From NCBI RefSeq assembly GCF_020616515.1, contig NZ_CP085135.1, positions 2,480,001-2,544,000 on the forward strand: 64,000 nt of DNA, in the 5' to 3' direction. The notes under the pieces were generated by a model. It ran no database searches. It saw only the letters and a program-made list of their open reading frames with translations, and was not told where the DNA came from. The position numbers and the translations under genes are program-made. The stretch is from Mesorhizobium sp. PAMC28654 (lineage in GTDB: Bacteria; Pseudomonadota; Alphaproteobacteria; Rhizobiales; Rhizobiaceae). Positions 1 to 64,000 of the stretch are shown in pieces (position 1 is the first letter of the stretch; each line of letters opens with the position of its first letter).

Positions 1-1
1 G

Positions 2-1366
2 GTCACAGATCCGGCCACCGGCGCCACCGTCGCTTTCGTCGCCGCGCTCGACAACAGACAGACGACAAAAGCGATCGATGCCGCCGCGAGCGCCTTTCCC
101 GCCTGGCGGTCGCTGCTGCCGCAGGAGCGTTCGAGGATCTTGCGAAAATGGTTCGAGCTGATCATCGCCGCGAAAGACGACCTCGCTCTGCTGATGACCC
201 TGGAGCAGGGCAAGACCCTGAAGGAGTCACTCGGCGAGATCGACTACGCCGCCTCGTTTGTCGAATGGTACGCCGAGGAAGCCAAACGTTTGAACGCCGA
301 GAGTGTAACCAGCCATTTGCCGAACGCGGAAATGATGGTGCGACGTGAACCGCTCGGTGTCGTCGGTGTCGTCACGCCGTGGAATTTTCCGTCGGCCATG
401 CTGACCCGGAAGACAGCAGCTGCTCTTGCCGCCGGCTGCACTATCGTCGCGCATCCCTCCTCCGAAACACCGCTGTCGGCGCTGGCGCTGGCCGAACTCG
501 GCGAACGCGCCGGTCTGCCGGCCGGTGTCTTCAACGTCATCACCGGCAAGGCCGCGACGATCGTCGGGCGGATGTGTGGGGATCCGCGCGTCCGCGCGAT
601 GAGCTTCACCGGCTCGACCGAGATCGGCCGGCTGATCGCCGCACAGAGCGCGCCGACGATGAAACGGCTGGTGATGGAACTAGGCGGCCACGCGCCGCTG
701 ATCGTCTTCGCCGACGCGGATCTCAACAAGGCAGTCAGCATTGCCATCGACGCCAAGTTCGCCACGTCGGGCCAGGACTGCCTCGCCGCGAACCGCATCT
801 ATGTCCAGCACCCGATCTACGATCGCTTCTGCGCCGCCTTCGCCAGGCGCATCGAGGCGCTGCGGGCCGGCAATGGGCTTGCCGATGACACCGATATCGG
901 CCCACTGATGCATGAGCGCGCCGTCGCCAAGGTCGAGGAACAGGTTGCGGACGCCCTCGCCCACGGCGCACGCTGCCTCACCGGTGGCCGGCGGCATCAG
1001 GCCGGGCCGCTATTCTATCAACCAACGTTGCTGGCCGATGTCGCGGACGCGGCGCTTATCATGCGCGAGGAGACCTTTGGCCCTGTCGCCGCCGTGACGC
1101 CATTCGACAGCGAGGATGAGGTGATCGCCCGCGCCAATGCCACCGAATATGGCCTCGTCGCCTATGTCGTGACCGAGAATGGCGCCCGCCAGCAGCGCAT
1201 GGGCCGCGCGCTCGACTACGGCATGGTCGCCATCAACCGCGTCAAGATCACCGGCGCGCCGATCCCGTTCGGCGGCGTCAAGCAATCCGGCATCGGCCGC
1301 GAAGGCTCGCGTCACGGCCTCGAAGCTTTCACCGATCTGAAGTATCTCTGCCTGGACATTTCATAG
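2..1366 (+). CDS. NAD(P)-dependent succinate-semialdehyde dehydrogenase family protein (5' end outside window)
   Basis: Aldehyde dehydrogenase that would oxidise a semialdehyde such as succinate semialdehyde to the acid. The reading frame is open from base 2, so the N terminus lies outside the window. A possible TTG at 140 is not the start, because the residues before it (VTDPATGATVAFVAAL...) are typical ALDH sequence. The TPWNFP motif, the FTGSTEIGR cofactor loop, the general base in MELGGHAP and the catalytic cysteine in GQDCLAANR are all present. The LEQGKTLKESLGEI segment is typical of GabD-type enzymes. One oddity is that the usual cofactor-binding lysine of the KP(A/S) motif is His here (IVAHPSSETP). 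A class III aminotransferase starts 29 bp downstream, so the pair may handle an omega-amino acid: transamination to the semialdehyde, then oxidation. Family certain, substrate inferred. Confidence 0.88.
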   Translation, partial: VTDPATGATVAFVAALDNRQTTKAIDAAASAFPAWRSLLPQERSRILRKWFELIIAAKDDLALLMTLEQGKTLKESLGEIDYAASFVEWYAEEAKRLNAESVTSHLPNAEMMVRREPLGVVGVVTPWNFPSAMLTRKTAAALAAGCTIVAHPSSETPLSALALAELGERAGLPAGVFNVITGKAATIVGRMCGDPRVRAMSFTGSTEIGRLIAAQSAPTMKRLVMELGGHAPLIVFADADLNKAVSIAIDAKFATSGQDCLAANRIYVQHPIYDRFCAAFARRIEALRAGNGLADDTDIGPLMHERAVAKVEEQVADALAHGARCLTGGRRHQAGPLFYQPTLLADVADAALIMREETFGPVAAVTPFDSEDEVIARANATEYGLVAYVVTENGARQQRMGRALDYGMVAINRVKITGAPIPFGGVKQSGIGREGSRHGLEAFTDLKYLCLDIS

Positions 1367-1395
1367 TTCGTCCGGCCATCCTCAAGGAGTCAAAA

Positions 1396-2775
1396 ATGCT
1401 CGACCAGTCCAACGAACTCAACGCCTGGGATCGCGACCACTTCTTCCATCCCTCGACCCATATGGGCACGCATGCACGGGGCGAGAGCCCGACGCGCATC
1501 ATGGCCGGCGGTGAAGGCGTCACCGTCTGGGACAACAATGGCAGGAAGAGCCTCGATGCCTTTGCCGGGCTCTATTGCGTCAATGTCGGCTATGGCCGGC
1601 AGAAGATCGCCGATGCCATCGCCGCCCAGGCCAAGAACCTCGCCTACTATCATGCCTATGTCGGCCACGGCACCGAGGCGTCGATCACGCTGGCCAAGAT
1701 GATCATCGACCGTGCGCCGAAGGGCATGTCGAGGGTCTATTTCGGCCTCTCCGGCTCCGACGCCAACGAAACCAACATCAAGCTGATCTGGTACTACAAC
1801 AACGTGCTGGGCCGGCCGGAGAAGAAGAAGATCATCTCGCGCTGGCGCGGCTATCATGGCTCCGGCGTGATGACGGGATCACTGACCGGGCTCGACCTGT
1901 TCCACAATGCGTTCGACCTGCCGCGCGCGCCGATCCTGCACACCGAGGCGCCCTATTATTTCCGCCGCGCCGACCGCTCGATGAGCGAGGAACAGTTTTC
2001 GCAACACTGCGCCGACAAGCTCGAGGAGATGATCCTGGCTGAGGGTCCCGAAACCGTCGCCGCCTTCATCGGCGAGCCAATCCTCGGCACCGGTGGCATC
2101 GTACCGCCGCCCGCCGGCTACTGGGAAAAGATCCAGGCGGTGCTGAAGAAGTATGACGTGCTGCTGGTCGCCGACGAGGTGGTGACGGGCTTTGGCCGGC
2201 TGGGCACCATGTTCGGCTCCGACCATTACGGCATCAAGCCGGACCTGATCACCATCGCCAAGGGCCTGACCTCGGCCTATGCGCCGCTGTCGGGTGTCAT
2301 CGTCGCCGACAAGATGTGGCAGGTGCTGGTTGAGGGTTCCGACAAGCTCGGCTCGCTAGGCCATGGCTGGACCTATTCGGCGCATCCGATCTGCGTTGCC
2401 GCCGGTGTCGCCAATCTCGAACTGATCGACGAGATGGATCTGGTGACAAATGCCCGCGAGACCGGCGCCTATTTCCGCGCGGAGCTCGCCAAGGCAGTCG
2501 GCGGCCACAAAAACGTCGGCGATGTGCGTGGCGATGGCATGCTGGCGGCGGTCGAGTTCGTCGCCGACAGGGACGATCGGGTGTTCTTCGACGCCTCGCA
2601 GAAGATCGGGCCGCAAGTGGCTACGGCACTGGCCGCAAGCGGCGTCATCGGCCGCGCCATGCCGCAGGGCGACATACTCGGCTTTGCACCACCGCTCTGC
2701 CTGACGCCAGAGGAAGCCGACATCGTCGTCGCCAAGACGGCGGATGCAGTGAAGAGCGTGTTTGCGGGTCTCTGA
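1396..2775 (+). CDS. class III (omega-amino acid:pyruvate type) aminotransferase
   Basis: PLP-dependent fold-type I aminotransferase of 459 aa, a normal length. Visible motifs are the GSDANETNIK phosphate-binding region, the RWRGYHG segment, the ADEVVTGFGR PLP aspartate region and the Schiff-base lysine in ITIAKGLTSAYAPLSG. The FHPSTHMGTHARGE N terminus is shared with aminotransferases that move amino groups from omega-amino acids or taurine-like amines to pyruvate. An AAGGAG ribosome site lies 6 nt before the ATG. The gene follows the semialdehyde dehydrogenase by 29 bp, and together they resemble a GABA, beta-alanine or polyamine fragment pathway. The exact amine is not readable from sequence. 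Confidence 0.9.
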   Translation: MLDQSNELNAWDRDHFFHPSTHMGTHARGESPTRIMAGGEGVTVWDNNGRKSLDAFAGLYCVNVGYGRQKIADAIAAQAKNLAYYHAYVGHGTEASITLAKMIIDRAPKGMSRVYFGLSGSDANETNIKLIWYYNNVLGRPEKKKIISRWRGYHGSGVMTGSLTGLDLFHNAFDLPRAPILHTEAPYYFRRADRSMSEEQFSQHCADKLEEMILAEGPETVAAFIGEPILGTGGIVPPPAGYWEKIQAVLKKYDVLLVADEVVTGFGRLGTMFGSDHYGIKPDLITIAKGLTSAYAPLSGVIVADKMWQVLVEGSDKLGSLGHGWTYSAHPICVAAGVANLELIDEMDLVTNARETGAYFRAELAKAVGGHKNVGDVRGDGMLAAVEFVADRDDRVFFDASQKIGPQVATALAASGVIGRAMPQGDILGFAPPLCLTPEEADIVVAKTADAVKSVFAGL

Positions 2776-2815
2776 TTATCGGTGACGGCGCTTCCCGCGG
2801 ATCACCTCGCCGGCG

Positions 2816-2843
2816 CCTTCTCCTCGTGAAAACGAGGAGAAGG
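2816..2843 (+). terminator. stem-loop after the aminotransferase gene
   Basis: A perfect 11-bp inverted repeat (CCTTCTCCTCG, loop TGAAAA, CGAGGAGAAGG) lies 41 bp after the aminotransferase stop. It has no U-tract, so it may be a factor-assisted terminator or an RNA-stabilising hairpin. The rest of the gap up to the next gene (2844-3105) holds a TTGACA-like hexamer at 2887 and a short dyad GGCAC-CAC-GTGCC at 2905-2917. No gene was recognised in it. Confidence 0.45.
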
Positions 2844-3105
2844 AAAGCACTTCGGCGTCAGCGGGAAAGCCCGCCGTAGCCGCTTTTTGACACATAGACA
2901 TTTCGGCACCACGTGCCTATTTTCCCTTCGTCGAAAATGGCTGGCTTGGTCTGGGTAGGCCCAAGCCCTTCCCCTTTGGGGTGAAGCTCTGTTCCATGCC
3001 CTTGCATGAGATCCCTCGACAGTCCCGGCGCAGACGCGCCACCGGGTCTGTTGGGCTGATATCATGGTGATGATGCTCCTGGACCCGATTCAACTGGAGC
3101 AGAGC

Positions 3106-4032
3106 ATGTCAAATCTGAAACAACGTGTCCTTGTTTACCTTGCCAATGGCGTCCAGGGCGGCGCGGTCGCGCGCGAAGCGGCAAGGCGTGGCTTCGCGGT
3201 CACCGCCCTGGTTCGAGATCGAGCAGGAGGCGACGACCTTGCAAAAGCGGGGATCGATCTCGCCCATGGCGACCTGGCCGATCCGTCGTCACTCGATGCG
3301 GCCCACGCCGGCGTGACCGAAATCGTGCTCCAGATGCCGATCGGGCCGCTCGAGATGATCCGCGGCTTTGCCGCCAACGCCCTGGCGGCGGCGAGGAACG
3401 TACAGGTCAAAATGGTGGTCCTGAAACTCGCCAGCGCCAGCCGCGCCGCACCCTGTGATGAACCAAGCTTCATCGCCAATGGCGTGATCGAGGCGATGGT
3501 CCGGTCGTCCGGACTTCCTCACGCAATCGTCCGTCCCACCATGTATCTCGACAACCTGCTCAAGCCCGGCGTTCGGCAGGAAGTCGCTGATGGTGTGTTC
3601 CAGGTTCCGATCGATGTTTCGCAGCGGATCGCCTGGACTTCGGCGGACGATTGCGCGGCGGCCGCGATGACGCTGATCGAGAACAAGGCTTTTTGGGGCG
3701 ATCACCTCATCTCAGGACCAGACAGCGTGAATGGCGCCGAGCTTACTGCGGCGCTGTCGGCCGGCCTGGGGTGGAAAGTCATCTATCGCAGCGAATCCCT
3801 CTTCGATTTCGAACGAGAGGTTGACGCTGCCATGGGTGCTGGGGTGGGAGAACGCGTGGGATCCAAGTTCCGCTTCTTTCAGAACCACAAGGATGAAGCC
3901 GACGCCATACTCGCCCCGACCTATGTCCCCCAGTTGGGGCTCGAAGGTTTTTGCCCAAGCTCCATCGAAAACTGGGTAAGACAGCATGTGAATGCCTTCA
4001 CCGAGACACCTCGGCGAGCATCCACGCGCTGA
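3106..4032 (+). CDS. NmrA-like NAD(P)-binding protein
   Basis: Atypical short-chain dehydrogenase of the NmrA/NAD(P)H-sensing group, 308 aa. The N terminus has a beta-strand and glycine-rich loop (VLVYLANGVQGGAVAREAA) followed by TALVRD, the usual NAD(P)-contact region. VRPTMYLDNLL is the conserved NmrA-type segment. I prefer the ATG at 3106, because GGAG lies 6 nt before it; an in-frame ATG at 3064 would add 14 residues with no clear ribosome site. Proteins of this group include quinone reductases and redox-sensing regulators. No neighbour indicates a pathway, so the role is unknown. Confidence 0.8.
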   Translation: MSNLKQRVLVYLANGVQGGAVAREAARRGFAVTALVRDRAGGDDLAKAGIDLAHGDLADPSSLDAAHAGVTEIVLQMPIGPLEMIRGFAANALAAARNVQVKMVVLKLASASRAAPCDEPSFIANGVIEAMVRSSGLPHAIVRPTMYLDNLLKPGVRQEVADGVFQVPIDVSQRIAWTSADDCAAAAMTLIENKAFWGDHLISGPDSVNGAELTAALSAGLGWKVIYRSESLFDFEREVDAAMGAGVGERVGSKFRFFQNHKDEADAILAPTYVPQLGLEGFCPSSIENWVRQHVNAFTETPRRASTR

Positions 4033-4134
4033 TGTTGGCTGCATAGAGCGCTTCGCGTTCGAAATAAAGCAGCCCATGGTTCGGCGCGGCAGCCGAACCA
4101 TGGAAGCGTTCCGTTCCTCATTGTTCTGAAACGA

Positions 4135-5262
4135 TTACCGAGAGAACCGAGCTGGCCGAAAGTTTGCAAGGAGTGGGTGCTCGCTTCCGGTTGCAATTTC
4201 GCCGGCGAGCAATTCGCCGGCGACCAGGCCAAGCGTCGCGCCGCTATGGCTGAACGCGACGTAATATCCCTTGATGTCCTTCAACTGGCCGAAGACCGGC
4301 TCGCCGTCCCCGGGAATCGGCTTGGGGCCGACACCGTAGCTTTCCAATTCCAGCTTCGGATGGCCCTCGAGAACCTTCGAGGCTTCGGCGAGAAGCCCCT
4401 GAACGGTCGCATCCTTCACGCCATAAGTGCAGTCGGAATTGACGACCACCTCTTCTTCCGACCAGGCGGAATCGAGTGCGAGGGCTCCGTCCGGCGTCGG
4501 GCGGATGGCGATGCGCGGCGTATTGAGCACTGCCCGAAGGGGCAAGTTGACCGGCTTGGTCCTGACCAGCAGCGCGATCGGTGTCCCGTCGGCGATATGC
4601 TTGCCCGCGTCCGCAACCATTCGCGGCACATCACCGCCGGTAGCCAACAGTACCGCATCGGCGGCGAAGCTGACGCCGCTTGTCGTGGTGACGCCGGTGG
4701 CACGACCGTCGACGACCGTGACCGCAGCGCTTCCGGCATCGGTCACCAGCCGCCCGCCACGCTCGACGAATTCCGCAATCAATATCTTGATCAGCGACGG
4801 CAGGTCGACCCAGCCTTCACCCGGGTTGAAGATCGCGCCCTGAGGTGTGACAGCGCTTGCGTCGATGCCCGGCGTGACGGACGCGATAGCGTCAGCGGAC
4901 AGATGCCGCGCGTCATAGCCGAGAGCTTTTTCATGGGCGAAGACTTCAGCTATCTCGTTCGAGGCGTTGTCCGCATCCCATGTCAGGCCACCGTCGAAAC
5001 GCAGCCAGGCAGCATCCGGATATCTCGCCGACAGCGTCCGATAGCGGTCGATGCCGATCATGCGCAGGCGATGATATTCAGCCGACCGCTTGCGCGCGGA
5101 ATTGAGCCAGGCGAGCGAGCGGCCGGACGCCCCCTTGGCCAGCGGTCCATCATTGACCAGGACGGCCTCGATGCCGAGCCTTGCAAGATGAACGGCCGAG
5201 GACACACCGAAAATGCCGCCCCCGACAACGACGACCTTTGAGACCGGATGTAATGTAGCCAT
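4135..5262 (-). CDS. FAD-dependent amino acid/amine oxidoreductase (DAO family)
   Basis: DadA/glycine-oxidase-type flavoprotein of 375 aa. The N-terminal dinucleotide motif is VVVVGGGIFGVSSAVHLA, and the C-terminal FAD-contact segment is YYVAFSHSGATLGLVAGELLA. Family members oxidise D-amino acids, N-methylated or secondary amines, or opine-like compounds. The ATG at 5262 is chosen; a GTG at 5277 would add five residues. It lies in line with a polar amino-acid ABC importer (fused permease/ATPase and family 3 binding protein), which suggests the importer brings in its substrate. Confidence 0.85.
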   Translation of the reverse strand: MATLHPVSKVVVVGGGIFGVSSAVHLARLGIEAVLVNDGPLAKGASGRSLAWLNSARKRSAEYHRLRMIGIDRYRTLSARYPDAAWLRFDGGLTWDADNASNEIAEVFAHEKALGYDARHLSADAIASVTPGIDASAVTPQGAIFNPGEGWVDLPSLIKILIAEFVERGGRLVTDAGSAAVTVVDGRATGVTTTSGVSFAADAVLLATGGDVPRMVADAGKHIADGTPIALLVRTKPVNLPLRAVLNTPRIAIRPTPDGALALDSAWSEEEVVVNSDCTYGVKDATVQGLLAEASKVLEGHPKLELESYGVGPKPIPGDGEPVFGQLKDIKGYYVAFSHSGATLGLVAGELLAGEIATGSEHPLLANFRPARFSR

Positions 5263-5348
5263 GGAATATTCTTTCACTGTGTAGAGGATGGATTGAGCGG
5301 CCGGGCGAAGGCGTGTCTAAGCATCTCGGGGCCGAGCGATCGCGCGGA

Positions 5349-6890
5349 TCAAAGAACCTCGGCAAGGAAGTGCTTCAGACGTGCGCTTTTGGGAGTGTCG
5401 AAGATCGCAGCGGGCGTGCCGGCCTCGATGACGCGGCCTTCATCCATGAAGATGACCTGATCTGCGACCTTGCGGGCAAAGCCCATTTCGTGGGTGACGA
5501 CGACCATCGTCATGCCGCGCCGACCAAGGTCCGCCATCAGGTTGAGGACACCCTTCACCAGTTCGGGATCGAGAGCGCTGGTCACCTCGTCGAACAGGAT
5601 GACTTCCGGGTCCATTGCAAGCGCGCGGGCGATTGCCACACGCTGCTGCTGGCCACCGGACAGGCTGCCGGGACGATGGTGTTTGCGGGCAGCTAGCCCG
5701 ACATCGGCAAGGCGCGCCTCGGCGATGCGCTCGGCCTCCCGCACCGGAAGGCCCTTTACCTTGGTCAGCGACAGCATGACATTTTCCAGGGCCGTATGGT
5801 CGGGAAACAGGTTGAACTGCTGGAACACCATGCCGACACGCCGGCGCAGCTTTTCAGGCTTCATCGCCAGGATGCTCGCACCATCGAGCAACACGTCGCC
5901 ACCCTTGGGCTCGACCAGGCGGTTCAGACATCGCAACAGGGTCGATTTGCCCGAACCTGACGGACCGATGACGCAGGTGACGGTGCCGGGTTTGACTATC
6001 AGGCTGACGCCCTTCAGGACATCGAGGTCGCCATAGGCCATGTCGAGATTGCTGACGGCGAGACTGCCGCCCTTGAACCGGGGAAGCGCCGAGTTGCCTT
6101 GCGGGCTGGTCTCCGAAGGTGGACCGCTGATGGCGCCTTCCAGTTCGCTCACCTCGGCAAGACCGCTGGTGACGAGACCGGCCTTTTGCTTGCCGACCCG
6201 CAGCGAGTTGTCGATATAATTGACCACGTGGGTCAACGGCACGGTGATGACGAGATAGAACACACCAGCCAGAAGCAATGGCGAGAGGTTTCCGGTGACC
6301 ACCGCCTGGTCCTGAGCGACACGGAAAATCTCGCGCTCCGAGGCGAGCAGGCCGAGGAAATAGACGAGGCTCGAATCCTTGACGTTGCCGATGAACTGAT
6401 TGACCAGAGCCGGCAGGACGCGGCGGATGCCTTGCGGGATAACGATCAGGCGCATGCCCTGCCCGTAGCTCATGCTGAGCGCCTTGCAGGCTTCCATCTG
6501 CCCGCGCTCGACGCTCTGGATGCCTGAGCGGAAGATTTCGCCGATATAGGCGCCGGCGATCAGGCTGAGGGCGAGGATGCCGAGCGGATAGGGCGAAGGC
6601 CCGAAGATTTCACGACCGATGCGGGCGAAGCCCTGGCCGATCAGCAGAATCGTGACGATCGCCGGAAGGCCACGGAAAACATCGGTATAGACCCGGGCCG
6701 GAATGCGCAGCCAGCGCGATTGCGAGATGCCCATGACCGCGAGGATCACGCCGAGGATAACGCCGAGCACCGTGGACGTGGCGGCGAGGATCAAGGTGTT
6801 CTTCAATCCGATGGTGATCATGCTTGGCAGCACGTCAGCCATGGCCTGCCAGTCGAGGAAACTGCGGCGCAGGTTTTCAAGCCAGTTCAT
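5349..6890 (-). CDS. fused polar amino-acid ABC transporter permease/ATP-binding protein
   Basis: Single 513-aa polypeptide that joins two normally separate subunits. Residues 1 to about 240 are a HisM/GlnP-type permease, with hydrophobic segments and the cytoplasmic coupling motif near [21 protein letters not shown]. Residues from about 270 are a GlnQ-type ATPase with Walker [10 protein letters not shown], signature [15 protein letters not shown], Walker [13 protein letters not shown] and the switch histidine in VVVTHEMGF. The linker (about 230-270) is rich in Ser, Gly and Pro. A homodimer would supply both permeases and both ATPases. It lies downstream of the binding-protein gene in the same orientation. 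Similar fusions occur in other rhizobia. Confidence 0.92.
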
Positions 6891-6954
6891 TTGATCCCCT
6901 TTTCCATAGCGCTATGCGCGCCGTCCGAAAGTCAGGCGCGACAGAATGTCTTTC

Positions 6955-6981
6955 AGCCGCCGGCCATCACGGCCGGCGGCT
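6955..6981 (-). terminator. perfect 11-bp stem-loop between binding-protein and permease/ATPase genes
   Basis: Arms AGCCGCCGGCC and GGCCGGCGGCT with loop ATCAC, starting 8 bp beyond the stop of the binding-protein gene on the minus strand. It has no U-tract and lies inside an operon, so it more likely limits read-through or stabilises the upstream mRNA than fully terminates transcription. Confidence 0.55.
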
Positions 6982-6988
6982 GGCGCGG

Positions 6989-7831
6989 TCACTTCTTGGG
7001 GAGATATTCGTCGGGCATCGGCGAGCCGGGGAACCATTTCTCATAAAGCGTCTTCCAGGTGCCGTCCTGCATGGCCGCGTGCAGGGCAGTGTTCAGCGCA
7101 TTGCGAAGCTTGTCGTTGCCCTTGCGCACGACGAAGCCGGCGGGCGCGTCGAAGGAAGGAATATTGACCGCTATCGTCAGCCCCGGATAGCGCTCGCCAT
7201 ATTGCTTGGCGGCCTCGTAGTCGAGGAAATGGGCGTCGACGGTTCCGTTGTTGAGCGCCGAAACAGCAGAGTTGTTGTCGGGAAATTTGACGAGATCCGT
7301 CCCGACAAAATTCTTCGCCGCATAGATTTCCTGCAGCGTACCTTGCACGACGCCAAGTCGCTTGCCCTTGAGCCCGTCCGCGGAAGTTATGGCCTTGTCG
7401 GCGGTAAGCACCGACAGGTAGCCCGCGAGATAGCCGTCGGAAAAATCGACCGTCTTCTTGCGCGCTTCCGTCGTGCCGATCGCCGCGACCGCCACGTCGA
7501 AGCGCTCATTGGCAACCGAAGGCATCAGCGCCGAGAATTCCTGACCGGTGAAGATCACCTGATCCGGCTTGAATCCGAGGCGGCTTGCGACATTGCGGAA
7601 GAATTCAATGTCGAACCCCGTGAACGTGCCGTCCGCCTGGGTGAAAGCGTAGGGTTTGGCGTCTCCCATGGTACCGACGCTGATGACCTTCGCATCGATA
7701 AGGCCATAGGGATTGTCATCCGCGGCGACAGCCCGCGAAACCAAACCTGCTCCAATGCACACAACCATAAGGGCCATTGCGCCGGCCTGTATCGGCGACA
7801 TCAACGACTTGAGAATTCCAATCTTGCTCAT
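6989..7831 (-). CDS. amino-acid ABC transporter substrate-binding protein (family 3)
   Basis: Periplasmic receptor of 280 aa for the adjacent fused transporter. A long signal sequence has hydrophobic core [15 protein letters not shown] and probable cleavage after SRAVA. The mature part has the family 3 pattern: [17 protein letters not shown], then [24 protein letters not shown], the typical ligand-pocket and hinge sequence of amino-acid receptors. The gene is divergent from the LacI-type regulator, with two strong palindromes in the gap. The substrate is probably an amino acid, amine or opine, given the oxidase gene at 4135. Confidence 0.92.
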
Positions 7832-7970
7832 GTCTTCTCTCCACTCTGAAGGTCTGTTCTTCTTGGCATTTACGTTAAGCCCGTAATTTCACGCCTTACA
7901 TCGTCCGCTGCTGCGGCAGCGGCTTACGCCGCAAGCTGCCATCACGTCTCCTGGCTCTTCATTTTTTCGA

Positions 7971-8005
7971 AAGAGACCGGTCTCTTATTGCGTGAGACCG
8001 GTCTC
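7971..8005. promoter_or_regulatory. tandem palindromic LacI-family operators
   Basis: Two copies of the same palindrome lie in the 234-bp divergent gap. AAGAGACCGGTCTCTT is a perfect 16-bp palindrome at 7971-7986, and GAGACCGGTCTC is a perfect 12-bp copy at 7994-8005. Their centres are 21 bp apart, two helical turns, so two dimers would bind the same face. LacI-type operators usually have a central CG with even symmetry, and CCGG here fits. Position predicts control of both the transporter operon and the regulator gene. Confidence 0.8.
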
Positions 8006-8065
8006 TTTGATAATCGTTATCGCCAGATTGACCTTCCGTCAACAACTCTTGTAGTCGTTCATCCG

Positions 8066-9163
8066 ATGAAAAGAACCGTGCCCAAAACCCGGTCGATAAC
8101 TGTCAGCGACGTCGCCCGCGCGGCAAACGTGTCGAAAGCGACCGCCGCGCGCGTACTTGGCGGATACGGCGTCGTCAGCGACACGATCCGCGTCGACGTC
8201 ATGGCAGCCGCCAAGACGCTGGACTACCGTCCGAACGAGTTGGCCCGCAGCATGACGACCGGCAGGTCCGGCATCATCGGCGTGGTTGTCGGCGACATCG
8301 AGAACCCGTTCTTCAGCCTCGCGGTGCGCGGCATCAGCGATGCGGCAAGGGCCGCCGGATTCAACGTCATTCTGGCCAACTCCGGCGAGCGGATTGAGGT
8401 TGAGAAGGCAGCTGTGAGGCTATTGATCGGCAAGCGCGTCGATGGGCTGATCGTCACGCCGTCGGAATCGCGGGACATCTCGCATCTGCGCGACATCCAT
8501 CGTTCAGGCCGGCCGCTTGCCCTGCTTGACCGGGCGCTGCCCGATCTGGATGTCGATACGGTCACGGTCGACGATCGCGGTATCGCCATGCGGGCGACCC
8601 GCATCCTTGCCGACGCCGGCCACCGCAACATCTCCTATATTACCGCGGTCGACGCCGAGGGGCATGAATACCGCGATCTCGGACAGATCTACACCTCGTC
8701 GGTTCGCGAGCGTATCGACGGTTTCCTCACCGTGTGCCGAGAGGCCGGAATTGATCGGCCAGAACGTTATGTTCGGCTCGGTGCGACAAGCCCCGACGAA
8801 ACGCGAGGGGTCGCCGACAAGCTGCTGTCCGGGCCCGATCGGCCGACGGCGATCCTTGCCTCCGACAGTGTCATAGCGCTGGAGATCTTCAGGGTGATCC
8901 GCCAGCGCGGCCTGCGGGTTCCAGAGGATATTTCGCTGATCACCTTCCATGATGCGGATTGGACAAGCGTCACCACCCCGCCCATCACCGTCGTCGACCA
9001 GCCCGTCTATGCGCTTGGAAAAAGCGTCGCCGAATTGCTCATTCGTCGGCTGAAGGGCGAAACACGGCCGCCGGAAAGGCTTATTCTGCCGACCGGGATC
9101 ATCGAAAGAGGCTCCGTGGGCCCACCCACGATGGCCCTACTGGCCGAGGCTCATGCGAAGTAG
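8066..9163 (+). CDS. LacI-family transcriptional regulator
   Basis: 365-aa repressor-type protein. The N-terminal helix-turn-helix reads TVSDVARAANVSKATAARVL, followed by the hinge helix region YRPNELARSMTTGRSG. The rest is a periplasmic-binding-protein-like effector domain (IGVVVGDIENPFFS; LIVTPSES; ISLITFHDADW). I use the ATG at 8066 because the HTH begins soon after it; the frame stays open back to 7988, but that extension covers the operators. It probably controls the divergent amino-acid importer and oxidase genes and itself through the two palindromes at 7971-8005. The effector is unknown. Confidence 0.9.
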   Translation: MKRTVPKTRSITVSDVARAANVSKATAARVLGGYGVVSDTIRVDVMAAAKTLDYRPNELARSMTTGRSGIIGVVVGDIENPFFSLAVRGISDAARAAGFNVILANSGERIEVEKAAVRLLIGKRVDGLIVTPSESRDISHLRDIHRSGRPLALLDRALPDLDVDTVTVDDRGIAMRATRILADAGHRNISYITAVDAEGHEYRDLGQIYTSSVRERIDGFLTVCREAGIDRPERYVRLGATSPDETRGVADKLLSGPDRPTAILASDSVIALEIFRVIRQRGLRVPEDISLITFHDADWTSVTTPPITVVDQPVYALGKSVAELLIRRLKGETRPPERLILPTGIIERGSVGPPTMALLAEAHAK

Positions 9164-9171
9164 CAAGTAGC

Positions 9172-10326
9172 CTACACCGTCGCGGCGCCGCCTTCGGAAA
9201 CCTTGCGCGGGCTGTTGTCGCGCAAGGGCGCCAGGGTGCAGTGCCGGGCGAAGGCGTCGTCGGGCAGGCGCCGCACGGCATGCCGTGGCGCGGACGACAG
9301 CAAATCGGCGATGCGCTGGTGCGACCGGGCCAGCGTCGCCTCGGCGACAGAGCCGTCGCGCACGCCGGCCAGGATGTGATCGGTCATGCGCAGGATCAGC
9401 GAGGTGTCGGCCCAATAGGCGCACATGCAAAGCAGGTCGCAGCCGGCATTGGCGAGCTTGATCGACGTTTCCGGTCGGTCGAGCATCGACGAGATCGCCG
9501 CCATGCCGAGATCGTCGGACACAACCACGCCCTTGAAGCCGAGTTCGCCGCGCAGGATGTCCTGCAGCATGACCTTCGACATCGTCGCCGGCGTGCCGGG
9601 ATCGATGTGGGGAAAGACGATGTGGGCGGTCATGATCATGCGCGCCTCGGCGTCCGCCATATCACGGAACGGCGCCAGTTCCCGGTTGCGGAAGGTCGCT
9701 GCATCGATGTCGACTACGGGAAGGCCGTAATGCGAATCGACGCTGGTGTCGCCGTGGCCGGGGAAGTGTTTTGGGCAGCCGAGAACGCCCTCGGCCTGCA
9801 TCGCCTGCAGGAATGGCCGCGCCGCGGCGGTCACGTCCGATGGCGTCGCGCCGAAAGCGCGCTGGCCGATGACCGGATTGTCGGCATTGGAATTGACGTC
9901 GAGCACTGGAGCAAAGTTGACGTTGAAGCCGAGCGAAGCCAGCTCTATCCCCATCGCCCGGCCGACATCGGCGGCCTGTTCCTTCCAGCGCCTTGCATAG
10001 GCGAAGGGCGTGATCGGCGCCGGCGGCCTCAACACGCCACCGCCCTCGTGATCGATGCAGAACAGGACCTCTTCGCGTCCGATATGTTCGCGGATATCGA
10101 CCATGAGCTTGCGATGCGTTGCCAGCCAATCGTCATAGGGCGCGTCGGCGAGGAAATTGGCACGGAAGAAGACAACTCCGGCCGGCTTGAGCAACGACAG
10201 CAACCGCTTGTCGTGGTCGCCGAGCACATGTCCCGGCTGCAAGCCGATCAGAAAACGATGTCCGAGAGAGGCAGCACCTCGACCTAGATCAAAAGACAAA
10301 TCCATTCGTGGCCCCGTTCGCGCCAT
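9172..10326 (-). CDS. glycoside hydrolase family 3 protein (beta-N-acetylhexosaminidase-like)
   Basis: NagZ-type GH3 catalytic domain of 384 aa, cytosolic (no signal peptide). The family motif KHFPGHGDTSVDSHYGLPVV carries the Asp-His general acid dyad, and the nucleophile aspartate is in FKGVVVSDDLGMAA. The substrate loop reads IDHEGGGVLR instead of the commoner IDQEGGRVQR, so specificity may differ from housekeeping NagZ. Start could be the ATG at 10326 (AAGGAG close upstream) or at 10305. It is read in the same direction as the lactonase-like gene upstream. A role in hydrolysing imported N-acetylhexosamine or another beta-glycoside is possible. Confidence 0.87.
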   Translation of the reverse strand: MARTGPRMDLSFDLGRGAASLGHRFLIGLQPGHVLGDHDKRLLSLLKPAGVVFFRANFLADAPYDDWLATHRKLMVDIREHIGREEVLFCIDHEGGGVLRPPAPITPFAYARRWKEQAADVGRAMGIELASLGFNVNFAPVLDVNSNADNPVIGQRAFGATPSDVTAAARPFLQAMQAEGVLGCPKHFPGHGDTSVDSHYGLPVVDIDAATFRNRELAPFRDMADAEARMIMTAHIVFPHIDPGTPATMSKVMLQDILRGELGFKGVVVSDDLGMAAISSMLDRPETSIKLANAGCDLLCMCAYWADTSLILRMTDHILAGVRDGSVAEATLARSHQRIADLLSSAPRHAVRRLPDDAFARHCTLAPLRDNSPRKVSEGGAATV

Positions 10327-10456
10327 TGCTCCTTGCGGCCGCGACCGCGACCGCGACCGTCTTGTGACAGATTCGACAGGTGTTTGCCCATGGCCGAAAT
10401 CCGTTCGAAGGCGGCACTTGCGACGATGACGTCGGCATCGAGAGCATCGCGTCCGA

Positions 10457-11554
10457 TCAGCGCACGATCTTCACGCACATCGGCGTGCCGATCCAGATCG
10501 AGCGTCCGGTGTCGGTCAACCGGCCGCTGCCGGCATCGCGCTCGAAAATCGAGATGCGGTCGGCGTTTTGGTTGGCCGAGAAAAGGTGGCCGCCTGAAGG
10601 CGTCAGGGCCAGGTTGCGCGGCGTGGCGCCGCCGCAGGGAACATAGCCCACCAGGCTCAACGCGCCGGTCTCTTGGTCGACGGCCATGATGACGATGCTG
10701 TCGTGGCCGCGGTTGGAGCCGTAGACGAAACGACCATCCGGCGAAATCTGGATGTCGGCGCAGTGGTTGCTGTCGCGCGCCTCGGCGGGCACCGCCGGCT
10801 TGGCATCGATCAACGACAGCTTGCCCGTGGCTTCGTCCAGCGCCATCGACACGATGGTCGAGTCCAGCTCGTTCATGACAAGGACAAAGCGCCCATTCGG
10901 GTGCAAGGCCAGATGACGTGGCCCGGCACCTGGCGGCAAGGCGGATTCGGCCAATTTCGTGAGCGTGCCGTCAGCTTCGATCCGGTAGGACACCAGCCTG
11001 TCGATGCCGAGATCGGCGACAATGGCCACGCCGCCGGCCACCGTCTCCGTCACGCTGTGGGCATGCGAGCGTTCCTGCCGCGCCGCATTCGGGCCGGTGC
11101 CGGTATGCGAAACGCTCGCCAGCGGCGCCGACAACGCGCCGTTCTGCTCGAAACCATAGACCGCCACGGCACGGTCCGGGCCGCCCTCCCCCATGCCGTA
11201 ATTGGCGACCAGCAGTTTCGTCCCGTCGCGGGTGATCGTGTTGTGGGCGGTGATGCTGCCAAGCGACGGCTGCTTGTTCAGATAGCTCAGCGCGCCCGAG
11301 GCCCGATCGAAGCCATAGGCCGATACGGTTCCCTCGCGCCAGGTGAACACTTCCGAATTGGCATAGATGCGCGAGCCGTCCGGCGTCACCGACAGGAATG
11401 TCGGGTTGTCGACGTCATTGGTCTCGGCCAGCTTTCGCGTTTCCAGCGTCGCTTCATCAAAGCTGTAGACGCCAAGACCAACGCCGCGCGCGCCCTGAAA
11501 ATACGGTGCTTCGCGGTTCAGGCTGCCGACGAAGACCAGACAAGCATTCTGCAT
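10457..11554 (-). CDS. lactonase-family seven-bladed beta-propeller protein
   Basis: 365-aa protein of the cytoplasmic 6-phosphogluconolactonase/3-carboxymuconate cyclase family (YbhE/Pgl-like). Repeated blade motifs are visible (FLSVTPDGSRIYANS; HLALHPNGRFVLVMNEL; DIQISPDGRFVYGSNRG; NLALTPSGGHLFSANQN). There is no signal peptide. It would open a sugar lactone to its acid. The gene precedes the GH3 gene, separated by 130 bp that contain three GCGACC hexamers (10341-10358) and no gene. The true substrate is unknown, since this family is broad. Confidence 0.85.
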   Translation of the reverse strand: MQNACLVFVGSLNREAPYFQGARGVGLGVYSFDEATLETRKLAETNDVDNPTFLSVTPDGSRIYANSEVFTWREGTVSAYGFDRASGALSYLNKQPSLGSITAHNTITRDGTKLLVANYGMGEGGPDRAVAVYGFEQNGALSAPLASVSHTGTGPNAARQERSHAHSVTETVAGGVAIVADLGIDRLVSYRIEADGTLTKLAESALPPGAGPRHLALHPNGRFVLVMNELDSTIVSMALDEATGKLSLIDAKPAVPAEARDSNHCADIQISPDGRFVYGSNRGHDSIVIMAVDQETGALSLVGYVPCGGATPRNLALTPSGGHLFSANQNADRISIFERDAGSGRLTDTGRSIWIGTPMCVKIVR

Positions 11555-11637
11555 GATTTCCTCCCCTGTTCCGTTGGCGCATGGGCGCCCGGAACGGCCA
11601 AAATTTCGCCGAGACTCGCTTGCAACGCAACCCCATA

Positions 11638-11656
11638 TGTGAAAATACTATTTACA
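11638..11656. promoter_or_regulatory. operator-like dyad in the divergent promoter region
   Basis: In the gap between the lactonase-like gene and the MaoC/CoA-transferase operon, AAATA-C-TATTT forms an exact dyad at 11643-11653, with flanking TGT/ACA bases extending it to 19 bp with two mismatches. It is AT-rich in a GC-rich region and lies about 20 bp before a strong Shine-Dalgarno site, as expected for a regulator site overlapping a promoter. The regulator is not identifiable. Confidence 0.35.
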
Positions 11657-11682
11657 AAAGAAGATTGACGGGAGGAGACGTC

Positions 11683-11757
11683 GTGTATTTAGACGCTTTC
11701 ATGCGTGTCCGGACCGCTGGGCTGCGCCTCGCGCAAGAGTGGCGGAGCCGGCCATGA
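11683..11757 (+). CDS. possible 24-codon leader ORF before the MaoC gene
   Basis: A GTG preceded by GGAGGAG with 5-nt spacing opens a 24-residue frame ([20 protein letters not shown] then RSRP) whose TGA overlaps the ATG of the MaoC gene by two bases. The ribosome site is stronger than that of the next gene, so the small frame could couple translation or be a leader peptide. It has no recognisable domain and may be fortuitous. Confidence 0.3.
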
Positions 11758-12305
11758 GCGATTTCGCGCCTACCGTCGGCGTTGCCTCGACGCATCCCGC
11801 CAACATGCCGAAGGATCATGCCGATCTTCCCGTCTGGAACGCGGAGAACTGGTTCTATGAGGACTGGCCGGTCGGGCAGAAGATCCGCTCCCTGCGCCGC
11901 ACCATGGCGGAAGGCGACAGCCACCTTTTCAACACGCTGGTGCTCGACATCCACCCTTACGTGCAAGACCAGATGTTTGCCGAAACGGAAGGCATTTTCG
12001 GCAAGCGGCTGATCGCCGGCGCTTTTGTGTTCTCGGCCGGCCTGGGGCTCGTCGCCACCAATTGCGTCAACGCCTTTTCCTACGGCTACGACAAGCTACG
12101 CTTCATAAAGCCTGTCTTCATTGGTGACACGATCTATTCGATCCGCTCCAACCTCGACAAGAAGCCTCGCTACAAGGAGATGGGGCTGATCCGCGCCAGT
12201 TACGAAGTGTTCAAGGGCGAAGGCGAGCTCGTTCTCTATTGCGAGCATCTGCAGACGGTGAAGTACCGTAACCCCGCCGATTTCGTCGGCAAGACGGAGA
12301 AATGA
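11754..12305 (+). CDS. MaoC-like (R)-specific hydratase/dehydratase
   Basis: Hot-dog-fold protein of 183 aa. The motif [22 protein letters not shown] corresponds to the MaoC region that normally reads G.R.IAHG...SLA, and [21 protein letters not shown] is the conserved closing segment. Family members hydrate or dehydrate acyl-CoA thioesters. GGAG lies 6 nt before the ATG at 11754. It overlaps the CoA-transferase gene by 4 bp (ATGA), so CoA activation followed by hydration or dehydration is the simplest reading. A paralogue lies at 28002. Confidence 0.82.
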
Positions 12306-13468
12306 TGATGCCGGCAGCAGCCGAATTGCCGCTTGCCGGTCTCGTCGTCGTCGACATGAGTCAGTTCCTGTCCGGGCCTTACTGCTCGCTCAGGCTGCTC
12401 GATCTCGGCGCCCGCGTCATCAAGATCGAGCGGCCGGATGGCGGCGACCTGTCGCGCCGGCTCTATCTCAGCGACACCGAGATCGGCGGCGATTCCACCA
12501 TCTTCCATGCCATCAACCGGGCCAAGGAGAGTCTTGCCATCGACCTCAAGAACGAGGCCGATCTCAAGGCGCTGCGCGCGTTGCTGACCAAGGCCGATGT
12601 GCTGATCCAGAATTTCAGGCCGGGTGTCATCGAGCGGCTGGGCCTCGACTACGAGGCTGTCCGCAAGATCAATCCGCGGCTCGTCTACGCCTCCATCAGC
12701 GGCTATGGCGAGGACGGTCCGTGGGTCAAGCGTCCCGGCCAGGACCTGCTGGCGCAGTCGCGGTCCGGGGTGATGTGGCTGAACGGCGACGAGGACCAGG
12801 GTCCGGTGCCGTTCGGCCTTGCCATCGGTGACATGCTGGCTGGTGCCGCCTGCGCGCAAGGCATCCTGGCAGCACTTGTGCGGCGCGGCATCACCGGCCA
12901 GGGCAGCCATATCGAAACCAGCCTGCTCGAAGCGCTGGTCGACTTCCAGTTCGAGGTACTGACCACCCATCTCAACGATGGCCGCCGCTTGCCCAGGCGA
13001 TCCAACTTCCGCAGCGCGCATGCCTATCTGTCGGCACCCTATGGCGTCTATCCGGCCAAGGACGGTTACCTCGCCATCGCCATGACGCCGATCCCCAAGC
13101 TTGCCGATCTGCTGTCGCTTAGCGAATTGGCGCCCTATCGCGACAGACCGGCTTCGTGGTTCACCGCGCGCGATGACATCAAGGCGATCATCGCCAAGAG
13201 GATCGCCACCAAGACGATCGACGAATGGCTGGCCATCCTAGAGCCCGCCGACATCTGGTGCGCCAAGGTGCTGACCTGGCCGGAAATGCTGGCAAGCGAA
13301 GGGTTCCAGTCGCTGGACATGCTGCAGACGGTGACGCGCGAGGACAACGTATCGATCCTCACCACCAGTTCGCCGCTCAGGGTCGACGGCGTCCGTGCGA
13401 AGGTGGACCGGGCAGCGCCGCGCATTGGCGAGCACAGTGCGAGGATACGCGAGGAATTCGGTCTGTGA
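12302..13468 (+). CDS. CoA transferase, CaiB/BaiF family (class III)
   Basis: 388-aa family III CoA transferase that would move CoA between carboxylic acids. The conserved N-terminal pattern is present ([31 protein letters not shown], then [13 protein letters not shown] ESLAIDLKN and [17 protein letters not shown]). The catalytic aspartate typical of the family is expected in [18 protein letters not shown]. Three in-frame ATGs begin at 12302, and the first overlaps the MaoC stop. It is in an operon with a MaoC hydratase and a sugar-type ABC importer, an unusual pairing since CoA transferases act on acids rather than free sugars. Confidence 0.9.
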
Positions 13469-14634
13469 GCGTGCGCACCCTCAAGGGCATGACCTGGAGC
13501 CACCCGCGTGGCTACGATCCGATGGTCGCCTGCTCGTCCCTGTGGGAGCAGAAGACCGGCGTTGCCATAGAATGGGACAAGCGCTCGCTGCAGGATTTCG
13601 AATCCTTTCCCGTCGAGGAACTGGCGCGCGCCTACGATTTGATCGTCATCGACCATCCGCATGTCGGCCAGATCACCGCCGAGCATTGCCTGGCGCCACT
13701 TGATGTTTCCGGCCGGGAAGCGGACCGCGCGGCGCTCAAGGACGGCAGCCTTGGCCAGTCCTATCCGAGCTACACATGGCAAGGTCACCAATGGGCATTT
13801 CCGATCGACGCGGCCAGCCAGGTGCAGGCGTGGCGACCGGATTGGCTCGATGCGGCGCCAACGCGCTGGTCCGAGGTGCTCGACCTGGCGCGGCGAGGAC
13901 ATGTCCTGTTGCCGCTCAGGCCGCCGCATTCGCTGATGACGCTCTACACGCTGGCCGGCAATCTCGGGAAGCCGTGTGCGACCGATGCGTCCCGCGACCT
14001 CATCGACCTCGCGACCGGCAAGCAGGTTTTCGAGATGATGCGAGAGATCGCCGATGTCATTGACCCGGCCTGCCTTGGCATGGACCCGATCGCCGTTTCC
14101 GAGGATATGGCCGCGTCCGGCTCGCGAACATTGTGCGCGCCACTGATCTATGGCTATGTTTCCTACGCCATCGCCGGTTTCCGGCCTGCCCCCCTCGCCT
14201 TCGCGAATATCCCGGCCGCCCGCGATGCGGGCCCCGTCGGCTCGGCGCTGGGTGGCACCGGCATTGCCGTCTCGGCCTTTTCAGGGGCGAAGCATGCGGC
14301 GATCGACTTCGCCTACTGGATCGCCAGCGACGACGTGCAGCGCGGCCCCTATGCTGCAGCGGGCGGCCAGCCCGGCCACGCTTCAGCCTGGGAAGACCAA
14401 GCGGTCAATGCAGCGACCGGCAATTTCTACAAGGCGACGCGCGCCACGCTCGACGGCGCATGGGTCAGGCCACGTCACGATGGCTACATGGCGTTCCAGC
14501 AGAACGCGTCCGATCGTATCAATCTCGGCCTGGTCGAGCGGCACGCCGCCGCTCCCGTCATTGCCGATCTCAATCGCCTGTTTCGGGACAGTTTCCCGGC
14601 GCGGGTGTCCGGCGCTGCCGGTGGAGGAGCCTGA
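13465..14634 (+). CDS. extracellular solute-binding-like protein without signal peptide
   Basis: 389-aa protein that resembles family 1 solute-binding proteins (LIVIDHPHVGQITAEHCLAPLD; WAFPIDAASQVQAWRPDWL; ASDDVQRGPYAAAGGQPGH). It has no signal peptide: the GTG start (GTGA overlap with the CoA-transferase stop) leads into charged sequence ([19 protein letters not shown]), and the frame upstream is not hydrophobic either. It is therefore predicted to stay in the cytoplasm. A separate exported receptor follows at 14658. It may be a cytosolic ligand sensor, carrier or enzyme built on the binding-protein fold. The function is unknown. Confidence 0.75.
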   Translation: MSVRTLKGMTWSHPRGYDPMVACSSLWEQKTGVAIEWDKRSLQDFESFPVEELARAYDLIVIDHPHVGQITAEHCLAPLDVSGREADRAALKDGSLGQSYPSYTWQGHQWAFPIDAASQVQAWRPDWLDAAPTRWSEVLDLARRGHVLLPLRPPHSLMTLYTLAGNLGKPCATDASRDLIDLATGKQVFEMMREIADVIDPACLGMDPIAVSEDMAASGSRTLCAPLIYGYVSYAIAGFRPAPLAFANIPAARDAGPVGSALGGTGIAVSAFSGAKHAAIDFAYWIASDDVQRGPYAAAGGQPGHASAWEDQAVNAATGNFYKATRATLDGAWVRPRHDGYMAFQQNASDRINLGLVERHAAAPVIADLNRLFRDSFPARVSGAAGGGA

Positions 14635-14657
14635 AACAACTAGAACGGAGGAGAACA

Positions 14658-15845
14658 ATGAAAAACATGATCCGCGGCCTTCTGGCCGCAACCGCCTTTG
14701 TATCGACCGCAACCGTTGCCTATGCCGAGGATGTGCAGGGCGTGATCGCGGGACTGCCGACTGAACTGAAGGCGCAGTATGACGGCGCGCCGCAGAAAAT
14801 CCTGCCCTCGGCCTGGGACAATTTCACGCCGCCGCCGAAGCCGTGGAAATGGTGCCATTCAGAATCCTACCAGGGCAATCCTTGGCGGGTCACTGTAACC
14901 AAGGAACTGAAGCGGCTTGTCGACGGACTGATCGCCGACGGCACCGTGTCCAGTTTCGAAGTGTCGGATTCCAACAACGACGCCAGCCAGCAGATCAACC
15001 AGATCCGCGCCTTCATCGACAAGAAGTGCTCGATCATCACCTCGATCCCCGGCTCGGCGACAGCACTGGATGACGCCATCGATGCCGCCGCCAAGGCCGG
15101 CATTCCCTTCCTGACCGCCGCCGGATCGGTCACCAGCCCGAACGCCATCAATGTCGATTCCAACTATGCGCGCTGGGGCTATGACATGATGACGGCGATC
15201 GGCAAGGCCGACCCGAACGGCGCCAGCATCCTTTTGGTCGAGGGCATTGCCGGTCACCCGATCGTGGTGCAGGAACGGCAGGGCGCCGACAAGGCGCTGG
15301 CCGAAAATCCCAAGCTGAAGATCGCGCGCAACGTCAACGGCAACTGGACGGCAAACGTCACCAAGACCGTGGTGCTGCAGGCGATCGCCACCAATCCGGC
15401 GCCGATCGATGCGGTGTGGACGACAGGCAGCGAAAGCCGCGTCGTCGCGGAAGCGTTCGCGCAGGCCGGAAGGCCTGCTCCGCTGATCACCGGTTCGATC
15501 ACCGGCGATGCGCTGGGCTACTGGAAGGCCAATCCCGAGAAGTACCGCTTCGAAGGCCATGCGGTGCTGCCGCACTGGACCGCAGAGACGCTGTTTCGCA
15601 TCGGCGTGCGCATGCTCGATGGCCAGAAGCCCAAGCTGAACACGCTGCTGATCCCTATCCCGCCGGTTCACAGCGCGGACCTTGGCGCCTGGTACAAGGA
15701 CTGCATGACGCCGGACGCGGTTTCGATCTTCCCGGTCCCGCCAAAGGACCCGATGCCGGAGGAATGGCTGAACGCCTATTTCGCCAATCCGGCGCCGACC
15801 CAGGGCTGGGATTATTCGAAGGTGCCGGACGCCTGCGCCAAGTAA
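14658..15845 (+). CDS. sugar-type ABC transporter substrate-binding protein (RbsB-like)
   Basis: 395-aa periplasmic binding protein of the ribose/autoinducer family. The signal peptide is MKNMIRGLLAATAFVSTATV with cleavage after AYA. The mature part has IDKKCSIITSIPGSATALDDAIDAAAKAGIPFLTAAG and the DAVWTTGSESRVVAEAFAQAG segment typical of this fold. GGAGGAG lies 4 nt before the ATG. It heads the transport part of the operon (two half-ATPases and two permeases follow). Only the acid-activating genes upstream hint at the ligand. Confidence 0.9.
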   Translation: MKNMIRGLLAATAFVSTATVAYAEDVQGVIAGLPTELKAQYDGAPQKILPSAWDNFTPPPKPWKWCHSESYQGNPWRVTVTKELKRLVDGLIADGTVSSFEVSDSNNDASQQINQIRAFIDKKCSIITSIPGSATALDDAIDAAAKAGIPFLTAAGSVTSPNAINVDSNYARWGYDMMTAIGKADPNGASILLVEGIAGHPIVVQERQGADKALAENPKLKIARNVNGNWTANVTKTVVLQAIATNPAPIDAVWTTGSESRVVAEAFAQAGRPAPLITGSITGDALGYWKANPEKYRFEGHAVLPHWTAETLFRIGVRMLDGQKPKLNTLLIPIPPVHSADLGAWYKDCMTPDAVSIFPVPPKDPMPEEWLNAYFANPAPTQGWDYSKVPDACAK

Positions 15846-15851
15846 TATCTT

Positions 15852-15885
15852 GAAGGCCGGCGCCGCACGCGCGGCGCCGGCCTTC
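15852..15885 (+). terminator. perfect 15-bp intra-operon stem-loop after the binding-protein gene
   Basis: Arms GAAGGCCGGCGCCGC and GCGGCGCCGGCCTTC with a 4-nt loop, 6 bp after the stop codon and 17 bp before the ATPase gene. It lacks a U-tract. Its place between receptor and transporter genes suggests 3'-end protection of the receptor mRNA or partial termination. Confidence 0.6.
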
Positions 15886-15902
15886 CTCATCAGGAACCCG
15901 CC

Positions 15903-16640
15903 ATGCTGGAAGTCCAGGATGTCTCGAAACGCTATGGCGAAACGGTTGCGCTGGCGAATGCCTCGATCGCGTTTCGCGCCGGTACGATCCACACCATCCT
16001 CGGCGAGAACGGCTCGGGCAAGAGCACTCTTGTCAAGCTGCTTTCCGGGATCGTTCAGCCGGACGGCGGTGCCATCCGGCTCGATGGAACGCCCTTTTCC
16101 GGCTTTGGACCGGCTGCCTTCCAGGCAGCCGGGTTTGCCACAGTATTCCAGGAAGTGCTGATCGCACCCGACCGCTCAGTCACCGACAACATCCTGCTTG
16201 GGCTCGATGGCCTGCTCAAACGCGCGGTGCCCCGAGGCGAGCGAAAGCAGCGCGCGCAAGCCGTACTGAAACAGTTCGCGGTGACCGAGATCCCGCTTGA
16301 TTATCCGGCCGGACAATTGCCGCTTGCGGTCCAGCAACTGGTTGTTCTTGCCCGCGCGGTGGTTCGCACTCCACGCATTCTCATTCTCGACGAGGTGACG
16401 GCCGCGCTCGACTTTGCTGACCGCGAGGCGGTTTTCGCCATGATGCGCAAGCTTGCCTCGGAAGGCTGCCTGATCCTGTTCATCACCCATCGCATGGACG
16501 AGGTGATGGCGCTTTCAGACCGGATTTCCGTACTGCGCGGCGGCAATGTGGTGGCAACGGAAGAGCGCGGCGCGTCCACCGCTTCCGAGTTGCTCAAGGC
16601 GATGGCGCCGCGCACCGCGGCGGAGCTCACGCATGGCTGA
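15903..16640 (+). CDS. sugar ABC transporter ATP-binding protein, first half (split RbsA)
   Basis: 245-aa single ABC domain equal to the N-terminal half of RbsA/MglA-type ATPases. Walker A is GENGSGKST, Walker B is ILILDEVTAALD and the switch histidine is in ILFITHRMDE. The signature region reads AGQLPLAVQQLVVLARAV instead of LSVGQQQMVEIAKAL, so the usual LSxGxQ is weak. The protein ends just where the linker to the second domain would begin. The next gene overlaps by 8 bp and encodes the second half. Confidence 0.88.
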   Translation: MLEVQDVSKRYGETVALANASIAFRAGTIHTILGENGSGKSTLVKLLSGIVQPDGGAIRLDGTPFSGFGPAAFQAAGFATVFQEVLIAPDRSVTDNILLGLDGLLKRAVPRGERKQRAQAVLKQFAVTEIPLDYPAGQLPLAVQQLVVLARAVVRTPRILILDEVTAALDFADREAVFAMMRKLASEGCLILFITHRMDEVMALSDRISVLRGGNVVATEERGASTASELLKAMAPRTAAELTHG

Positions 16641-17376
16641 GCTGACCGCCCTTTCGGTGCGCGGCCTGGTCATCGCGCCCGGCGCCGCCCCCGTGACACA
16701 GACGATGGCACCCGGCGAGATCGTCGGCCTTGCCGGTCTCGACGGCCATGGACAGGAGCGGTTCCTGAAAGCGCTGGCTGGCCTGGAGAAACCTGCCAGT
16801 GGCGATGTGATCATCGACACGCCGGGAGGGTCGCGCGCCGTCACCAGTTTTCGCAAAGCGGTCGCCAGCGGCATTGCCTATTTGCCGCGCGACCGGCGCG
16901 CCACCGGCATCTTTCCGACCCAGTCGGTGCTGGACAATTTCGCCGTCTCGACGCTGTCGCGTGACATGCGTTTCGGCTTGCTGAATTTTTCACGGCGCCG
17001 GCAGCGCTATGAAGCGTATCGCGAAAAGCTCTCCATCGTCGCGCCACGGCCGGACGCCGCGATCACCACGCTTTCAGGCGGCAACCAGCAGAAGGTTCTG
17101 TTGGCCCGGGCGCTGGCGCTGGAGCCGGCTTTCCTGCTGCTCAACGACCCGACGCGCGGCGTCGACGTGGCGACGCGGCATATCCTTTACGACGTATTCC
17201 GGGGGCTGGCCGCCGACGGCATGTCGCTGGTCATCCTGTCGAGCGAGATCGAGGAAATCCTGCTGCTGTGCCATCGCGTCCTGGTTTTCCGTGAACAGCA
17301 GGTGGCGGCTGAAATCACCGGAGAGCAGATGAACAGCAACGCCGTGATCGCCGCCATGTTCGGACGCGCGGCATGA
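16633..17376 (+). CDS. sugar ABC transporter ATP-binding protein, second half (split RbsA)
   Basis: 247-aa ABC domain equal to the C-terminal half of RbsA-type ATPases. As in that half, Walker A is degenerate (GLDGHGQERF), while the signature is intact ([15 protein letters not shown]), followed by FLLLNDPTRGVDVATR and VILSSEIEEILLLCHRV. The ATG lies in ATGGCTGA, overlapping the stop of the first half by 8 bp, and the sequence begins directly at the second domain (ALSVRGL). The two halves probably assemble as one heterodimeric ATPase. A frameshift in a once-fused gene is the alternative explanation. Confidence 0.87.
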   Translation: MAELTALSVRGLVIAPGAAPVTQTMAPGEIVGLAGLDGHGQERFLKALAGLEKPASGDVIIDTPGGSRAVTSFRKAVASGIAYLPRDRRATGIFPTQSVLDNFAVSTLSRDMRFGLLNFSRRRQRYEAYREKLSIVAPRPDAAITTLSGGNQQKVLLARALALEPAFLLLNDPTRGVDVATRHILYDVFRGLAADGMSLVILSSEIEEILLLCHRVLVFREQQVAAEITGEQMNSNAVIAAMFGRAA

Positions 17377-18311
17377 TGGGCTCCTGGCGCAAATTGCGCG
17401 GCGCGGGTTTCGCGGTCGTGCTGCTGGTCATTCTGGCGGCGGTCAATCTGCTGCTCAACCCGGCCCGTTTCCACCCTTCAGCCTGGGGCACGCTGATCGG
17501 TCTTGCCGCGCCGCTGATCGGCGCGGCTGTTGCCTCGGCTCCCGTCATCCTCGCCGGACGCGGCGGCGACATTTCCGTCGGACCGCTGATGGGTTTCGTC
17601 AACGCGATCGTCATCCAGATGCTGTTCCTGACGCTAGGCGTCTCTTCGCCGTTGATCATCGTGCCGGCGGCGCTGCTGATCGGTGCGTTGGTCGGGGCCG
17701 CCAACGGCTTCCTGGCCACCGTCGTGCGCATCCAGCCGATCGTCGCGACACTGGGCACCTACCTGATCCTTGCCGGCATAACGCTGACCATCCTGCCGGC
17801 ACCGATCGGCCCAGCCCCGGCATGGCTGAAGGCGATGGCAGGCCCTTGGTCGGCTGTGCCGCTGGCGCTGATCTTCCTGTTCTGGTGGCTGGTGCGGCAG
17901 ACCCCCTACTACGACCAACTGATGGCCGTCGGCAGTGACGATCGCGCCGCCTATACGGCCGGCGTTCCCGTCACCAAGGTCCGTTTCATCGCCTATGTCA
18001 TGACCGGCATGCTCGCCGCTTGCGCGGGCCTGATGCTCACGGCGCTGATCGGCTCGGCCGATCCCAACATCGGACCGACCTACACGCTGATCGCCATCGC
18101 CGCCGTGGCGCTTGGCGGCGTCAGCCTTGCCGGCGGGCGCGGCGGACTTCTGGGCGCCGCGATCGGCGCCATCGACATCTTCCTGCTGCAGAGCGTGCTG
18201 ACCGCTTTCAACGTCTCAACCTATGTGCTGCAGATTGCCTATGGCGTCATCCTCGTCGTGGCCGTCATCATGACGGCGCTGCAGGAACGGCTCTCCGGAC
18301 GGAAAGGCTGA
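17373..18311 (+). CDS. sugar-type ABC transporter permease (RbsC-like)
   Basis: 312-aa integral membrane protein of the ribose/branched-chain permease family, with multiple hydrophobic segments. GRGGDISVGPLMGFVNAIV is the family's conserved GGIDLSVG-like motif, and GGVSLAGGRGGLLGAAIGA is the second conserved loop. It overlaps the ATPase gene by ATGA and is followed 5 bp later by a second permease. This suggests a heterodimeric membrane channel. Confidence 0.9.
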   Translation: MMGSWRKLRGAGFAVVLLVILAAVNLLLNPARFHPSAWGTLIGLAAPLIGAAVASAPVILAGRGGDISVGPLMGFVNAIVIQMLFLTLGVSSPLIIVPAALLIGALVGAANGFLATVVRIQPIVATLGTYLILAGITLTILPAPIGPAPAWLKAMAGPWSAVPLALIFLFWWLVRQTPYYDQLMAVGSDDRAAYTAGVPVTKVRFIAYVMTGMLAACAGLMLTALIGSADPNIGPTYTLIAIAAVALGGVSLAGGRGGLLGAAIGAIDIFLLQSVLTAFNVSTYVLQIAYGVILVVAVIMTALQERLSGRKG

Positions 18312-18316
18312 CAGAC

Positions 18317-19282
18317 ATGGCCCAGACCTGGTTCCAGTCCACCAATGCCCGCGTCGCCGGCGCCTTTGCCGTCGCTGTTGCCTTGCAGATTGCCGGCACG
18401 TTGCTGATCCCCGGCTATTCCGCGCCGTTCGCGATCCGCGCGTTGCTGGTCATCGCCTCGCTGCTGGCGGTGGCATCGATCGGCCAGACGCTCGTCGTCA
18501 TCCTCGGCGGCATCGACCTGTCGATCCCCTTCGTCATCGGCTTTGCCAATGTCGTTGCCGCGCAACTCTATGGCAACGGCATGAACTTCGCTGTCGTCTG
18601 CCTTATCGTCGGTGTGCTCGCCATCCTGATCGGCGCGCTGAATGGGCTGATCTCGCGCGGGCTGAACATCCACCCGCTGATCGTCACGCTCGGCATCGGC
18701 ATGATCGTGCAGGGCGCCGTCCTGTTGTGGACGGGAGGCTTTCCATCCGGATCGGCGCCCGAGGCGGTTTCCAACTTCGTTTCAATTGGCGGATCGATCG
18801 GACCGCTGCCGGTGCCGGCGGTGGTGCCATGCGTAGCGGTGCTGGCGTTGCTGGTAACCGTCGTGCTCGCGCGCACGCCCTATGGACGCCGCCTCTATGC
18901 CGTCGGCAGCAACCCGGAGGCAGCCCCCCTAGCGCTGATCGACCCCGTGCGCATGTGGACGATAACCTATGCCGCGAGCGCTTTCTTCGCCGCCGTGGCC
19001 GGGGTGCTGCTGCTCGGCTTCACCGGCTCGGCCTATGGCGATGTCGGCCAGCCCTATCTGTTCCAGACGATCGCCGCGGTGGTGGTCGGTGGTGCCGCCC
19101 TCGTCGGCGGCCGTGGCAATTATTTCGGCACCATCGCCGGCGTGCTGGTGCTGACGGAGATCAACACACTGCTGATCGGGCTCGGCTTCCAGCCCTCGAC
19201 GGTGCAGGCGGCCCTTGGCTTCGTCATCGTGCTGCTGGTGTCGCTCTATGGCCGCGAGCGCCACGTGTCGGCGACGATCTGA
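18317..19282 (+). CDS. sugar-type ABC transporter permease (RbsC-like), second
   Basis: 321-aa paralogue of the preceding permease. The motif VILGGIDLSIPFVIGFANVV is close to the family consensus, and the second loop reads GGAALVGGRGNYFGTIAGVLVL. About eight to ten hydrophobic segments are visible. It is the last gene of the operon that starts at 11754 and is convergent with the amidohydrolase gene, whose stop is only 22 bp away. Confidence 0.9.
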   Translation: MAQTWFQSTNARVAGAFAVAVALQIAGTLLIPGYSAPFAIRALLVIASLLAVASIGQTLVVILGGIDLSIPFVIGFANVVAAQLYGNGMNFAVVCLIVGVLAILIGALNGLISRGLNIHPLIVTLGIGMIVQGAVLLWTGGFPSGSAPEAVSNFVSIGGSIGPLPVPAVVPCVAVLALLVTVVLARTPYGRRLYAVGSNPEAAPLALIDPVRMWTITYAASAFFAAVAGVLLLGFTGSAYGDVGQPYLFQTIAAVVVGGAALVGGRGNYFGTIAGVLVLTEINTLLIGLGFQPSTVQAALGFVIVLLVSLYGRERHVSATI

Positions 19283-19304
19283 GCCCCAGCGCGGTTTGGC
19301 CGTT

Positions 19305-20141
19305 CTAGAGGCTCCACAGCCGCTTGGCGTTGGCGGACAGAAGCATTGTGCGTTCATCCGGGCTTGCGCCGCCGATCAACGCGTGGGTGGCCGCCACCCA
19401 GGTCGCGAGGCCGCCGCCAAGCGTGCAGACCGGCCAGTCGCTGCCCCAAACGACGCGGTCCCAGCCGAAGCATTTGATGGTGTGTTCGACATAGGGGCGC
19501 AAGGCGTCGACGGTCCATGACCCTGCATCCGCATAGGCGACCACGCCGGAAATCTTGGCGACGACATTGGGTCGCCGTGCGATCTCCGCCATATGCTCGC
19601 GCCATGGATGCTCCGCGCCGCCCTTGATATTCGGCACGCCGCAATGGTCGAGGACGAACTGGACGTCGGGCGTGAGATCGGCAAGCGCGATCGCCTTGGG
19701 TATCTGGTGCGGCAGGACGACGAGATCGAAGCTCAGGCCGGTGCCGGCAATCCGCTTGATGTTTTCACGAAACAGCGCACCCTCCGAAAGCGCGTCCGGC
19801 ATGACGTGAAGCACGCGGCGAAAACCCTTGACGAAGGCATCGGCCCGCTGACGCTCGAGATAAGCGGCAAAGTCCACATCTTCCGGACGGCAGGAGGCGA
19901 TAACCCCGCGCAGCAGACTGCCCTTCTGTCGTGACTGCGCTTTCACATGGCTGGTTTCGGCCTCGATGTCGGCCGGATCGACATCGACCTCCATATGCAA
20001 TGCGCCCTCTATGCCTGCGCGGCGGGCCTGGATTGCATATTCCTCATGGGAGAAATCGCGGTTCAGCGCGGGTGCGCCGCCGAGCCAGGGGTAGCGCAGT
20101 GCCGACAGGTCGATGAGGTGCAGATGGGTATCGAAGATCAT
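19305..20141 (-). CDS. amidohydrolase family 2 protein, sugar-lactonase-like
   Basis: 278-aa TIM-barrel metal-dependent hydrolase of the group containing L-fucono- and L-rhamnono-lactonases. The N-terminal metal motif is FDTHLHLID, with later ligands likely in FVLDHCGVPNIKGG and the aspartate in VVWGSDWPVCTL. RYPWLGGAPALNRDF is typical of the lactonase branch. It is transcribed divergently from the sugar importer operon at 21157 and downstream of the IclR gene. It could hydrolyse the lactone formed by the Gfo/Idh dehydrogenase at 26924. Confidence 0.85.
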   Translation of the reverse strand: MIFDTHLHLIDLSALRYPWLGGAPALNRDFSHEEYAIQARRAGIEGALHMEVDVDPADIEAETSHVKAQSRQKGSLLRGVIASCRPEDVDFAAYLERQRADAFVKGFRRVLHVMPDALSEGALFRENIKRIAGTGLSFDLVVLPHQIPKAIALADLTPDVQFVLDHCGVPNIKGGAEHPWREHMAEIARRPNVVAKISGVVAYADAGSWTVDALRPYVEHTIKCFGWDRVVWGSDWPVCTLGGGLATWVAATHALIGGASPDERTMLLSANAKRLWSL

Positions 20142-20207
20142 GGCGGCGCGTTCCTCCGTGGCGATTTCGGATCATCTCACGGAGAAATCATTCATTCAAA
20201 TAAGAAT

Positions 20208-20996
20208 TCACTTGCCTTGCTTCACGGCTGACCCGGCGAGGTGCGAGAGTTTTTCCGCCGCAACCTGCAGCAGTCCGATCGTGCGGGTGATGTCGGGCGA
20301 CTGGGGCGAATTGACCAGGGTTATGTAGGGGACCGAAAGTGCCGCGATCGCCTTGCCGTCCGATCCCAATACGGGTGCCGACAGGTTGAAAACGCCGGCT
20401 GTCTGCAGCGAAGCCATCATCTCGTAGCCACGATCGCGGATCTGGTCGAGGCGGGTGAAGAACTCCGGCGACTGGGCGGGCTTGTCGGTGCTGCGCATGT
20501 GCTCGGAGATCATCATCTGCCGCTCTTCCGGCGAGCGGAAGGCGAGCAGCACATGCCCCGAACCGGTGTCGAACAGGCTGATGTGCGAACCGACGCGAAT
20601 GGAGATACCCCAGTAGTCCGGGGCTTCCTGCTGCGCGATCACCACCGCCGAACCACGGTCGAAGACGACGAGCTGGTTCGCCTGCTGCGAGGTTTCGGCA
20701 AGTTCGCGCATCAACGGGGTCGCGTAGGAAACCAGTCGGCGCACCGGCGCATGCAGTTGCGCCAGCCCAAACAGTTTGAGCGTCAGCGAATAGCGATCGC
20801 CGTCCGGGCGCGTGACATAGCCTCGCCGCACTAGGCGATCCAGCATGCGGTAGAACTCATTGGGGCTGCGATCGAGTTTCTTGGCGATTTCCGCCTGTGT
20901 CAGGCCGCCATCGACGCCAGCCAGCAGCTCGAGAATGTCGAGCCCCTTGTCCAGCGCCGGCGCCCGATAGCGGTCGTCATCCTCATCCTCGGCCAT
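20208..20996 (-). CDS. IclR-family transcriptional regulator
   Basis: 262-aa regulator. The winged-helix region reads ALDKGLDILELLAGVDGGLTQAEIAKKLDRSPNEFYRMLDRL, followed by the IclR effector domain (VSYATPLMRELAETSQQANQLVVFD; GVFNLSAPVLGSDGKAIAALSVP). I use the ATG at 20996, preceded by GGGGA; the frame stays open to 21272, but that part has no family sequence. It is divergent from the sugar importer operon, whose promoter region it probably binds, and lies upstream of the lactonase-like gene. Confidence 0.9.
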   Translation of the reverse strand: MAEDEDDDRYRAPALDKGLDILELLAGVDGGLTQAEIAKKLDRSPNEFYRMLDRLVRRGYVTRPDGDRYSLTLKLFGLAQLHAPVRRLVSYATPLMRELAETSQQANQLVVFDRGSAVVIAQQEAPDYWGISIRVGSHISLFDTGSGHVLLAFRSPEERQMMISEHMRSTDKPAQSPEFFTRLDQIRDRGYEMMASLQTAGVFNLSAPVLGSDGKAIAALSVPYITLVNSPQSPDITRTIGLLQVAAEKLSHLAGSAVKQGK

Positions 20997-21023
20997 GGTC
21001 GTTCCCCAGTGAATTCGAGCCTT

Positions 21024-21096
21024 CATATACGCATAGCGGCCGCGCATCCGAAAGAACTTTCGGCTTGACGATGTATAAATGTTTTGTTTGTATATG
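21024..21096 (+). promoter_or_regulatory. divergent promoter region with inverted CATATAC/GTATATG sites
   Basis: The gap between the IclR gene and the sugar importer holds TTGACG at 21065-21070 with TTGTAT/TGTATA about 17-18 bp downstream, a plausible promoter for the importer. CATATAC (21024-21030) and GTATATG (21090-21096) form an inverted pair, and TGTATA also occurs next to the -35 at about 21073. These are candidate IclR sites. Assignment is by position only. Confidence 0.4.
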
Positions 21097-21156
21097 AATG
21101 AAGTCTGTCCTGCGGCCATGTCATGGCCGTCGATGCGGGCTCTTTGGGAGGAACCA

Positions 21157-22476
21157 ATGAAGAGATTGATTTCCGGCCTGTCGGCCGGCGTAACGCTGCT
21201 TGCTTTCGGTGCGGGCACTGCCTTCGCCGGCGACCTGCCCGGCAAGTTCGAAGGCGTCACCATCGACGCCAAATTGATTGGCGGCCAGCAGTATGAGGCG
21301 CTCTACACGCGTATCGGCGAGTGGGAGAAGGCGACCGGCGCCAAGGTCAACATCCTGACCAAGAAGAACGGCTTCGACATCGACAAGGAGCTGAAGTCGG
21401 ACATCGCTTCCGGCAGCACCAACTGGTGCGTCGGCTGGAACCATTCCTCCTTCGCGCCGCAATATACGAGCCTCTACACCGACCTCAGCAAGCTACTGCC
21501 CAAGTCGGAGATCGACGCGTTCGTGCCGTCCACGATCAAGTCGGCGACGATTGGCGGCAAGCTGGAGATGCTGCCGCGCGCGCAGTTCGACGTTTCGGCG
21601 CTCTACTATCAGAAGAGCCTGTACCAGGACGAAGCCAAGAAGGCCGCCTACAAGGCCAAGTATGGCAAGGACCTGGTGCCACCCGACACGTGGGACGAGG
21701 TTGCCCAGCAGGCCGAATTCTTCGCCAGCCCGCCCAATTTCTACGGCACGCAATTCGCCGGCAAGGAAGAGGCGATCAACGGCCGCTTCTACGAGATGGT
21801 CATCGCCGACGGTGGGCAGTATCTCGACAAGGACGGCAAGCCCGCCTTCAATTCGGAGGCCGGCGTGCACGCGCTCGACTGGTTCGTCAATCTTTACAAG
21901 GCCAAGGCGGTGCCGGCCGGTACGACCAACTATCTGTGGGACGATCTCGGCCAGGGCTTTGCCTCGGGCACGATCGCCATCAATCTCGACTGGCCGGGCT
22001 GGGCAGGCTTCTTCAACGATCCGAAATCGTCGAAGGTCGCCGGCAATGTCGGCGTGAAGGTGGCGCCGATGGGCTCGGCCGGCATTCGCACCGGCTGGTC
22101 TGGGTTCCACGGCTTCTCGGTTACTGAAAACTGCCCCAACAAGGAGGCCGCGGCCTCGCTGGTGTGGTGGCTGACGAATGAGGACAGCCAGAAGCTCGAA
22201 GCCGCCGCCGGCCCACTGCCGACCCGCACCGCGGTGTGGGAATGGGACCTGAAGCAAGCCGAAAACGACCCTTACAAGAAGGAAGTGCTGACAGCTTTCC
22301 AGGAAGAGGCAAAGCACGCCTTTGCGGTTCCGCAGACGCCTGAATGGATCGAAATCTCCAACGCCGTCTATCCCGAACTGCAGGCCGCCATACTTGGCGA
22401 CAAGACGTCGAAGCAGGCACTGGACGACGCTGCCGCCAAGGCGACGCAGATCCTCCAGGACGCCGGCAAACTTTGA
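21157..22476 (+). CDS. carbohydrate ABC transporter substrate-binding protein (family 1)
   Basis: 439-aa periplasmic receptor of a CUT1 importer. The signal peptide is MKRLISGLSAGVTLLAFGAG with cleavage after TAFA. Family 1 hallmarks include the IGEWEKATGAKVNI segment, DTWDEVAQQAEFF, and the hinge and pocket region INLDWPGWAGFF. The ATG at 21157 has GGGAGGAA just upstream; in-frame codons further up lack a signal sequence. It heads an operon of two permeases, an ATPase and sugar-acid enzymes, so a deoxysugar or uronic-type sugar is the likely ligand. Confidence 0.92.
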   Translation: MKRLISGLSAGVTLLAFGAGTAFAGDLPGKFEGVTIDAKLIGGQQYEALYTRIGEWEKATGAKVNILTKKNGFDIDKELKSDIASGSTNWCVGWNHSSFAPQYTSLYTDLSKLLPKSEIDAFVPSTIKSATIGGKLEMLPRAQFDVSALYYQKSLYQDEAKKAAYKAKYGKDLVPPDTWDEVAQQAEFFASPPNFYGTQFAGKEEAINGRFYEMVIADGGQYLDKDGKPAFNSEAGVHALDWFVNLYKAKAVPAGTTNYLWDDLGQGFASGTIAINLDWPGWAGFFNDPKSSKVAGNVGVKVAPMGSAGIRTGWSGFHGFSVTENCPNKEAAASLVWWLTNEDSQKLEAAAGPLPTRTAVWEWDLKQAENDPYKKEVLTAFQEEAKHAFAVPQTPEWIEISNAVYPELQAAILGDKTSKQALDDAAAKATQILQDAGKL

Positions 22477-22487
22477 TATCCTCCCCC

Positions 22488-22521
22488 GGGGGCGCCGCAC
22501 TTGTGAAAGGGTGGCGTCCCC
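22488..22521 (+). terminator. intra-operon stem-loop after the family 1 binding-protein gene
   Basis: GGGGGCGCC pairs with GGCGTCCCC (9 bp with one G-U pair, 16-nt loop), 11 bp after the stop codon. The remaining 90 bp to the permease start hold no other gene. It probably favours higher receptor than permease expression. Confidence 0.45.
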
Positions 22522-22612
22522 GAACTGTTTCCAGAACCCTAGTGCTTTGTCTTGATCTCCGTTCGCCGGTGGCGGCCTTCGGTGTCCGGGCACCAACCAG
22601 AACCGGATCGAC

Positions 22613-23509
22613 ATGAAAGGCTGGAGACCCTCGGCACCGTTCCTGCTTCTGCTGCCGGCCATCATCGTGCTGGCAGCGGTGGTCGTCGTGCCGCTGTGCC
22701 TGTCGCTTTATTCGAGCTTCACGCCGTTCCGGCTGACCCGGCCGGAGACCTTCTGGGTGTTCATCGGCCTTCGCAACTATGCGACCATCCTGGCCGACTG
22801 GAACTTCTGGGTAGCTTTCCTGCGCACCGTCGTGCTGCTGACCGTGGCGCTCAATCTCGAAATGCTGCTGGGGCTCGGCCTGGCATTGCTGGTCGAAAAG
22901 GCGTCGCGCGGACAGCGCCTGCTGCGCACCATCATGATGTTCCCGATGATGTTCTCGCCGATCCTGGTCGGCTTCCAGTTCAAGTTCATGTTCAACGACA
23001 ATATCGGCCTAGTGAACAACGCGCTCCAGGCGCTTGGCCTGACCGACCGCGCGATCCCGTGGCTGATCGACGGCAAGCTCGCCTTCTTCGCGATACTGAC
23101 GGCCGAAATCTGGTCTTCGACCTCGGTGTTCGCGATCCTGATCCTTGCCGGGCTGCTGGCCATGCCGCGCGAGCCGGTCGAGGCCGCCCGCGTCGACGGC
23201 TGCACGCCCTGGCAGACGTTTCGCTACGTGACGTGGCCGTTCATCATGCCATTCGCCTATATCGCCATGACAATCCGCTCGCTGGACGTCGCCCGCGCCT
23301 ATGACATCGTCAAGATCATGACCGATGGCGGCCCGGCTGGACGTACCGAGCTATTGTGGACGCTTGTCGCGCGCACCGGCTACAGCGATTCCAGGATGGG
23401 CATGGCCAACGCCATGGCCTATTTCTCGATCCTGCTGTCGATCCTGTTCACCGTTTACTTCTATCGCAAGCTCGCCGCAGCGCGCTCGCAAGTCGCGGCG
23501 GAATGGTGA
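22613..23509 (+). CDS. carbohydrate ABC transporter permease (MalF/UgpA-like)
   Basis: 298-aa CUT1 permease with six or so hydrophobic segments. The cytoplasmic EAA loop reads EPVEAARVDGCTPWQTFRYVTWPFI, the ATPase-coupling motif of this family. It lies between the receptor gene and the second permease, whose start overlaps its stop. Confidence 0.92.
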   Translation: MKGWRPSAPFLLLLPAIIVLAAVVVVPLCLSLYSSFTPFRLTRPETFWVFIGLRNYATILADWNFWVAFLRTVVLLTVALNLEMLLGLGLALLVEKASRGQRLLRTIMMFPMMFSPILVGFQFKFMFNDNIGLVNNALQALGLTDRAIPWLIDGKLAFFAILTAEIWSSTSVFAILILAGLLAMPREPVEAARVDGCTPWQTFRYVTWPFIMPFAYIAMTIRSLDVARAYDIVKIMTDGGPAGRTELLWTLVARTGYSDSRMGMANAMAYFSILLSILFTVYFYRKLAAARSQVAAEW

Positions 23510-24378
23510 GCATGGACCAGAACGCCGCCCACCGTCTGCGCCGCCGTGCCTTGAGCATTGCCCACGCCGTCGCCCTGTTCCTCGCCATGCTGGTTATCTG
23601 CCTGCCCGGCATCTGGATCGTGCTGTCGTCGCTGAGGCCTACAGTCGAGATCATGGCCAAGCCGCCGGTGTGGATACCCCAGGAGGTTTCGCTCGACGCC
23701 TATGTCGCCATGTTCAGCGGCATCGGCAAGGGCGGCATTCCCGTGCTCGACTACTTCCGTAACTCGCTGATCATCTCGGTGACCTCCACGATCATCGCCA
23801 TCGCCATCGGCATGGCCGGCGGATACGCCTTTGCCCGCTACCGCTTCCGCGCCAAGTCGGCGATGTTCCTCGGCCTGATGCTGACGCGCACCGTGCCTGG
23901 CATCGCGCTGTCGCTGCCGCTGTTCTTCGTCTACGCAAGGCTCGGCATCATCGACACGCATTTCGGGCTGATCCTCGCCTATGTCGCGCTCAATGTGCCG
24001 TTCACTATCTGGCTGATCGACGGCTTTTTCCGCCAGGTGCCGAAGGACCTAGCCGAAGCCGCCCAGATCGACGGCTGCACCCGCTGGCAGGCGTTCTGGC
24101 AGGTCGAGTTTCCGCTCGCCGGACCCGGCATCGCTTCCGCCGGCATTTTTGCCTTCCTGACGTCGTGGAACGAGTTCGCGCTTGCCTCGCAGCTAACGCG
24201 TTCCGTCAATTCCAAGACGCTGCCGGTCGGGCTGCTCGACTACACGGCCGAATTCACCATCGACTGGCGCGGCATGTGCGCGCTGGCCGTGGTCATGATC
24301 ATTCCGGCACTCACGCTTACCTTCATCGTCCAGAAACATCTCGTCGGCGGCCTGACCTCCGGCGCGGTGAAAGGCTGA
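23503..24378 (+). CDS. carbohydrate ABC transporter permease (MalG/UgpE-like)
   Basis: 291-aa second CUT1 permease. The EAA loop is DLAEAAQIDGCTRWQAFWQVEFPLA, and the C terminus ends in the family pattern VQKHLVGGLTSGAVKG. Start is ambiguous between ATG 23503, GTG 23506 and ATG 23512, all near the stop of the preceding permease; none has a strong ribosome site, which suggests translational coupling. It forms the channel with the preceding gene product. Confidence 0.92.
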   Translation: MVSMDQNAAHRLRRRALSIAHAVALFLAMLVICLPGIWIVLSSLRPTVEIMAKPPVWIPQEVSLDAYVAMFSGIGKGGIPVLDYFRNSLIISVTSTIIAIAIGMAGGYAFARYRFRAKSAMFLGLMLTRTVPGIALSLPLFFVYARLGIIDTHFGLILAYVALNVPFTIWLIDGFFRQVPKDLAEAAQIDGCTRWQAFWQVEFPLAGPGIASAGIFAFLTSWNEFALASQLTRSVNSKTLPVGLLDYTAEFTIDWRGMCALAVVMIIPALTLTFIVQKHLVGGLTSGAVKG

Positions 24379-24379
24379 C

Positions 24380-25477
24380 ATGGCAACCGTATCCCTGAAG
24401 AAACTCACCAAGAGCTATGGCCCCGTAGGGGTCGTGCACGGCATCGACCTCGATGTCGCCGACCGCGAGTTCATTGCCCTCGTCGGGCCCTCCGGCTGCG
24501 GCAAGTCGACAACCCTACGCATGATCGCCGGCCTCGAGGATATCAGCAGCGGTGTGATCGAGATCGGCGGCCGCAAGGTCAACGACCTGCCACCGCGCGC
24601 GCGCAACATCTCGATGGTGTTCCAGTCCTATGCGCTCTACCCACACATGACGGTGCGCGAGAATCTCGGCTTCTCGCTGAAGATCGCGGGAGCGGCGAAG
24701 GAAGACATGGACCGGCGCGTCGCGGAGGCCTCGGCCATCCTCGGCCTCGACACGCTGCTGGACCGCCGCCCCTCCCAACTGTCCGGCGGCCAGCGCCAGC
24801 GCGTCGCCATGGGCCGCGCCATCGTGCGCGATCCCGATGTCTTCCTGTTCGACGAGCCGCTGTCCAACCTTGACGCCAAGCTCAGGACGCAGATGCGCAC
24901 AGAGATCAAGAAGCTGCATGCCAAGGTGAAGTCGACGGTGATCTACGTCACCCACGATCAGGTCGAGGCGATGACGCTTGCCGACCGCATCGTCATCATG
25001 CGCGACGGCCACATCGAACAGGTCGGCACGCCGGACGAGGTTTTCCGGAGGCCTGCGACACGCTTCGTAGCCGGCTTCATCGGCTCACCGCCGATGAACC
25101 TGCATGAAGCGGTCGTCGACGCCGGACAGCTGCTGTTCGCCAGCGGCGAAAAATTGCCCCTGCCCAGCCAGTTCAAGGCGAATGTCACCGCCGGCGACAA
25201 GGTCGTGTTCGGCCTTCGGCCCGACGACATCTATCCGACAGGCCACGGCATCAGCTCCGGCGCCGACGCCGACGTCCACCAGTTGGAGTTGCCAGTGATC
25301 GTGACCGAACCGCTCGGCAACGAGACGCTGGTGTTCGTCGAATTCAACGGCAGCGACTGGGTATCGCGCATGCTCAACCCGAAACCGCTGCGGGCCGGCG
25401 ATCATGTGAAGATGAGCCTGGACCTTTCGCAGGCGCATCTGTTTTCCGCTGCAACCGGACGGACATTGCGAGGCTAG
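24380..25477 (+). CDS. carbohydrate ABC transporter ATP-binding protein (MalK/UgpC-like)
   Basis: 365-aa ATPase. Walker A is GPSGCGKST, signature is LSGGQRQRVAMGRAI, Walker B is VFLFDEPLSNLDAKL and the switch histidine is in VIYVTHDQVEAMTL. A C-terminal OB-fold/TOBE region follows (FGLRPDDIYP), as in MalK and UgpC. It starts immediately after the permease stop. The ATPase can in principle be shared with other CUT1 systems. Confidence 0.94.
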   Translation: MATVSLKKLTKSYGPVGVVHGIDLDVADREFIALVGPSGCGKSTTLRMIAGLEDISSGVIEIGGRKVNDLPPRARNISMVFQSYALYPHMTVRENLGFSLKIAGAAKEDMDRRVAEASAILGLDTLLDRRPSQLSGGQRQRVAMGRAIVRDPDVFLFDEPLSNLDAKLRTQMRTEIKKLHAKVKSTVIYVTHDQVEAMTLADRIVIMRDGHIEQVGTPDEVFRRPATRFVAGFIGSPPMNLHEAVVDAGQLLFASGEKLPLPSQFKANVTAGDKVVFGLRPDDIYPTGHGISSGADADVHQLELPVIVTEPLGNETLVFVEFNGSDWVSRMLNPKPLRAGDHVKMSLDLSQAHLFSAATGRTLRG

Positions 25478-25479
25478 CC

Positions 25480-26592
25480 ATGGCAAGAATCGAGAAAGTC
25501 GAACTGCGGATCGTCGACCTGGTGCCGAAGGTCAAGCGCACCGACGCGATCCAGAGTTTCGTCAGCCAGGAAACGCCGATCGTCACCATCACTGACTCTG
25601 ATGGCGCGGTCGGCACCGGCTACAGCTACACGATCGGCACTGGCGGCTCCTCGGTGATGCGGCTGTTGTCCGATCATCTGGCACCCAGGCTGATCGGCCG
25701 CGACGCCGACATGATCGAGGCGATCTGGCACGAGCTTGAATTCGCCACCCACGCCACGACGATCGGCGCGATCACTGCTATTGCGCTGGCGGCCATCGAT
25801 ACCGCGCTCTGGGACCTGCGGGCGAAAAAGCAGGGCCTGCCGCTGTGGAAGCTGGCCGGCGGCGCCAAGGATCGGTGCCCGCTCTACACTACAGAGGGTG
25901 GCTGGCTGCACATCGAGACCGAGGCACTGGTCGACGATGCGCTCGCCGCCAAGGCCAAGGGGTTTCGCGGTTCGAAGGTCAAGATCGGCAAGCCGCATGG
26001 ATCCGAGGACCTTGCCCGCCTGACGGCGGTGCGCAAGGCGGTCGGCGATGGCTACGAGATCATGACCGACTGCAACCAGGGTTTTTCCGTCGATGAGGCG
26101 ATCCGCCGTGCCGGGCGGTTGCGCGAACTCGACCTGGCCTGGATCGAGGAGCCGCTGCCGGCCGATGACATCGATGGGCATGTGCGCCTGTCGAATGCAA
26201 CGTCGACGCCGATCGCCATCGGCGAGTCGCTCTATTCGATCCGCCACTTCCGCGAATACATGCAGAAAGGCGCCTGCTCGATCGTTCAGGTCGATGTCGG
26301 CCGCATCGGCGGCATTACGCCCTGGCTGAAGGTCGCGCATGCGGCCGAGGCGTTCGACATTCCGGTCTGCCCGCATTTCCTCATGGAACTGCATGTCAGC
26401 CTGACCTGCGCCATTCAGAACGGCAGGTATGTCGAGTATATTCCCCAGCTTGACGATCTGACCGGCAAGAAGATGCGCATCGAGGACGGACATGCATTGG
26501 CGCCGGAAGAACCGGGCATCGGCATCGACTGGGACTGGGATGCGGTCAAGGCGAAGAGCATCGGCGAGTTCACCACGACAATAGTGAAATAG
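25480..26592 (+). CDS. enolase-superfamily acid-sugar dehydratase (mandelate racemase group)
   Basis: 370-aa enzyme. The KxK base is in SKVKIGKP, the three metal ligands are in MTDCNQGF, WIEEPL and IGESLYS, and the second base dyad is likely the Asp of VQVDVGRIGGI with the His of CPHFLMELH. This is the mandelate-racemase subgroup, which mostly dehydrates sugar acids to 2-keto-3-deoxy acids. It sits 2 bp after the ATPase gene and before a rhamnose-type mutarotase and a Gfo/Idh dehydrogenase, so an aldonate such as fuconate, rhamnonate or a related acid is the likely substrate. Which acid cannot be decided here. Confidence 0.9.
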   Translation: MARIEKVELRIVDLVPKVKRTDAIQSFVSQETPIVTITDSDGAVGTGYSYTIGTGGSSVMRLLSDHLAPRLIGRDADMIEAIWHELEFATHATTIGAITAIALAAIDTALWDLRAKKQGLPLWKLAGGAKDRCPLYTTEGGWLHIETEALVDDALAAKAKGFRGSKVKIGKPHGSEDLARLTAVRKAVGDGYEIMTDCNQGFSVDEAIRRAGRLRELDLAWIEEPLPADDIDGHVRLSNATSTPIAIGESLYSIRHFREYMQKGACSIVQVDVGRIGGITPWLKVAHAAEAFDIPVCPHFLMELHVSLTCAIQNGRYVEYIPQLDDLTGKKMRIEDGHALAPEEPGIGIDWDWDAVKAKSIGEFTTTIVK

Positions 26593-26601
26593 GGAGCGGA
26601 C

Positions 26602-26931
26602 ATGCAGCGGATGGGAATGGTGCTCGGCCTGAAGCCGGAAAAGGTCGCTGAATATGTGCGGCTTCACGCCGCCGTCTGGCCTGATGTCCTGACCATGATT
26701 TCCGCCTGCAACATCAAGAACTACTCGATCTACCTGAAGCAGCCGGAAAACCTGCTGTTCAGCACGTTCGAGTACCACGGCACGGATTACGCCGCCGACA
26801 TGGCCAAGATGGCCGCCGACCCCAGGACGCAGGAATGGTGGGCGGTCTGCATGCCCTGCCAGGAGCCCTTACCGACGCGCAAGGAAGGCGAGTGGTGGGC
26901 AACCATGGACGAAGTCTTCCATCATGACTGA
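26602..26931 (+). CDS. L-rhamnose mutarotase family protein
   Basis: 109-aa small ferredoxin-like-fold protein of the RhaM/RhaU family, which interconverts sugar anomers. The conserved pieces are present: the catalytic-region tyrosine and histidine in EYVRLHAAVWPDVL, the NYSIYL strand, and the WW pairs ([19 protein letters not shown]). The next gene overlaps its stop by 8 bp. In this operon it probably presents the right anomer of an imported 6-deoxy or related hexose to the dehydrogenase. Confidence 0.88.
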   Translation: MQRMGMVLGLKPEKVAEYVRLHAAVWPDVLTMISACNIKNYSIYLKQPENLLFSTFEYHGTDYAADMAKMAADPRTQEWWAVCMPCQEPLPTRKEGEWWATMDEVFHHD

Positions 26932-28000
26932 TGGTGCTTTCGATCCGGCCTCACTCTCGCAGGCGTGGGCGCGGCCGTCAAAACCCAGACCGATCGTGAT
27001 ATTCGGTGCCGGGTCGATCGTCGGGGATGCGCATTTGCCGGCCTACAGAAAAGCTGGCTTCCCGGTTGCCGGACTTTTCGATCCCGATCAGGCCAAGGCG
27101 CAGCAACTGGCGGACACATGGGGCATTGCCGTCTACCGGTCGGTCGAGGAAGCCGCATCCGCCGAGAATGCTATCTTCGATCTCGCGACGCCGCCGGCCC
27201 GTCATGCCGATGTGCTCGGAAAACTGCATGATGGCGCGGTGGCGCTGATCCAGAAACCGATGGGCGGCGATCTCGGCGAAGCCACTGAAATCCTGCGGAC
27301 CTGCCGCGCCAAGAACCTCAAGGCCGCCGTGAATTTCCAGCTCCGCTTCGCGCCGATGATGCTGGCGCTGAAGGACGCGATCGCCAGGGGGTGGCTGGGC
27401 GACATCATCGATTTCGATGCCTGGCTGGCGCTTGCGACACCATGGCAACTCTGGGAGTTCCTGCAGACAGCGCCGCGCGTCGAGATCGCCATGCATTCGA
27501 TCCACTATCTCGACCTGATCCGGCAATTGCTCGGCGACCCCAAGGGGATTCACGCCAAGACGCTCGGCCATCCCAACCACAAGGTCGCGCAAACACGTAC
27601 CAGCGCGATCCTCGACTATGGGGATACCGTGCGCTGCGCGCTGTCGATAAACCATGACCACAAATTCGGCCGCCGGCATCAGGCCTGCGAATTCCGCGTC
27701 TGCGGCACCGAGGGCGCTGCGTACCTCAAGCTCGGGCTCAACCTGGACTATCCACGCGGAGAGTCGGACATCCTCGAAATCTATCCGAAAGGCGGCTCCG
27801 ACTGGGTCACGGTGCCGCTTCAGGGCGAATGGTTCCCGGACGCCTTTATCGGCCGCATGGCCAATGTCCAACGCTATGCGTCCGGCGAGGACACCGAACT
27901 CGTCAGCTCCGTCGAGGATGCCTGGAACACGATGGCGCTTGTCGAAGCCGGCTATCAATCGAGTGCCGCGCCGACGACACCGATCGCGGCGAGGCCCTGA
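26924..28000 (+). CDS. Gfo/Idh/MocA-family oxidoreductase
   Basis: 358-aa NAD(P)-dependent dehydrogenase. The Rossmann motif is [22 protein letters not shown], and the family lysine motif is in [14 protein letters not shown] (EKP in many members, QKP here). The C-terminal half has the mixed beta-sheet sequence of sugar dehydrogenases, with a likely catalytic His in [16 protein letters not shown]. It probably oxidises the imported sugar to a lactone. It overlaps the mutarotase gene and is followed 1 bp later by a MaoC-like gene. Confidence 0.88.
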
Positions 28001-28001
28001 C

Positions 28002-28460
28002 ATGGAGCAGACAGTTTATTTCGAGGACTACGAGATCGGCGCGTCGCGCACCACCAGCGGCCGCACCATCACCGAGACCGACTTCATCGTCCATGCCGGC
28101 CATACCGGCGACTTCTTCCCGCATCACATGGATGCCGAGTTCATGAAGACGACGCCGTTCGGCCAGCGCATCGCGCATGGCACGCTGGTCTTCTCCGTGG
28201 GCATCGGGCTGACGGCAAGCGTCGTCAACCCCGTTGCCTTTTCCTATGGCTACGACAGACTGCGCTTCATCAAGCCGGTGTTCATCGGCGACACGATCAA
28301 GACCCGCACCACCATCGCGGCCAAGGAAGACGATCCAAAGCGGCCCAATTCAGGTCGAGTGATCGAGCGTTGCGAAGTGATCAACCAGCATGGGGAGGTC
28401 GTGCTGGCGGCTGATCACATCTACATTGTCGAGCGTCGCGACAAGTCGACGCCAAGCTAA
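28002..28460 (+). CDS. MaoC-like dehydratase
   Basis: 152-aa hot-dog protein with a better hydratase signature than its paralogue at 11754: [31 protein letters not shown] contains the Asp/His-type active-site region, and [21 protein letters not shown] closes the domain. The gene starts 1 bp after the Gfo/Idh gene and is the last of the operon. MaoC proteins normally act on CoA esters, so its presence in a sugar-acid operon lacking a CoA enzyme is odd. Confidence 0.83.
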
Positions 28461-28644
28461 AAACTCGGTTTCCAAAGCCGTCGGCCCGTTGCTCCCGCTA
28501 TCGTCGATCTCCTGCATCGCCGAGTTGCCCGCTATAGCCATTTGGCCGGGATCGCATCTCATCGACCGATATTCCCAGATCGTCAGGACGACGCGCCCGA
28601 CTGCGCTCGTTCGAGCTTGCAGATCAAACTTGCCTGCTATACTC

Positions 28645-28701
28645 TGAAATATATTTCACTATATGAATTTTATTGACACAACGCAGGCAGACTGCAATTG
28701 T
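28645..28701 (+). promoter_or_regulatory. palindromic operator and promoter of the polyol/sugar operon
   Basis: TGAAATATATTTCA is a perfect 14-bp palindrome at 28645-28658. A second dyad TTCA-CTATA-TGAA shares its right arm (28655-28667). A consensus TTGACA follows at 28673-28678, with AATTGT 17 bp further as a weak -10. The AT-rich block stands out from the surrounding sequence. The SorC-type regulator at 32510 is the likely binder. The rest of the gap (28461-28644 and 28702-28807) holds no recognisable gene. Confidence 0.5.
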
Positions 28702-28807
28702 CGAAACGTCGGGGTTCAGGAGGAAGTCCGGCGACAATCAATCCACAGTGCGGCGCCCTGGGCGCTCGCGACGCTTATTGAGAATGGCTTCGGCCAGGGG
28801 AGGAAAC

Positions 28808-29842
28808 TTGCGCAAATTTCTGAGCACGCTCGCGATCGCGGCGGCTGCATCGACCTGCTTGGGTTCGGTTCAGGCGCTTGCCGGCGAAACCGCAAACCCG
28901 TTCAAGTGCGAGCCGGGTGAGAAATACGTCATGAACGTCATGGTCTCGGGGGTCGAATACTGGTTCCCGGTCTACGAGATGTTCAAGCAGGCCGGCCAGC
29001 AGTTCGGCTGCGAGACCGCCTATACCGGCACGCCGGAATATGACGTCAACAAGCAGATCGCCACCTTCGACCAGGCCCTGGCGCAGAAGCCGGCCGGCAT
29101 CCTGGTGCATCCGATGAACTCCGATCCTTTCATCGAGCCGATCAATCGCGCCATCGAACAGGGCACCGCCGTGGTGACCTTCGCGGCGGACTCGCCCAAC
29201 TCCAAGCGCATCTCCTACATCACCTCCGACAACAACGCGGAGGGCACCTACGCCGCCGATGCTGTTGCCAAGGCGATGGACGGCAAGGGCGAATATGCCG
29301 TGCTGGAAAACCCCGGCCAAGACAATCACGACAAGCGCGTCAATGCCTTCGTCGCGCGCATGGAAGCCAAGTGGCCGGACATGAAACTCGTCGGCCGCGC
29401 CGCCTCCAACCAGGATCCGACCAAGGCCTATCAAGCGGTCCTGAGCCTCGCCCAGGCGCACCCGAACCTCGGCGCCGTGTTCATGCCCGAAGCCAATTCG
29501 GCGATCGGCGCGGCACAAGCAGCCAAGGAAGGCGGCGGCAAGATCCGCGTCATGCTGGCCGACGTCAACGCCAAGATCCTCGACATGATCAAGGCCGGCG
29601 AGATCTACGGATCGGTCAACCCCAACCAGGGCATGCAGGGCTATATGGGCTTCATGCTGTTGTGGCTGGCCAAGCATCCCCAGCTGATCGACCCGATGAA
29701 CGACGCCAAGCGTTCGGGCTTCAACGCCATGAGCGTGCCCTTCGTCGACAACGGGTTCGCCATCGTGACCGCCGAAAACGCCGATGATTTCTACTGGGAC
29801 AAGTACCTGAAGCGGCGCGGCACCAAGGGCATCGACGAGTAA
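28808..29842 (+). CDS. sugar ABC transporter substrate-binding protein (RbsB-like)
   Basis: 344-aa periplasmic receptor. I choose the TTG at 28808 because GGGGAGGAAA lies just upstream and the product then begins with a normal signal peptide ([19 protein letters not shown], cleavage after QALA); an ATG at 28784 is the alternative. Family sequence follows: [45 protein letters not shown] and [23 protein letters not shown]. It heads the operon with the RbsA-like and RbsC-like genes. The enzymes downstream suggest a polyol or sugar as ligand. Confidence 0.9.
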
Positions 29843-29855
29843 GCCCGATCTCCAT

Positions 29856-29910
29856 GCCCCGGCGCGCAGCCGGGGCCGACAAAGTCGGAAGGGGGCGCTT
29901 GCTCCCTTCC
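29856..29910 (+). terminator. three consecutive stem-loops after the binding-protein gene
   Basis: GCCCCGGC/GCCGGGGC (29856-29876), then CCGAC-AAA-GTCGG (29876-29888), then GGAAGGGGGC/GCTCCCTTCC with one G-U pair (29887-29910). They fill most of the gap between the receptor and ATPase genes. There is no clear U-tract, so partial termination or mRNA end protection is likely. Confidence 0.5.
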
Positions 29911-29940
29911 CCTGAAAGCGCCCATCGCAGGGAGTATGGC

Positions 29941-31479
29941 GTGGTCGAAACGCCCATTCTTGAAGTACGCGGCCTGTCCAAGGCGTTCGGCCCGGCCAAG
30001 GCGCTGGACGACGTGCGGTTCGAACTCCGGCGCAGCGAAATCCATGCGCTGTGCGGCGAGAACGGCGCAGGCAAGTCGACGCTGATGAACATGATCGCCG
30101 GCGTCCTGCAGCCCGACCAGGGCGATATCCTGATCGACGGACAGCGTGTCTCGATCCCCTCGCCCTCAGCGGCGCAGCGGCTGGGCATCGCACTCGTCCA
30201 CCAGGAGATCGCGCTGTGCCAGGACGCGACGGTCGCCGAGAACATCTACATGGCGGCGATCAACAGCCGCCGCGCGCCGCTGATGAACTATCAGAGGCTC
30301 CATGCCGACGCCCAGAAGATCATGGACCTGCTCGCCCCCATTCCGGTGCGAACCAGGGTCGCCGACCTTTCCATTTCCAACCAGCAACTCGTCGAGATCG
30401 CCAAGGCGCTGACGCTCGACTGCAAGGTGCTGATGCTCGACGAGCCGACGGCGGCGTTGACCGAGAGCGAGGCGCAGCGCCTGTTTGCGATCGTGCGCGG
30501 CCTCAGGCAGCGCGGCATCTCCGTCGTCTACATCAGCCATCGCATGGCCGAGATCTTTTCGCTGTGCGACCGCGTTACCGTCTTCCGCGACGGCCACTAT
30601 GTCGCCACCGACCCGATCGAGCAGACATCACCCGATGACATCGTCCGCAAGATGGTTGGCCGCGAGATTACCCAGCTCTATCCCGACAAGCTGGCGCCGC
30701 AAGAACCCGGACGGCTCTTGCTCGACGTCGACGCGCTTTGCGACGGCCAGCGCTTCAATGACGTGTCCCTGCAACTTCGTGCCGGCGAAATCCTCGGCAT
30801 CGGCGGGCTGATCGGGGCTGGACGCAGCGAGATCGCGCAGACCATCTGTGGCCTGAGGCCCACCACCTCGGGAACTGTCGCGCTCGACGGCAAGCGCTTG
30901 CGCATCCGCAATTATAGCGACGCGGTGAAAGCCGGGCTCGTCTATCTCTCCGAGGACCGCAAGGGCTCCGGCGTGTTCCTCGACATGCCGATCGCGGCAA
31001 ACATCTCGGCGCTCGACCTTGGCAAGCTGACCGGAGCGCTCGGATTGCTCGACCGCAGGGCCGAGGACAGCCAGGCGACCGAGCTGACCAAAAAGCTCGG
31101 CGTGCGCATGGCCGGCATCGATGCCACTGTCTCGACGCTGAGCGGCGGCAACCAGCAGAAGGTGGCGATCGCCAAGCAGCTGTCGATCGACCCCAAAGTC
31201 ATCATCATGGACGAGCCTACGCGCGGCATCGACGTCGGCGCCAAGGTCGAAATCCACCGCCTGCTGCGGCAACTCGCCGGCAAGGGCGTCGGCATCGTCG
31301 TCATCTCATCGGAACTGTCGGAGCTGATCGGCCTGTGCGACCGCGTCATCGTCGTGCGCGAAGGCAGGATCGCGGGCGAACTCGACGCCGACGAACTTGG
31401 CGAGGAAGCCATCATCATGCTCGCCTCGGGCGTCCAGAAAAATTCAGTTCAGCAAAAGCAGGCCCAGAATGTCGCCTAG
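29941..31479 (+). CDS. sugar ABC transporter ATP-binding protein (RbsA-like, two ABC domains)
   Basis: 512-aa tandem ABC ATPase. The first domain has Walker [10 protein letters not shown], signature [15 protein letters not shown] (degenerate, as usual here), Walker [15 protein letters not shown] and [11 protein letters not shown]. The second domain has degenerate Walker [10 protein letters not shown], signature [15 protein letters not shown] and [19 protein letters not shown] start at 29941 follows AGGGAG. It is the intact form of the architecture that is split at 15903/16633. Confidence 0.93.
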
Positions 31480-31498
31480 GGAAGCGGGAGAAACCCTC

Positions 31499-32485
31499 AT
31501 GCATGCCGAAATCAAGGCAACGGGCGTTGCGCGGCGCGGCAATTTCGCCCGCATGGCCTCGATGCGCGAGGCCGGGCTGATCGTCATCATCCTGGCGCTG
31601 TGCATCGCGATGAGCTTCGCGTCGCCGCACTTCCTGACATGGGGCAATTTCCGCGCCATGCTGATGAGCTTCTCCATCGAGGGCATCGTCGTCGTCGGCA
31701 TGACCATCCTGCTCATCGTCGGCGGCATCGATCTGTCGGTCGGCTCGGTCGTGTGCTTGTCCATGGTGGTCTCGGGCGCGCTGTTTCTCGCCGGCCTCGA
31801 CCCGTGGACCGCCAGCCTGATCGGCATCGGCGTCAGCGCGCTGATCGGCGCGGCAATGGGCTTCTTCGTTACCGTGGTTGGCCTCAACCACTTCATCACG
31901 TCGCTGGCGGCGATGGTCATCGTGCGCGGCATGTGCCTGATCGTCACCAAGGGCACACCGCTGTCGCTGTTCACGCTGCCGCCGTCGTTCAAGGCCATCG
32001 GCCAGGGCAACTTCAACGGCCTGCCCTATGTCATCATCATCTTTGTCGCGGTCGTGGCGATCTTCGACTTCCTGCTGCGCCGCGCCACCGCCTTCCGCAA
32101 GGTCTTCTACACCGGCTCCAACGAGAAGGCGGCGCAGTTCTCGGGCATCAAGACCAAACAGGTGAAGTTCTGGGTGACGGTGCTGTGCTCCACCCTCGCC
32201 GGCCTGGCGGGCGTGATCTACATGGCCCGCTTCGGCGCGGCCACGCCAACCTTCGGCGCCGGCATGGAGCTCAACATCATCGCCGCAGCGGTGATCGGCG
32301 GCGCCTCGCTCAACGGCGGGTCGGGCACGATCTTCGGGGCCATCCTCGGCATGGCCCTGCTGTCGGTGGTGACCAGTTCGCTGATCCTGCTCGACGTGTC
32401 GGTCTATTGGCAAGACATGATCAAGGGCTGCATCCTGCTGGCGGCGGTGTCGATCGATCACTTCCTGCACCGCAAGAAGTCCTGA
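31499..32485 (+). CDS. sugar ABC transporter permease (RbsC-like)
   Basis: 328-aa membrane protein with the family motif LLIVGGIDLSVGSVVCLSMV and the second loop GGASLNGGSGTIFGAILGMALL. The ATG at 31499 is preceded by GGGAG about 9 nt upstream. A cytosolic N-terminal segment of about 25 residues precedes the first membrane helix. It is the only permease of this importer, so it would act as a homodimer. Confidence 0.92.
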   Translation: MHAEIKATGVARRGNFARMASMREAGLIVIILALCIAMSFASPHFLTWGNFRAMLMSFSIEGIVVVGMTILLIVGGIDLSVGSVVCLSMVVSGALFLAGLDPWTASLIGIGVSALIGAAMGFFVTVVGLNHFITSLAAMVIVRGMCLIVTKGTPLSLFTLPPSFKAIGQGNFNGLPYVIIIFVAVVAIFDFLLRRATAFRKVFYTGSNEKAAQFSGIKTKQVKFWVTVLCSTLAGLAGVIYMARFGAATPTFGAGMELNIIAAAVIGGASLNGGSGTIFGAILGMALLSVVTSSLILLDVSVYWQDMIKGCILLAAVSIDHFLHRKKS

Positions 32486-32509
32486 GCTCCCAGGCGACGA
32501 GACAAGATC

Positions 32510-33490
32510 ATGGCCCCTCCCAATACCCGCGACGACATCTCGACCATCCGCCAGATGCATCAGGCGCTGGTGCTGCACTATGTGGAAGGCAAGACCCAGG
32601 CGGAGATCGCCCGGGAGCTCGGCATCTCGCATGCCACCGTCAACCGGCTGATCAAACGCGGCCACCAGCTCGGCCTGGTCGAAATCAAGATCAAGTCGCC
32701 GATCGACCATCTGGTCGATATCGAGGCGCGCCTTGTGGCGCTGGGAGGCATCGAACGCGCGGTGGTCGTGCCCACGGTGTCGGATAATCCGCAGACGGCG
32801 CTGCAACGAGTCGGCGAGGCCGCGGCGCGCCTGTTGCTCGACACCATCAAGGATGGCGACACGATCTCGATCACCGGCGGCAAGGGCGTCAGCGCACTGG
32901 TCGCCGGGTTGAAGCCAAGCCGCCGGTACGACGTCGAAGTCATTCCCGCCACCGGTCTCGTCCAGGGCAAGCATTATACCGATGTCAACCACGTCGCCTC
33001 GCTGATGGCCGACAAGCTTGGCGGACGCGCCTATCAGGTGCATGCGCCGCTGTTTGCCGACAGTCCCGAGCAGCGCGAAATGCTGATGGGCGTGCGCTCG
33101 GTCGCCGATGTGTTCCGCAAGGCGCGCGACGCGAATGTGGCCGTGGTCGGCGTCGGTTCGATCCTGAGCGATGATTCCAGCTATTACGACCTGCACCCGT
33201 CATCGAGCGCCGACCGGCAGGCCATCGAACAGTCAGGCGCGGCCGGCGAGTTGCTTGCCCACTTGATCGACCGCGACGGCAAGCTCTGCGGCTATGCGCT
33301 CAACCGTTCGCTGGTGTCGCTGACGCTCGACGAATTCGCCACCATCCCGCGCTCGATCGGCATTGCCAGCGGCGCCAGCAAGGCCGCGCCCATTCTCAGC
33401 GCCATGCGCGGCAACCATCTCGACACCATCGTCACCGACGAGGCGACCAGCCTCCAGATTCTCGACCTTGCCGAACAGGAGGCAGCATGA
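32510..33490 (+). CDS. SorC/DeoR-type sugar-binding transcriptional regulator
   Basis: 326-aa regulator of the SorC group. The N-terminal HTH is YVEGKTQAEIARELGISHATVNRLIKRG, and the rest is the sugar-phosphate-isomerase-like effector domain (GDTISITGGKGVSALVAGL; NVAVVGVGSI; CGYALNRS). Such proteins often respond to a phosphorylated sugar made by the pathway's kinase. It is embedded in the operon (24 bp after the permease, 4-bp overlap with the aldo/keto reductase) and likely acts at the palindrome at 28645. Confidence 0.9.
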   Translation: MAPPNTRDDISTIRQMHQALVLHYVEGKTQAEIARELGISHATVNRLIKRGHQLGLVEIKIKSPIDHLVDIEARLVALGGIERAVVVPTVSDNPQTALQRVGEAAARLLLDTIKDGDTISITGGKGVSALVAGLKPSRRYDVEVIPATGLVQGKHYTDVNHVASLMADKLGGRAYQVHAPLFADSPEQREMLMGVRSVADVFRKARDANVAVVGVGSILSDDSSYYDLHPSSSADRQAIEQSGAAGELLAHLIDRDGKLCGYALNRSLVSLTLDEFATIPRSIGIASGASKAAPILSAMRGNHLDTIVTDEATSLQILDLAEQEAA

Positions 33491-34482
33491 GCTCCCAACA
33501 GATTATCCGCCAGATTGGCAAGTCCGACGTCTCTGCCTCGGCCGTGGGCCTCGGCACCTGGGCGATCGGCGGCTGGATGTGGGGCGGCACCGACGAACAG
33601 GCATCGATCCGCGCCATCGAGGCCTCCATCGATGCCGGCATCAGCCTTATCGACACCGCTCCAGCCTATGGCCTCGGCCGCAGCGAGGAGATCGTCGGCA
33701 AGGCCATCAAAGGCAAACGCGACAAAGTGGTGATCGCCACCAAATGCGGGCTCAACTGGCATTCCGGCAAGGGCAACCATTTCTTCAACCAGGATGGCAA
33801 GCCTGTGCATCGCTATCTCGGCGCCGACGGCATCGCCCATGAGCTGGAGCAAAGCCTGCGCCGGCTCGGCACCGACCATATCGACCTCTACATCACCCAT
33901 TGGCAGGACCCGACGACGCCGATCGCCGAGACCATGGCGGTACTCGAAAAGCTCAAGGCCGCCGGCAAGATACGCGCCATCGGCGCCTCGAATGTCAGCG
34001 CCCAGGACCTCGAAGACTATGTCGCCGCCGGCCAGATCGACGCGATCCAGGAGCGTTACTCGATGATCGATCGGGAGATCGAAGGCAGCCAGCTGCCGAT
34101 CGCCCGCCACAACGACATCGCAACGCTCAGCTATTCGTCGCTGGCGCTCGGCCTGCTCAGCGGCGCCATCGATCCGGCGCGCGAATTCACTGGCGACGAC
34201 CAGCGCAAGGACAATCCACGCTTCTCCATTGCCAATCGGCAAAAGGTGGCGCGGCTGAAACAAGCCATCGCGCCAATCTCGGCACGGCATCAGGCATCAA
34301 TGGCCCAGATCGTCATTGCCTGGACGCTGGCCCAGCCTGGCATCACGTTTGCCCTATGCGGCGCGCGCAATGCCGAACAGGCCATCGACAATGCGCGCGC
34401 CGGGGAGATCGCGCTCGGCTCCAGCGAACTTGCCGCCATTGACGCGGCAATTGCCGCGCATCTCACCGCACTGGATGCCTGA
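33487..34482 (+). CDS. aldo/keto reductase
   Basis: 331-aa (alpha/beta)8 NADP-dependent oxidoreductase. The catalytic tetrad is visible as Asp and Tyr in LIDTAPAYGLGRSE, Lys in VVIATKCGLN and His in DLYITHWQDP. The cofactor loop includes IGASNVSAQDLEDY and the C-terminal LCGARNAEQAIDNA. It would interconvert a sugar aldehyde or ketone and its alcohol. Its ATG overlaps the regulator stop. Confidence 0.9.
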   Translation: MSSQQIIRQIGKSDVSASAVGLGTWAIGGWMWGGTDEQASIRAIEASIDAGISLIDTAPAYGLGRSEEIVGKAIKGKRDKVVIATKCGLNWHSGKGNHFFNQDGKPVHRYLGADGIAHELEQSLRRLGTDHIDLYITHWQDPTTPIAETMAVLEKLKAAGKIRAIGASNVSAQDLEDYVAAGQIDAIQERYSMIDREIEGSQLPIARHNDIATLSYSSLALGLLSGAIDPAREFTGDDQRKDNPRFSIANRQKVARLKQAIAPISARHQASMAQIVIAWTLAQPGITFALCGARNAEQAIDNARAGEIALGSSELAAIDAAIAAHLTALDA

Positions 34483-34499
34483 GCGAAAAGGCAAGCCAC

Positions 34500-36203
34500 A
34501 TGAACCGCAACGACACACTCGCCGCTCTGCGCGAGCGGCCCGATATTGCCGTGCTCGTCATTGGCGGCGGCATCAACGGCATCAGCGTTTTTCGCGAGCT
34601 GGCGCTGCAGGGCGTCGACATCGTCCTGGCGGAAAAGGGCGACTATTGCAGTGGCGCAAGCGCCGCGCTGTCGCGCATGGTGCATGGCGGCCTGCGTTAT
34701 CTCGAAAACGGCGAATTCAAGCTGGTGCGCGAGTCGCTGGCCGAGCGAGACCGGCTGTTGAGGAACGCTCCGCACTATGTCGCGCCGCTGCCGACGACGG
34801 TGCCGATCTTCGACACATTTTCGGGTATCGCCAATGGTGCGGTGCGCTTCCTAGGCCTGACGCGACGGCCGAGCCGGCGCGGCGCCCTGGTGATCAAGGC
34901 GGGGCTGACGCTCTACGACCTGTTCACATCGGCGCGGCGATTGATGCCGACGCATCGTTTCAGGGGCAGAGCGGAAACGCTGAGGACATGGCCAGCCATC
35001 AATCCGGCAATCCGCAGCTCCGCCACCTATTATGACGCCTGGGTGAGCCGGCCGGAGCGGCTCGGCCTGGAAATGCTGTTCGACGCCATGGCCGCCAGCC
35101 CATCCGCTTGCGCCCTGAACTACGCTTCGGTGGCTTCCACGGACGCCGGGATTGCGCTGACCAACGGCCTGACCGGCGAGGTACTGCCGATACGCCCGAC
35201 GCTGATCATCAATGCCACCGGCGGCTGGATCGACCTGACCAACAAGGCCATAGGCGCCTCCGCACCCCTGATGATGGGCGGCACCAAGGGTTCGCACCTG
35301 ATCGTCGACAATGCGGAACTCCATGGCGCGCTGGGCGGCCACATGGTCTATTACGAGAATGAGGACGGGCGCATCTGCATCCTGTTTCCCTATCTCGGCA
35401 AGGTGCTGATCGGCTCGACCGATATTCGCGTCGACAACCCGGACGAGGTGCGCTGCGAGGACGACGAGCGCCGCTATATCCTGCAGTCTCTTGCCTTCGT
35501 TTTCCCCGCGATCACGGTTGCCGAAGAGCAGATCGTGTTCTCGTTCTCCGGCGTTCGCCCCCTGCCCGCCAGCGACGACAGTTTCACCGGCCGCATCCCG
35601 CGCGATCACTTCTGCGAGTTCGTGGAAGCCAATGGCCATCTGCCGGCGACCCTTTGCATGATCGGCGGCAAGTGGACCACCTTCCGCTCGTTCGGGGCGA
35701 TGGCCGCCGACATGGTACTGGCGCGGCTCGGACTGGCACGCAGCAAAGGCACCGAGGACCTTGCCATAGGCGGCGGTCGCGATTTTCCCGAAAATCCCGA
35801 AACATGGTGCGCGGCTTTGGCCGAGCGACACGGCTTGAGCGTCGAACGAGCCTGTTCCCTGTTTGAACGTTACGGCACCTCGGCAGAGCAATTCGCCGAG
35901 CCATCGACGATGCTTTCGCGATCGGATTACGCGGCCGCCGAAATCCGCCTGATGATCGAGCGCGAGCAGGCCGAGTGCCTTGCCGATCTTTTCCTGCGCC
36001 GAACCACCATCGCCATTTCCGGCGGCCTCAGCCTCGCCCTCATCGACGCGGTGCTGGCAATTCTCGCCGCGCATAAGGGTTGGGATGCCGCCCGCGCCGC
36101 AGCCGAACATGCCGCCTTCCTTGCCCTGCTGGCGCACCAGCACGGCGTCACCCTTTCCGATCTCTCCAAGACAAACGACAAAAGGAGCGCCCTATGCGCG
36201 TGA
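34500..36203 (+). CDS. glycerol-3-phosphate dehydrogenase-like FAD enzyme (polyol-phosphate dehydrogenase candidate)
   Basis: 567-aa GlpD/EryB-type flavoprotein. The N-terminal FAD motif is VLVIGGGINGISVFRELALQG, followed by SRMVHGGLRYLENGEFKLVRE, the typical substrate-side segment, and the C-terminal motif CMIGGKWTTFRSFGAMAAD. A helical C-terminal domain follows. GlpD-family enzymes oxidise a polyol phosphate at the membrane and pass electrons to quinone; the relative EryB acts on erythritol phosphate. Between a kinase and an aldolase, this one probably oxidises the kinase product, not necessarily glycerol 3-phosphate. Confidence 0.9.
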   Translation: MNRNDTLAALRERPDIAVLVIGGGINGISVFRELALQGVDIVLAEKGDYCSGASAALSRMVHGGLRYLENGEFKLVRESLAERDRLLRNAPHYVAPLPTTVPIFDTFSGIANGAVRFLGLTRRPSRRGALVIKAGLTLYDLFTSARRLMPTHRFRGRAETLRTWPAINPAIRSSATYYDAWVSRPERLGLEMLFDAMAASPSACALNYASVASTDAGIALTNGLTGEVLPIRPTLIINATGGWIDLTNKAIGASAPLMMGGTKGSHLIVDNAELHGALGGHMVYYENEDGRICILFPYLGKVLIGSTDIRVDNPDEVRCEDDERRYILQSLAFVFPAITVAEEQIVFSFSGVRPLPASDDSFTGRIPRDHFCEFVEANGHLPATLCMIGGKWTTFRSFGAMAADMVLARLGLARSKGTEDLAIGGGRDFPENPETWCAALAERHGLSVERACSLFERYGTSAEQFAEPSTMLSRSDYAAAEIRLMIEREQAECLADLFLRRTTIAISGGLSLALIDAVLAILAAHKGWDAARAAAEHAAFLALLAHQHGVTLSDLSKTNDKRSALCA

Positions 36204-37036
36204 ACACCAAAGTCCGCATGAACCGGCTGTTCGGCGGTGGCCGCTGTCTTGACGTCGCCATCGACCATGGCGTGTGCAACGAGCCGAGCTTCCTCAACGG
36301 GCTCGAGGACATGGCAGGCGTCGTTGCCCAACTGGTCAAGGCCGGGCCCGACGCCATCCAGATGAACCATGGGCAGGCCGACCTGCTGCAGGCTGTGTCG
36401 GGCAGGGACAAGCCGGCGCTGGTCATGCGCATCGACATGGGCAATCCCTACAACAGGATCCGCCATCGCGCGATGTGGGCGGTATTGCAGAACGAGGCGG
36501 AGCCGCTGGTGGGCGCCATCGAAATGGACGCGGCCTGCGTCGTCGTCAATCTGTTCATGCTGCCCGACGAACCGGACCTGTTCCGGCAGTGCGTGCAAAA
36601 CATCGCACGGGTTCGCGCCGATTGCGACAAATACGGCCTGCCGCTGATGATCGAGCCGCTGGCGATGCTGCCGGTCTCCGAACATGGCGGCTACATGGTC
36701 GACGGCGACGCCGAAAAGATCGTCACCTTGACGCGGCTCGCCCGCGAGATGGGCGCCGACATCGTCAAGGCCGATCCGACCAGCGACCCCAGCGACTTCC
36801 ACCGCGTCGTCGAGGCGGCGCGCTGCCCGGTGCTGGTGCGCGGCGGCGGCAAGGAGGATCTGCGCGCGGTGTTCGACAAGTCGGCAGCGCTGATGGCGCA
36901 AGGCGCCATGGGCATGGTCTACGGCCGCAACATCTACCAGCATGCCAACCCGAGCGCCGTGGTGCGCGGGCTGATGGCAATCATCCATGACGACGCGGAT
37001 GGCGCCACGGCCTGGGACCTGTACAAGCAGGCATAG
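36194..37036 (+). CDS. DhnA/LsrF-type class I aldolase
   Basis: 280-aa TIM-barrel aldolase of the DhnA/LsrF group, which uses a Schiff-base lysine. The start motif LFGGGRCLDVAIDHGV is the typical DHG loop, the lysine is likely in GADIVKADPTSDPSDF, and phosphate is likely held by RGGGKEDLRAVF and GAMGMVYGRNIYQH. AAAGGAG lies 8 nt before the ATG, which overlaps the dehydrogenase gene by 10 bp. It would split the keto-sugar phosphate made by the preceding enzyme into smaller pieces such as dihydroxyacetone phosphate. Confidence 0.88.
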   Translation: MRVNTKVRMNRLFGGGRCLDVAIDHGVCNEPSFLNGLEDMAGVVAQLVKAGPDAIQMNHGQADLLQAVSGRDKPALVMRIDMGNPYNRIRHRAMWAVLQNEAEPLVGAIEMDAACVVVNLFMLPDEPDLFRQCVQNIARVRADCDKYGLPLMIEPLAMLPVSEHGGYMVDGDAEKIVTLTRLAREMGADIVKADPTSDPSDFHRVVEAARCPVLVRGGGKEDLRAVFDKSAALMAQGAMGMVYGRNIYQHANPSAVVRGLMAIIHDDADGATAWDLYKQA

Positions 37037-37058
37037 GCTTGGGCATCGGGAGGAGCCA

Positions 37059-38573
37059 ATGGGTAAGTACATTCTTGGCCTCGATGCCGGCAACACCGTC
37101 ATCAAGGCCATCATCTTCGATATGTCCGGGCGCGAACTGGCATTGGCGGTCCGCGATGGCCGCTCCTCCATGCCCAAGCCGGGGCATGTAGAGCGCGATC
37201 TCACGGAACTCTGGCGCAATGCCGTCGCCGTCATCGGCGAGTGCATTGACCAGGCCGGCATCGACGCCAGCGACATCGTCGCCATCGGCTGCGCCGGACA
37301 TGGCAATGGTCTTTATGCGCTCGACCGCGATGGCGCACCGCTGATCGGCATCCAGTCGCTCGATACGCGCGCTGTCGGTATCGTAGCCGAATGGGCCGAG
37401 CAGAATGTCGGCGACCGCACCTATGTGCATTGCCTGCAAAAGCCGTGGGCGGCGCAGACACCGACCCTGCTCGCCTGGCTCAAGCGCTTTGCGCCGGAGC
37501 TGTTCGCAGGGATCGGCACTGTCTTTCTTTGCAAGGATTTCGTCGTCAACCGGCTGACTGGCGCGCGCTCCACCGACACTTCGGACATGTCGGGTTGCGG
37601 CCTGCTCGAGATGCCGGGACGGCGCTACAATCAAGAGCTGCTCGCTGCCTATGGGCTCGGCGACTGCATGGATTTGCTGCCGCCCGTGCTGGAGTCGGCT
37701 GAGATCGCCGGTCACATCACCGGCGAGGTCGCAGCGCTGACAGGCCTGCGCGCCGGCACGCCGGTCGTCGCCGGGCTGTTCGACGTGGTTGCCAGCGCCA
37801 TTGGCTCCGGTGTCACACGTACGGGCGCCGCCTCGATCATCGCCGGCACCTGGAGCATCAACCAGGTCATCACCGACGAGCCGATCCGCGACCCCTCGAT
37901 CTTCATGCTCTCGACCTTCGATCCTACGCGCTACCTGGCGATTGAATCCAGCGCCACGTCGGCCGCCAATCTCGAATGGATCGTGCACGAATTCCTCGAA
38001 CATACAAACGATGCCGACAGGTCGCCATTCGAACTGTGCAGCGATCTCGTCGCCTCGGTCGATCCCGACGGCGACATCCCGATCTATCATCCATTCCTCT
38101 ACGGCTCGCAGCAGAACGGCCGCGCGCGTGCCGGCTTCTATGGCATGGCAGGCTGGCATACGCGGGCGCACATGCTGCGCGCGCTGTTCGAGGGCGTGGC
38201 CTTCGAGCACAAGCGGCATGTCGAGACGTTGCATAAGGCGGGCGCCACATTCGACGAAGCGGTGCTGTCGGGCGGCGGTTCGCGCAGCCACATCTGGCCG
38301 CAGATCTTCGCCGATGTGCTGGGCGTCCCCGTCACCGTGGCGCGCAGCCGCGAGACCGGCGCGCTTGGCGCGGCGATTGCCGCCAGCACCGGGGTCGGTG
38401 TATTCGCAGATTTCAGCGCGGGCTCCGCCGCGATGACGCAAGCCGCCCGGCACTATACGCCCAATGGCGCGATTGCTCCGGCCTATGCACGGCGCTATCG
38501 CTTGTACCGGGAGATCAACCAGGCGATGGGCCCGATCTGGCAGCGCATCGCCGCCGAGCAGGCGCTCACGTGA
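37059..38573 (+). CDS. FGGY-family carbohydrate kinase
   Basis: 504-aa two-domain sugar/polyol kinase. The N-terminal phosphate motif is ILGLDAGNTVIKAIIFD, the adenosine-side motif is AVLSGGGSRSHIWPQIFADVLG, and FEGVAFEHKRHVETL precedes it. The sequence recalls L-xylulose and erythritol kinases rather than glycerol kinase. GGGAGGAG lies 4 nt before the ATG. It would phosphorylate the imported polyol or ketose to give the substrate of the GlpD-like enzyme. The exact sugar is not determined. Confidence 0.9.
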   Translation: MGKYILGLDAGNTVIKAIIFDMSGRELALAVRDGRSSMPKPGHVERDLTELWRNAVAVIGECIDQAGIDASDIVAIGCAGHGNGLYALDRDGAPLIGIQSLDTRAVGIVAEWAEQNVGDRTYVHCLQKPWAAQTPTLLAWLKRFAPELFAGIGTVFLCKDFVVNRLTGARSTDTSDMSGCGLLEMPGRRYNQELLAAYGLGDCMDLLPPVLESAEIAGHITGEVAALTGLRAGTPVVAGLFDVVASAIGSGVTRTGAASIIAGTWSINQVITDEPIRDPSIFMLSTFDPTRYLAIESSATSAANLEWIVHEFLEHTNDADRSPFELCSDLVASVDPDGDIPIYHPFLYGSQQNGRARAGFYGMAGWHTRAHMLRALFEGVAFEHKRHVETLHKAGATFDEAVLSGGGSRSHIWPQIFADVLGVPVTVARSRETGALGAAIAASTGVGVFADFSAGSAAMTQAARHYTPNGAIAPAYARRYRLYREINQAMGPIWQRIAAEQALT

Positions 38574-40189
38574 CCAAAACTCAATCCTCTTCGTCGGGCG
38601 AATATGACTACGTTTTCGTCGGCGCGGGTTCGGCCGGCTGCGTGCTGGCCAACCGGCTCTCCGCCGATCCGCGCAATCGGGTTCTGTTGCTCGAGGCCGG
38701 CGGCAGCGACCGCTATCATTGGGTCAACATACCCATCGGCTATCTCTACTGCATGGGCAACCCGCGCACGGACTGGCTGTTGAAGACCGAGCCGGAGGCA
38801 GGGCTCAACGGCCGCCGCCTCAGCTATCCGCGCGGCAAGGTGCTGGGCGGCTGCTCCTCGATCAACGGCATGATCTACATGCGCGGACAGGCAGCGGATT
38901 ATGATGGCTGGAGACAGGCCGGCAATGCCGGCTGGGCCTGGGACGATGTGCTGCCCTATTTCCTGAAGTCGGAGGATTATCACGGCGGCGCCAGCGTAAT
39001 GCATGGCGCCGGCGGCGAATGGCGGATCGAAAAGCAGCGCCTGTCATGGCCGATCCTCGACGCTTTCCGCGACGCCGCCGAGGAACTCGGCATCCCCCGC
39101 ACCGACGACTTCAACACCGGCACCAATGAAGGCTCTGGCTATTTCGAGGTCAACCAGAGGAAGGGGGTGCGCTGGAACACCTCCAAGGCCTTCCTGCGCG
39201 GCATTGCTGATCGCCAGAACCTGCGCGTGGTCACCGGTGCGGAGACGGAACGGCTGGAATTCGAAGGCCGACGCGTCACCGGGCTCGTCTACCGTCAGGA
39301 CGACCGCCTGCACTATGTCAAAGCGGGGCAGACAATTATCGCGGCCGGTGCGATCAACTCGCCGAAGCTGCTCGAGCTTTCCGGCGTCGGTCAACCCGAA
39401 CTGCTGTCACGCCTCGGCATCGGCGTGCGCCACGCCCTGCCCGGCGTCGGTGAAAACCTGCAGGACCATTTGCAGATCCGCACGGTCTTCAAAGTGACTG
39501 GTGCCGCGACCCTCAACCAGCGCTACCACAATCTGTTCAGCCGCGCGGCGATGGGTGTGGAGTACGCGCTCAAACGCTCCGGCCCGCTGTCGATGGCGCC
39601 GAGCCAGCTCGGCATCTTCGCCAAAAGCGATCCACGTCTCGAAACGCCTGATCTCGAATACCATGTGCAGCCGCTGAGCACCGACCGGCTGGGCGAGCCA
39701 TTGCATCGCTTTCCAGCCGTGACGGTGTCGGTGTGCAATCTGCGCCCGGAAAGCCGCGGCACGGTGCATATGGGGTCCGCCGATCCGCGCGAGGCGACGA
39801 AGATCCAGCCGAACTATCTCTCCACGGAAGGAGACCGCGGCGTTGCCATCGCTTCGCTACGCCATGTGCGAAGTCTGATGAAGGCACGGGCCGTGGCGCG
39901 CTTTGCGCCGGAGGAGATGCTGCCCGGCACACAGTATGACAGCGACGAAGACCTCATCCGCAAGGCCGGAGACATCGGCACGACGATCTTCCACCCTGTC
40001 GGCACCTGCAAGATGGGGTCGGACTCGGCGGCGGTGGTCGACGACCGCCTGCGAGTCCACGGTCTCGGCGGGCTGCGTGTGGTTGATGCCTCGATCATGC
40101 CGACCATCGTCTCGGGCAACACCAATTCGCCGGTGATCATGATCGCGGAGAAAGCGGCGGAGATGATCCTTCGGGATTCTCGCCAGTGA
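38570..40189 (+). CDS. GMC-family FAD oxidoreductase (choline dehydrogenase-like)
   Basis: 539-aa flavoprotein of the glucose-methanol-choline family. The FAD motif is YVFVGAGSAGCVLANRLSADP, signature 1 is GKVLGGCSSINGMIYMRGQ, signature 2 is GAINSPKLLELSGVG, and the catalytic His/Asn region is HPVGTCKMG with VSGNTNSPVIMIAEKAA. It oxidises a primary or secondary alcohol. A GTG start overlaps the kinase stop. As the last operon gene it may oxidise a polyol to enter the kinase route. Confidence 0.92.
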   Translation: MTKTQSSSSGEYDYVFVGAGSAGCVLANRLSADPRNRVLLLEAGGSDRYHWVNIPIGYLYCMGNPRTDWLLKTEPEAGLNGRRLSYPRGKVLGGCSSINGMIYMRGQAADYDGWRQAGNAGWAWDDVLPYFLKSEDYHGGASVMHGAGGEWRIEKQRLSWPILDAFRDAAEELGIPRTDDFNTGTNEGSGYFEVNQRKGVRWNTSKAFLRGIADRQNLRVVTGAETERLEFEGRRVTGLVYRQDDRLHYVKAGQTIIAAGAINSPKLLELSGVGQPELLSRLGIGVRHALPGVGENLQDHLQIRTVFKVTGAATLNQRYHNLFSRAAMGVEYALKRSGPLSMAPSQLGIFAKSDPRLETPDLEYHVQPLSTDRLGEPLHRFPAVTVSVCNLRPESRGTVHMGSADPREATKIQPNYLSTEGDRGVAIASLRHVRSLMKARAVARFAPEEMLPGTQYDSDEDLIRKAGDIGTTIFHPVGTCKMGSDSAAVVDDRLRVHGLGGLRVVDASIMPTIVSGNTNSPVIMIAEKAAEMILRDSRQ

Positions 40190-40314
40190 AGCAGGCAACG
40201 AATGGAGATCGGACTGACATCTGTCCGCCCGATCGCTTCGCTTTTCTTGATCGACATTTTTGCGGCCAAGGAAAGCGTCGCGCCAGACTGTCTAAATTCC
40301 ATCCACGGATTTCG

Positions 40315-40345
40315 GGCGCCCACGCACTGTTCGAGCGCGGGCGCC
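40315..40345. terminator. inverted repeat between convergent genes
   Basis: GGCGCCC (40315-40321) pairs with GGGCGCC (40339-40345) across a 17-nt loop, in the 179-bp gap between the convergent GMC and outer-membrane genes. It could terminate either direction; no U-tract supports it. Confidence 0.3.
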
Positions 40346-40368
40346 TTCTGGAATTATAACACTCGGGA

Positions 40369-41064
40369 TCAGAACGAGTGCTTGTATCCGATTGCGATGT
40401 TGAGCTTGTCGGCTGCCACGTCGTTGTAAGGCGACGACGTCGTGTCGATCTTCTTCCACGAATAACCGATGCTGGTATAGACGGCATTGGTGGAGTCGAT
40501 GTTGTAGGTCACGCCAGTGGCCACCTTGGGCGTTTCCCAGGTAGCGTTGAAGGCATTGCGGTAGCGCAGGTTGAAGACATTCCACGTCCACTGCTTGGTC
40601 AGCTTCCAGTCACCCGCGAGATACAGGGCGTAGTAGGGAACCTGCGCATTGGCGTCTCCATCCTTGGGAATGCCCGTGTCGTGCCAGGTGTAGCCAAAGG
40701 CCACGCTGGGCGTCAGGGTAAAGACATCGGTCAACTTGATTTTGTAGCCGAGGCTCGCTTCACCGTAATACTGGGACTTTCCGCCGGTTTTGAAGGTCGG
40801 CTGGAAAAACACGCCGCCGACAAAGTTGTTGTCGAAATTGTGCGAGACGCTGAACTTGAAGTAGGTGTCGGCGAGCGAGCGAGCGGTGTTGCTGCCATTG
40901 TTGATGGCGTAGAACTCGGGACTTCCCTCGATGCCGATGGTCCAGGTGGGGGCAGCCGGAGCCGGTGCCGGCGGCGGTGCCGCTTCAACCAGATCGGCTG
41001 CAAAGCCGGGCGTCGCCAGGAGCAGGCAGATGCCAAGCGGAAGGGTGATCTTTGGAGAAAGCAT
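40369..41064 (-). CDS. outer-membrane beta-barrel protein
   Basis: 231-aa exported protein. The signal peptide is MLSPKITLPLGICLLLATPG with cleavage after FAA or FAAD, followed by a Pro/Ala linker and alternating amphipathic strands (WTIGIEGSPEFYAI; YFKFSVSHNFDNNFVGGVFF; SQYYGEASLGYKIKL). The last residue is Phe in KLNIAIGYKHSF, the usual signal for outer-membrane insertion. It may be a small porin-like or structural barrel. No substrate is evident, and it is not clearly co-transcribed with a transporter. Confidence 0.75.
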   Translation of the reverse strand: MLSPKITLPLGICLLLATPGFAADLVEAAPPPAPAPAAPTWTIGIEGSPEFYAINNGSNTARSLADTYFKFSVSHNFDNNFVGGVFFQPTFKTGGKSQYYGEASLGYKIKLTDVFTLTPSVAFGYTWHDTGIPKDGDANAQVPYYALYLAGDWKLTKQWTWNVFNLRYRNAFNATWETPKVATGVTYNIDSTNAVYTSIGYSWKKIDTTSSPYNDVAADKLNIAIGYKHSF

Positions 41065-41136
41065 TGTAGTCCCTCAATGTGAGATGTGGCCGAGACGTGG
41101 CTGGGATGTGGCGACGGAATTTTAGCTAGGCGCGAT

Positions 41137-41151
41137 ACATAACAGTTATGT
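41137..41151. promoter_or_regulatory. perfect dyad upstream of the outer-membrane gene
   Basis: ACATAAC-A-GTTATGT is an exact 7+1+7 inverted repeat about 75 bp before the outer-membrane gene start, a plausible regulator site for its minus-strand promoter. The rest of the gap to the GntR gene (41152-41401) shows no gene that I recognise. Confidence 0.4.
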
Positions 41152-41401
41152 GACGACGTGCCGTTGGTGCCGCAGCTTTGTCGAAGCGGATATCGGCGGG
41201 CATCTCGGTGCTGCAGTTTGGCCACACCTGCAGGCCGGTGCTGGACCTCGCCATTGGCAATGGACAGCCCGGCCCGGTCAAAAGATAGGGCAGATGCGGT
41301 TGGGGGAGCCATCAAAGATGGTGCTGCTTTCGCGCTTTACGCAAAAGCCGAGCATCAGCAGCAAATCAGACATGAAAGTGCGGCGAAGATCTCACCGCTG
41401 T

Positions 41402-42172
41402 TCACTCTTTGGCGTTCGCGGCCTCTGCCAGCACACTGAGAAGCTGGCTCGTATTGTCGATCGAGAACTGCACGCGTTCGCCGGGCCAGATCGATTCGGA
41501 GTAGGAGATCGGCGTGCCCTTCATATCAACATCGACCTTCTTCAGCAGCACGACCGGCTGCGTTTCGGACTGCTTGAGATGCCTGGCCTCTTCCCTGGTC
41601 GGAAGGCGCACGATGATATCGGTGCGCAGGCGGATATAGTCGGTGACGCCATATTCGGCGAGGATGACGCTGACGCTGCTCCCGTTGCGTCTCGCCTTGT
41701 CGAAACCGGGGAAGCGGCGCACCGGAAAATAGGCGTTGGAAAGACCGATGGGATCCTCGTCGGCAAAACCAAGGTGCACGATGTGATAGACCGGCTCGTT
41801 CGGTGGCAGCCTGAGCGCCTCGCTGACCCGGCGCGGTGCTGGGATCGCCTCCTCCTTGATCGCTTGACCCAGAGGCTCACGCCCCTGCTCCAGAAGGTTC
41901 CGCGAAAAGCGCGTGCGTTCCGACAGGCGGTAGTCGAGCCGGGCATCCCTGGCGAACGTGCCCTTCCCCTGCTCGACCTGGACAAGACCGCGATTCTGAA
42001 GCTGCTGCATCGCCCGCCGGATGCTGTGGCGACCAACCCCGAAACGCGCCATCAGGTCCGTCTCTTTCGGCAACCTGTTGTCGTCGACAAAACGGCCGGC
42101 CGCAATATCGGCGGCAAGTTCCTCCTCGACCTGCTGCCACTGGCCATGCAGTAGCTTGTTTTGCATCATCAC
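41402..42172 (-). CDS. GntR/HutC-family regulator, PhnF-like
   Basis: 256-aa regulator. The N-terminal winged helix reads RLPKETDLMARFGVGRHSIRRAMQQLQNRGLVQVEQGKGTFA, and the C-terminal UTRA effector domain includes PVYHIVHLGFADEDPIGLSNAYFP and PISYSESIWPGERVQFSID. This pattern is close to PhnF regulators of phosphonate genes. It reads away from the PfkB and phnM genes. The palindrome at 42193, matching motifs before phnM, and the gene content support local control of phosphonate-related genes. Confidence 0.85.
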   Translation of the reverse strand: MMMQNKLLHGQWQQVEEELAADIAAGRFVDDNRLPKETDLMARFGVGRHSIRRAMQQLQNRGLVQVEQGKGTFARDARLDYRLSERTRFSRNLLEQGREPLGQAIKEEAIPAPRRVSEALRLPPNEPVYHIVHLGFADEDPIGLSNAYFPVRRFPGFDKARRNGSSVSVILAEYGVTDYIRLRTDIIVRLPTREEARHLKQSETQPVVLLKKVDVDMKGTPISYSESIWPGERVQFSIDNTSQLLSVLAEAANAKE

Positions 42173-42192
42173 CAGGCGGCCTTTACCCTATG

Positions 42193-42204
42193 TCATTCGA
42201 ATGA
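42193..42204. promoter_or_regulatory. palindromic operator TCATTCGAATGA
   Basis: A perfect 12-bp palindrome 21 bp upstream of the PhnF-like gene. Related motifs lie before phnM at 43363 and 43383. Together they point to an autoregulated PhnF-type regulon inside this window. Confidence 0.6.
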
Positions 42205-42366
42205 ATCATAGCTGACGCAAGAAGGGCTGGCAATGCACGCCTGCGCCATCACATGGGCCATACCGTCTGTCCTTACGATGGCGGCAAGACGAGACGGATC
42301 TCCGTTCCTACACATGCCTGTCATCAAGCCTGGCTATGGCGCGCCGAAGTCCCGCGGGAACCGCCG

Positions 42367-42464
42367 ATGGCGACCAGCCTGCTGTCCGTGATGCCGGTCC
42401 CGGTGCTATTCCTGATTGCGCAGCGCTTCATCGTCGATGCGCTCGCGCCAGGACTGGGTGAAAA
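42367..42464 (+). pseudogene. C-terminal remnant of a MalG-type sugar permease
   Basis: The frame from 42367 reads MATSLLSVMPVPVLFLIAQR then FIVDALAPGLGEKW, which resembles the last transmembrane helix and tail of CUT1 permeases (compare the VQKHLVGGLTSGAVKG end of the permease at 23503). Nothing upstream in this frame is permease-like, so most of the gene has been deleted. The PfkB kinase starts within the last codons of the remnant. No other gene is visible in 42205-42366. Confidence 0.5.
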
Positions 42465-43301
42465 ATGGAAGGCCGAAAGCAAAGGACCATTAGCACAGTC
42501 ATCGTTGTCGGCCATGTCAACTACGACCAGGTTTGGTCGCTGTCATCGCCGCTCGCTTCGGGCGCGCGCATCACTTATTTGGACCGCACCCTCAGGCTCG
42601 GCGGTGGCGGCTTCCACACAGGCACTCAACTGGCCAGGCTCGGCAATGACGTCCGGCTGGTCAGCAGCCTGACGGACGACGGTCATGGCCGGGCGGCACT
42701 TGCGGCCTTGCAGGCGGGCGGCATCGATGTGCGCCACGTCACCATGCGTTCCGGCGAGACCCTGTTCACCGAAATCCTGCTCGAGCCGAGTGGCGAGCGC
42801 ACCATTCTGAACCCCGGCGGGCGGGAGCGGCCGCCCTTCGCCATACCCGATCCTGTCTCCGGCGATGCCGCCTATCTCAACGCGCTCGTGCTCGATGACG
42901 GCATCGTCGCCTCGCTCGAGACGATCCCGCTGGTGATCTCGCAGTTTCCACTGCGCAAGGCCTCACCGCGCCCGGCCGACATCGTCATCGGATCGCGTGC
43001 CGATTTTCCAGATGAGGACACGCATCGGATCTGGGAGAGAGCGGCGGCGATCGCCGGACCACGCTTGACGACGCTGGTGCTGACCGATGGAACGCGCCCG
43101 ATCTCGCTCTATGACGGCAAGGTGCTGAACCATGTCACGCCGCTGAAGCAGGTTTCAGTGCAGGATACGATCGGCGCCGGCGACTGTTTTACGGGGATCT
43201 TCCTGCATGGGCTGCTGCAAGGGTTCAGCCTCAAGATGTCCGCCGAACAGGCGAGCCAGCAAACCGCCGAATGGCTCAGCAAACGATCGCTTGCCGGCTG
43301 A
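42465..43301 (+). CDS. PfkB-family carbohydrate kinase
   Basis: 278-aa ribokinase-fold enzyme. The N-terminal GGG substrate motif is in LRLGGGGFHTGTQLARLGNDVRLVS, and the C-terminal signature with the catalytic aspartate is VQDTIGAGDCFTGIFLHGL. It phosphorylates a sugar or nucleoside hydroxyl. The start ATG lies at the end of a permease remnant, which suggests it once belonged to a sugar-importer operon. The divergent PhnF-like regulator and downstream phnM leave its present substrate uncertain. Confidence 0.88.
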   Translation: MEGRKQRTISTVIVVGHVNYDQVWSLSSPLASGARITYLDRTLRLGGGGFHTGTQLARLGNDVRLVSSLTDDGHGRAALAALQAGGIDVRHVTMRSGETLFTEILLEPSGERTILNPGGRERPPFAIPDPVSGDAAYLNALVLDDGIVASLETIPLVISQFPLRKASPRPADIVIGSRADFPDEDTHRIWERAAAIAGPRLTTLVLTDGTRPISLYDGKVLNHVTPLKQVSVQDTIGAGDCFTGIFLHGLLQGFSLKMSAEQASQQTAEWLSKRSLAG

Positions 43302-43362
43302 GGTGAGCGCTCGGGGAAGCGCTGGCCTTCATGAAACTGTCATAAAAATCAAATGGCAATCA

Positions 43363-43394
43363 ACATTCGAGTGAATTACAAAACATCCGAATGT
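43363..43394. promoter_or_regulatory. two imperfect copies of the PhnF-type operator before phnM
   Basis: ACATTCGAGTGA (43363-43374) and ACATCCGAATGT (43383-43394) match the perfect site at 42193 in 10 and 9 of 12 bases. Their centres are 20 bp apart. They lie upstream of the phnL-like remnant and phnM, where an operator is expected. Confidence 0.5.
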
Positions 43395-43413
43395 ATCGGA
43401 GCAACCATGGTCG

Positions 43414-43587
43414 AGGCGGCAGCAGACCGGCGCCATGATCGGTATCTCGCACCATCCGGAGAATGTCACCGATCTTGTCGACCGGGAAATCCATGCTGAA
43501 ACCGACTATCCCGAGCACGATCCCGAAAGTGGAACCCGGTTTTCGGGATCAAGCTCAAACAAAAACAGAGAAATCGCATGTGGCTGA
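43414..43587 (+). pseudogene. possible C-terminal remnant of phnL
   Basis: The frame reads RRQQTGAMIGISHHPENVTD then LVDREIHAE, resembling the end of PhnL ABC-type subunits of C-P lyase (GxAxxGIFHD...xxVxDR). There is no Walker A, signature or other PhnL part. A repeat palindrome interrupts the tail, and the frame stops 10 bp into phnM. The similarity is short, so this is a suggestion rather than a firm call. Confidence 0.4.
43519..43550. repeat. palindromic intergenic repeat-like element
   Basis: GATCCCGAAA and TTTCGGGATC are perfect 10-bp arms around GTGGAACCCGGT. The CCCGAAA...GGAACCCGGTTTTCGGG pattern resembles short interspersed palindromes that are common between rhizobial genes. It lies 27 bp before the phnM start, so it is also transcribed as a hairpin. 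Confidence 0.55.
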
Positions 43588-44744
43588 GTGAATTCGAAAT
43601 TGTCCTGCGTGATCGCGTCATCCGCAGCGGCGCCGTCAGGATCGAAGAGGGCCGGATTGCCGAGGTCCGCGACGAGCCTGTCGAGAATGCCGATATGCTG
43701 GGCGGCGGCCGCCTGTTGCTGCCCGGCTTCATCGACATGCACGGCGACATGGTGGAGAAGGAAGTGGAGCCGCGCACCGGCGTCCATGTGCCGATGAAGA
43801 CCGGCATTGCCGAACTCGACAAGAAGCTGGCTTCCTGTGGCGTCACCACGGCCTATGCGGCGCTTTCCTTCATCGGCGCCAGCGTCACAAGCGGCGTGCT
43901 TCGCTCGGAAGAACACACATCGGCGATCATCGAGACCATAGCCGAACTGAAAGACGATCTGCTGGTCGATCATCGCATCCATGCCCGCTTCGAGGTGACC
44001 TTCACCCCGGCAATCGCCATGCTGCAAAGGCTGATGGACGCCGGTAGGCTGCACCTGATCTCGCTGATGGATCACACGCCCGGACAGGGGCAGTACCGCG
44101 ACGTCGAACTCTACATCGCCCGCATCGCCAGGGAGCGCGGCATGTCCGTCGCCGACGCATCGGAGGTCGTCGGCCACCGCATGGCCGGGCGGGAAGGCCA
44201 GGGCGAAGTGCTCAACGCGCTGCAGGACCTGTCGGCCCGTGCCCGTGCCAGCGGCATCGTGCTCGCCTCGCATGACGACGACACTCCGGAAAAGGTGGAA
44301 CTCGTCCATGGCCTCGGCGCCGTGCTCAGCGAATTCCCGGTGACCCTGGAAGCGGCGCAAGAAGCCCGTAGGCTGGGAATGCATACGGTGATGGGCGCTC
44401 CCAATGCGCTGCGCGGCAATTCCTATTCCGGCAATCTCTCCGCCCGGCAAGCCTATGGGGCCGGATTGCTCGACATGCTGGCCAGCGATTATCATCCGGC
44501 CTCGATCCTGCCGGCGGTTCTCGGCCTGGCTGAGTTGCGGGACGACGGTCTCGTGGCGGCGGCCGCACTGACCAGCGCCAATCCGGCCAGGGCACTCGGG
44601 CTCACCGATCGCGGCGCCATCGAGCCGGGACTCCTGGCCGATCTCGTCGTGGCGGATCGCCGGCCGGTGGCGCGCGTCCGAGCCACGTTCCGCTCAGGAC
44701 GGATGATCTACAGCGACGGCACTCTGACCGCGCGCAGGCATTGA
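43578..44744 (+). CDS. phnM: alpha-D-ribose 1-methylphosphonate 5-triphosphate diphosphatase
   Basis: 388-aa amidohydrolase-superfamily enzyme that removes pyrophosphate from the ribose methylphosphonate triphosphate intermediate of the C-P lyase pathway. The metal motif is LPGFIDMHGDMVEKEVEPR, MDHTPGQGQYRD is highly characteristic of PhnM, and VLASHDDDTPEKVEL and MGAPNALRGNSYSGNLSA follow. The length matches PhnM. No phnG-phnK genes are in the window, so the pathway must be completed elsewhere or PhnM serves another substrate. A PhnF-like regulator is 1.4 kb away. Confidence 0.92.
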   Translation: MWLSEFEIVLRDRVIRSGAVRIEEGRIAEVRDEPVENADMLGGGRLLLPGFIDMHGDMVEKEVEPRTGVHVPMKTGIAELDKKLASCGVTTAYAALSFIGASVTSGVLRSEEHTSAIIETIAELKDDLLVDHRIHARFEVTFTPAIAMLQRLMDAGRLHLISLMDHTPGQGQYRDVELYIARIARERGMSVADASEVVGHRMAGREGQGEVLNALQDLSARARASGIVLASHDDDTPEKVELVHGLGAVLSEFPVTLEAAQEARRLGMHTVMGAPNALRGNSYSGNLSARQAYGAGLLDMLASDYHPASILPAVLGLAELRDDGLVAAAALTSANPARALGLTDRGAIEPGLLADLVVADRRPVARVRATFRSGRMIYSDGTLTARRH

Positions 44745-44840
44745 GCGAAGCTTTCCCGACGCGATAACCGAGGCCGGCATCCTTGTCGCTTTCCGCGCGA
44801 GCCGCCGATGGTGGAGTGGTCTCGTCGAGGAAGGTGCTGA

Positions 44841-44876
44841 CGAATATTCTATCGCTGGCGAATATTCTATCGCTGG
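44841..44876. repeat. perfect 18-bp tandem repeat (two units)
   Basis: CGAATATTCTATCGCTGG occurs twice head to tail with no mismatch, 86 bp before the DyP start. Each unit contains the palindrome GAATATTC, so it may be a paired regulator site for the peroxidase/encapsulin operon or a recent slippage product. Confidence 0.6.
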
Positions 44877-44962
44877 GGTGCTCGACGGCGCAAAAGCCGA
44901 GTCCTACAAACTGATCTGACATGCTGCGGTGCCGGTGCCGCATGCCAAACGACGGATCGAAT

Positions 44963-46024
44963 ATGGTTTCAAGCTTGCCGCCTCCCGTCTCCCAATCCGT
45001 CGCCGCCAGGCTGACGCGGGCGGCGATATTCCTGGTCGTGACCGTCAATCCCGGATCGGCGGCCGAGGAAACGGTGCGTAGCGTGTGCGGCGATCTCTCC
45101 AGCCTGCTGCGCGGCGTGGGATTCCGCAATCTCAACGGCCAGCTGTCCTGCATCATGGGGTTCGGCTCCGATGCCTGGGACAGGTTGTTTGGAGCGCCGA
45201 GGCCGAAGGACCTGCATCCATTCCGTGAGATACGAGGCGTGCATCACGCCGTCTCGACGCCGGGCGACCTCCTGTTTCACATCCGCGCGGCGAGCATGGA
45301 CCTCTGCTTCGAACTGGCGACACACATCATGTCCCGGCTCGCTGGTTCGGTCACGACGGTGGACGAGGTGCACGGCTTCAAGTTTTTCGACGACCGCGAC
45401 CTGCTCGGCTTTGTCGACGGCACTGAAAACCCGGTGGGCCAGACGGCCAGCACGGCCACCCTTGTCGGCGATGAAGACGCCACCTTTGCTGGCGGCAGCT
45501 ACGTGATCGTGCAAAAATACCTGCACGACGTGGAGCGGTGGAACAAGGTGTCTGTCGAGGAGCAAGAGAAAATCATCGGCAGGCACAAGCTGTCCGATAT
45601 CGAACAGCTCGATTCCGCGAAGAAGCCCTACGCCCACAATGTCCTGACGTCGATCGAGGAGAATGGCGAGCAGCTTCAGATCGTGCGCGACAACATGCCG
45701 TTCGGTCAGGTGGGGAAAGGAGAGTTCGGCACCTATTTCATCGGCTACGCCCGTTCCCCCCACCGCATCGAGAAGATGCTGGAGAACATGTTCATCGGCA
45801 ATCCGCCGGGCACCTACGACCATCTCCTGGATTTCAGCCGCGCGGTGACGGGGACGCTGTTCTTCGTGCCGACGGTGGATTTCCTGGACGATGTCACTGT
45901 CGAGGCGGCTGCCGACACTGGCACCAATGAGCCGCTGGCCCCCGAGGCGCCCCGGCCGGACGCGCTAACCAACGATGGTTCACTCGGCATCGGATCCCTG
46001 AAGAAAGAGGCACGACATGAATAA
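44963..46024 (+). CDS. DyP-type heme peroxidase, encapsulin cargo
   Basis: 353-aa dye-decolorizing peroxidase. The distal catalytic motif is GFVDGTENP, the proximal heme histidine is likely in KKPYAHNVLTSIEENG, and the conserved arginine is in LQIVRDNMPFGQVGKGEFGTYF. The extreme C terminus, DGSLGIGSLKKEARHE, follows an Ala/Pro-rich flexible linker and matches the targeting peptide that docks DyP inside encapsulin shells. The encapsulin gene starts before this stop (8-bp overlap). I prefer the ATG at 44963; ATGs at 44942 and 44921 are possible. It is a cytosolic oxidative-stress or detoxification enzyme. Confidence 0.92.
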   Translation: MVSSLPPPVSQSVAARLTRAAIFLVVTVNPGSAAEETVRSVCGDLSSLLRGVGFRNLNGQLSCIMGFGSDAWDRLFGAPRPKDLHPFREIRGVHHAVSTPGDLLFHIRAASMDLCFELATHIMSRLAGSVTTVDEVHGFKFFDDRDLLGFVDGTENPVGQTASTATLVGDEDATFAGGSYVIVQKYLHDVERWNKVSVEEQEKIIGRHKLSDIEQLDSAKKPYAHNVLTSIEENGEQLQIVRDNMPFGQVGKGEFGTYFIGYARSPHRIEKMLENMFIGNPPGTYDHLLDFSRAVTGTLFFVPTVDFLDDVTVEAAADTGTNEPLAPEAPRPDALTNDGSLGIGSLKKEARHE

Positions 46025-46823
46025 TCTCCATCGGCACCTCGCGCCCATCTCCGAGCAGGCATGGGAGCAGATCGAAGAGGAAGCGTCGCGGACGCTCAAG
46101 CGCCATCTGGCCGCGCGGCGCGTCGTGGACGTCGTCGGCCCGAAGGGCGTCGACTTCTCGGCTGTCGGAACAGGTCATCTCAAGCCGATTGCCTCGCCCG
46201 GCGAAGGGGTGCAGTCCGTGCAGCGTGAAGTGAAGGCGCTGGTCGAATTGCGCGTCCCTTTCGAACTCACCCGCCAGGCGATTGACGATGTGGAGCGCGG
46301 CGCGACCGATTCAGACTGGTCGCCCGTGAAGGAAGCGGCGCGCCAGATCGCCTTCGCCGAGGATCGCTCCGTGTTCGACGGATATGCCGCGGCCGGCATC
46401 CAGGGTGTTCGCCAGGGCGCCAGCAATGCCGTTGTCACGCTCCCCGCCAATGTGATGGGCTATCCGGAAGCTGTCGGACAGGCGGTCAGCCAATTGCGGC
46501 TTGCCGGGGTCAATGGCCCTTATGCTCTTGTGCTGGGTGCGGCCGCGTATACCGCCGCGAGCGGCGGCAGTGACGAGGGCTACCCGGTCCTCAATCATCT
46601 CGAACGGTTGGTCGACGGAGGGATCATCTGGGCGCCGGCCATAGAAGGCGGGTTCGTGCTCACCACGCGTGGGGGCGATTTCGAGCTGGACATCGGGCAG
46701 GATATCTCGATCGGCTACCTCAGCCATTCTGGCACGGCCGTCGAATTGTACCTCCAGGAGACCTTCACTTTCCGGCTGCTGACCGCCGAGGCCGCTGTCG
46801 TGCTCGCACCTGTGAAGAAGTAG
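46017..46823 (+). CDS. family 1 encapsulin shell protein
   Basis: 268-aa HK97-fold shell protein, the usual length. The N terminus LHRHLAPISEQAWEQIEEEA forms the cargo-binding region in this family. Further family segments are GPKGVDFSAVGTGHL, REVKALVELRVPFELTR, AAREIAFAEDRSVFDGY-like AARQIAFAEDRSVFDGY, DIGQDISIGYLSH and YLQETFTFRLLTAEAAVVL. It would assemble into an icosahedral compartment holding the DyP encoded just upstream. Its stop is 12 bp from the convergent SDR gene. Confidence 0.95.
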   Translation: MNNLHRHLAPISEQAWEQIEEEASRTLKRHLAARRVVDVVGPKGVDFSAVGTGHLKPIASPGEGVQSVQREVKALVELRVPFELTRQAIDDVERGATDSDWSPVKEAARQIAFAEDRSVFDGYAAAGIQGVRQGASNAVVTLPANVMGYPEAVGQAVSQLRLAGVNGPYALVLGAAAYTAASGGSDEGYPVLNHLERLVDGGIIWAPAIEGGFVLTTRGGDFELDIGQDISIGYLSHSGTAVELYLQETFTFRLLTAEAAVVLAPVKK

Positions 46824-46835
46824 GCCCAGCCAAGG

Positions 46836-47531
46836 TCAGAAATTCTCGACCCAAGGCCTGAGTTCGAGTTCCCAAGTCCAGGCGCTGCGATGCTGACGAT
46901 GGATCGCAAGATAGGTTTCGGCGATCGCATCCGGAGACAGCCGCCGATCCGGCTGGCCAGCCTCGTCAACCTGTCCGGACACTTTTGGCGCAATGCCGCC
47001 GTCGATAATGAAATGCGCGACATGGATGTTCTTCGGAGCGAGTTCGCGGGCCATGGATTGCGCCAATCCGCGCAGGCCGAATTTTGGCATCGCAAATCCG
47101 GCTGAACCGGACATCCCCTTGACGCTCGCCGTGGCGCCCGTGAACAGGATCGATCCGGAGCCACGGGCAAGCAGCCGACGCGCGGCCTGTTGCCCGACCA
47201 GGAACCCGCCGTAGGCGCCCACCAGCAATGCTTGCCTGACGGCTTCGAGCTCAAGTTCGGCAATCGGCCCGCGCACACGTCCGCTGGCGTTGAACACCGC
47301 CAGCGACAGCGGACCAACCTTGTCGGCGACAGCGAACAGATTCTCGACCGAGGCGGCATCGGCGACGTCGGCTTCCACTACCAGCGCGCCGGTCTCCTCG
47401 ACCAGCGGAGCGAGCTTGGACACGTTGCGGGCAGCCAAGACCACGCGAAAGCCCTGCCGGGTGAGAAGACGCGCGAGCGAGGCGCTCAATCCTGAACCTG
47501 CCCCGGCGATAACTGCCATTTCAGTTGCCAT
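46836..47531 (-). CDS. SDR-family oxidoreductase with Phe at the catalytic Tyr position
   Basis: 231-aa short-chain dehydrogenase/reductase. The cofactor motif is AVIAGAGSGLSASLARLL, and FNASGRVRG is the NAG-like strand. The catalytic YxxxK is FAMPK here (SAGFAMPKFGLRGLAQSMA), so the tyrosine is replaced by phenylalanine while lysine remains. It may be a member of the SDR branch with this change or catalytically impaired. The ATG at 47531 has AGGAGGAA upstream and is preferred over an in-frame start at 47576. Confidence 0.85.
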   Translation of the reverse strand: MATEMAVIAGAGSGLSASLARLLTRQGFRVVLAARNVSKLAPLVEETGALVVEADVADAASVENLFAVADKVGPLSLAVFNASGRVRGPIAELELEAVRQALLVGAYGGFLVGQQAARRLLARGSGSILFTGATASVKGMSGSAGFAMPKFGLRGLAQSMARELAPKNIHVAHFIIDGGIAPKVSGQVDEAGQPDRRLSPDAIAETYLAIHRQHRSAWTWELELRPWVENF

Positions 47532-47672
47532 GCGGTTCCTCCTACAAGGGATTCTGGCCGACGCCGGTTGCCACATGAGGCGCGCATTTCGGCGGTGCGC
47601 GACGCATTGACTCGCGCAACATCGCAGCGTTCCCGTCCGACAACCAGCGCCAATGTGATGGCATCATGCCAT

Positions 47673-49121
47673 TCATTTACGAGGGCCGCCTCTCTTGTGG
47701 CCACTGACCTGCACACCGTCCTCGGCACGCAGATACAGGAATCCGGGAATGGAAATCAGCGGGATGATCGCGGTCAGCAGGAACACCTGGTGAAAGCGCT
47801 CTGGCGTCAGGACATGGGTTTCTCCCGCGACGAGCCCCAGCAGCATGGCGGCAATCGAGACGCCGAGCGAAACGCTGAGCTGCTGCAGTACGCCGCCGAG
47901 GCTGGTGGCGCGGCTGAGCTTGTCCGCCGGTAGGTCGGCATAGGAAAGTGTGTTTGAGGTCATGAACTGCGACGAACGGACAATCCCGAACAGGAAGACA
48001 TACAAACCGATCATCCAGTGAGGCGTATCCGCCCTCATCAAGGCGAAACCCGCCACCGTAGCCGAGCCGACAACAGCGCTGCCGATCAGCACGACACTGA
48101 AGCCGAACCGCCGCAGCAGAGGCGACAGCAACGGCCGCATGAGCAATGCGCCGAAGCTGCCGATGAATGTCAGCGAGCCGGACGTGACCGGGCTCATGCC
48201 AAAGCCGACCTGCAGCATCAGCGGCAGCAGGAACGGCACGCCATTCAGGCCGACGCGGCACAGGCCGCCTGCCAGCGTGCCGACCCAGAACGAACGAAAT
48301 CGAAACAGCGTCAGGTCGACGGCCGGCGCCACGACGCGCCGCGCATAGCGCCCGAAGGCCACCAGCAGCAGCACCGCGGCCGCAAGCACCAGCACCGTCG
48401 CCGAAATCGGAATGATCGGCCGGCCGATGCTTTCCAGGCCGAATTGCAGAAGCGCCACGCCGCATCCCACCATCAGGAACCCGGCGAAGTCGAAGCGTTG
48501 CACCGCTTTCTCATGAAAGTCGTCGACGAAGCGCAGCGCGGCCAGGATGCCGATCAGGCCGAATGGCACGTTGACGTAGAATATCCATCGCCACGACGCA
48601 TAGGTTGTCAGCAGGCCGCCAAGCAGCGGCCCGATCACGGGCCCCATGATGGCCGGCAAGGTCATGTAGGTCATGGCGGTGATCAGCCCGCTGCGCGGAA
48701 AGCTGCGCAGCAGGATCAACCGGCCAACCGGGGTCATCATGGCGCCGCCCAGCCCCTGCAGCGCGCGCATGGCCAGCAGCATGCCGAAACTGTTGGCCAT
48801 GCCGCACAGCGCCGAGCCTACGGTGAAGGTGAACAGCGCCAGCGCGAACACCTTTCGTGCGCCGAACCTGTCGGCAAACCAGCCGCTGACCGGAATGAAC
48901 ACGGCCAGCGTCAGGATATAGGTGGTGATCGCCAGATTGAGCCTGACTGGCGTCGTGTCGAGGCTGCGTGCGATGGCCGGGATCGCGGTGGTGATGATGG
49001 TGGAATCGAGTTGTTCCATCAGGAAGGCAATGGCGACGATTATCGGAATGATCAGCCTCAGCCTCGGGTCGCGCTCGGTGGCGAATTGAGGCTGTTCCAA
49101 TGCTCTGGCCAAATCCGTCAT
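47673..49121 (-). CDS. DHA2-family (14-TM) major facilitator multidrug exporter
   Basis: 482-aa membrane protein of the EmrB/QacA type. The first helix carries the family motif LMEQLDSTIITTAIPAIARSL, and the loop 2-3 motif is GWFADRFGARKVFALAL. ALQGLGGAMMTPVGRLIL and GPVIGPLLGGLLTTYASWRWIFYVNVPFGLIG are typical helix 4-6 motifs. It should expel toxic compounds by proton antiport. No membrane-fusion partner is adjacent. The 273-bp gap to the next gene (49122-49394) shows no gene. Confidence 0.93.
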   Translation of the reverse strand: MTDLARALEQPQFATERDPRLRLIIPIIVAIAFLMEQLDSTIITTAIPAIARSLDTTPVRLNLAITTYILTLAVFIPVSGWFADRFGARKVFALALFTFTVGSALCGMANSFGMLLAMRALQGLGGAMMTPVGRLILLRSFPRSGLITAMTYMTLPAIMGPVIGPLLGGLLTTYASWRWIFYVNVPFGLIGILAALRFVDDFHEKAVQRFDFAGFLMVGCGVALLQFGLESIGRPIIPISATVLVLAAAVLLLVAFGRYARRVVAPAVDLTLFRFRSFWVGTLAGGLCRVGLNGVPFLLPLMLQVGFGMSPVTSGSLTFIGSFGALLMRPLLSPLLRRFGFSVVLIGSAVVGSATVAGFALMRADTPHWMIGLYVFLFGIVRSSQFMTSNTLSYADLPADKLSRATSLGGVLQQLSVSLGVSIAAMLLGLVAGETHVLTPERFHQVFLLTAIIPLISIPGFLYLRAEDGVQVSGHKRGGPRK

Positions 49122-49394
49122 GCAGGTGGCTTGTGCTCTGGCCTGTTCGATCCCGATGGAGGCGGGATGCGGCTCAATATGTTTGTTTGAGCATGATCTG
49201 CTCCAAGGCAGCGATCATCTCATCCGACCGACCAATCGTGACACGATCGCACGGCGTGTCTTATGGTCCGACAAAAGGCGGAGCGGTAGTCAATTCTGCC
49301 TGGATGGAGGTCAACAAAGTTTGACTGCCGGCTGCCTGCCAGCAAATTCGAACCCATCCGAGGCCATCAAACCCACATGAGGACCGAACGAGGG

Positions 49395-50834
49395 TTATTG
49401 ATAAGGGCCGGTGAGGTTGGATTTTTCGGCGACAAGGCAAAAGCGATTGATCAACCGGACAAGCTCCTCGCCTTGTTCGGCGACGATGTCTCGGCGCTGC
49501 TCCGGGTCCGCGCTTGCCATTACCTTCCAAAGCCGGGCTTGCCGGTCACAGAGGTCGCCCAGCTCAGAACACTCCTGCGCGGTCAGCTTCAACAGATTCC
49601 CCGCCGTTACCGGCCCGACGCCGGAGGGCGTGGTTGCTCCCAGGGAAACATATTCCGGCGGCACGGTGCCTTTTGCGTTCGTCACCGATTTGCGGCGGAT
49701 GACGCCGAAAATCTGGTCGACTGCCTGTTTGGCGCCAGCCACCCGCGAAGGATGATCCGTATCGGCCGCGGCGTGCGGCAGAAGCTCAAGCTTGCCGCCG
49801 TGTTTCTCGACAAGGGCGAGATAAGGCAACATCGGGCCTGAAAGGCTGCCGGTCGATGCGTCCCGGAACAGGTCGGCATCGATTGCCGCATGGCGTACCC
49901 GCCCGGCATCGAGGGCATCGCCAAGAGCCGCAACGTCGACAAGCTCGCCGCGATCATAATTGACCAGCACCGCGCTGTTGTTCAGGCGGGACAAGACCTC
50001 CGAGCCGACGAGCCCTGCATTGGCATAGCGCCCGGTTTGCGCGTCCGGCTTGCCAAGCCCGACATGTACGCTCAGCACATCGGCGCCTTCAGCCGCGTCA
50101 GCGGGACTTGGCGCGTAGACAAACCCTTCGGCCTCGATCCACTCCCGGTGCCTTGGCCTCGCATGAACGACCACATGCATGCCGAAGGCGCGGGCAAGCT
50201 TGGCAACCTCGCGGCCGATATTTCCGTAGCCGATGATCGCGATCGTCTTACCTTCCAGCTTTTCGGTCGGAAAATCGCGCAGGTCCCTGCCGGTATCGAA
50301 CGCGCCGCGCGCGACCCGGTCGTGAAGCGTGTCAACGGGGATATCGGGCAGCACTTTGAGGATCGCCTTCATCACCATCTGCGCCGTGGCGCGGCTGTTG
50401 ATGCCCGGCGTGTTCATCAGCACCGCCGTGCCGCCCTCGCCGCTGCCGCCGCCCCAGGAGCGTGACCCCATATTGCCGGTGCCGGCGCCGATACGCACGC
50501 CGGCAAGCGGAAAAGCGGTCTCGACCGGCAGGAAGGTCGCCGCCGCGATGACGGCGTCGTACCGGCCGTCGCCGGCAGCCTCGATCAATTCGTCTCGCGT
50601 GCTGAGATCCGGCTGGTAGAAGAAATGAACGCGGCCGTGTTCGAGGCTGGCCTTGTCGCCGAGTGCGCCCGCATGAAAACGACCGCCCCGGGTTTCAATG
50701 TGGGCTCGCACCTCGCTGGCATCGGGCTTCCCATCAGGCCCAAAACGCAGGCCGACCAGGTCGCAGATGAGCACGGCATGGGCGCGCTGCTGCTCAGTTG
50801 ACTCGGTGTTCTGTGCATTGGTGTTAGCGGTCAC
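49395..50834 (-). CDS. NAD-dependent D-2-hydroxyacid dehydrogenase family protein
   Basis: 479-aa protein. The NAD-binding core is EGKTIAIIGYGNIGREVAKLARAFGMHVVVH, followed by NNSAVLVNYDRGELVDVAALGDALDAG, as in phosphoglycerate and other 2-hydroxyacid dehydrogenases. The usual catalytic histidine motif is partly recognisable in LELLPHAAADTDHP. It is longer than typical members because of an N-terminal region of about 140 residues and a C-terminal extension from about 390. The exact substrate is unknown. Confidence 0.82.
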   Translation of the reverse strand: MTANTNAQNTESTEQQRAHAVLICDLVGLRFGPDGKPDASEVRAHIETRGGRFHAGALGDKASLEHGRVHFFYQPDLSTRDELIEAAGDGRYDAVIAAATFLPVETAFPLAGVRIGAGTGNMGSRSWGGGSGEGGTAVLMNTPGINSRATAQMVMKAILKVLPDIPVDTLHDRVARGAFDTGRDLRDFPTEKLEGKTIAIIGYGNIGREVAKLARAFGMHVVVHARPRHREWIEAEGFVYAPSPADAAEGADVLSVHVGLGKPDAQTGRYANAGLVGSEVLSRLNNSAVLVNYDRGELVDVAALGDALDAGRVRHAAIDADLFRDASTGSLSGPMLPYLALVEKHGGKLELLPHAAADTDHPSRVAGAKQAVDQIFGVIRRKSVTNAKGTVPPEYVSLGATTPSGVGPVTAGNLLKLTAQECSELGDLCDRQARLWKVMASADPEQRRDIVAEQGEELVRLINRFCLVAEKSNLTGPYQ

Positions 50835-50884
50835 GTCGTTTCCATCAACGGAAGGCCTGCCGCGGCAGCAGCGTGTCCTGATAA

Positions 50885-51057
50885 TCAGAACTTACCCGTC
50901 CGGAAAGGTGTCAGATCGACCGCCGGCGGCAGACCAGCGGCAAGCTGCGACACGATCTTGCCGGTGACGCCGCCGCCAATGAGGCCATGATGGCCGTGGC
51001 CGAAAGCTCAGATGACATTCCTCGCCCGCGACGCCCGGTCGATGGGTCCGTCCGCCT
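50885..51057 (-). pseudogene. C-terminal fragment of a D-amino-acid dehydrogenase-type gene
   Basis: Directly after the stop of the FAD oxidoreductase at 51058, the minus strand reads ADGPIDRASRARNVI, a TGA stop at 51010-51008, then AFGHGHHGLIGGGVTG and a tail ending in DLTPFRTGKF. This is the FAD-contact C terminus of DadA-like enzymes (usually RNVIYAFGHGHLGLT). The frame continues past one internal stop, and no N-terminal part exists. It is a decayed tail left by a deletion. Confidence 0.75.
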
Positions 51058-52404
51058 CTAAAGGCTGGGTCCCAGTTGAATTGGGCTGCCGTCGCTGAAC
51101 CGGGATTGGCGGAACCTGTGAAGGTTGTGTCCTGTCTCGTTTCCCTGGACGAGGTCGGACACCACTCTGCCCATGCCGGGTCCTATGCCGAAGCCGTGAC
51201 CGCTCATCCCGGTTGCGATAACGAGGCCCGGGATTTCGGCGGCACGATCAACGATAGGCACGACATCCGGCATCGCATCGATCATGCCCGCCCAGCTCGC
51301 CTTGAGCGGCATTGTCTTGAATTGCGGGAAAAGCTCCTTGAACTCGCGGTCGATGTCGCGCAGCGCCGAGGCTTTGGGGGCGGGATTGAGGATGCGCATC
51401 CGTTCGAATGGACTCTCTTCGTCAGCGTTCCACTTGCGCGGGGTTGACCAACTGTCCGGATACCCTCGCGGTGCGGCCGGCAGGTAGCGCGTGCCAAAAG
51501 GATTCGCCATCAGCGCGCTGACATACTTGCTGGCGTGACGAAACGCGTCCGGCCCGACATACAGCTGATTGGCGCCTCCCGATGCAAGCGTGTACCCGCC
51601 ATCCTGCCTGCGCCGGAATGCGATATGTTCGTCGGCGACCGCACCAGGATGAACTTCCGGCATCGGTTGGGTCGCGGCGACCGTCGCCCTGACGCTTAGC
51701 TGCGGGATCGAGATGCCGTGCGCGCGCAGGAAGAGCGACGTCCACGCGCCGCTCGCAACCACGACGCTTGAGGTGGCAATACGGCCCTTCTCGGTCCAGA
51801 CGCCGCTGATGCGTCCTGCTGAGAGGTCGAGCATACGTGCCGCGCAATTTTCCATGATCGTGACGCCCTGCCGGGCAGCCAGGCGAGCGAGCGCGGGCAC
51901 GGCGACCCAAGGCTCGGCACGCATGTCCGATGGGGTGGTCATCGCGCCCCTGAACGGGCGCGACATCGCCGGGATCAGCCTGGCGGTCTCGCTCTGGTCA
52001 AGGAGGCGTGTGTCGAGGTCATGAGCCTGGGCGATCTTGAAGAATTTCGCGAACCCGGCCATCTCCTTGTCCGTCCGTGCAAGATAGGTAACGCCTGTCT
52101 GCTTCAACCCTATGTCTTCGCCGCACTCCTCGGCCAGTTGCCGCCAGAGGCGTTGCGCTTCGATCACGATCGGCAACTCATCGGCATCACGGCCCTGCTG
52201 CCGGATCCAGCCCCAGTTGCGCGAGGATTGCTCGGCCGCTATGCGTCCCTTTTCCAGCAATGTCACCGAAATGTTCCGCCTGGCCAGGAACAGCGCCGTC
52301 GCCACGCCGATGACGCCCCCGCCGATGATCACGACATCAGAGGTCTTCGGCAGCGGTGCTTGAAACTGGATCGGAGTGGCTTCGGTGAAGGGAAAGATCG
52401 TCAA
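51058..52404 (-). CDS. FAD-dependent oxidoreductase (DAO/DadA family)
   Basis: 448-aa flavoprotein. The FAD motif is DVVIIGGGVIGVATALFLARRNISVTLLEKG, SSRNWGWIRQQGRD is a conserved segment of this branch, and the C-terminal FAD contact is ATGMSGHGFGIGPGMGRVVSDLV, so the domain is complete despite the adjacent fragment. It would oxidise an amino acid, N-methyl amino acid or related amine. Neighbours do not fix the substrate. The 370-bp gap upstream holds one large hairpin and no recognisable gene. Confidence 0.87.
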   Translation of the reverse strand: MTIFPFTEATPIQFQAPLPKTSDVVIIGGGVIGVATALFLARRNISVTLLEKGRIAAEQSSRNWGWIRQQGRDADELPIVIEAQRLWRQLAEECGEDIGLKQTGVTYLARTDKEMAGFAKFFKIAQAHDLDTRLLDQSETARLIPAMSRPFRGAMTTPSDMRAEPWVAVPALARLAARQGVTIMENCAARMLDLSAGRISGVWTEKGRIATSSVVVASGAWTSLFLRAHGISIPQLSVRATVAATQPMPEVHPGAVADEHIAFRRRQDGGYTLASGGANQLYVGPDAFRHASKYVSALMANPFGTRYLPAAPRGYPDSWSTPRKWNADEESPFERMRILNPAPKASALRDIDREFKELFPQFKTMPLKASWAGMIDAMPDVVPIVDRAAEIPGLVIATGMSGHGFGIGPGMGRVVSDLVQGNETGHNLHRFRQSRFSDGSPIQLGPSL

Positions 52405-52660
52405 AGAACACTATCCTGTTTGAGATGCCGCAACGGTATCCGGTCAACAGACTTGTCTTGGCCGCGAGACCTAGCCGCGTTCGCGGAATGTCGACGATGT
52501 GCGAGGAGATTGATAGTCGGATACTGCTAGGTCGACCTGGAAAACCCGCGCGCCAGCGCAATAAAGTTGTTGATGGCCATAAGCATCGTTCGACGCGCTA
52601 CACATGGACATGACGGCAATGCCGCATGAGCCCTCCAGCGGCACGGAAGCCTGATGGATC

Positions 52661-52706
52661 GACCGGCGGCACAGGCATTCCGGAATGCCTTGTCGCGCCG
52701 CCGGTC
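52661..52706 (-). terminator. long nested stem-loop downstream of frmA
   Basis: Outer arms GACCGGCGGC and GCCGCCGGTC (10 bp each, perfect) enclose the perfect 18-bp palindrome AGGCATTCCGGAATGCCT. It lies 69 bp past the frmA stop on the minus strand and could end the demethylase operon; it has no clear U-tract. Confidence 0.45.
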
Positions 52707-52867
52707 TTACGCCAATGCTGGGGAGGCAGAGTTTGGGAACACAGGCCTTCAGCGCGGCGTATGGCTAAAACCGATCAGTAGACCACGACGCTGCGGATGC
52801 TTTCACCGGCATGCATGAGGTCAAAACCCCTATTGATGTCCTCGAGCTTCAGCGTGTGGGTGATCAT

Positions 52868-52909
<42 letters not shown>

Positions 52910-53930
52910 TTTCGGCACATCGGTGCGGCCGCGCGCGCCGCCAAAGGCGGTACCCATCCAGGTGCGCCCGGTGACCAGCTGGAACGGCCGCGTCGAAATC
53001 TCCTGGCCAGCACCGGCAACGCCGATGACCACCGACTTGCCCCAGCCGCGATGCGAGGCTTCCAGCGCCTGGCGCATGACCTTGGTGTTGCCGGTGCAGT
53101 CGAACGTGTAGTCGGCGCCGCCGATCTGGTCGGCGCCGCGTTTGGTCATGTTGACGAGATAGGGCACGACATCGCCGTCGATCTCCTTGGGATTGACGAA
53201 ATGCGTCATGCCGAACTTCTCGCCCCAGGCCTTCTTGTCGTTGTTGAGGTCAACGCCGATGATCATGTCGGCGCCGGCAAGGCGCAGGCCCTGGATGACA
53301 TTCAAGCCGATGCCGCCAAGACCGAAGACCACGGCCGTCGCGCCGATCTCGACCTTGGCGGTGTTGATGACGGCGCCGATGCCGGTGGTGACGCCGCAGC
53401 CGATGTAGCAGATCTTGTCGAAGGGGGCGTCTGGGTTGACCTTGGCCAGCGCGATCTCCGGCAGCACGGTAAAGTTGGAGAAGGTCGAGCAGCCCATGTA
53501 GTGGAAGATCTTGTCCTTGCCGATCGAGAAGCGCGATGAGCCATCGGGCATCAGGCCCTGGCCCTGCGTGGCGCGGATGGCCGTGCACAGGTTGGTCTTG
53601 CGCGACAGGCAGGACGGGCACTGGCGGCATTCGGGCGTGTAGAGCGGGATGACATGATCGCCCTTCTTGAGCGAGGTGACGCCCTTGCCGACATCGACGA
53701 CGACGCCGGCACCTTCATGGCCGAGAATGGCTGGAAACAGGCCTTCGGGATCGGCGCCCGACAGCGTGAACTCGTCGGTGTGGCAGATGCCCGTCGCCTT
53801 GATCTCGACCAGCACCTCGCCTTCGCGCGGACCCTCGAGGTCGACCTCCATGATCTCAAGCGGCTTTCCGGCGGCGACTGGACTTGCCCCGAAAAAGTGG
53901 AGAGTTTCCTTCTGATGAAAGGCGACCTCG

Positions 53931-54224
53931 ATGACGAAACAGAGACAGTTTACGGATGCGTTCAAGGCGGAGGCGGTTGGCCTTGTGCGAACGAGCGGTC
54001 GGACGAAGCGGCAGATCGCGGAGGATCTTGGTGTTGGTTTCTCGACGCTGACGCGATGGATGGGTCGGCAGCTGGATCGTGAGATGGGCGATCCTGGGCG
54101 TCCGCCTGATGCTGATGTCGCCGCTGAATTGAAACGGCTGCGGCGGGAGAATGAAATCCTTCGGCAGGAGCGGGATATCTTGAAACGGGCGACGGCTTTT
54201 TTCGTCAAGGAGGGAAGTCGGTGA
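53931..54224 (+). CDS. IS3-family transposase OrfA
   Basis: 97-aa protein with an N-terminal helix-turn-helix (FTDAFKAEAVGLVRTSGRTKRQIAEDLGVGFSTLTRWM) followed by a leucine-zipper-like coiled coil (ELKRLRRENEILRQERDILKRA) used for multimerisation. It recognises the IS ends and regulates transposition. Its end overlaps orfB by 4 bp. A run of six T residues near 54198-54203 is a possible frameshift site for an OrfAB fusion. Confidence 0.94.
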   Translation: MTKQRQFTDAFKAEAVGLVRTSGRTKRQIAEDLGVGFSTLTRWMGRQLDREMGDPGRPPDADVAAELKRLRRENEILRQERDILKRATAFFVKEGSR

Positions 54225-55081
54225 GGTTCGCGCTCATCGACCAGGCGAAGAAGGATTTCCCTGTGGACCGTTTGTGCGCGACGCTGGGTGTCAGCCCGAG
54301 CGGCTACTTTGCCTGGGGGCGCCGGCCGGCGTGCCGCCGGCAGCGCGACGACATGATAATGCTGGCGCATGTGCGATCGTCGTTCGCGCTGTCGAACGGA
54401 ACCTATGGTAGCCCGCGCATGACGCGGGAACTGCAAGACAATGGCTTTGCCATTGGCCGGCGACGAACGGCGCGTCTGATGCGGGAGAATGGCCTCCAGG
54501 CAAGACAGAAGCGGCGGTTCAAGCGCACGACGGACAGCGAACACGCCTTTCCGGTTGCCCCCAATGTCATCGACCAGGATTTTGCCGCCACTGGTCCCAA
54601 CCAGAAATGGGGTGCCGACATCTCCTACATCTGGACGCGGGAGGGCTGGTTGTACCTTGCTGTCGTCATCGATCTGTTTGCCCGCAAGGTCGTTGGCTGG
54701 GCTGCTGGCAACCGGCTACACCGCAGCCTGGCTCTGGCAGCGCTCAACAAGGCGTTCGTCATGCGGCAGCCGGAACCCGGCCTCATTCACCACTCCGACC
54801 GCGGCAGCCAATATTGTTCTATCGACTACCAAGCCGAATTGCGTGCCGCCGGCGTCATCATCTCAATGTCAGGCAAGGGCAATTGCTTTGATAACGCCAT
54901 GGTCGAAACATTCTTCAAGACGCTGAAAACTGAACTGATCTGGCGCACCTCTTTCCTTACCCGCGCCGATGCCCAAGCCGCCATTGCCCGATATATCGAC
55001 GGCTTCTACAATCCCATCCGGCGGCATTCCGCGCTCGACTACATCAGCCCGATGCAGTTCGAGCGAAACGCCGCCGAATGA
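54221..55081 (+). CDS. IS3-family transposase OrfB (DDE catalytic subunit)
   Basis: 286-aa integrase-core protein. The N-terminal HTH_21-like region contains GTYGSPRMTRELQDNGFAIG. The catalytic triad is seen as Asp in WGADISYIWT, Asp in IHHSDRGSQYCS and Glu in NAMVETFFKTLKTEL, with the DDE spacing usual for IS3. It starts at a GTG overlapping orfA, and in many IS3 elements is made mainly as an OrfAB frameshift fusion. Confidence 0.95.
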   Translation: MRFALIDQAKKDFPVDRLCATLGVSPSGYFAWGRRPACRRQRDDMIMLAHVRSSFALSNGTYGSPRMTRELQDNGFAIGRRRTARLMRENGLQARQKRRFKRTTDSEHAFPVAPNVIDQDFAATGPNQKWGADISYIWTREGWLYLAVVIDLFARKVVGWAAGNRLHRSLALAALNKAFVMRQPEPGLIHHSDRGSQYCSIDYQAELRAAGVIISMSGKGNCFDNAMVETFFKTLKTELIWRTSFLTRADAQAAIARYIDGFYNPIRRHSALDYISPMQFERNAAE

Positions 55082-55198
55082 GCAACCCGCTCTCCACTTT
55101 ACCGAAGCAAGTCCAGACAGCGACTGCGGCGCGGGTTTTCATTCTTTTTCTCCAAATGGGTGTTTTGCAGAGCCGTGGCCCGGCTCTTTGTGATCGGT

Positions 55199-55855
55199 CT
55201 AGGCGGCGACGGCGACCTTGCCGGGGCCTGCCGGGAATACGCCCGACATCACCGTAAACCCCTTGATGCGCTTGACCCGGTCGCACCAGCGCCGGATGGC
55301 CGGATAGTCCTGGCGCGGAATACCGCCCTCCTCCGACAGGATGATGTAGGGAAAGCAGGCAATGTCGGCGATGGTTGGATGACCCGCCGAACAGATCCAG
55401 TCGCGGCCCTGCTGCTCGCCGAACCACAGATGTTCGTCGAGGATGCGGAACAGCCGATGCGCGCCGGCGCGGACGGCATCGATGTCGAAATCATAGAACA
55501 GGCCGTCATGCAGGCGCGCCGCCGAGGAGGTCGCGGTGATGCCGTCGGCGAAGGCCAGCCATTGGCTGATCTCGCCCAGCAGCGCCGGGTTGTCCCTGGG
55601 ATACCACGTGCCTGATGGATCGTATTTCGACGCAAGGTAGACGAGGATCGCCTGCGCATCGCGCAGCAGCAGCCCGTCATCGTCGAGCACCGGCAATTGC
55701 CCGAGCGGATTGAGCTTGAGGAACCACTCCGATTTGTGCTCGCGGCCGGGATAGAAGTCGACAGGCACGGTCTTGTAGTCGACGCCGAGAAAGCTCAGCA
55801 GCAGGCGCAATTTGTAGCAATTGCCTGACAGTTCGTAGTCGTAAAGCGTGATCAT
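55199..55855 (-). CDS. glutathione S-transferase-like protein (NdmE-like)
   Basis: 218-aa GST fold. The thioredoxin-like N-terminal domain has LYDYELSGNCYKLRLLLSFLGV and the cis-Pro region NPLGQLPVLDDDGLLLRDAQAIL; an all-helical C-terminal domain follows (STIADIACFPYI-like PTIADIACFPYI). In the P. putida CBB5 system, NdmE is a GST homologue needed structurally with NdmC and NdmD. This gene follows the NdmD-like gene by 9 bp, in the same order. A separate glutathione-conjugating or formaldehyde-adduct role is possible given frmA next to it. Confidence 0.85.
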   Translation of the reverse strand: MITLYDYELSGNCYKLRLLLSFLGVDYKTVPVDFYPGREHKSEWFLKLNPLGQLPVLDDDGLLLRDAQAILVYLASKYDPSGTWYPRDNPALLGEISQWLAFADGITATSSAARLHDGLFYDFDIDAVRAGAHRLFRILDEHLWFGEQQGRDWICSAGHPTIADIACFPYIILSEEGGIPRQDYPAIRRWCDRVKRIKGFTVMSGVFPAGPGKVAVAA

Positions 55856-55864
55856 CGGCTGCTC

Positions 55865-57628
55865 CTAGATGTCCAGCACGAGGCGTGCCGATTTGGCCCG
55901 CGAGACACAGGTCATGATCTTGTTCCCGGCTTTTTTCTCGGCGTCGTTCAGATAGACGTCCTGGTGGTCCGGCTCGCCTTCGATCACTGTCGCAACGCAG
56001 GTGCCGCAAGCGCCCTGCTCGCAGGACGACGGCACATCGATGCCGTTCTCGCGCATCACCTGCATGATGGTCTTGCCGGCGGGCACCTTGAGCGTGACGC
56101 AGGAGCGCGCCAGGGCCACCTCAAAACTCGAACTGTCGTCGATCTTGTTGGTGTTCTTGAAATACTCGAAATGCACGGCGGCGTCCGGCCAGCCTTGCTC
56201 GGCCGCGACCTTGCGGGCAGCTTCCAGCATCGGGCCGGGGCCGCAAATGTAGACATGCATGCCATTCCGGTAAGGCGAAAGCAGCTCGCGCAATTTCGCG
56301 CCAGTTTGTTCTGGCGTGAGGCCAAGATGCGGCACAAGCGAGCCGCCGAGCTGCCGCAGGCGGTCGGAGAAGGCGAGATGGTCTTCGCCTTGCGCGAAAT
56401 AGTGCAGTTCATGCGCCAGATCCTGGTTCTTCAGCGCCTGCGCCATGGCCAGCAGCGGCGTGATGCCGATGCCGCCGGCGATAAACAGCGTCTTGATCGC
56501 GTCGCGGCGCAGCGGAAAATTGTTGCGCGGCTCGGAAATCGCCAGCACGTCGCCTTCACGCACGGTCTCGTGCATGCATTTGGAGCCGCCCTTCGAATCC
56601 CTCTCCAGCTTGACGCCGATGGTGAAGCTGTCGGTTTCGCCAGGACCGTTGGTGATCGAATATTGCCGGACCTCGCCATTGGGCATGTGGACATCGATAT
56701 GGGCACCCGGCTGGAAGGTGGGCAGAAGCCCCTTGATCGGGCGCAGCTCGAACCCGGCTATGCCGTCGGCTGCCTGCCATTTCCGCGCCACCGTGACGCG
56801 CAACGCCGCCTTGCGGCCATGCGTCGTCAGTTCCGGCATCTCGGCAAGCTCGGCCGACACCTTTTCATAGACAGGCTCGATCGGGGCGGGCGCGACCGCG
56901 CTTGCAGCCTCGCGTTCCACCGCATCGCGCAGCTTGCCAAGCCGTTCATTATGGTGGCGCAGGACGGCGATATGGGCGGCTCCTTCGATATCCCCGTCGA
57001 GCACGCCGCGAATGACCGAGCGGTTGGAATCGACAGGCTGGACAAAGAACACGCCATGCGTCTCCTCGCCGCCGTTACGCGAGCGGAGCGCCACGGCAAA
57101 ATCCTGCGCGGCTTCGACCAGCATATCCGCGCCGTCGCCCTCGACAGCCCCGCTGGGCTGGAAGCGATAGGCCTTCAGCTTCTCTACGACCCTGTCGGCG
57201 GGCGCGTTGACCGGAATGCCGCGCAAGGCGAGCAACTTGCCCTCCGGCAGCCCGACATCGGGAACCTCCCCTTGCGGCTCCTCGGATGACCAGACGAGGC
57301 CATAGCGCTCCACGGCGGGAAAGGTGCGGTTGGTGATGGTGCGCGCCGGCGCGTCGGCTGGGTGCGCGGGGATATAGGTGCAGCCGGCGGTGCGGTTCGA
57401 ATAGCGCCAGCCATGGTACTGGCACTTCAACTCGCGGCCGTCATTGATGCCGATCGACAGCCTGACGCCGCGATGCAGGCAGCGGTTCTCCCAGATGTTG
57501 ATGTAACCGTCATCGGCGCGCCAGACGGCGAACTCCCGGCCAAGCAACTGGCCATGGAAAACGTGGCGGTAAGGCAAATCATGGGCAGCGGCGATCGGAT
57601 GCCACCGGTTCCTGGCTTCTTGCAACAT
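55865..57628 (-). CDS. Rieske-domain-fused reductase (NdmD-like)
   Basis: 587-aa electron-transfer protein with three redox modules. Residues about 8-110 are a Rieske [2Fe-2S] domain with ligands C50-x-H52 and C69-x2-H72 (CLHRG; CQYHGW). Residues about 255-490 are a flavin/NAD reductase of the phthalate-dioxygenase-reductase type (RQYSITNGPGE; GGIGITPLLAM; YICGPGPML). The C terminus is a plant-type [2Fe-2S] ferredoxin with cysteines 536, 541, 544 and 574 (CEQGACGTC). Reductases normally lack a Rieske domain; NdmD of P. putida CBB5 is the known exception and has almost the same length (588 aa by recollection). It would supply the cluster missing from the two oxygenase subunits. GGAG precedes the ATG. 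Confidence 0.93.
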   Translation of the reverse strand: MLQEARNRWHPIAAAHDLPYRHVFHGQLLGREFAVWRADDGYINIWENRCLHRGVRLSIGINDGRELKCQYHGWRYSNRTAGCTYIPAHPADAPARTITNRTFPAVERYGLVWSSEEPQGEVPDVGLPEGKLLALRGIPVNAPADRVVEKLKAYRFQPSGAVEGDGADMLVEAAQDFAVALRSRNGGEETHGVFFVQPVDSNRSVIRGVLDGDIEGAAHIAVLRHHNERLGKLRDAVEREAASAVAPAPIEPVYEKVSAELAEMPELTTHGRKAALRVTVARKWQAADGIAGFELRPIKGLLPTFQPGAHIDVHMPNGEVRQYSITNGPGETDSFTIGVKLERDSKGGSKCMHETVREGDVLAISEPRNNFPLRRDAIKTLFIAGGIGITPLLAMAQALKNQDLAHELHYFAQGEDHLAFSDRLRQLGGSLVPHLGLTPEQTGAKLRELLSPYRNGMHVYICGPGPMLEAARKVAAEQGWPDAAVHFEYFKNTNKIDDSSSFEVALARSCVTLKVPAGKTIMQVMRENGIDVPSSCEQGACGTCVATVIEGEPDHQDVYLNDAEKKAGNKIMTCVSRAKSARLVLDI

Positions 57629-57649
57629 TCATCGTCTCCAAAAATCTTG

Positions 57650-58555
57650 TCAGGCCGCAACCGGGATCACGCCGTAGGTCACGCCCTTCTGGCTGAGCCA
57701 GCGCCGGTAGGCGATGGCCGACTTGTCGGCCCGGATGGGCGTTTCGGCACGCGGGTCCAGCGGCAGGCGCTTTGGCACCTGGTTCTCCAGGATTGGCTTG
57801 TCCTGGCCGAAAATCGTCTGCTGAAAGCGCTTGATCACCTTGTCTTCATTGTCCTCGTCGAGCACGCAAAGCAGCATGTGGGCGCGCACATGCTCCTGGT
57901 CGACGGGCTGCAGAAAGACGGCGATGACATCGCGCCGGGTCTCGTCGAGCGGGCTCGATTTGTAGAGCACCGAGCAATAGGGGTGCGGCACGCGGTAGAC
58001 ATAGTCCACGTCCGCACCGCCATCCGAAACCGTCGAAGCCATCGGCTGGAAGAAGCGGCAACGTGTGGCCAGGATCTCGTCACGGTCGACGGAGATCTCG
58101 ACGTCGTATTCCTTGACTTCGGTATGCGGTTCGACGCCGAGGATGTCGGTGTGCACATAGGGGAAGTGGCCCATGTCGAGAAAATTCTCGATGGCGCGCG
58201 GCGCCGAGACGTTGACGCCAAATGTTGCCGCGTTGAGCTTGCGGCGGTCAGGCTCTTCATATTCCGGGATCGGGAACAGCTCGGCCGGCGGCGAGCCGAG
58301 CGAGATCCAGACATAGCCATAGGCGCTCTTGACGGGCAGTGTCTCACGGATTGACGCAGGATCGACCTGTTCGCCAGGCCGCAGGTCGGGCCGAGATTTC
58401 CAGGCACTGATGGCGCCGTTCGCGCCGACCGCGAAGCTGATCTTCTCCCCGAGCAGAATTGTCTCCACAACCCTGTCAGGCGCCGTCTCGGTAATGGCGC
58501 CGATCGGATGCCAGAGGTTGAGAATGACCGGGTCCGAACATTTCGTCTGTATCAT
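57650..58555 (-). CDS. Rieske-less oxygenase catalytic subunit (NdmC-like), copy 1
   Basis: 301-aa protein related to Rieske non-heme iron oxygenase alpha subunits of the demethylase type. The mononuclear iron site is visible as D127-x2-H130-x4-H135 (NFLDMGHFPYVHTD), with a further carboxylate likely in QDKPILENQ. Where the Rieske ligands CxH and CxxH should be, the sequence goes directly from GANGAISAW to LPVKSAYGYVWISLG with no Cys-His pairs, so the cluster is absent. The ATG at 58555 has GAAGGA upstream; ATG 58561 and TTG 58579 are alternatives. It lies 21 bp before the Rieske-fused reductase gene. It is predicted to remove an N- or O-methyl group and release formaldehyde. Confidence 0.9.
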   Translation of the reverse strand: MIQTKCSDPVILNLWHPIGAITETAPDRVVETILLGEKISFAVGANGAISAWKSRPDLRPGEQVDPASIRETLPVKSAYGYVWISLGSPPAELFPIPEYEEPDRRKLNAATFGVNVSAPRAIENFLDMGHFPYVHTDILGVEPHTEVKEYDVEISVDRDEILATRCRFFQPMASTVSDGGADVDYVYRVPHPYCSVLYKSSPLDETRRDVIAVFLQPVDQEHVRAHMLLCVLDEDNEDKVIKRFQQTIFGQDKPILENQVPKRLPLDPRAETPIRADKSAIAYRRWLSQKGVTYGVIPVAA

Positions 58556-58595
58556 TTTCATGTCCTTCGAAGGAGCCAAGCCGGCACCGATCCCG

Positions 58596-59456
58596 TCAGG
58601 CCTGGGCCGGAATGGCGCCGTAGGTTATTGCCCGCTCGCGCAGCCAGCGCCGGTAGGAGACAGAGACGGCGTCGGCACGGATCGGCGTTTCGGCACGCGG
58701 GTCGAGCGGCAGCCGTCGCGGCACCTGGTTTTCAAGGATCGGCTTGTCCTGGGCGAAGATGAGCTGCATGAAGCTGCGCACCGTCGCCGCGTCGATGCCG
58801 TCCTTGAGATAGCAAAGAAAGGGATGAGCGATGCAGTTGTCCTCATCGACCGGCTGCACGAACAGGGTGATGACGTCGAGCCGGTCCTTCTGCACCGGAT
58901 TGCTCTTGTAGAGGGCCACGGTATAGGGCCGGATCACCTTGTATATGTAGTCGACGACAAAGCCTTCCTTGGCGGTGGGCGAGGCAAGCGGCTGATAGAA
59001 TTTGCATTCGGTGGCCAGCACCTCGTCCTTGTCGGTGATCTCGACCTTGTAGGGCACCACTTCAGTGTGCGGTTCATCGCCCAGCAGGCCAGTGTGAACG
59101 AAGGGGAAATGCCCCATGTCGAGAAAGTTCTCGACGGCGCGCAGGCCCGACACCTTGACCGCGATCGAGCCGCCGGTGACCAGATGCCGGTCCGCCTCGT
59201 TCGACTCCGGAATATGGATGATGTCCTGCCAGGGCTTGCCGAGGCACGCCCAGACAAAGCCGTAACGCTCGGCCGCATTGACCTGTTCGCCGGTGTCCCG
59301 CCGAACGATCTCCTTGTTGTAGCGCCCCTTGCAGGTGACCACGAGATCGACACCAAGAAGCCGTGTGGCGAATGGAGTGTCGGCGGAAAGCATCGAGCTA
59401 TCAGCAACGATATGCCAGTCGTTTAGGAGAGCCCTGTCACCGCAAGGACCTGTCAT
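58596..59456 (-). CDS. Rieske-less oxygenase catalytic subunit (NdmC-like), copy 2
   Basis: 286-aa paralogue of copy 1 and first gene of the operon. The iron site is D113-x2-H116-x4-H121 (NFLDMGHFPFVHTG), with QDKPILENQVPRRLPLDPRA near the C terminus nearly identical to copy 1. It also lacks CxH/CxxH Rieske ligands. The start is set by GGGAGGA before ATG 59456; the frame remains open to 59666 without family sequence. The two copies share the core but diverge in the N-terminal third, so they may have different substrates or form a hetero-oligomer. Confidence 0.9.
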   Translation of the reverse strand: MTGPCGDRALLNDWHIVADSSMLSADTPFATRLLGVDLVVTCKGRYNKEIVRRDTGEQVNAAERYGFVWACLGKPWQDIIHIPESNEADRHLVTGGSIAVKVSGLRAVENFLDMGHFPFVHTGLLGDEPHTEVVPYKVEITDKDEVLATECKFYQPLASPTAKEGFVVDYIYKVIRPYTVALYKSNPVQKDRLDVITLFVQPVDEDNCIAHPFLCYLKDGIDAATVRSFMQLIFAQDKPILENQVPRRLPLDPRAETPIRADAVSVSYRRWLRERAITYGAIPAQA

Positions 59457-59575
59457 TGCAATTGTCCTCCCTGGCCGGCTCTTCACCTTGAATCCGGCTT
59501 GGTAAGCGTCACCATTGCAAACACAAGATTGGATATCAATCAATGCATTTTTTGTAGCCAATGAATGTTTTTTGG

Positions 59576-59695
59576 TTGACAGATTAAAAGGATTGCATCC
59601 CATATATGTCACACCGCAACCTGGGATATGGGGCGCTGGAATGATGTCAATGATCGACGGTGACATTGCGAAAGGCGCGCTGGAAATCCAGCGCG
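59576..59695 (+). promoter_or_regulatory. divergent promoter and operator region of the demethylase/transport locus
   Basis: The 249-bp gap between the oxygenase operon and gntR is AT-rich in part. TTGACA (59576-59581) with CATATA about 19 bp downstream could drive gntR. CCCATAT and ATATGGG form an inverted pair between about 59599 and 59638. ATGTCA-N11-TGACAT (59644-59666) is a further dyad. A perfect 8-bp hairpin CGCGCTGG-AAAT-CCAGCGCG (59676-59695) lies just before the GTG of gntR. The GntR protein probably binds one of the dyads. Confidence 0.45.
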
Positions 59696-59705
59696 ACCCC
59701 GCACC

Positions 59706-60545
59706 GTGAGCAGCCGTTCCCAGTCAATCGCCGAAACGCTGACACGCGCCGTCATTGACCACAGGCTCGTCCCTGGCTGCAAGCTCGGCGAACGCGAACT
59801 CGCCGAAATATTCGACGTCAGCCGCATCGTCGTCCGCCAGGCCTTGATCCGGCTCGCCGATGACGGACTGGCCCAGATCGAGCGCAATCGCGGCGCCTTC
59901 GTCGCCAGGCCGAGCATGCAGGAGGCGATGGAAATCTACGACGCCCTGACGCTTGTCGAACAGGGCGTGGCAGCGCAGCTCAGCGATCGGCTGGGTCCGG
60001 CCGGCTGGGCCGAACTGCGCCACCATGTCGAGCGGCAGCGCCAGGCCGTGGCCACGGGCAATGATGCGCTGGCCGATGTGCTTGGCCAGGAGTTTCATAC
60101 CGTCTTCGTTCGCCTCAGCCGCAACAAGGTGATGCAGGAAATCCATGCGCAGCTTGTGCGCCGCACGACGCTGCTGCGGTCGCTCATTTCAGCCGATTTC
60201 GATTACTGCAATCTGCTGGACGACCACTCGCGGGTGGTCGACCTTCTGGAAAAGGGCCGCCTGAAACAGGCAATGGACCTCATCGACACCCATCACCGGT
60301 CGGTGGTGCGCGGCTACATCATGGACCGCGAGGTGTTTCCGGAAATGACGCCCGCCGAGGCTCTTGCCCCCTATCTCGATGGCACGGCCGATGCAGCCAC
60401 GACAGCGGTTCCGCTCCGAAGGATGGCGAAGTCATCAGGCAATGGCGACGCGGCAACGCATCTACATGTCCATCTTCCAAAAACAGACCCGGCACCCGCA
60501 AGCCGGGCATCAAGCAAAAAAACCAACAGAGGGTTGCCATCATGA
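59706..60545 (+). CDS. GntR/FadR-family transcriptional regulator
   Basis: 279-aa regulator. The winged helix is TLTRAVIDHRLVPGCKLGERELAEIFDVSRIVVRQALIRLADDGLAQIERNRGAFV, and the C-terminal FCD-type ligand domain includes RTTLLRSLISADFDYCNLLDDHSRVVDLLEKG and metal-site-like histidines (QEFHTVF; DTHHRSV). A GTG start. The last 45 residues are low-complexity tail. It is divergent from the oxygenase operon and overlaps the BMP receptor gene by ATGA, so it likely controls both arms. Confidence 0.9.
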   Translation: MSSRSQSIAETLTRAVIDHRLVPGCKLGERELAEIFDVSRIVVRQALIRLADDGLAQIERNRGAFVARPSMQEAMEIYDALTLVEQGVAAQLSDRLGPAGWAELRHHVERQRQAVATGNDALADVLGQEFHTVFVRLSRNKVMQEIHAQLVRRTTLLRSLISADFDYCNLLDDHSRVVDLLEKGRLKQAMDLIDTHHRSVVRGYIMDREVFPEMTPAEALAPYLDGTADAATTAVPLRRMAKSSGNGDAATHLHVHLPKTDPAPASRASSKKTNRGLPS

Positions 60546-61636
60546 ACGACGTAACAAGACGCGATTTCCTGAAATACAGCGGTGCAATCGGTGCGGCGCT
60601 TGGCACTGGCAGTCTGAGCACGGTCGCGCAGGCACAGGAGGTGCTGAAAATCGGCGCCGTCTATGTCTCACCGGTGGCTGAAATCGGCTGGACCAAGCAA
60701 CACAGCCTCGGCGTCGAGGCGATCAAGGCCGCGTTCGGCGACAAGGTCGAACTCACCGTCATCGACAATATCTTCATGCCGCAGGACGCCGAGCGCATCT
60801 TCCGTGAGCTGGCCAGCGCCGGCAACAAGCTGATCTTCGGCACCAGCTTCTCGCACGGAACGCCGATGCAGAAAGTGGCGCCGCGATTCCCCAAGGTGGC
60901 CTTCGAACATTGCTCCGGCATCGTCCACCTCGCCAATCTCGGCACCTTCGAAGCCAAATATTACGAAGGCACTTTCGTCGCCGGGGCCGCAGGCGCCTAC
61001 GTGTCGAAGGCCGGCAAGATCGGCTTCATCGGCGGCTTCCCGATCCCCGACATCGTCGGCCCGGCCAATGCGCTGCTGCTTGGCGCGCAAAGCGTCAATC
61101 CGAACGCCACCTGCAACGCGATCTTCCTCAATTCCTGGTTCGATCCGGGCAAGGAAAAGGAGGCCGCCAAGACGCTGATCTCACAGGGCTGCGACGTCAT
61201 CTGCTCGATGACGGACACGGCAACCGGCGTCCAGGTCGCCGGCGAAGGCGGCGCCTGGTCGATCGGCTATGCCAGCGACATGGCGAAGTTCGGCTCCGGC
61301 AAGCAGCTGACGTCGTTCGTCCTCGACTGGACCAGCGATTATGTTGGCGCGGCCAAGGCCGTCGCTGCCGGCACCTGGAAGCCTGAAGTGCGTTGGGACG
61401 GGCTGGCGGGCGGCGTGGTCAAGATGGCGCCCTACAATGAAGGCATTCCCGCCGATGCCCGGGCCAAGCTGAAACAGCTGGAGGCCGATATCGGCAGCGG
61501 CAAGGTGCATCCCTATGCCGGCGAGTTGAAGGACCAGGGCGGCACCGTCAAGGTCGCCGCCGGTTCTGTTCTCGCCGACAACGACATTCGCGGCATGAAC
61601 TGGTTCGTGAAGGGGATGATCGGCAAGCTGAGCTGA
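60542..61636 (+). CDS. BMP-family ABC transporter substrate-binding protein (purine/nucleoside class)
   Basis: 364-aa receptor of the BMP/PnrA family, whose characterised members bind nucleosides or related purine compounds. The N terminus carries a twin-arginine signal (TRRDFLKYSGAIGAALG) with cleavage after AQA, so it is predicted to be exported folded. Family segments are VYVSPVAEIGWTKQHSLGVEAI, FGTSFSHGTPMQKVAPRFPKVAFEH, KIGFIGGFPIPDIVG and CDVICSMTDTATGVQVAGEGG. It is the receptor of the importer encoded by the next two genes, and likely brings in the demethylase substrate. Confidence 0.92.
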   Translation: MNDVTRRDFLKYSGAIGAALGTGSLSTVAQAQEVLKIGAVYVSPVAEIGWTKQHSLGVEAIKAAFGDKVELTVIDNIFMPQDAERIFRELASAGNKLIFGTSFSHGTPMQKVAPRFPKVAFEHCSGIVHLANLGTFEAKYYEGTFVAGAAGAYVSKAGKIGFIGGFPIPDIVGPANALLLGAQSVNPNATCNAIFLNSWFDPGKEKEAAKTLISQGCDVICSMTDTATGVQVAGEGGAWSIGYASDMAKFGSGKQLTSFVLDWTSDYVGAAKAVAAGTWKPEVRWDGLAGGVVKMAPYNEGIPADARAKLKQLEADIGSGKVHPYAGELKDQGGTVKVAAGSVLADNDIRGMNWFVKGMIGKLS

Positions 61637-61657
61637 TCGCTGATCAAAGAGCCGGCC

Positions 61658-61685
61658 GGCGCCGAAGCTGAGTTGCTTCGGCGCC
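61658..61685 (+). terminator. perfect 11-bp stem-loop after the BMP receptor gene
   Basis: GGCGCCGAAGC and GCTTCGGCGCC around loop TGAGTT, 21 bp after the stop codon and 47 bp before the ATPase gene. It is an intra-operon hairpin without U-tract. Confidence 0.55.
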
Positions 61686-61732
61686 AGCCAGCTTGCGTCC
61701 AACCTCGCTTCACGCCACGGCAGGACCCGCCA

Positions 61733-63280
61733 ATGCATCCGCGTCTAGAATTGCGCAACATCTGCAAGCGCTATCCGGGCGTCGTCGCCAATGACGACGT
61801 TTCGCTGTCGATCCAACCCGGCGAGATCCACGCTGTGCTTGGCGAAAATGGCGCCGGCAAATCCACCCTGATGAAGATCATCTATGGCGCGGCGCAGGCC
61901 GATTCCGGGGAAATCCTTAGCGACGGCAATCCGATCGTCGCCCACAATCCGGCGGTATCGCGCGCACTCGGCATCGAGATGGTCTACCAGCATTTCGCGC
62001 TGTTTGAATCGGTGTCGGTGGTCGAGAACATTGCCCTGTCGACAAGCAGCGCCTTTCACCTTCCCACGCTCGCCGAAAAGATCCGCGACCTCTCCCTGCG
62101 TTACGGCACGCCCATCGATCCGCATCGCCAGGTGCACGATTTGTCGGTCGGCGAGCGCCAGCGCGTGGAAATCGTGCGTTGCTTGCTGCAGGCGCCAAAA
62201 CTACTGATCCTCGATGAACCGACTTCGGTGCTGACACCGCAGGCCGTGGTCAAGTTGTTCGAGACGCTCCGGCAACTGGCCGCCGAGGGCTGCAGCATCG
62301 TCTATATCAGCCACAAGCTCGACGAGGTGCAGGAGCTCTGCGACACCGCCACCGTGCTGCGCAACGGCAAGGTCACCGGCACCGCCCGCCCGAAGGAGAC
62401 GACATCGCTGGAGCTCGCCCGCATGATGGTCGGCTCCAAGCTGCCTGAAATACGCGTCAGCCCGCCGGTCCCGAGCGACAAGCCAGTGCTTGAGGTCAAA
62501 GGCCTATCGGTCAAGGCCCGGGACCATTTCGGCGTCGACCTCAAGGACGTTTCATTCAATGTGCATGGCGGGGAGATCGTCGGCCTTGCCGGTGTTTCCG
62601 GAAATGGTCAGGCCGAGCTAATCGCCTTGCTCAGCGGCGAACGCACCCATGAGCGCGCCGATGCGATCAGGATTTGCGGAACCGACGCCGCCCGCCTTCG
62701 CCCCCAGGAACGCCGCAAGCTCGGCGTCGCCTTCGTTCCCGAAGAACGGCTTGGGCGCGGTGCGGTGCCATCGCACACGCTGTGGGAGAATGCCGTATTG
62801 ACGGCGCACCGCTTCGGCACGGTGCGCAAGGGGCTGGTTGACCGCCGCAAGGCAAAGGCTTTCGCCACGGGCATTATCGACAGGTTCAAGGTCAAGGCCA
62901 ATGGAGCCCAATCGACCGCGCAAAGCCTGTCGGGCGGCAATCTGCAGAAATTCATCGTCGGGCGCGAGATCGCACTCACGCCAAAGCTCTTCCTGGTGTC
63001 GCAGCCGACCTGGGGTGTCGATGTCGGCGCGTCCGCCTTCATCCGCCAGACGATCATCGATCTCAGTCGCGCTGGTGCAGCCGTATTCGTCGTTTCCGAG
63101 GAACTCGACGAGTTGTTCGAGATCTGCGACCGGCTGCTGGTCATCTGCCAAGGAAAGGTGTCTCCGCCACTGATCCGCACGACCGCCGACCGCGAGGAGA
63201 TCGGGCTTTTGATGACCGGCCAAGGCATGGGCGAAGGCGTATCGGCGAACAGGGGTGGCAGCGTTGCATTTCAGGATTGA
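61733..63280 (+). CDS. BMP-type ABC transporter ATP-binding protein (two ABC domains)
   Basis: 515-aa tandem ATPase. The first domain has Walker [10 protein letters not shown], the Q-loop region YQHFALFESVSV, signature LSVGERQRVEIVRCL and LLILDEPTSVLTPQ. The second has degenerate Walker A GVSGNGQAE, signature LSGGNLQKFIVGREI and FLVSQPTWGVDVGA. YQHF and LSVGxRQRVEI are typical of nucleoside (NupA-like) importers rather than of ribose importers. The permease gene starts within its 3' end. Confidence 0.93.
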   Translation: MHPRLELRNICKRYPGVVANDDVSLSIQPGEIHAVLGENGAGKSTLMKIIYGAAQADSGEILSDGNPIVAHNPAVSRALGIEMVYQHFALFESVSVVENIALSTSSAFHLPTLAEKIRDLSLRYGTPIDPHRQVHDLSVGERQRVEIVRCLLQAPKLLILDEPTSVLTPQAVVKLFETLRQLAAEGCSIVYISHKLDEVQELCDTATVLRNGKVTGTARPKETTSLELARMMVGSKLPEIRVSPPVPSDKPVLEVKGLSVKARDHFGVDLKDVSFNVHGGEIVGLAGVSGNGQAELIALLSGERTHERADAIRICGTDAARLRPQERRKLGVAFVPEERLGRGAVPSHTLWENAVLTAHRFGTVRKGLVDRRKAKAFATGIIDRFKVKANGAQSTAQSLSGGNLQKFIVGREIALTPKLFLVSQPTWGVDVGASAFIRQTIIDLSRAGAAVFVVSEELDELFEICDRLLVICQGKVSPPLIRTTADREEIGLLMTGQGMGEGVSANRGGSVAFQD

Positions 63281-64000
63281 ACAAAGACCGGAGCCTTCCG
63301 CGCCGATGCGCGTTGCCGCGCCGATCCTGGCGACGGCGCTCACGGTCATCGTCGGCTCGATCTTCTTCGCCTCTCTCGGGCATGATCCGCTGGCCACGCT
63401 CTATGCGTTCTTTGTCGAGCCGCTCAGCTCGATGAACGGACTGTCGGAATGGCTGCTAAAGGCCTCGCCGTTGATCCTCATCGCTTGCGGGCTGGCGGTC
63501 GGTTTCCGCGCCAACGTCTGGAACATCGGCGCCGAGGGCCAGTTCACGATGGGTGCCATTGCCGCCAGCGGCGTCGGGCTGTTCTGGCCGAACCCGGAGA
63601 GCGTGCTGCTTTTGCCTCTGATGTTCCTGGCCGGCATGGGCGCCGGCATGGCATGGGCGGCAATCCCCGCATTCCTGCGCGCCCGCATGAACACCAACGA
63701 AATCCTCGTCACCTTGATGATGACCTATATCGCCACTCTGTTCCTGTCCTATCTCGTGCATGGACCGTGGCGCGATCCGGCTGGGTTCAACTATCCGCAG
63801 ACGGCCATGCTGCCCACCGCCGCGCTGCTGCAATCCTTTGATCCCGCCTACCGGCTCAATTCCTCGATCTTCATCACCGTGGTCGCCGTCATCGTGATGT
63901 GGCTGTTCACCGACCGCAGCTTCCTCGGCTACAAGATGTCGGTGAGCGGCGCGGCCCCTCTCGCCGCGCGTTATGCGGGGTTCCGCGAGTCGGCGGCGGT
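63255..64000 (+). CDS. BMP-type ABC transporter permease (3' end outside window)
   Basis: Partial membrane protein, at least 248 aa, with no stop inside the window. The N terminus MAALHFRIEQRPEPSAP from GTG 63255 precedes the first helix (ILATALTVIVGSIFFASLG). The family motif LACGLAVGFRANVWNIGAEGQ is seen as IACGLAVGFRANVWNIGAEGQ, and FLRARMNTNEILVTLMMTYIA is the conserved coupling region of NupP/YufP-type permeases. It overlaps the ATPase gene by 26 bp; ATG 63306 is an alternative start. A second permease is expected beyond the window. Confidence 0.9.
   Translation, partial: MAALHFRIEQRPEPSAPMRVAAPILATALTVIVGSIFFASLGHDPLATLYAFFVEPLSSMNGLSEWLLKASPLILIACGLAVGFRANVWNIGAEGQFTMGAIAASGVGLFWPNPESVLLLPLMFLAGMGAGMAWAAIPAFLRARMNTNEILVTLMMTYIATLFLSYLVHGPWRDPAGFNYPQTAMLPTAALLQSFDPAYRLNSSIFITVVAVIVMWLFTDRSFLGYKMSVSGAAPLAARYAGFRESAA

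Follow-up and report, generated by a model that had tools for sequence, protein, structure and literature searches.

The four adjacent minus-strand genes oxyA, oxyB, reductase and GST-like of Mesorhizobium probably encode an oxidative N-demethylase of several components that belongs to the NdmCDE family and has N-methylated purines as substrates. The 7-methylxanthine N7-demethylase of Pseudomonas putida CBB5 consists of NdmC, which lacks a Rieske domain, NdmD, a reductase with a Rieske domain, and NdmE, a GST homologue, and the core step of Rieske oxygenases in general is electron transfer from the Rieske cluster of one subunit to the iron of its neighbour. A preliminary description of the window (the whole stretch of 64,000 nucleotides that was analysed) had proposed kinship with these three proteins in a rhizobial host. 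The genome is indeed that of a Mesorhizobium, and the kinship is borne out by the identity of the reductase to NdmD (39%) and of OxyA to NdmC (48%), the position of OxyA as sister of NdmC and the GST-like partner. Coordinates, open reading frames and Pfam domains agree on the four co-oriented genes (Table 1). The search for the same gene order that had been recommended revealed the oxyA/oxyB/reductase/GST arrangement in many other genomes, so it is not due to chance; one scan gave 521 confirmed matching stretches, and the range of the family extends to Actinobacteria and marine Rhodobacterales.

Table 1. Features of the operon and its surroundings (positions in the window; L013 lies beyond the window in the same genome).
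Feature	Position	Strand	Remarks
frmA, S-(hydroxymethyl)glutathione dehydrogenase	52775-53884	-	model positions 8-368 present
IS insertion	53885-55115	+	~1.23 kb, between GST and frmA; IS3-like layout
IS transposase ORF 1	53931-54224	+	HTH_Tnp_1
IS transposase ORF 2	54221-55081	+	HTH_21/rve
GST-like protein, NdmE-like	55199-55855	-	218 aa; GST domains (Pfam)
reductase, NdmD-like	55865-57628	-	587 aa
oxyB	57650-58579	-	309 aa; Rieske-less non-haem iron oxygenase
oxyA	58596-59456	-	286 aa from ATG at 59456; Rieske-less non-haem iron oxygenase
intergenic region, divergent	59457-59705		conserved inverted repeat GATTGRTATCCAATC 5' of oxyA, candidate operator
GntR/FCD regulator	59706-60545	+	divergent from operon
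BMP-type solute-binding protein	60542-61636	+	Tat signal; nearest solved relative AtzT
ABC transporter ATPase	61673-63280	+	two ABC domains
ABC permease 1	63255-64000	+	extends past window edge
ABC permease 2	L013:331-1251		beyond window
8-oxoguanine-deaminase-like amidohydrolase	L013:2044-3420		beyond window

The claim that two of the genes encode oxygenase subunits without a Rieske domain is confirmed. Pfam assigns VanA_C, the oxygenase C-terminal domain, to both OxyA and OxyB and also KshA_C to OxyB, with no Rieske match in either; when they are aligned with full-length oxygenases, both turn out to lack the CxH...CxxH segment. The mononuclear iron site D/H/H...D is intact in both proteins and in 33/33 rows of alignment A2; it comprises the triad H116/H121/D237 with the bridge D113 in OxyA, and H138/H143/D260 with the bridge D135 and the invariant H234 in OxyB. 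The 2-His-1-Asp site is thus kept and the Rieske [2Fe-2S] ligands are gone, as in a split demethylase of the NdmCDE type, and the two centres are not combined in one chain as they are in a classical alpha subunit. It should be mentioned that the longest open reading frame of oxyA starts at 59666, as opposed to the ATG taken in Table 1, and that the true start of oxyB may lie a few codons later.

OxyA and OxyB are 48% identical, and SxtT/GxtA is the nearest solved sequence to both. In the tree, OxyA is the sister of the NdmC clade and OxyB lies outside it; a single clade is rejected by the AU test (p 2.9e-52), which together with the identity value rules out a recent tandem duplication. OxyA does not fall inside the clade formed by NdmC proteins from clusters with NdmA/NdmB and in this sense is not an NdmC orthologue. 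The 51-row tree used for the AU test, the 33 rows of alignments A2 and A3 and the 41 rows of A4 were hand-picked for spread; 12 near-duplicate loci were excluded from the oxyA tree and the reductase alignment, and the frameshifted oxyA of L097 and the truncated one of L115 were also left out of the oxyA tree. The number of Rieske-less oxygenases per reductase is two in the window and three in L170, L171, L177, L179 and L180, in contrast to the single one expected with an NdmC orthologue, and in many genomes an OxyB-type oxygenase stands alone with its own reductase, as in Devosia.

The reductase matches the Pfam families Rieske, NAD_binding_1 and Fer2 and is divided into an oxygenase-like part (residues 1-249), an FMN/NADH part (~276-491) and a plant-type [2Fe-2S] ferredoxin (~502-587). 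The Rieske ligands C50/H52 and C69/H72 are present, as had been described, along with the ferredoxin ligands C536/C541/C544/C574, and both sets are kept in 50/50 reductases of more than 500 aa, taken from 50 loci. The identity to NdmD extends over the full length with the same order of domains, as is expected of a split demethylase; a reductase far removed from NdmD, which would have spoken against the preliminary proposal, is thus not what was found. The earlier picture of an extra N-terminal Rieske domain joined to flavin and ferredoxin modules holds for the ligands and the modules but not for the restriction of the N-terminal half to a Rieske domain, since its ~250 residues resemble a whole alpha subunit. 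According to the profile and the predicted fold, they look like a complete but decayed Rieske-oxygenase alpha subunit in which the Rieske cluster is kept and the iron site is lost, with SxtT/GxtA as the nearest oxygenase by sequence and fold. The same match is found in a subset of 17 reductases, including NdmD of CBB5, and 16 of these are less than 45% identical to the reductase of the window. On this evidence a simple fusion of a Rieske domain with a reductase was dropped.

It is very unlikely, in our opinion, that residues 118-250 are a linker of unrelated origin that AlphaFold folded on the pattern of the oxygenases. Such a reading would agree with the low sequence identity, with the pTM of 0.52 for the single-chain model of the whole reductase and with the profile match of residues 118-275 alone, which covers just 37 columns and fails against 14 full-length Rieske oxygenases (E 0.43). 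The middle region matches only the Rieske-less family by profile, and oxygenases generally by predicted fold. In a tree of 27 Rieske domains, 15 reductase domains are placed, weakly (74/85), on one side; only one of the nine own-genome loci entered this tree, and we therefore make no claim on the exact donor of the reductase Rieske domain.

The GST domains found by Pfam confirm the description of the fourth gene as GST-like. Such a gene is present in 73 of 80 named loci, and the protein shares 60-69% of its residues with its counterparts at the five loci where NdmA/NdmB-type genes occur. A gene of glutathione-dependent formaldehyde dehydrogenase, frmA, adjoins the GST gene across the IS; both companions are those of a split demethylase, and PMC4408171 reports frmA in the CBB5 cluster as well. 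The statement that caffeine-pathway neighbours are absent was thus too strong, given this frmA and an AtzT-like purine-type binding protein in the divergent transporter. NdmA and NdmB are indeed missing, the reductase being the only one of the 12 Rieske-family matches of the genome that lies in the window, so this is not a caffeine (ndmABCDE) cluster; genes of the NdmA/NdmB type occur in five of the 11 loci that belong to two further families of the phylum (three proteins checked). Three points go beyond the preliminary description: the cut in frmA, the divergent transporter of the purine type and the identity of the reductase segment 118-250.

The IS removed the start codon and the first few codons of frmA, which is full-length in several relatives, and the purine permease beside the deaminase-like gene (L013:3389-4873) matches just positions 6-288 of 389 of its model and looks broken. 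For these reasons the operon in this genome might be regarded as a decaying remnant. We consider this unlikely, as the reading frames of oxyA, oxyB, the reductase, the GST, the GntR regulator and the transporter are all open, the oxygenase motifs are intact and a second, complete frmA is located elsewhere in the genome, at 360473-361594. The inverted repeat upstream of oxyA is found in 19 of 20 aligned loci and is absent from L086.

The nearest solved relative of the BMP-type binding protein is guanine-bound AtzT (317 bits), of whose guanine contacts some, Tyr45, Ser97, Phe98 and Trp194, are kept or conservatively replaced (W50, S102, F103 and W199) and others are changed (E165D, N218M and N220D). 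These changes speak against a purine substrate, as do the broken permease and the deaminases of this genome: at 531, the 8-oxoguanine-deaminase-like gene falls just short of its cut-off of 532, and both guanine deaminases that score above cut-off are far from the operon. Guanine-deaminase genes lie at 4 of 80 loci, two of them in Mesorhizobium, where two such genes per genome would lead one to expect ~0.5, an enrichment that is suggestive only. Guanine or 8-oxoguanine deaminase, xanthine dehydrogenase (in L199) and xanthine permease are linked to family loci in several lineages, including Nocardioides; a xanthine permease adjoins several family members, four of these being partial sequences below the cut-off. 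Also against a purine substrate, the BMP cassette is absent from 18 of 80 loci, including 11/11 of Devosia, and the one annotated Devosia-type locus, L110, has fabV, KamA-like and BamA-like neighbours. A family-5 binding protein is encoded in L116, and an amidase with an allophanate hydrolase in L103, both without a deaminase. The amidohydrolase of L131 was not confirmed as a guanine deaminase (183.6 against a cut-off of 375.4), and any substrate assignment from the GntR regulator or the NCBIfam transporter names ("B6") was rejected, their scores being below the cut-offs.

For the N-demethylase we infer the following scheme. Purines would be taken up by the BMP-type ABC transporter, and OxyA and OxyB would hydroxylate their N-methyl groups at the mononuclear iron, yielding the demethylated purine and formaldehyde, the latter to be oxidised by FrmA (with FrmB in relatives). 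Electrons would pass from NADH through FMN and the plant-type ferredoxin to the Rieske cluster in the N-terminal half of the reductase and then to the iron of OxyA or OxyB. This half would serve as an alpha subunit with the Rieske cluster only, and OxyA and OxyB as alpha subunits with iron only; together they may reassemble an oxygenase-like ring, with the GST-like protein as a putative scaffold, in which the reductase Rieske cluster would lie beside the OxyA or OxyB iron, just as the two centres of adjacent subunits do in an ordinary Rieske oxygenase. OxyA and OxyB may differ in the methyl positions or substrates that they serve.

Two other substrates should be weighed against this scheme. 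A plain demethylase of methylxanthines such as 7-methylxanthine, acting at N7 on plant caffeine breakdown products that rhizobia import, with OxyA in the role of NdmC and OxyB as an accessory or structural paralogue, would account for the sister position of OxyA, for the partners and frmA in common with NdmCDE, and for the xanthine permeases and xanthine dehydrogenase mentioned above (with the same reservation for the four partial sequences). This seems doubtful to us: OxyA lies outside the NdmC clade of the NdmA/NdmB clusters, neither NdmA nor NdmB is present, a guanine deaminase, as found in several clusters, would be superfluous for a xanthine product, and OxyB, with its intact iron site and stand-alone occurrence, is hardly structural. 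AtzT also binds 2-hydroxyatrazine and ammeline, according to PMC6834077, its guanine contacts are partly altered here, SxtT/GxtA, the nearest solved oxygenases by sequence and fold, act on saxitoxins, the Devosia loci have no BMP cassette, and L116 has another binding protein. All this would suit a non-purine N- or O-methyl (or N-alkyl) heterocycle, with a triazine-, pterin- or guanidinium-like transporter ligand and incidental deaminases; such a substrate is improbable in view of the linked deaminase, xanthine dehydrogenase and xanthine permease genes and of the methylpurine on which the characterised NdmC(D,E) works.

As a tentative generalisation of the purine N-demethylase model, NdmD-type reductases could be a reductase fused with a whole dead, Rieske-only alpha subunit that is complemented by iron-only partners on a GST scaffold. 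In rhizobia and numerous other bacteria this split enzyme, with one to three paralogues of the catalytic subunit according to methyl position, might then serve a new route for N-methylated guanines from RNA and DNA turnover, comprising uptake, N-demethylation, guanine deamination and xanthine oxidation. If each chain holds one centre only, the hand-over step becomes separable and can be studied by mixing proteins. The structure of the NdmCDE complex was called unsolved in a 2026 paper (PMC13237722), and our proposal, if true, offers a clear model for it. Were the substrate a purine or a methylguanine, soil and plant-associated bacteria would have a further route for the recycling of modified nucleobases, and the enzymes are candidate tools for purine N-demethylation.

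Rhizobial ndmCDE homologues as such are not new, those of Mesorhizobium and Sinorhizobium being named in PMC4408171, the only source found to name rhizobial NdmC homologues; PMC8055839 lists further partial ndm homologues from coffee-borer bacteria. Sinorhizobium meliloti 1021 has a copy of the operon on pSymA, with the reductase at 826567-828330. Our literature searches for methylguanine N-demethylation by such enzymes, and for the S. meliloti 1021 genes by guessed locus tags, returned no paper.

The binding protein has the aromatic sandwich and the Ser-Phe pair in common with AtzT but differs from it in the pocket (E165D, N169P, N218M and N220D). The N1- and N3-demethylases NdmA and NdmB (alpha3 alpha'3) carry their own Rieske cluster, whereas OxyA and OxyB do not, and SxtT and GxtA of the saxitoxin pathway hold in one complete alpha chain, with no reductase fusion, both cofactors that the operon splits. 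Phthalate dioxygenase reductase (2pia, PDR/VanB type) lacks the oxygenase-like N-terminal half seen here. The closest system is NdmCDE of CBB5, which shares the Rieske-less oxygenase, the reductase with an N-terminal Rieske domain, the GST-like partner and a nearby frmA, at the NdmD and NdmC identities given above. The operon differs from it in having two Rieske-less oxygenases (one or three in relatives), in OxyA being sister to the NdmC clade and not within it, in the absence of NdmA/NdmB and in a BMP-type ABC transporter in place of a purine permease.

The window (G000:C1:2480001–2544000) belongs to a 6.70-Mb single-contig genome, and the nearest named relatives of its reductase are from Mesorhizobium (95% to Mesorhizobium sp. 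AR07). The four adjacent genes of the preliminary description were all found as described, co-oriented on the minus strand; its end coordinate is the ATG yielding a 286-aa OxyA, and a longer ORF begins upstream. The Pfam assignments agree with the domains proposed there: the two oxygenases, OxyA and OxyB, have VanA_C and no Rieske domain (with KshA_C additionally in OxyB), the reductase has Rieske, NAD-binding and Fer2 domains, and the fourth protein has GST domains.

When aligned by MAFFT with proteins of the NdmA/NdmB type, the Rieske-less oxygenases lack the stretch that holds the four Rieske ligands but retain its flanking strands. The listed Rieske-less sequences keep the ENFLDxxHxPxxH-type stretch (S for N in one row, L085 OxyA) and the C-terminal QD motif (except the frameshifted L097 OxyA and the truncated L115 OxyA), and alignment A2 shows no variation across its 33 rows at OxyB positions D135, H138, H143, H234 and D260. 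Both reductase motif sets, C50/H52, C69/H72 and C536/C541/C544/C574, are kept in all 50 reductases longer than 500 aa. The N-terminal ~250 reductase residues are very likely a decayed alpha subunit that kept its Rieske domain and lost its iron site.

The CBB5 references were obtained by protein search (NdmD, P0133, NDMD_PSEPU; NdmC, P0251). NdmD is 39% identical to the window reductase over 594 columns, and NdmC is 48% and 46% identical to OxyA and OxyB, respectively. In a 51-row oxygenase tree, the 8 NdmC rows, CBB5 among them, group with the 12 OxyA rows in a single clade (99/96). Oxy3, a third type of oxygenase, diverges immediately outside this clade, and sequences of the OxyB type sit deeper; the split of NdmC/OxyA from OxyB recurs in a 60-row tree. 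Forcing OxyA and OxyB together in the 51-row tree was rejected (AU p = 2.9e-52). The 38-row reductase tree, its root set by choice on the NdmD side, separates the NdmD and rhizobial sides at 100/100. The window GST was compared with its counterparts at seven loci that belong to other families within the phylum, and identity is 60–69%; five of the seven loci carry NdmA/NdmB-type genes. Among 11 loci of this kind that were read (L120, L131–L140), NdmA/NdmB-type genes occur in five (L120, L133, L135, L136, L138). Three of these proteins were checked against solved structures, with NdmB the best match for L138 (697 bits) and L133 (634 bits) and NdmA for L135 (662 bits); L138 is from Pandoraea captiosa, judging from its NdmC protein, for which a source already uses the name putative NdmC. 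Membership in the NdmCDE family, with electrons delivered through the Rieske domain of the reductase, is highly likely.

A scan of named genomes gave 521 confirmed stretches encoding oxygenase relatives, of which the best 80 were kept as loci. Of the 80, 50 have an oxyA-type gene (≥50% identity), 74 a reductase gene and 73 a GST gene; frmA is present in 28 and frmB in 11. The cognate solute-binding BMP protein is encoded at 49 loci and a different BMP protein at 12. Four loci have guanine deaminase and five have XDH-like genes. BMP accompanies oxyA in 49/50 loci, the exception being a 5.6-kb contig, and is missing from 18/30 loci without oxyA, including the 11 labelled Devosia; 27 of the 28 frmA loci have oxyA. 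Guanine deaminase lies on the operon strand in all four, adjoining the operon in L173 and L184 (Mesorhizobium), after frmA in L191 (a Hyphomicrobiales MAG) and immediately before the oxygenase in L199 (Nocardioides); it is also beside the operon, again on its strand, in L099, from a locus set outside the 80. About 0.5 would be expected by chance in eighty 20-kb loci, assuming two guanine deaminases per 6.7-Mb genome, against four observed, two of them in Mesorhizobium. In L199, purine genes and guanine deaminase precede oxygenase, reductase and GST; scores against cut-offs are 521 > 414 for xanthine permease, 950 > 850 for xdhB, 254 > 162 for xdhC, 429 (below 467) for xdhA and, for guanine deaminase, 476 > 351 with the subfamily model and 373.6 vs 375.4 with the equivalog. 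8-Oxoguanine deaminase is above cut-off in L115, directly after GST, and in L117.

Five loci (L170, L171, L177, L179, L180) combine three Rieske-less oxygenases with one Rieske-reductase. Ahead of these clusters, in the first 4 kb of the loci, lie genes for a serine hydroxymethyltransferase, a glyoxylate-reductase-like protein and a regulator of the AraC type, each annotated in a single example; they suggest a possible one-carbon link. Marine Rhodobacterales (L204, L208, L224) cluster a full-length Rieske oxygenase with Rieske-less oxygenases and the Rieske-reductase, a plain reductase accompanying the former in L204 and L224. In two Acidimicrobiia MAGs (L212, L214), ABC/BMP transporter genes directly follow the Rieske-less oxygenase gene, and Rieske-reductase and GST had no match within 20 kb.

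In the window genome, a GntR gene and the BMP-ABC transporter are divergent from oxyA, and the inverted repeat GATTGRTATCCAATC, present in 19/20 aligned loci (genus Mesorhizobium, S. meliloti L019, L100–L102), is a candidate GntR operator. A second, full frmA lies elsewhere in the genome, and the insertion sequence (IS) is missing from relatives L083 and L084. Just past the window end are a second permease and an amidohydrolase scoring 531 bits with the 8-oxoguanine deaminase model (cut-off 532). Of the loci compared, L083, the closest relative, is the only one whose genes cluster with the DAO-like and 2-hydroxyacid-dehydrogenase-like genes; the peroxidase and Linocin_M18 probably form an encapsulin nanocompartment with cargo.

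Features in and near the window
Feature	Position	Strand	Remarks
DyP-type peroxidase, then encapsulin (Linocin_M18)	44921–46823	+	
2-hydroxyacid-dehydrogenase-like	49395–50834	−	beyond frmA
DAO (FAD-dependent amine-oxidase-like)	51058–52404	−	beyond frmA
frmA	after GST		start removed by IS
IS	about 53885–55115	+	two transposase ORFs; imperfect terminal inverted repeats (by eye); at frmA 5' end
oxyA, ATG of 286-aa form	59456	−	
oxyA, longer ORF start	59666	−	
inverted repeat	59457–59705		upstream of oxyA
NCS2-type purine permease ORF	L013:3389–4873 (genome 2547389–2548873)		in downstream stretch; adjoins 8-oxoguanine-deaminase-like gene; covers only model positions 6–288 of 389

The nearest solved relatives of the BMP protein are AtzT (E = 1.3e-93) and then 3s99. 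According to passages of the AtzT paper (PMC6834077), AtzT copurified with guanine (KD 0.11 uM) and has values of 2.5 uM for adenine and 2.2 uM for 2-hydroxyatrazine, and adenine was modelled in 3s99. In a HMMER alignment, with the numbering offset set by us from Ser97-Phe98, AtzT Tyr45, Ser97, Phe98, Glu165, Trp194, Asn218 and Asn220 correspond to W50, S102, F103, D170, W199, M223 and D225 of the window protein; the pattern WSFxDPWMD is common to 69 of 88 BMP rows, which include some genomes twice. A purine-like ring is therefore the probable ligand, with recognition not identical to that of guanine.

Taken together, the best-supported reading of the operon is a split-cofactor N-demethylase of N-methylpurines. 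An N-methylpurine is the probable substrate, and N-methylguanine in particular is a tentative choice. Operons of this kind, as first described, are already in print for these genera (PMC4408171); new here are the reading of the architecture and the multi-oxygenase, purine-linked variant. NdmA, NdmB and NdmC share one NdmD and each attack a different methyl position; by analogy, the two catalytic subunits, OxyA and OxyB, may divide methyl positions between them.
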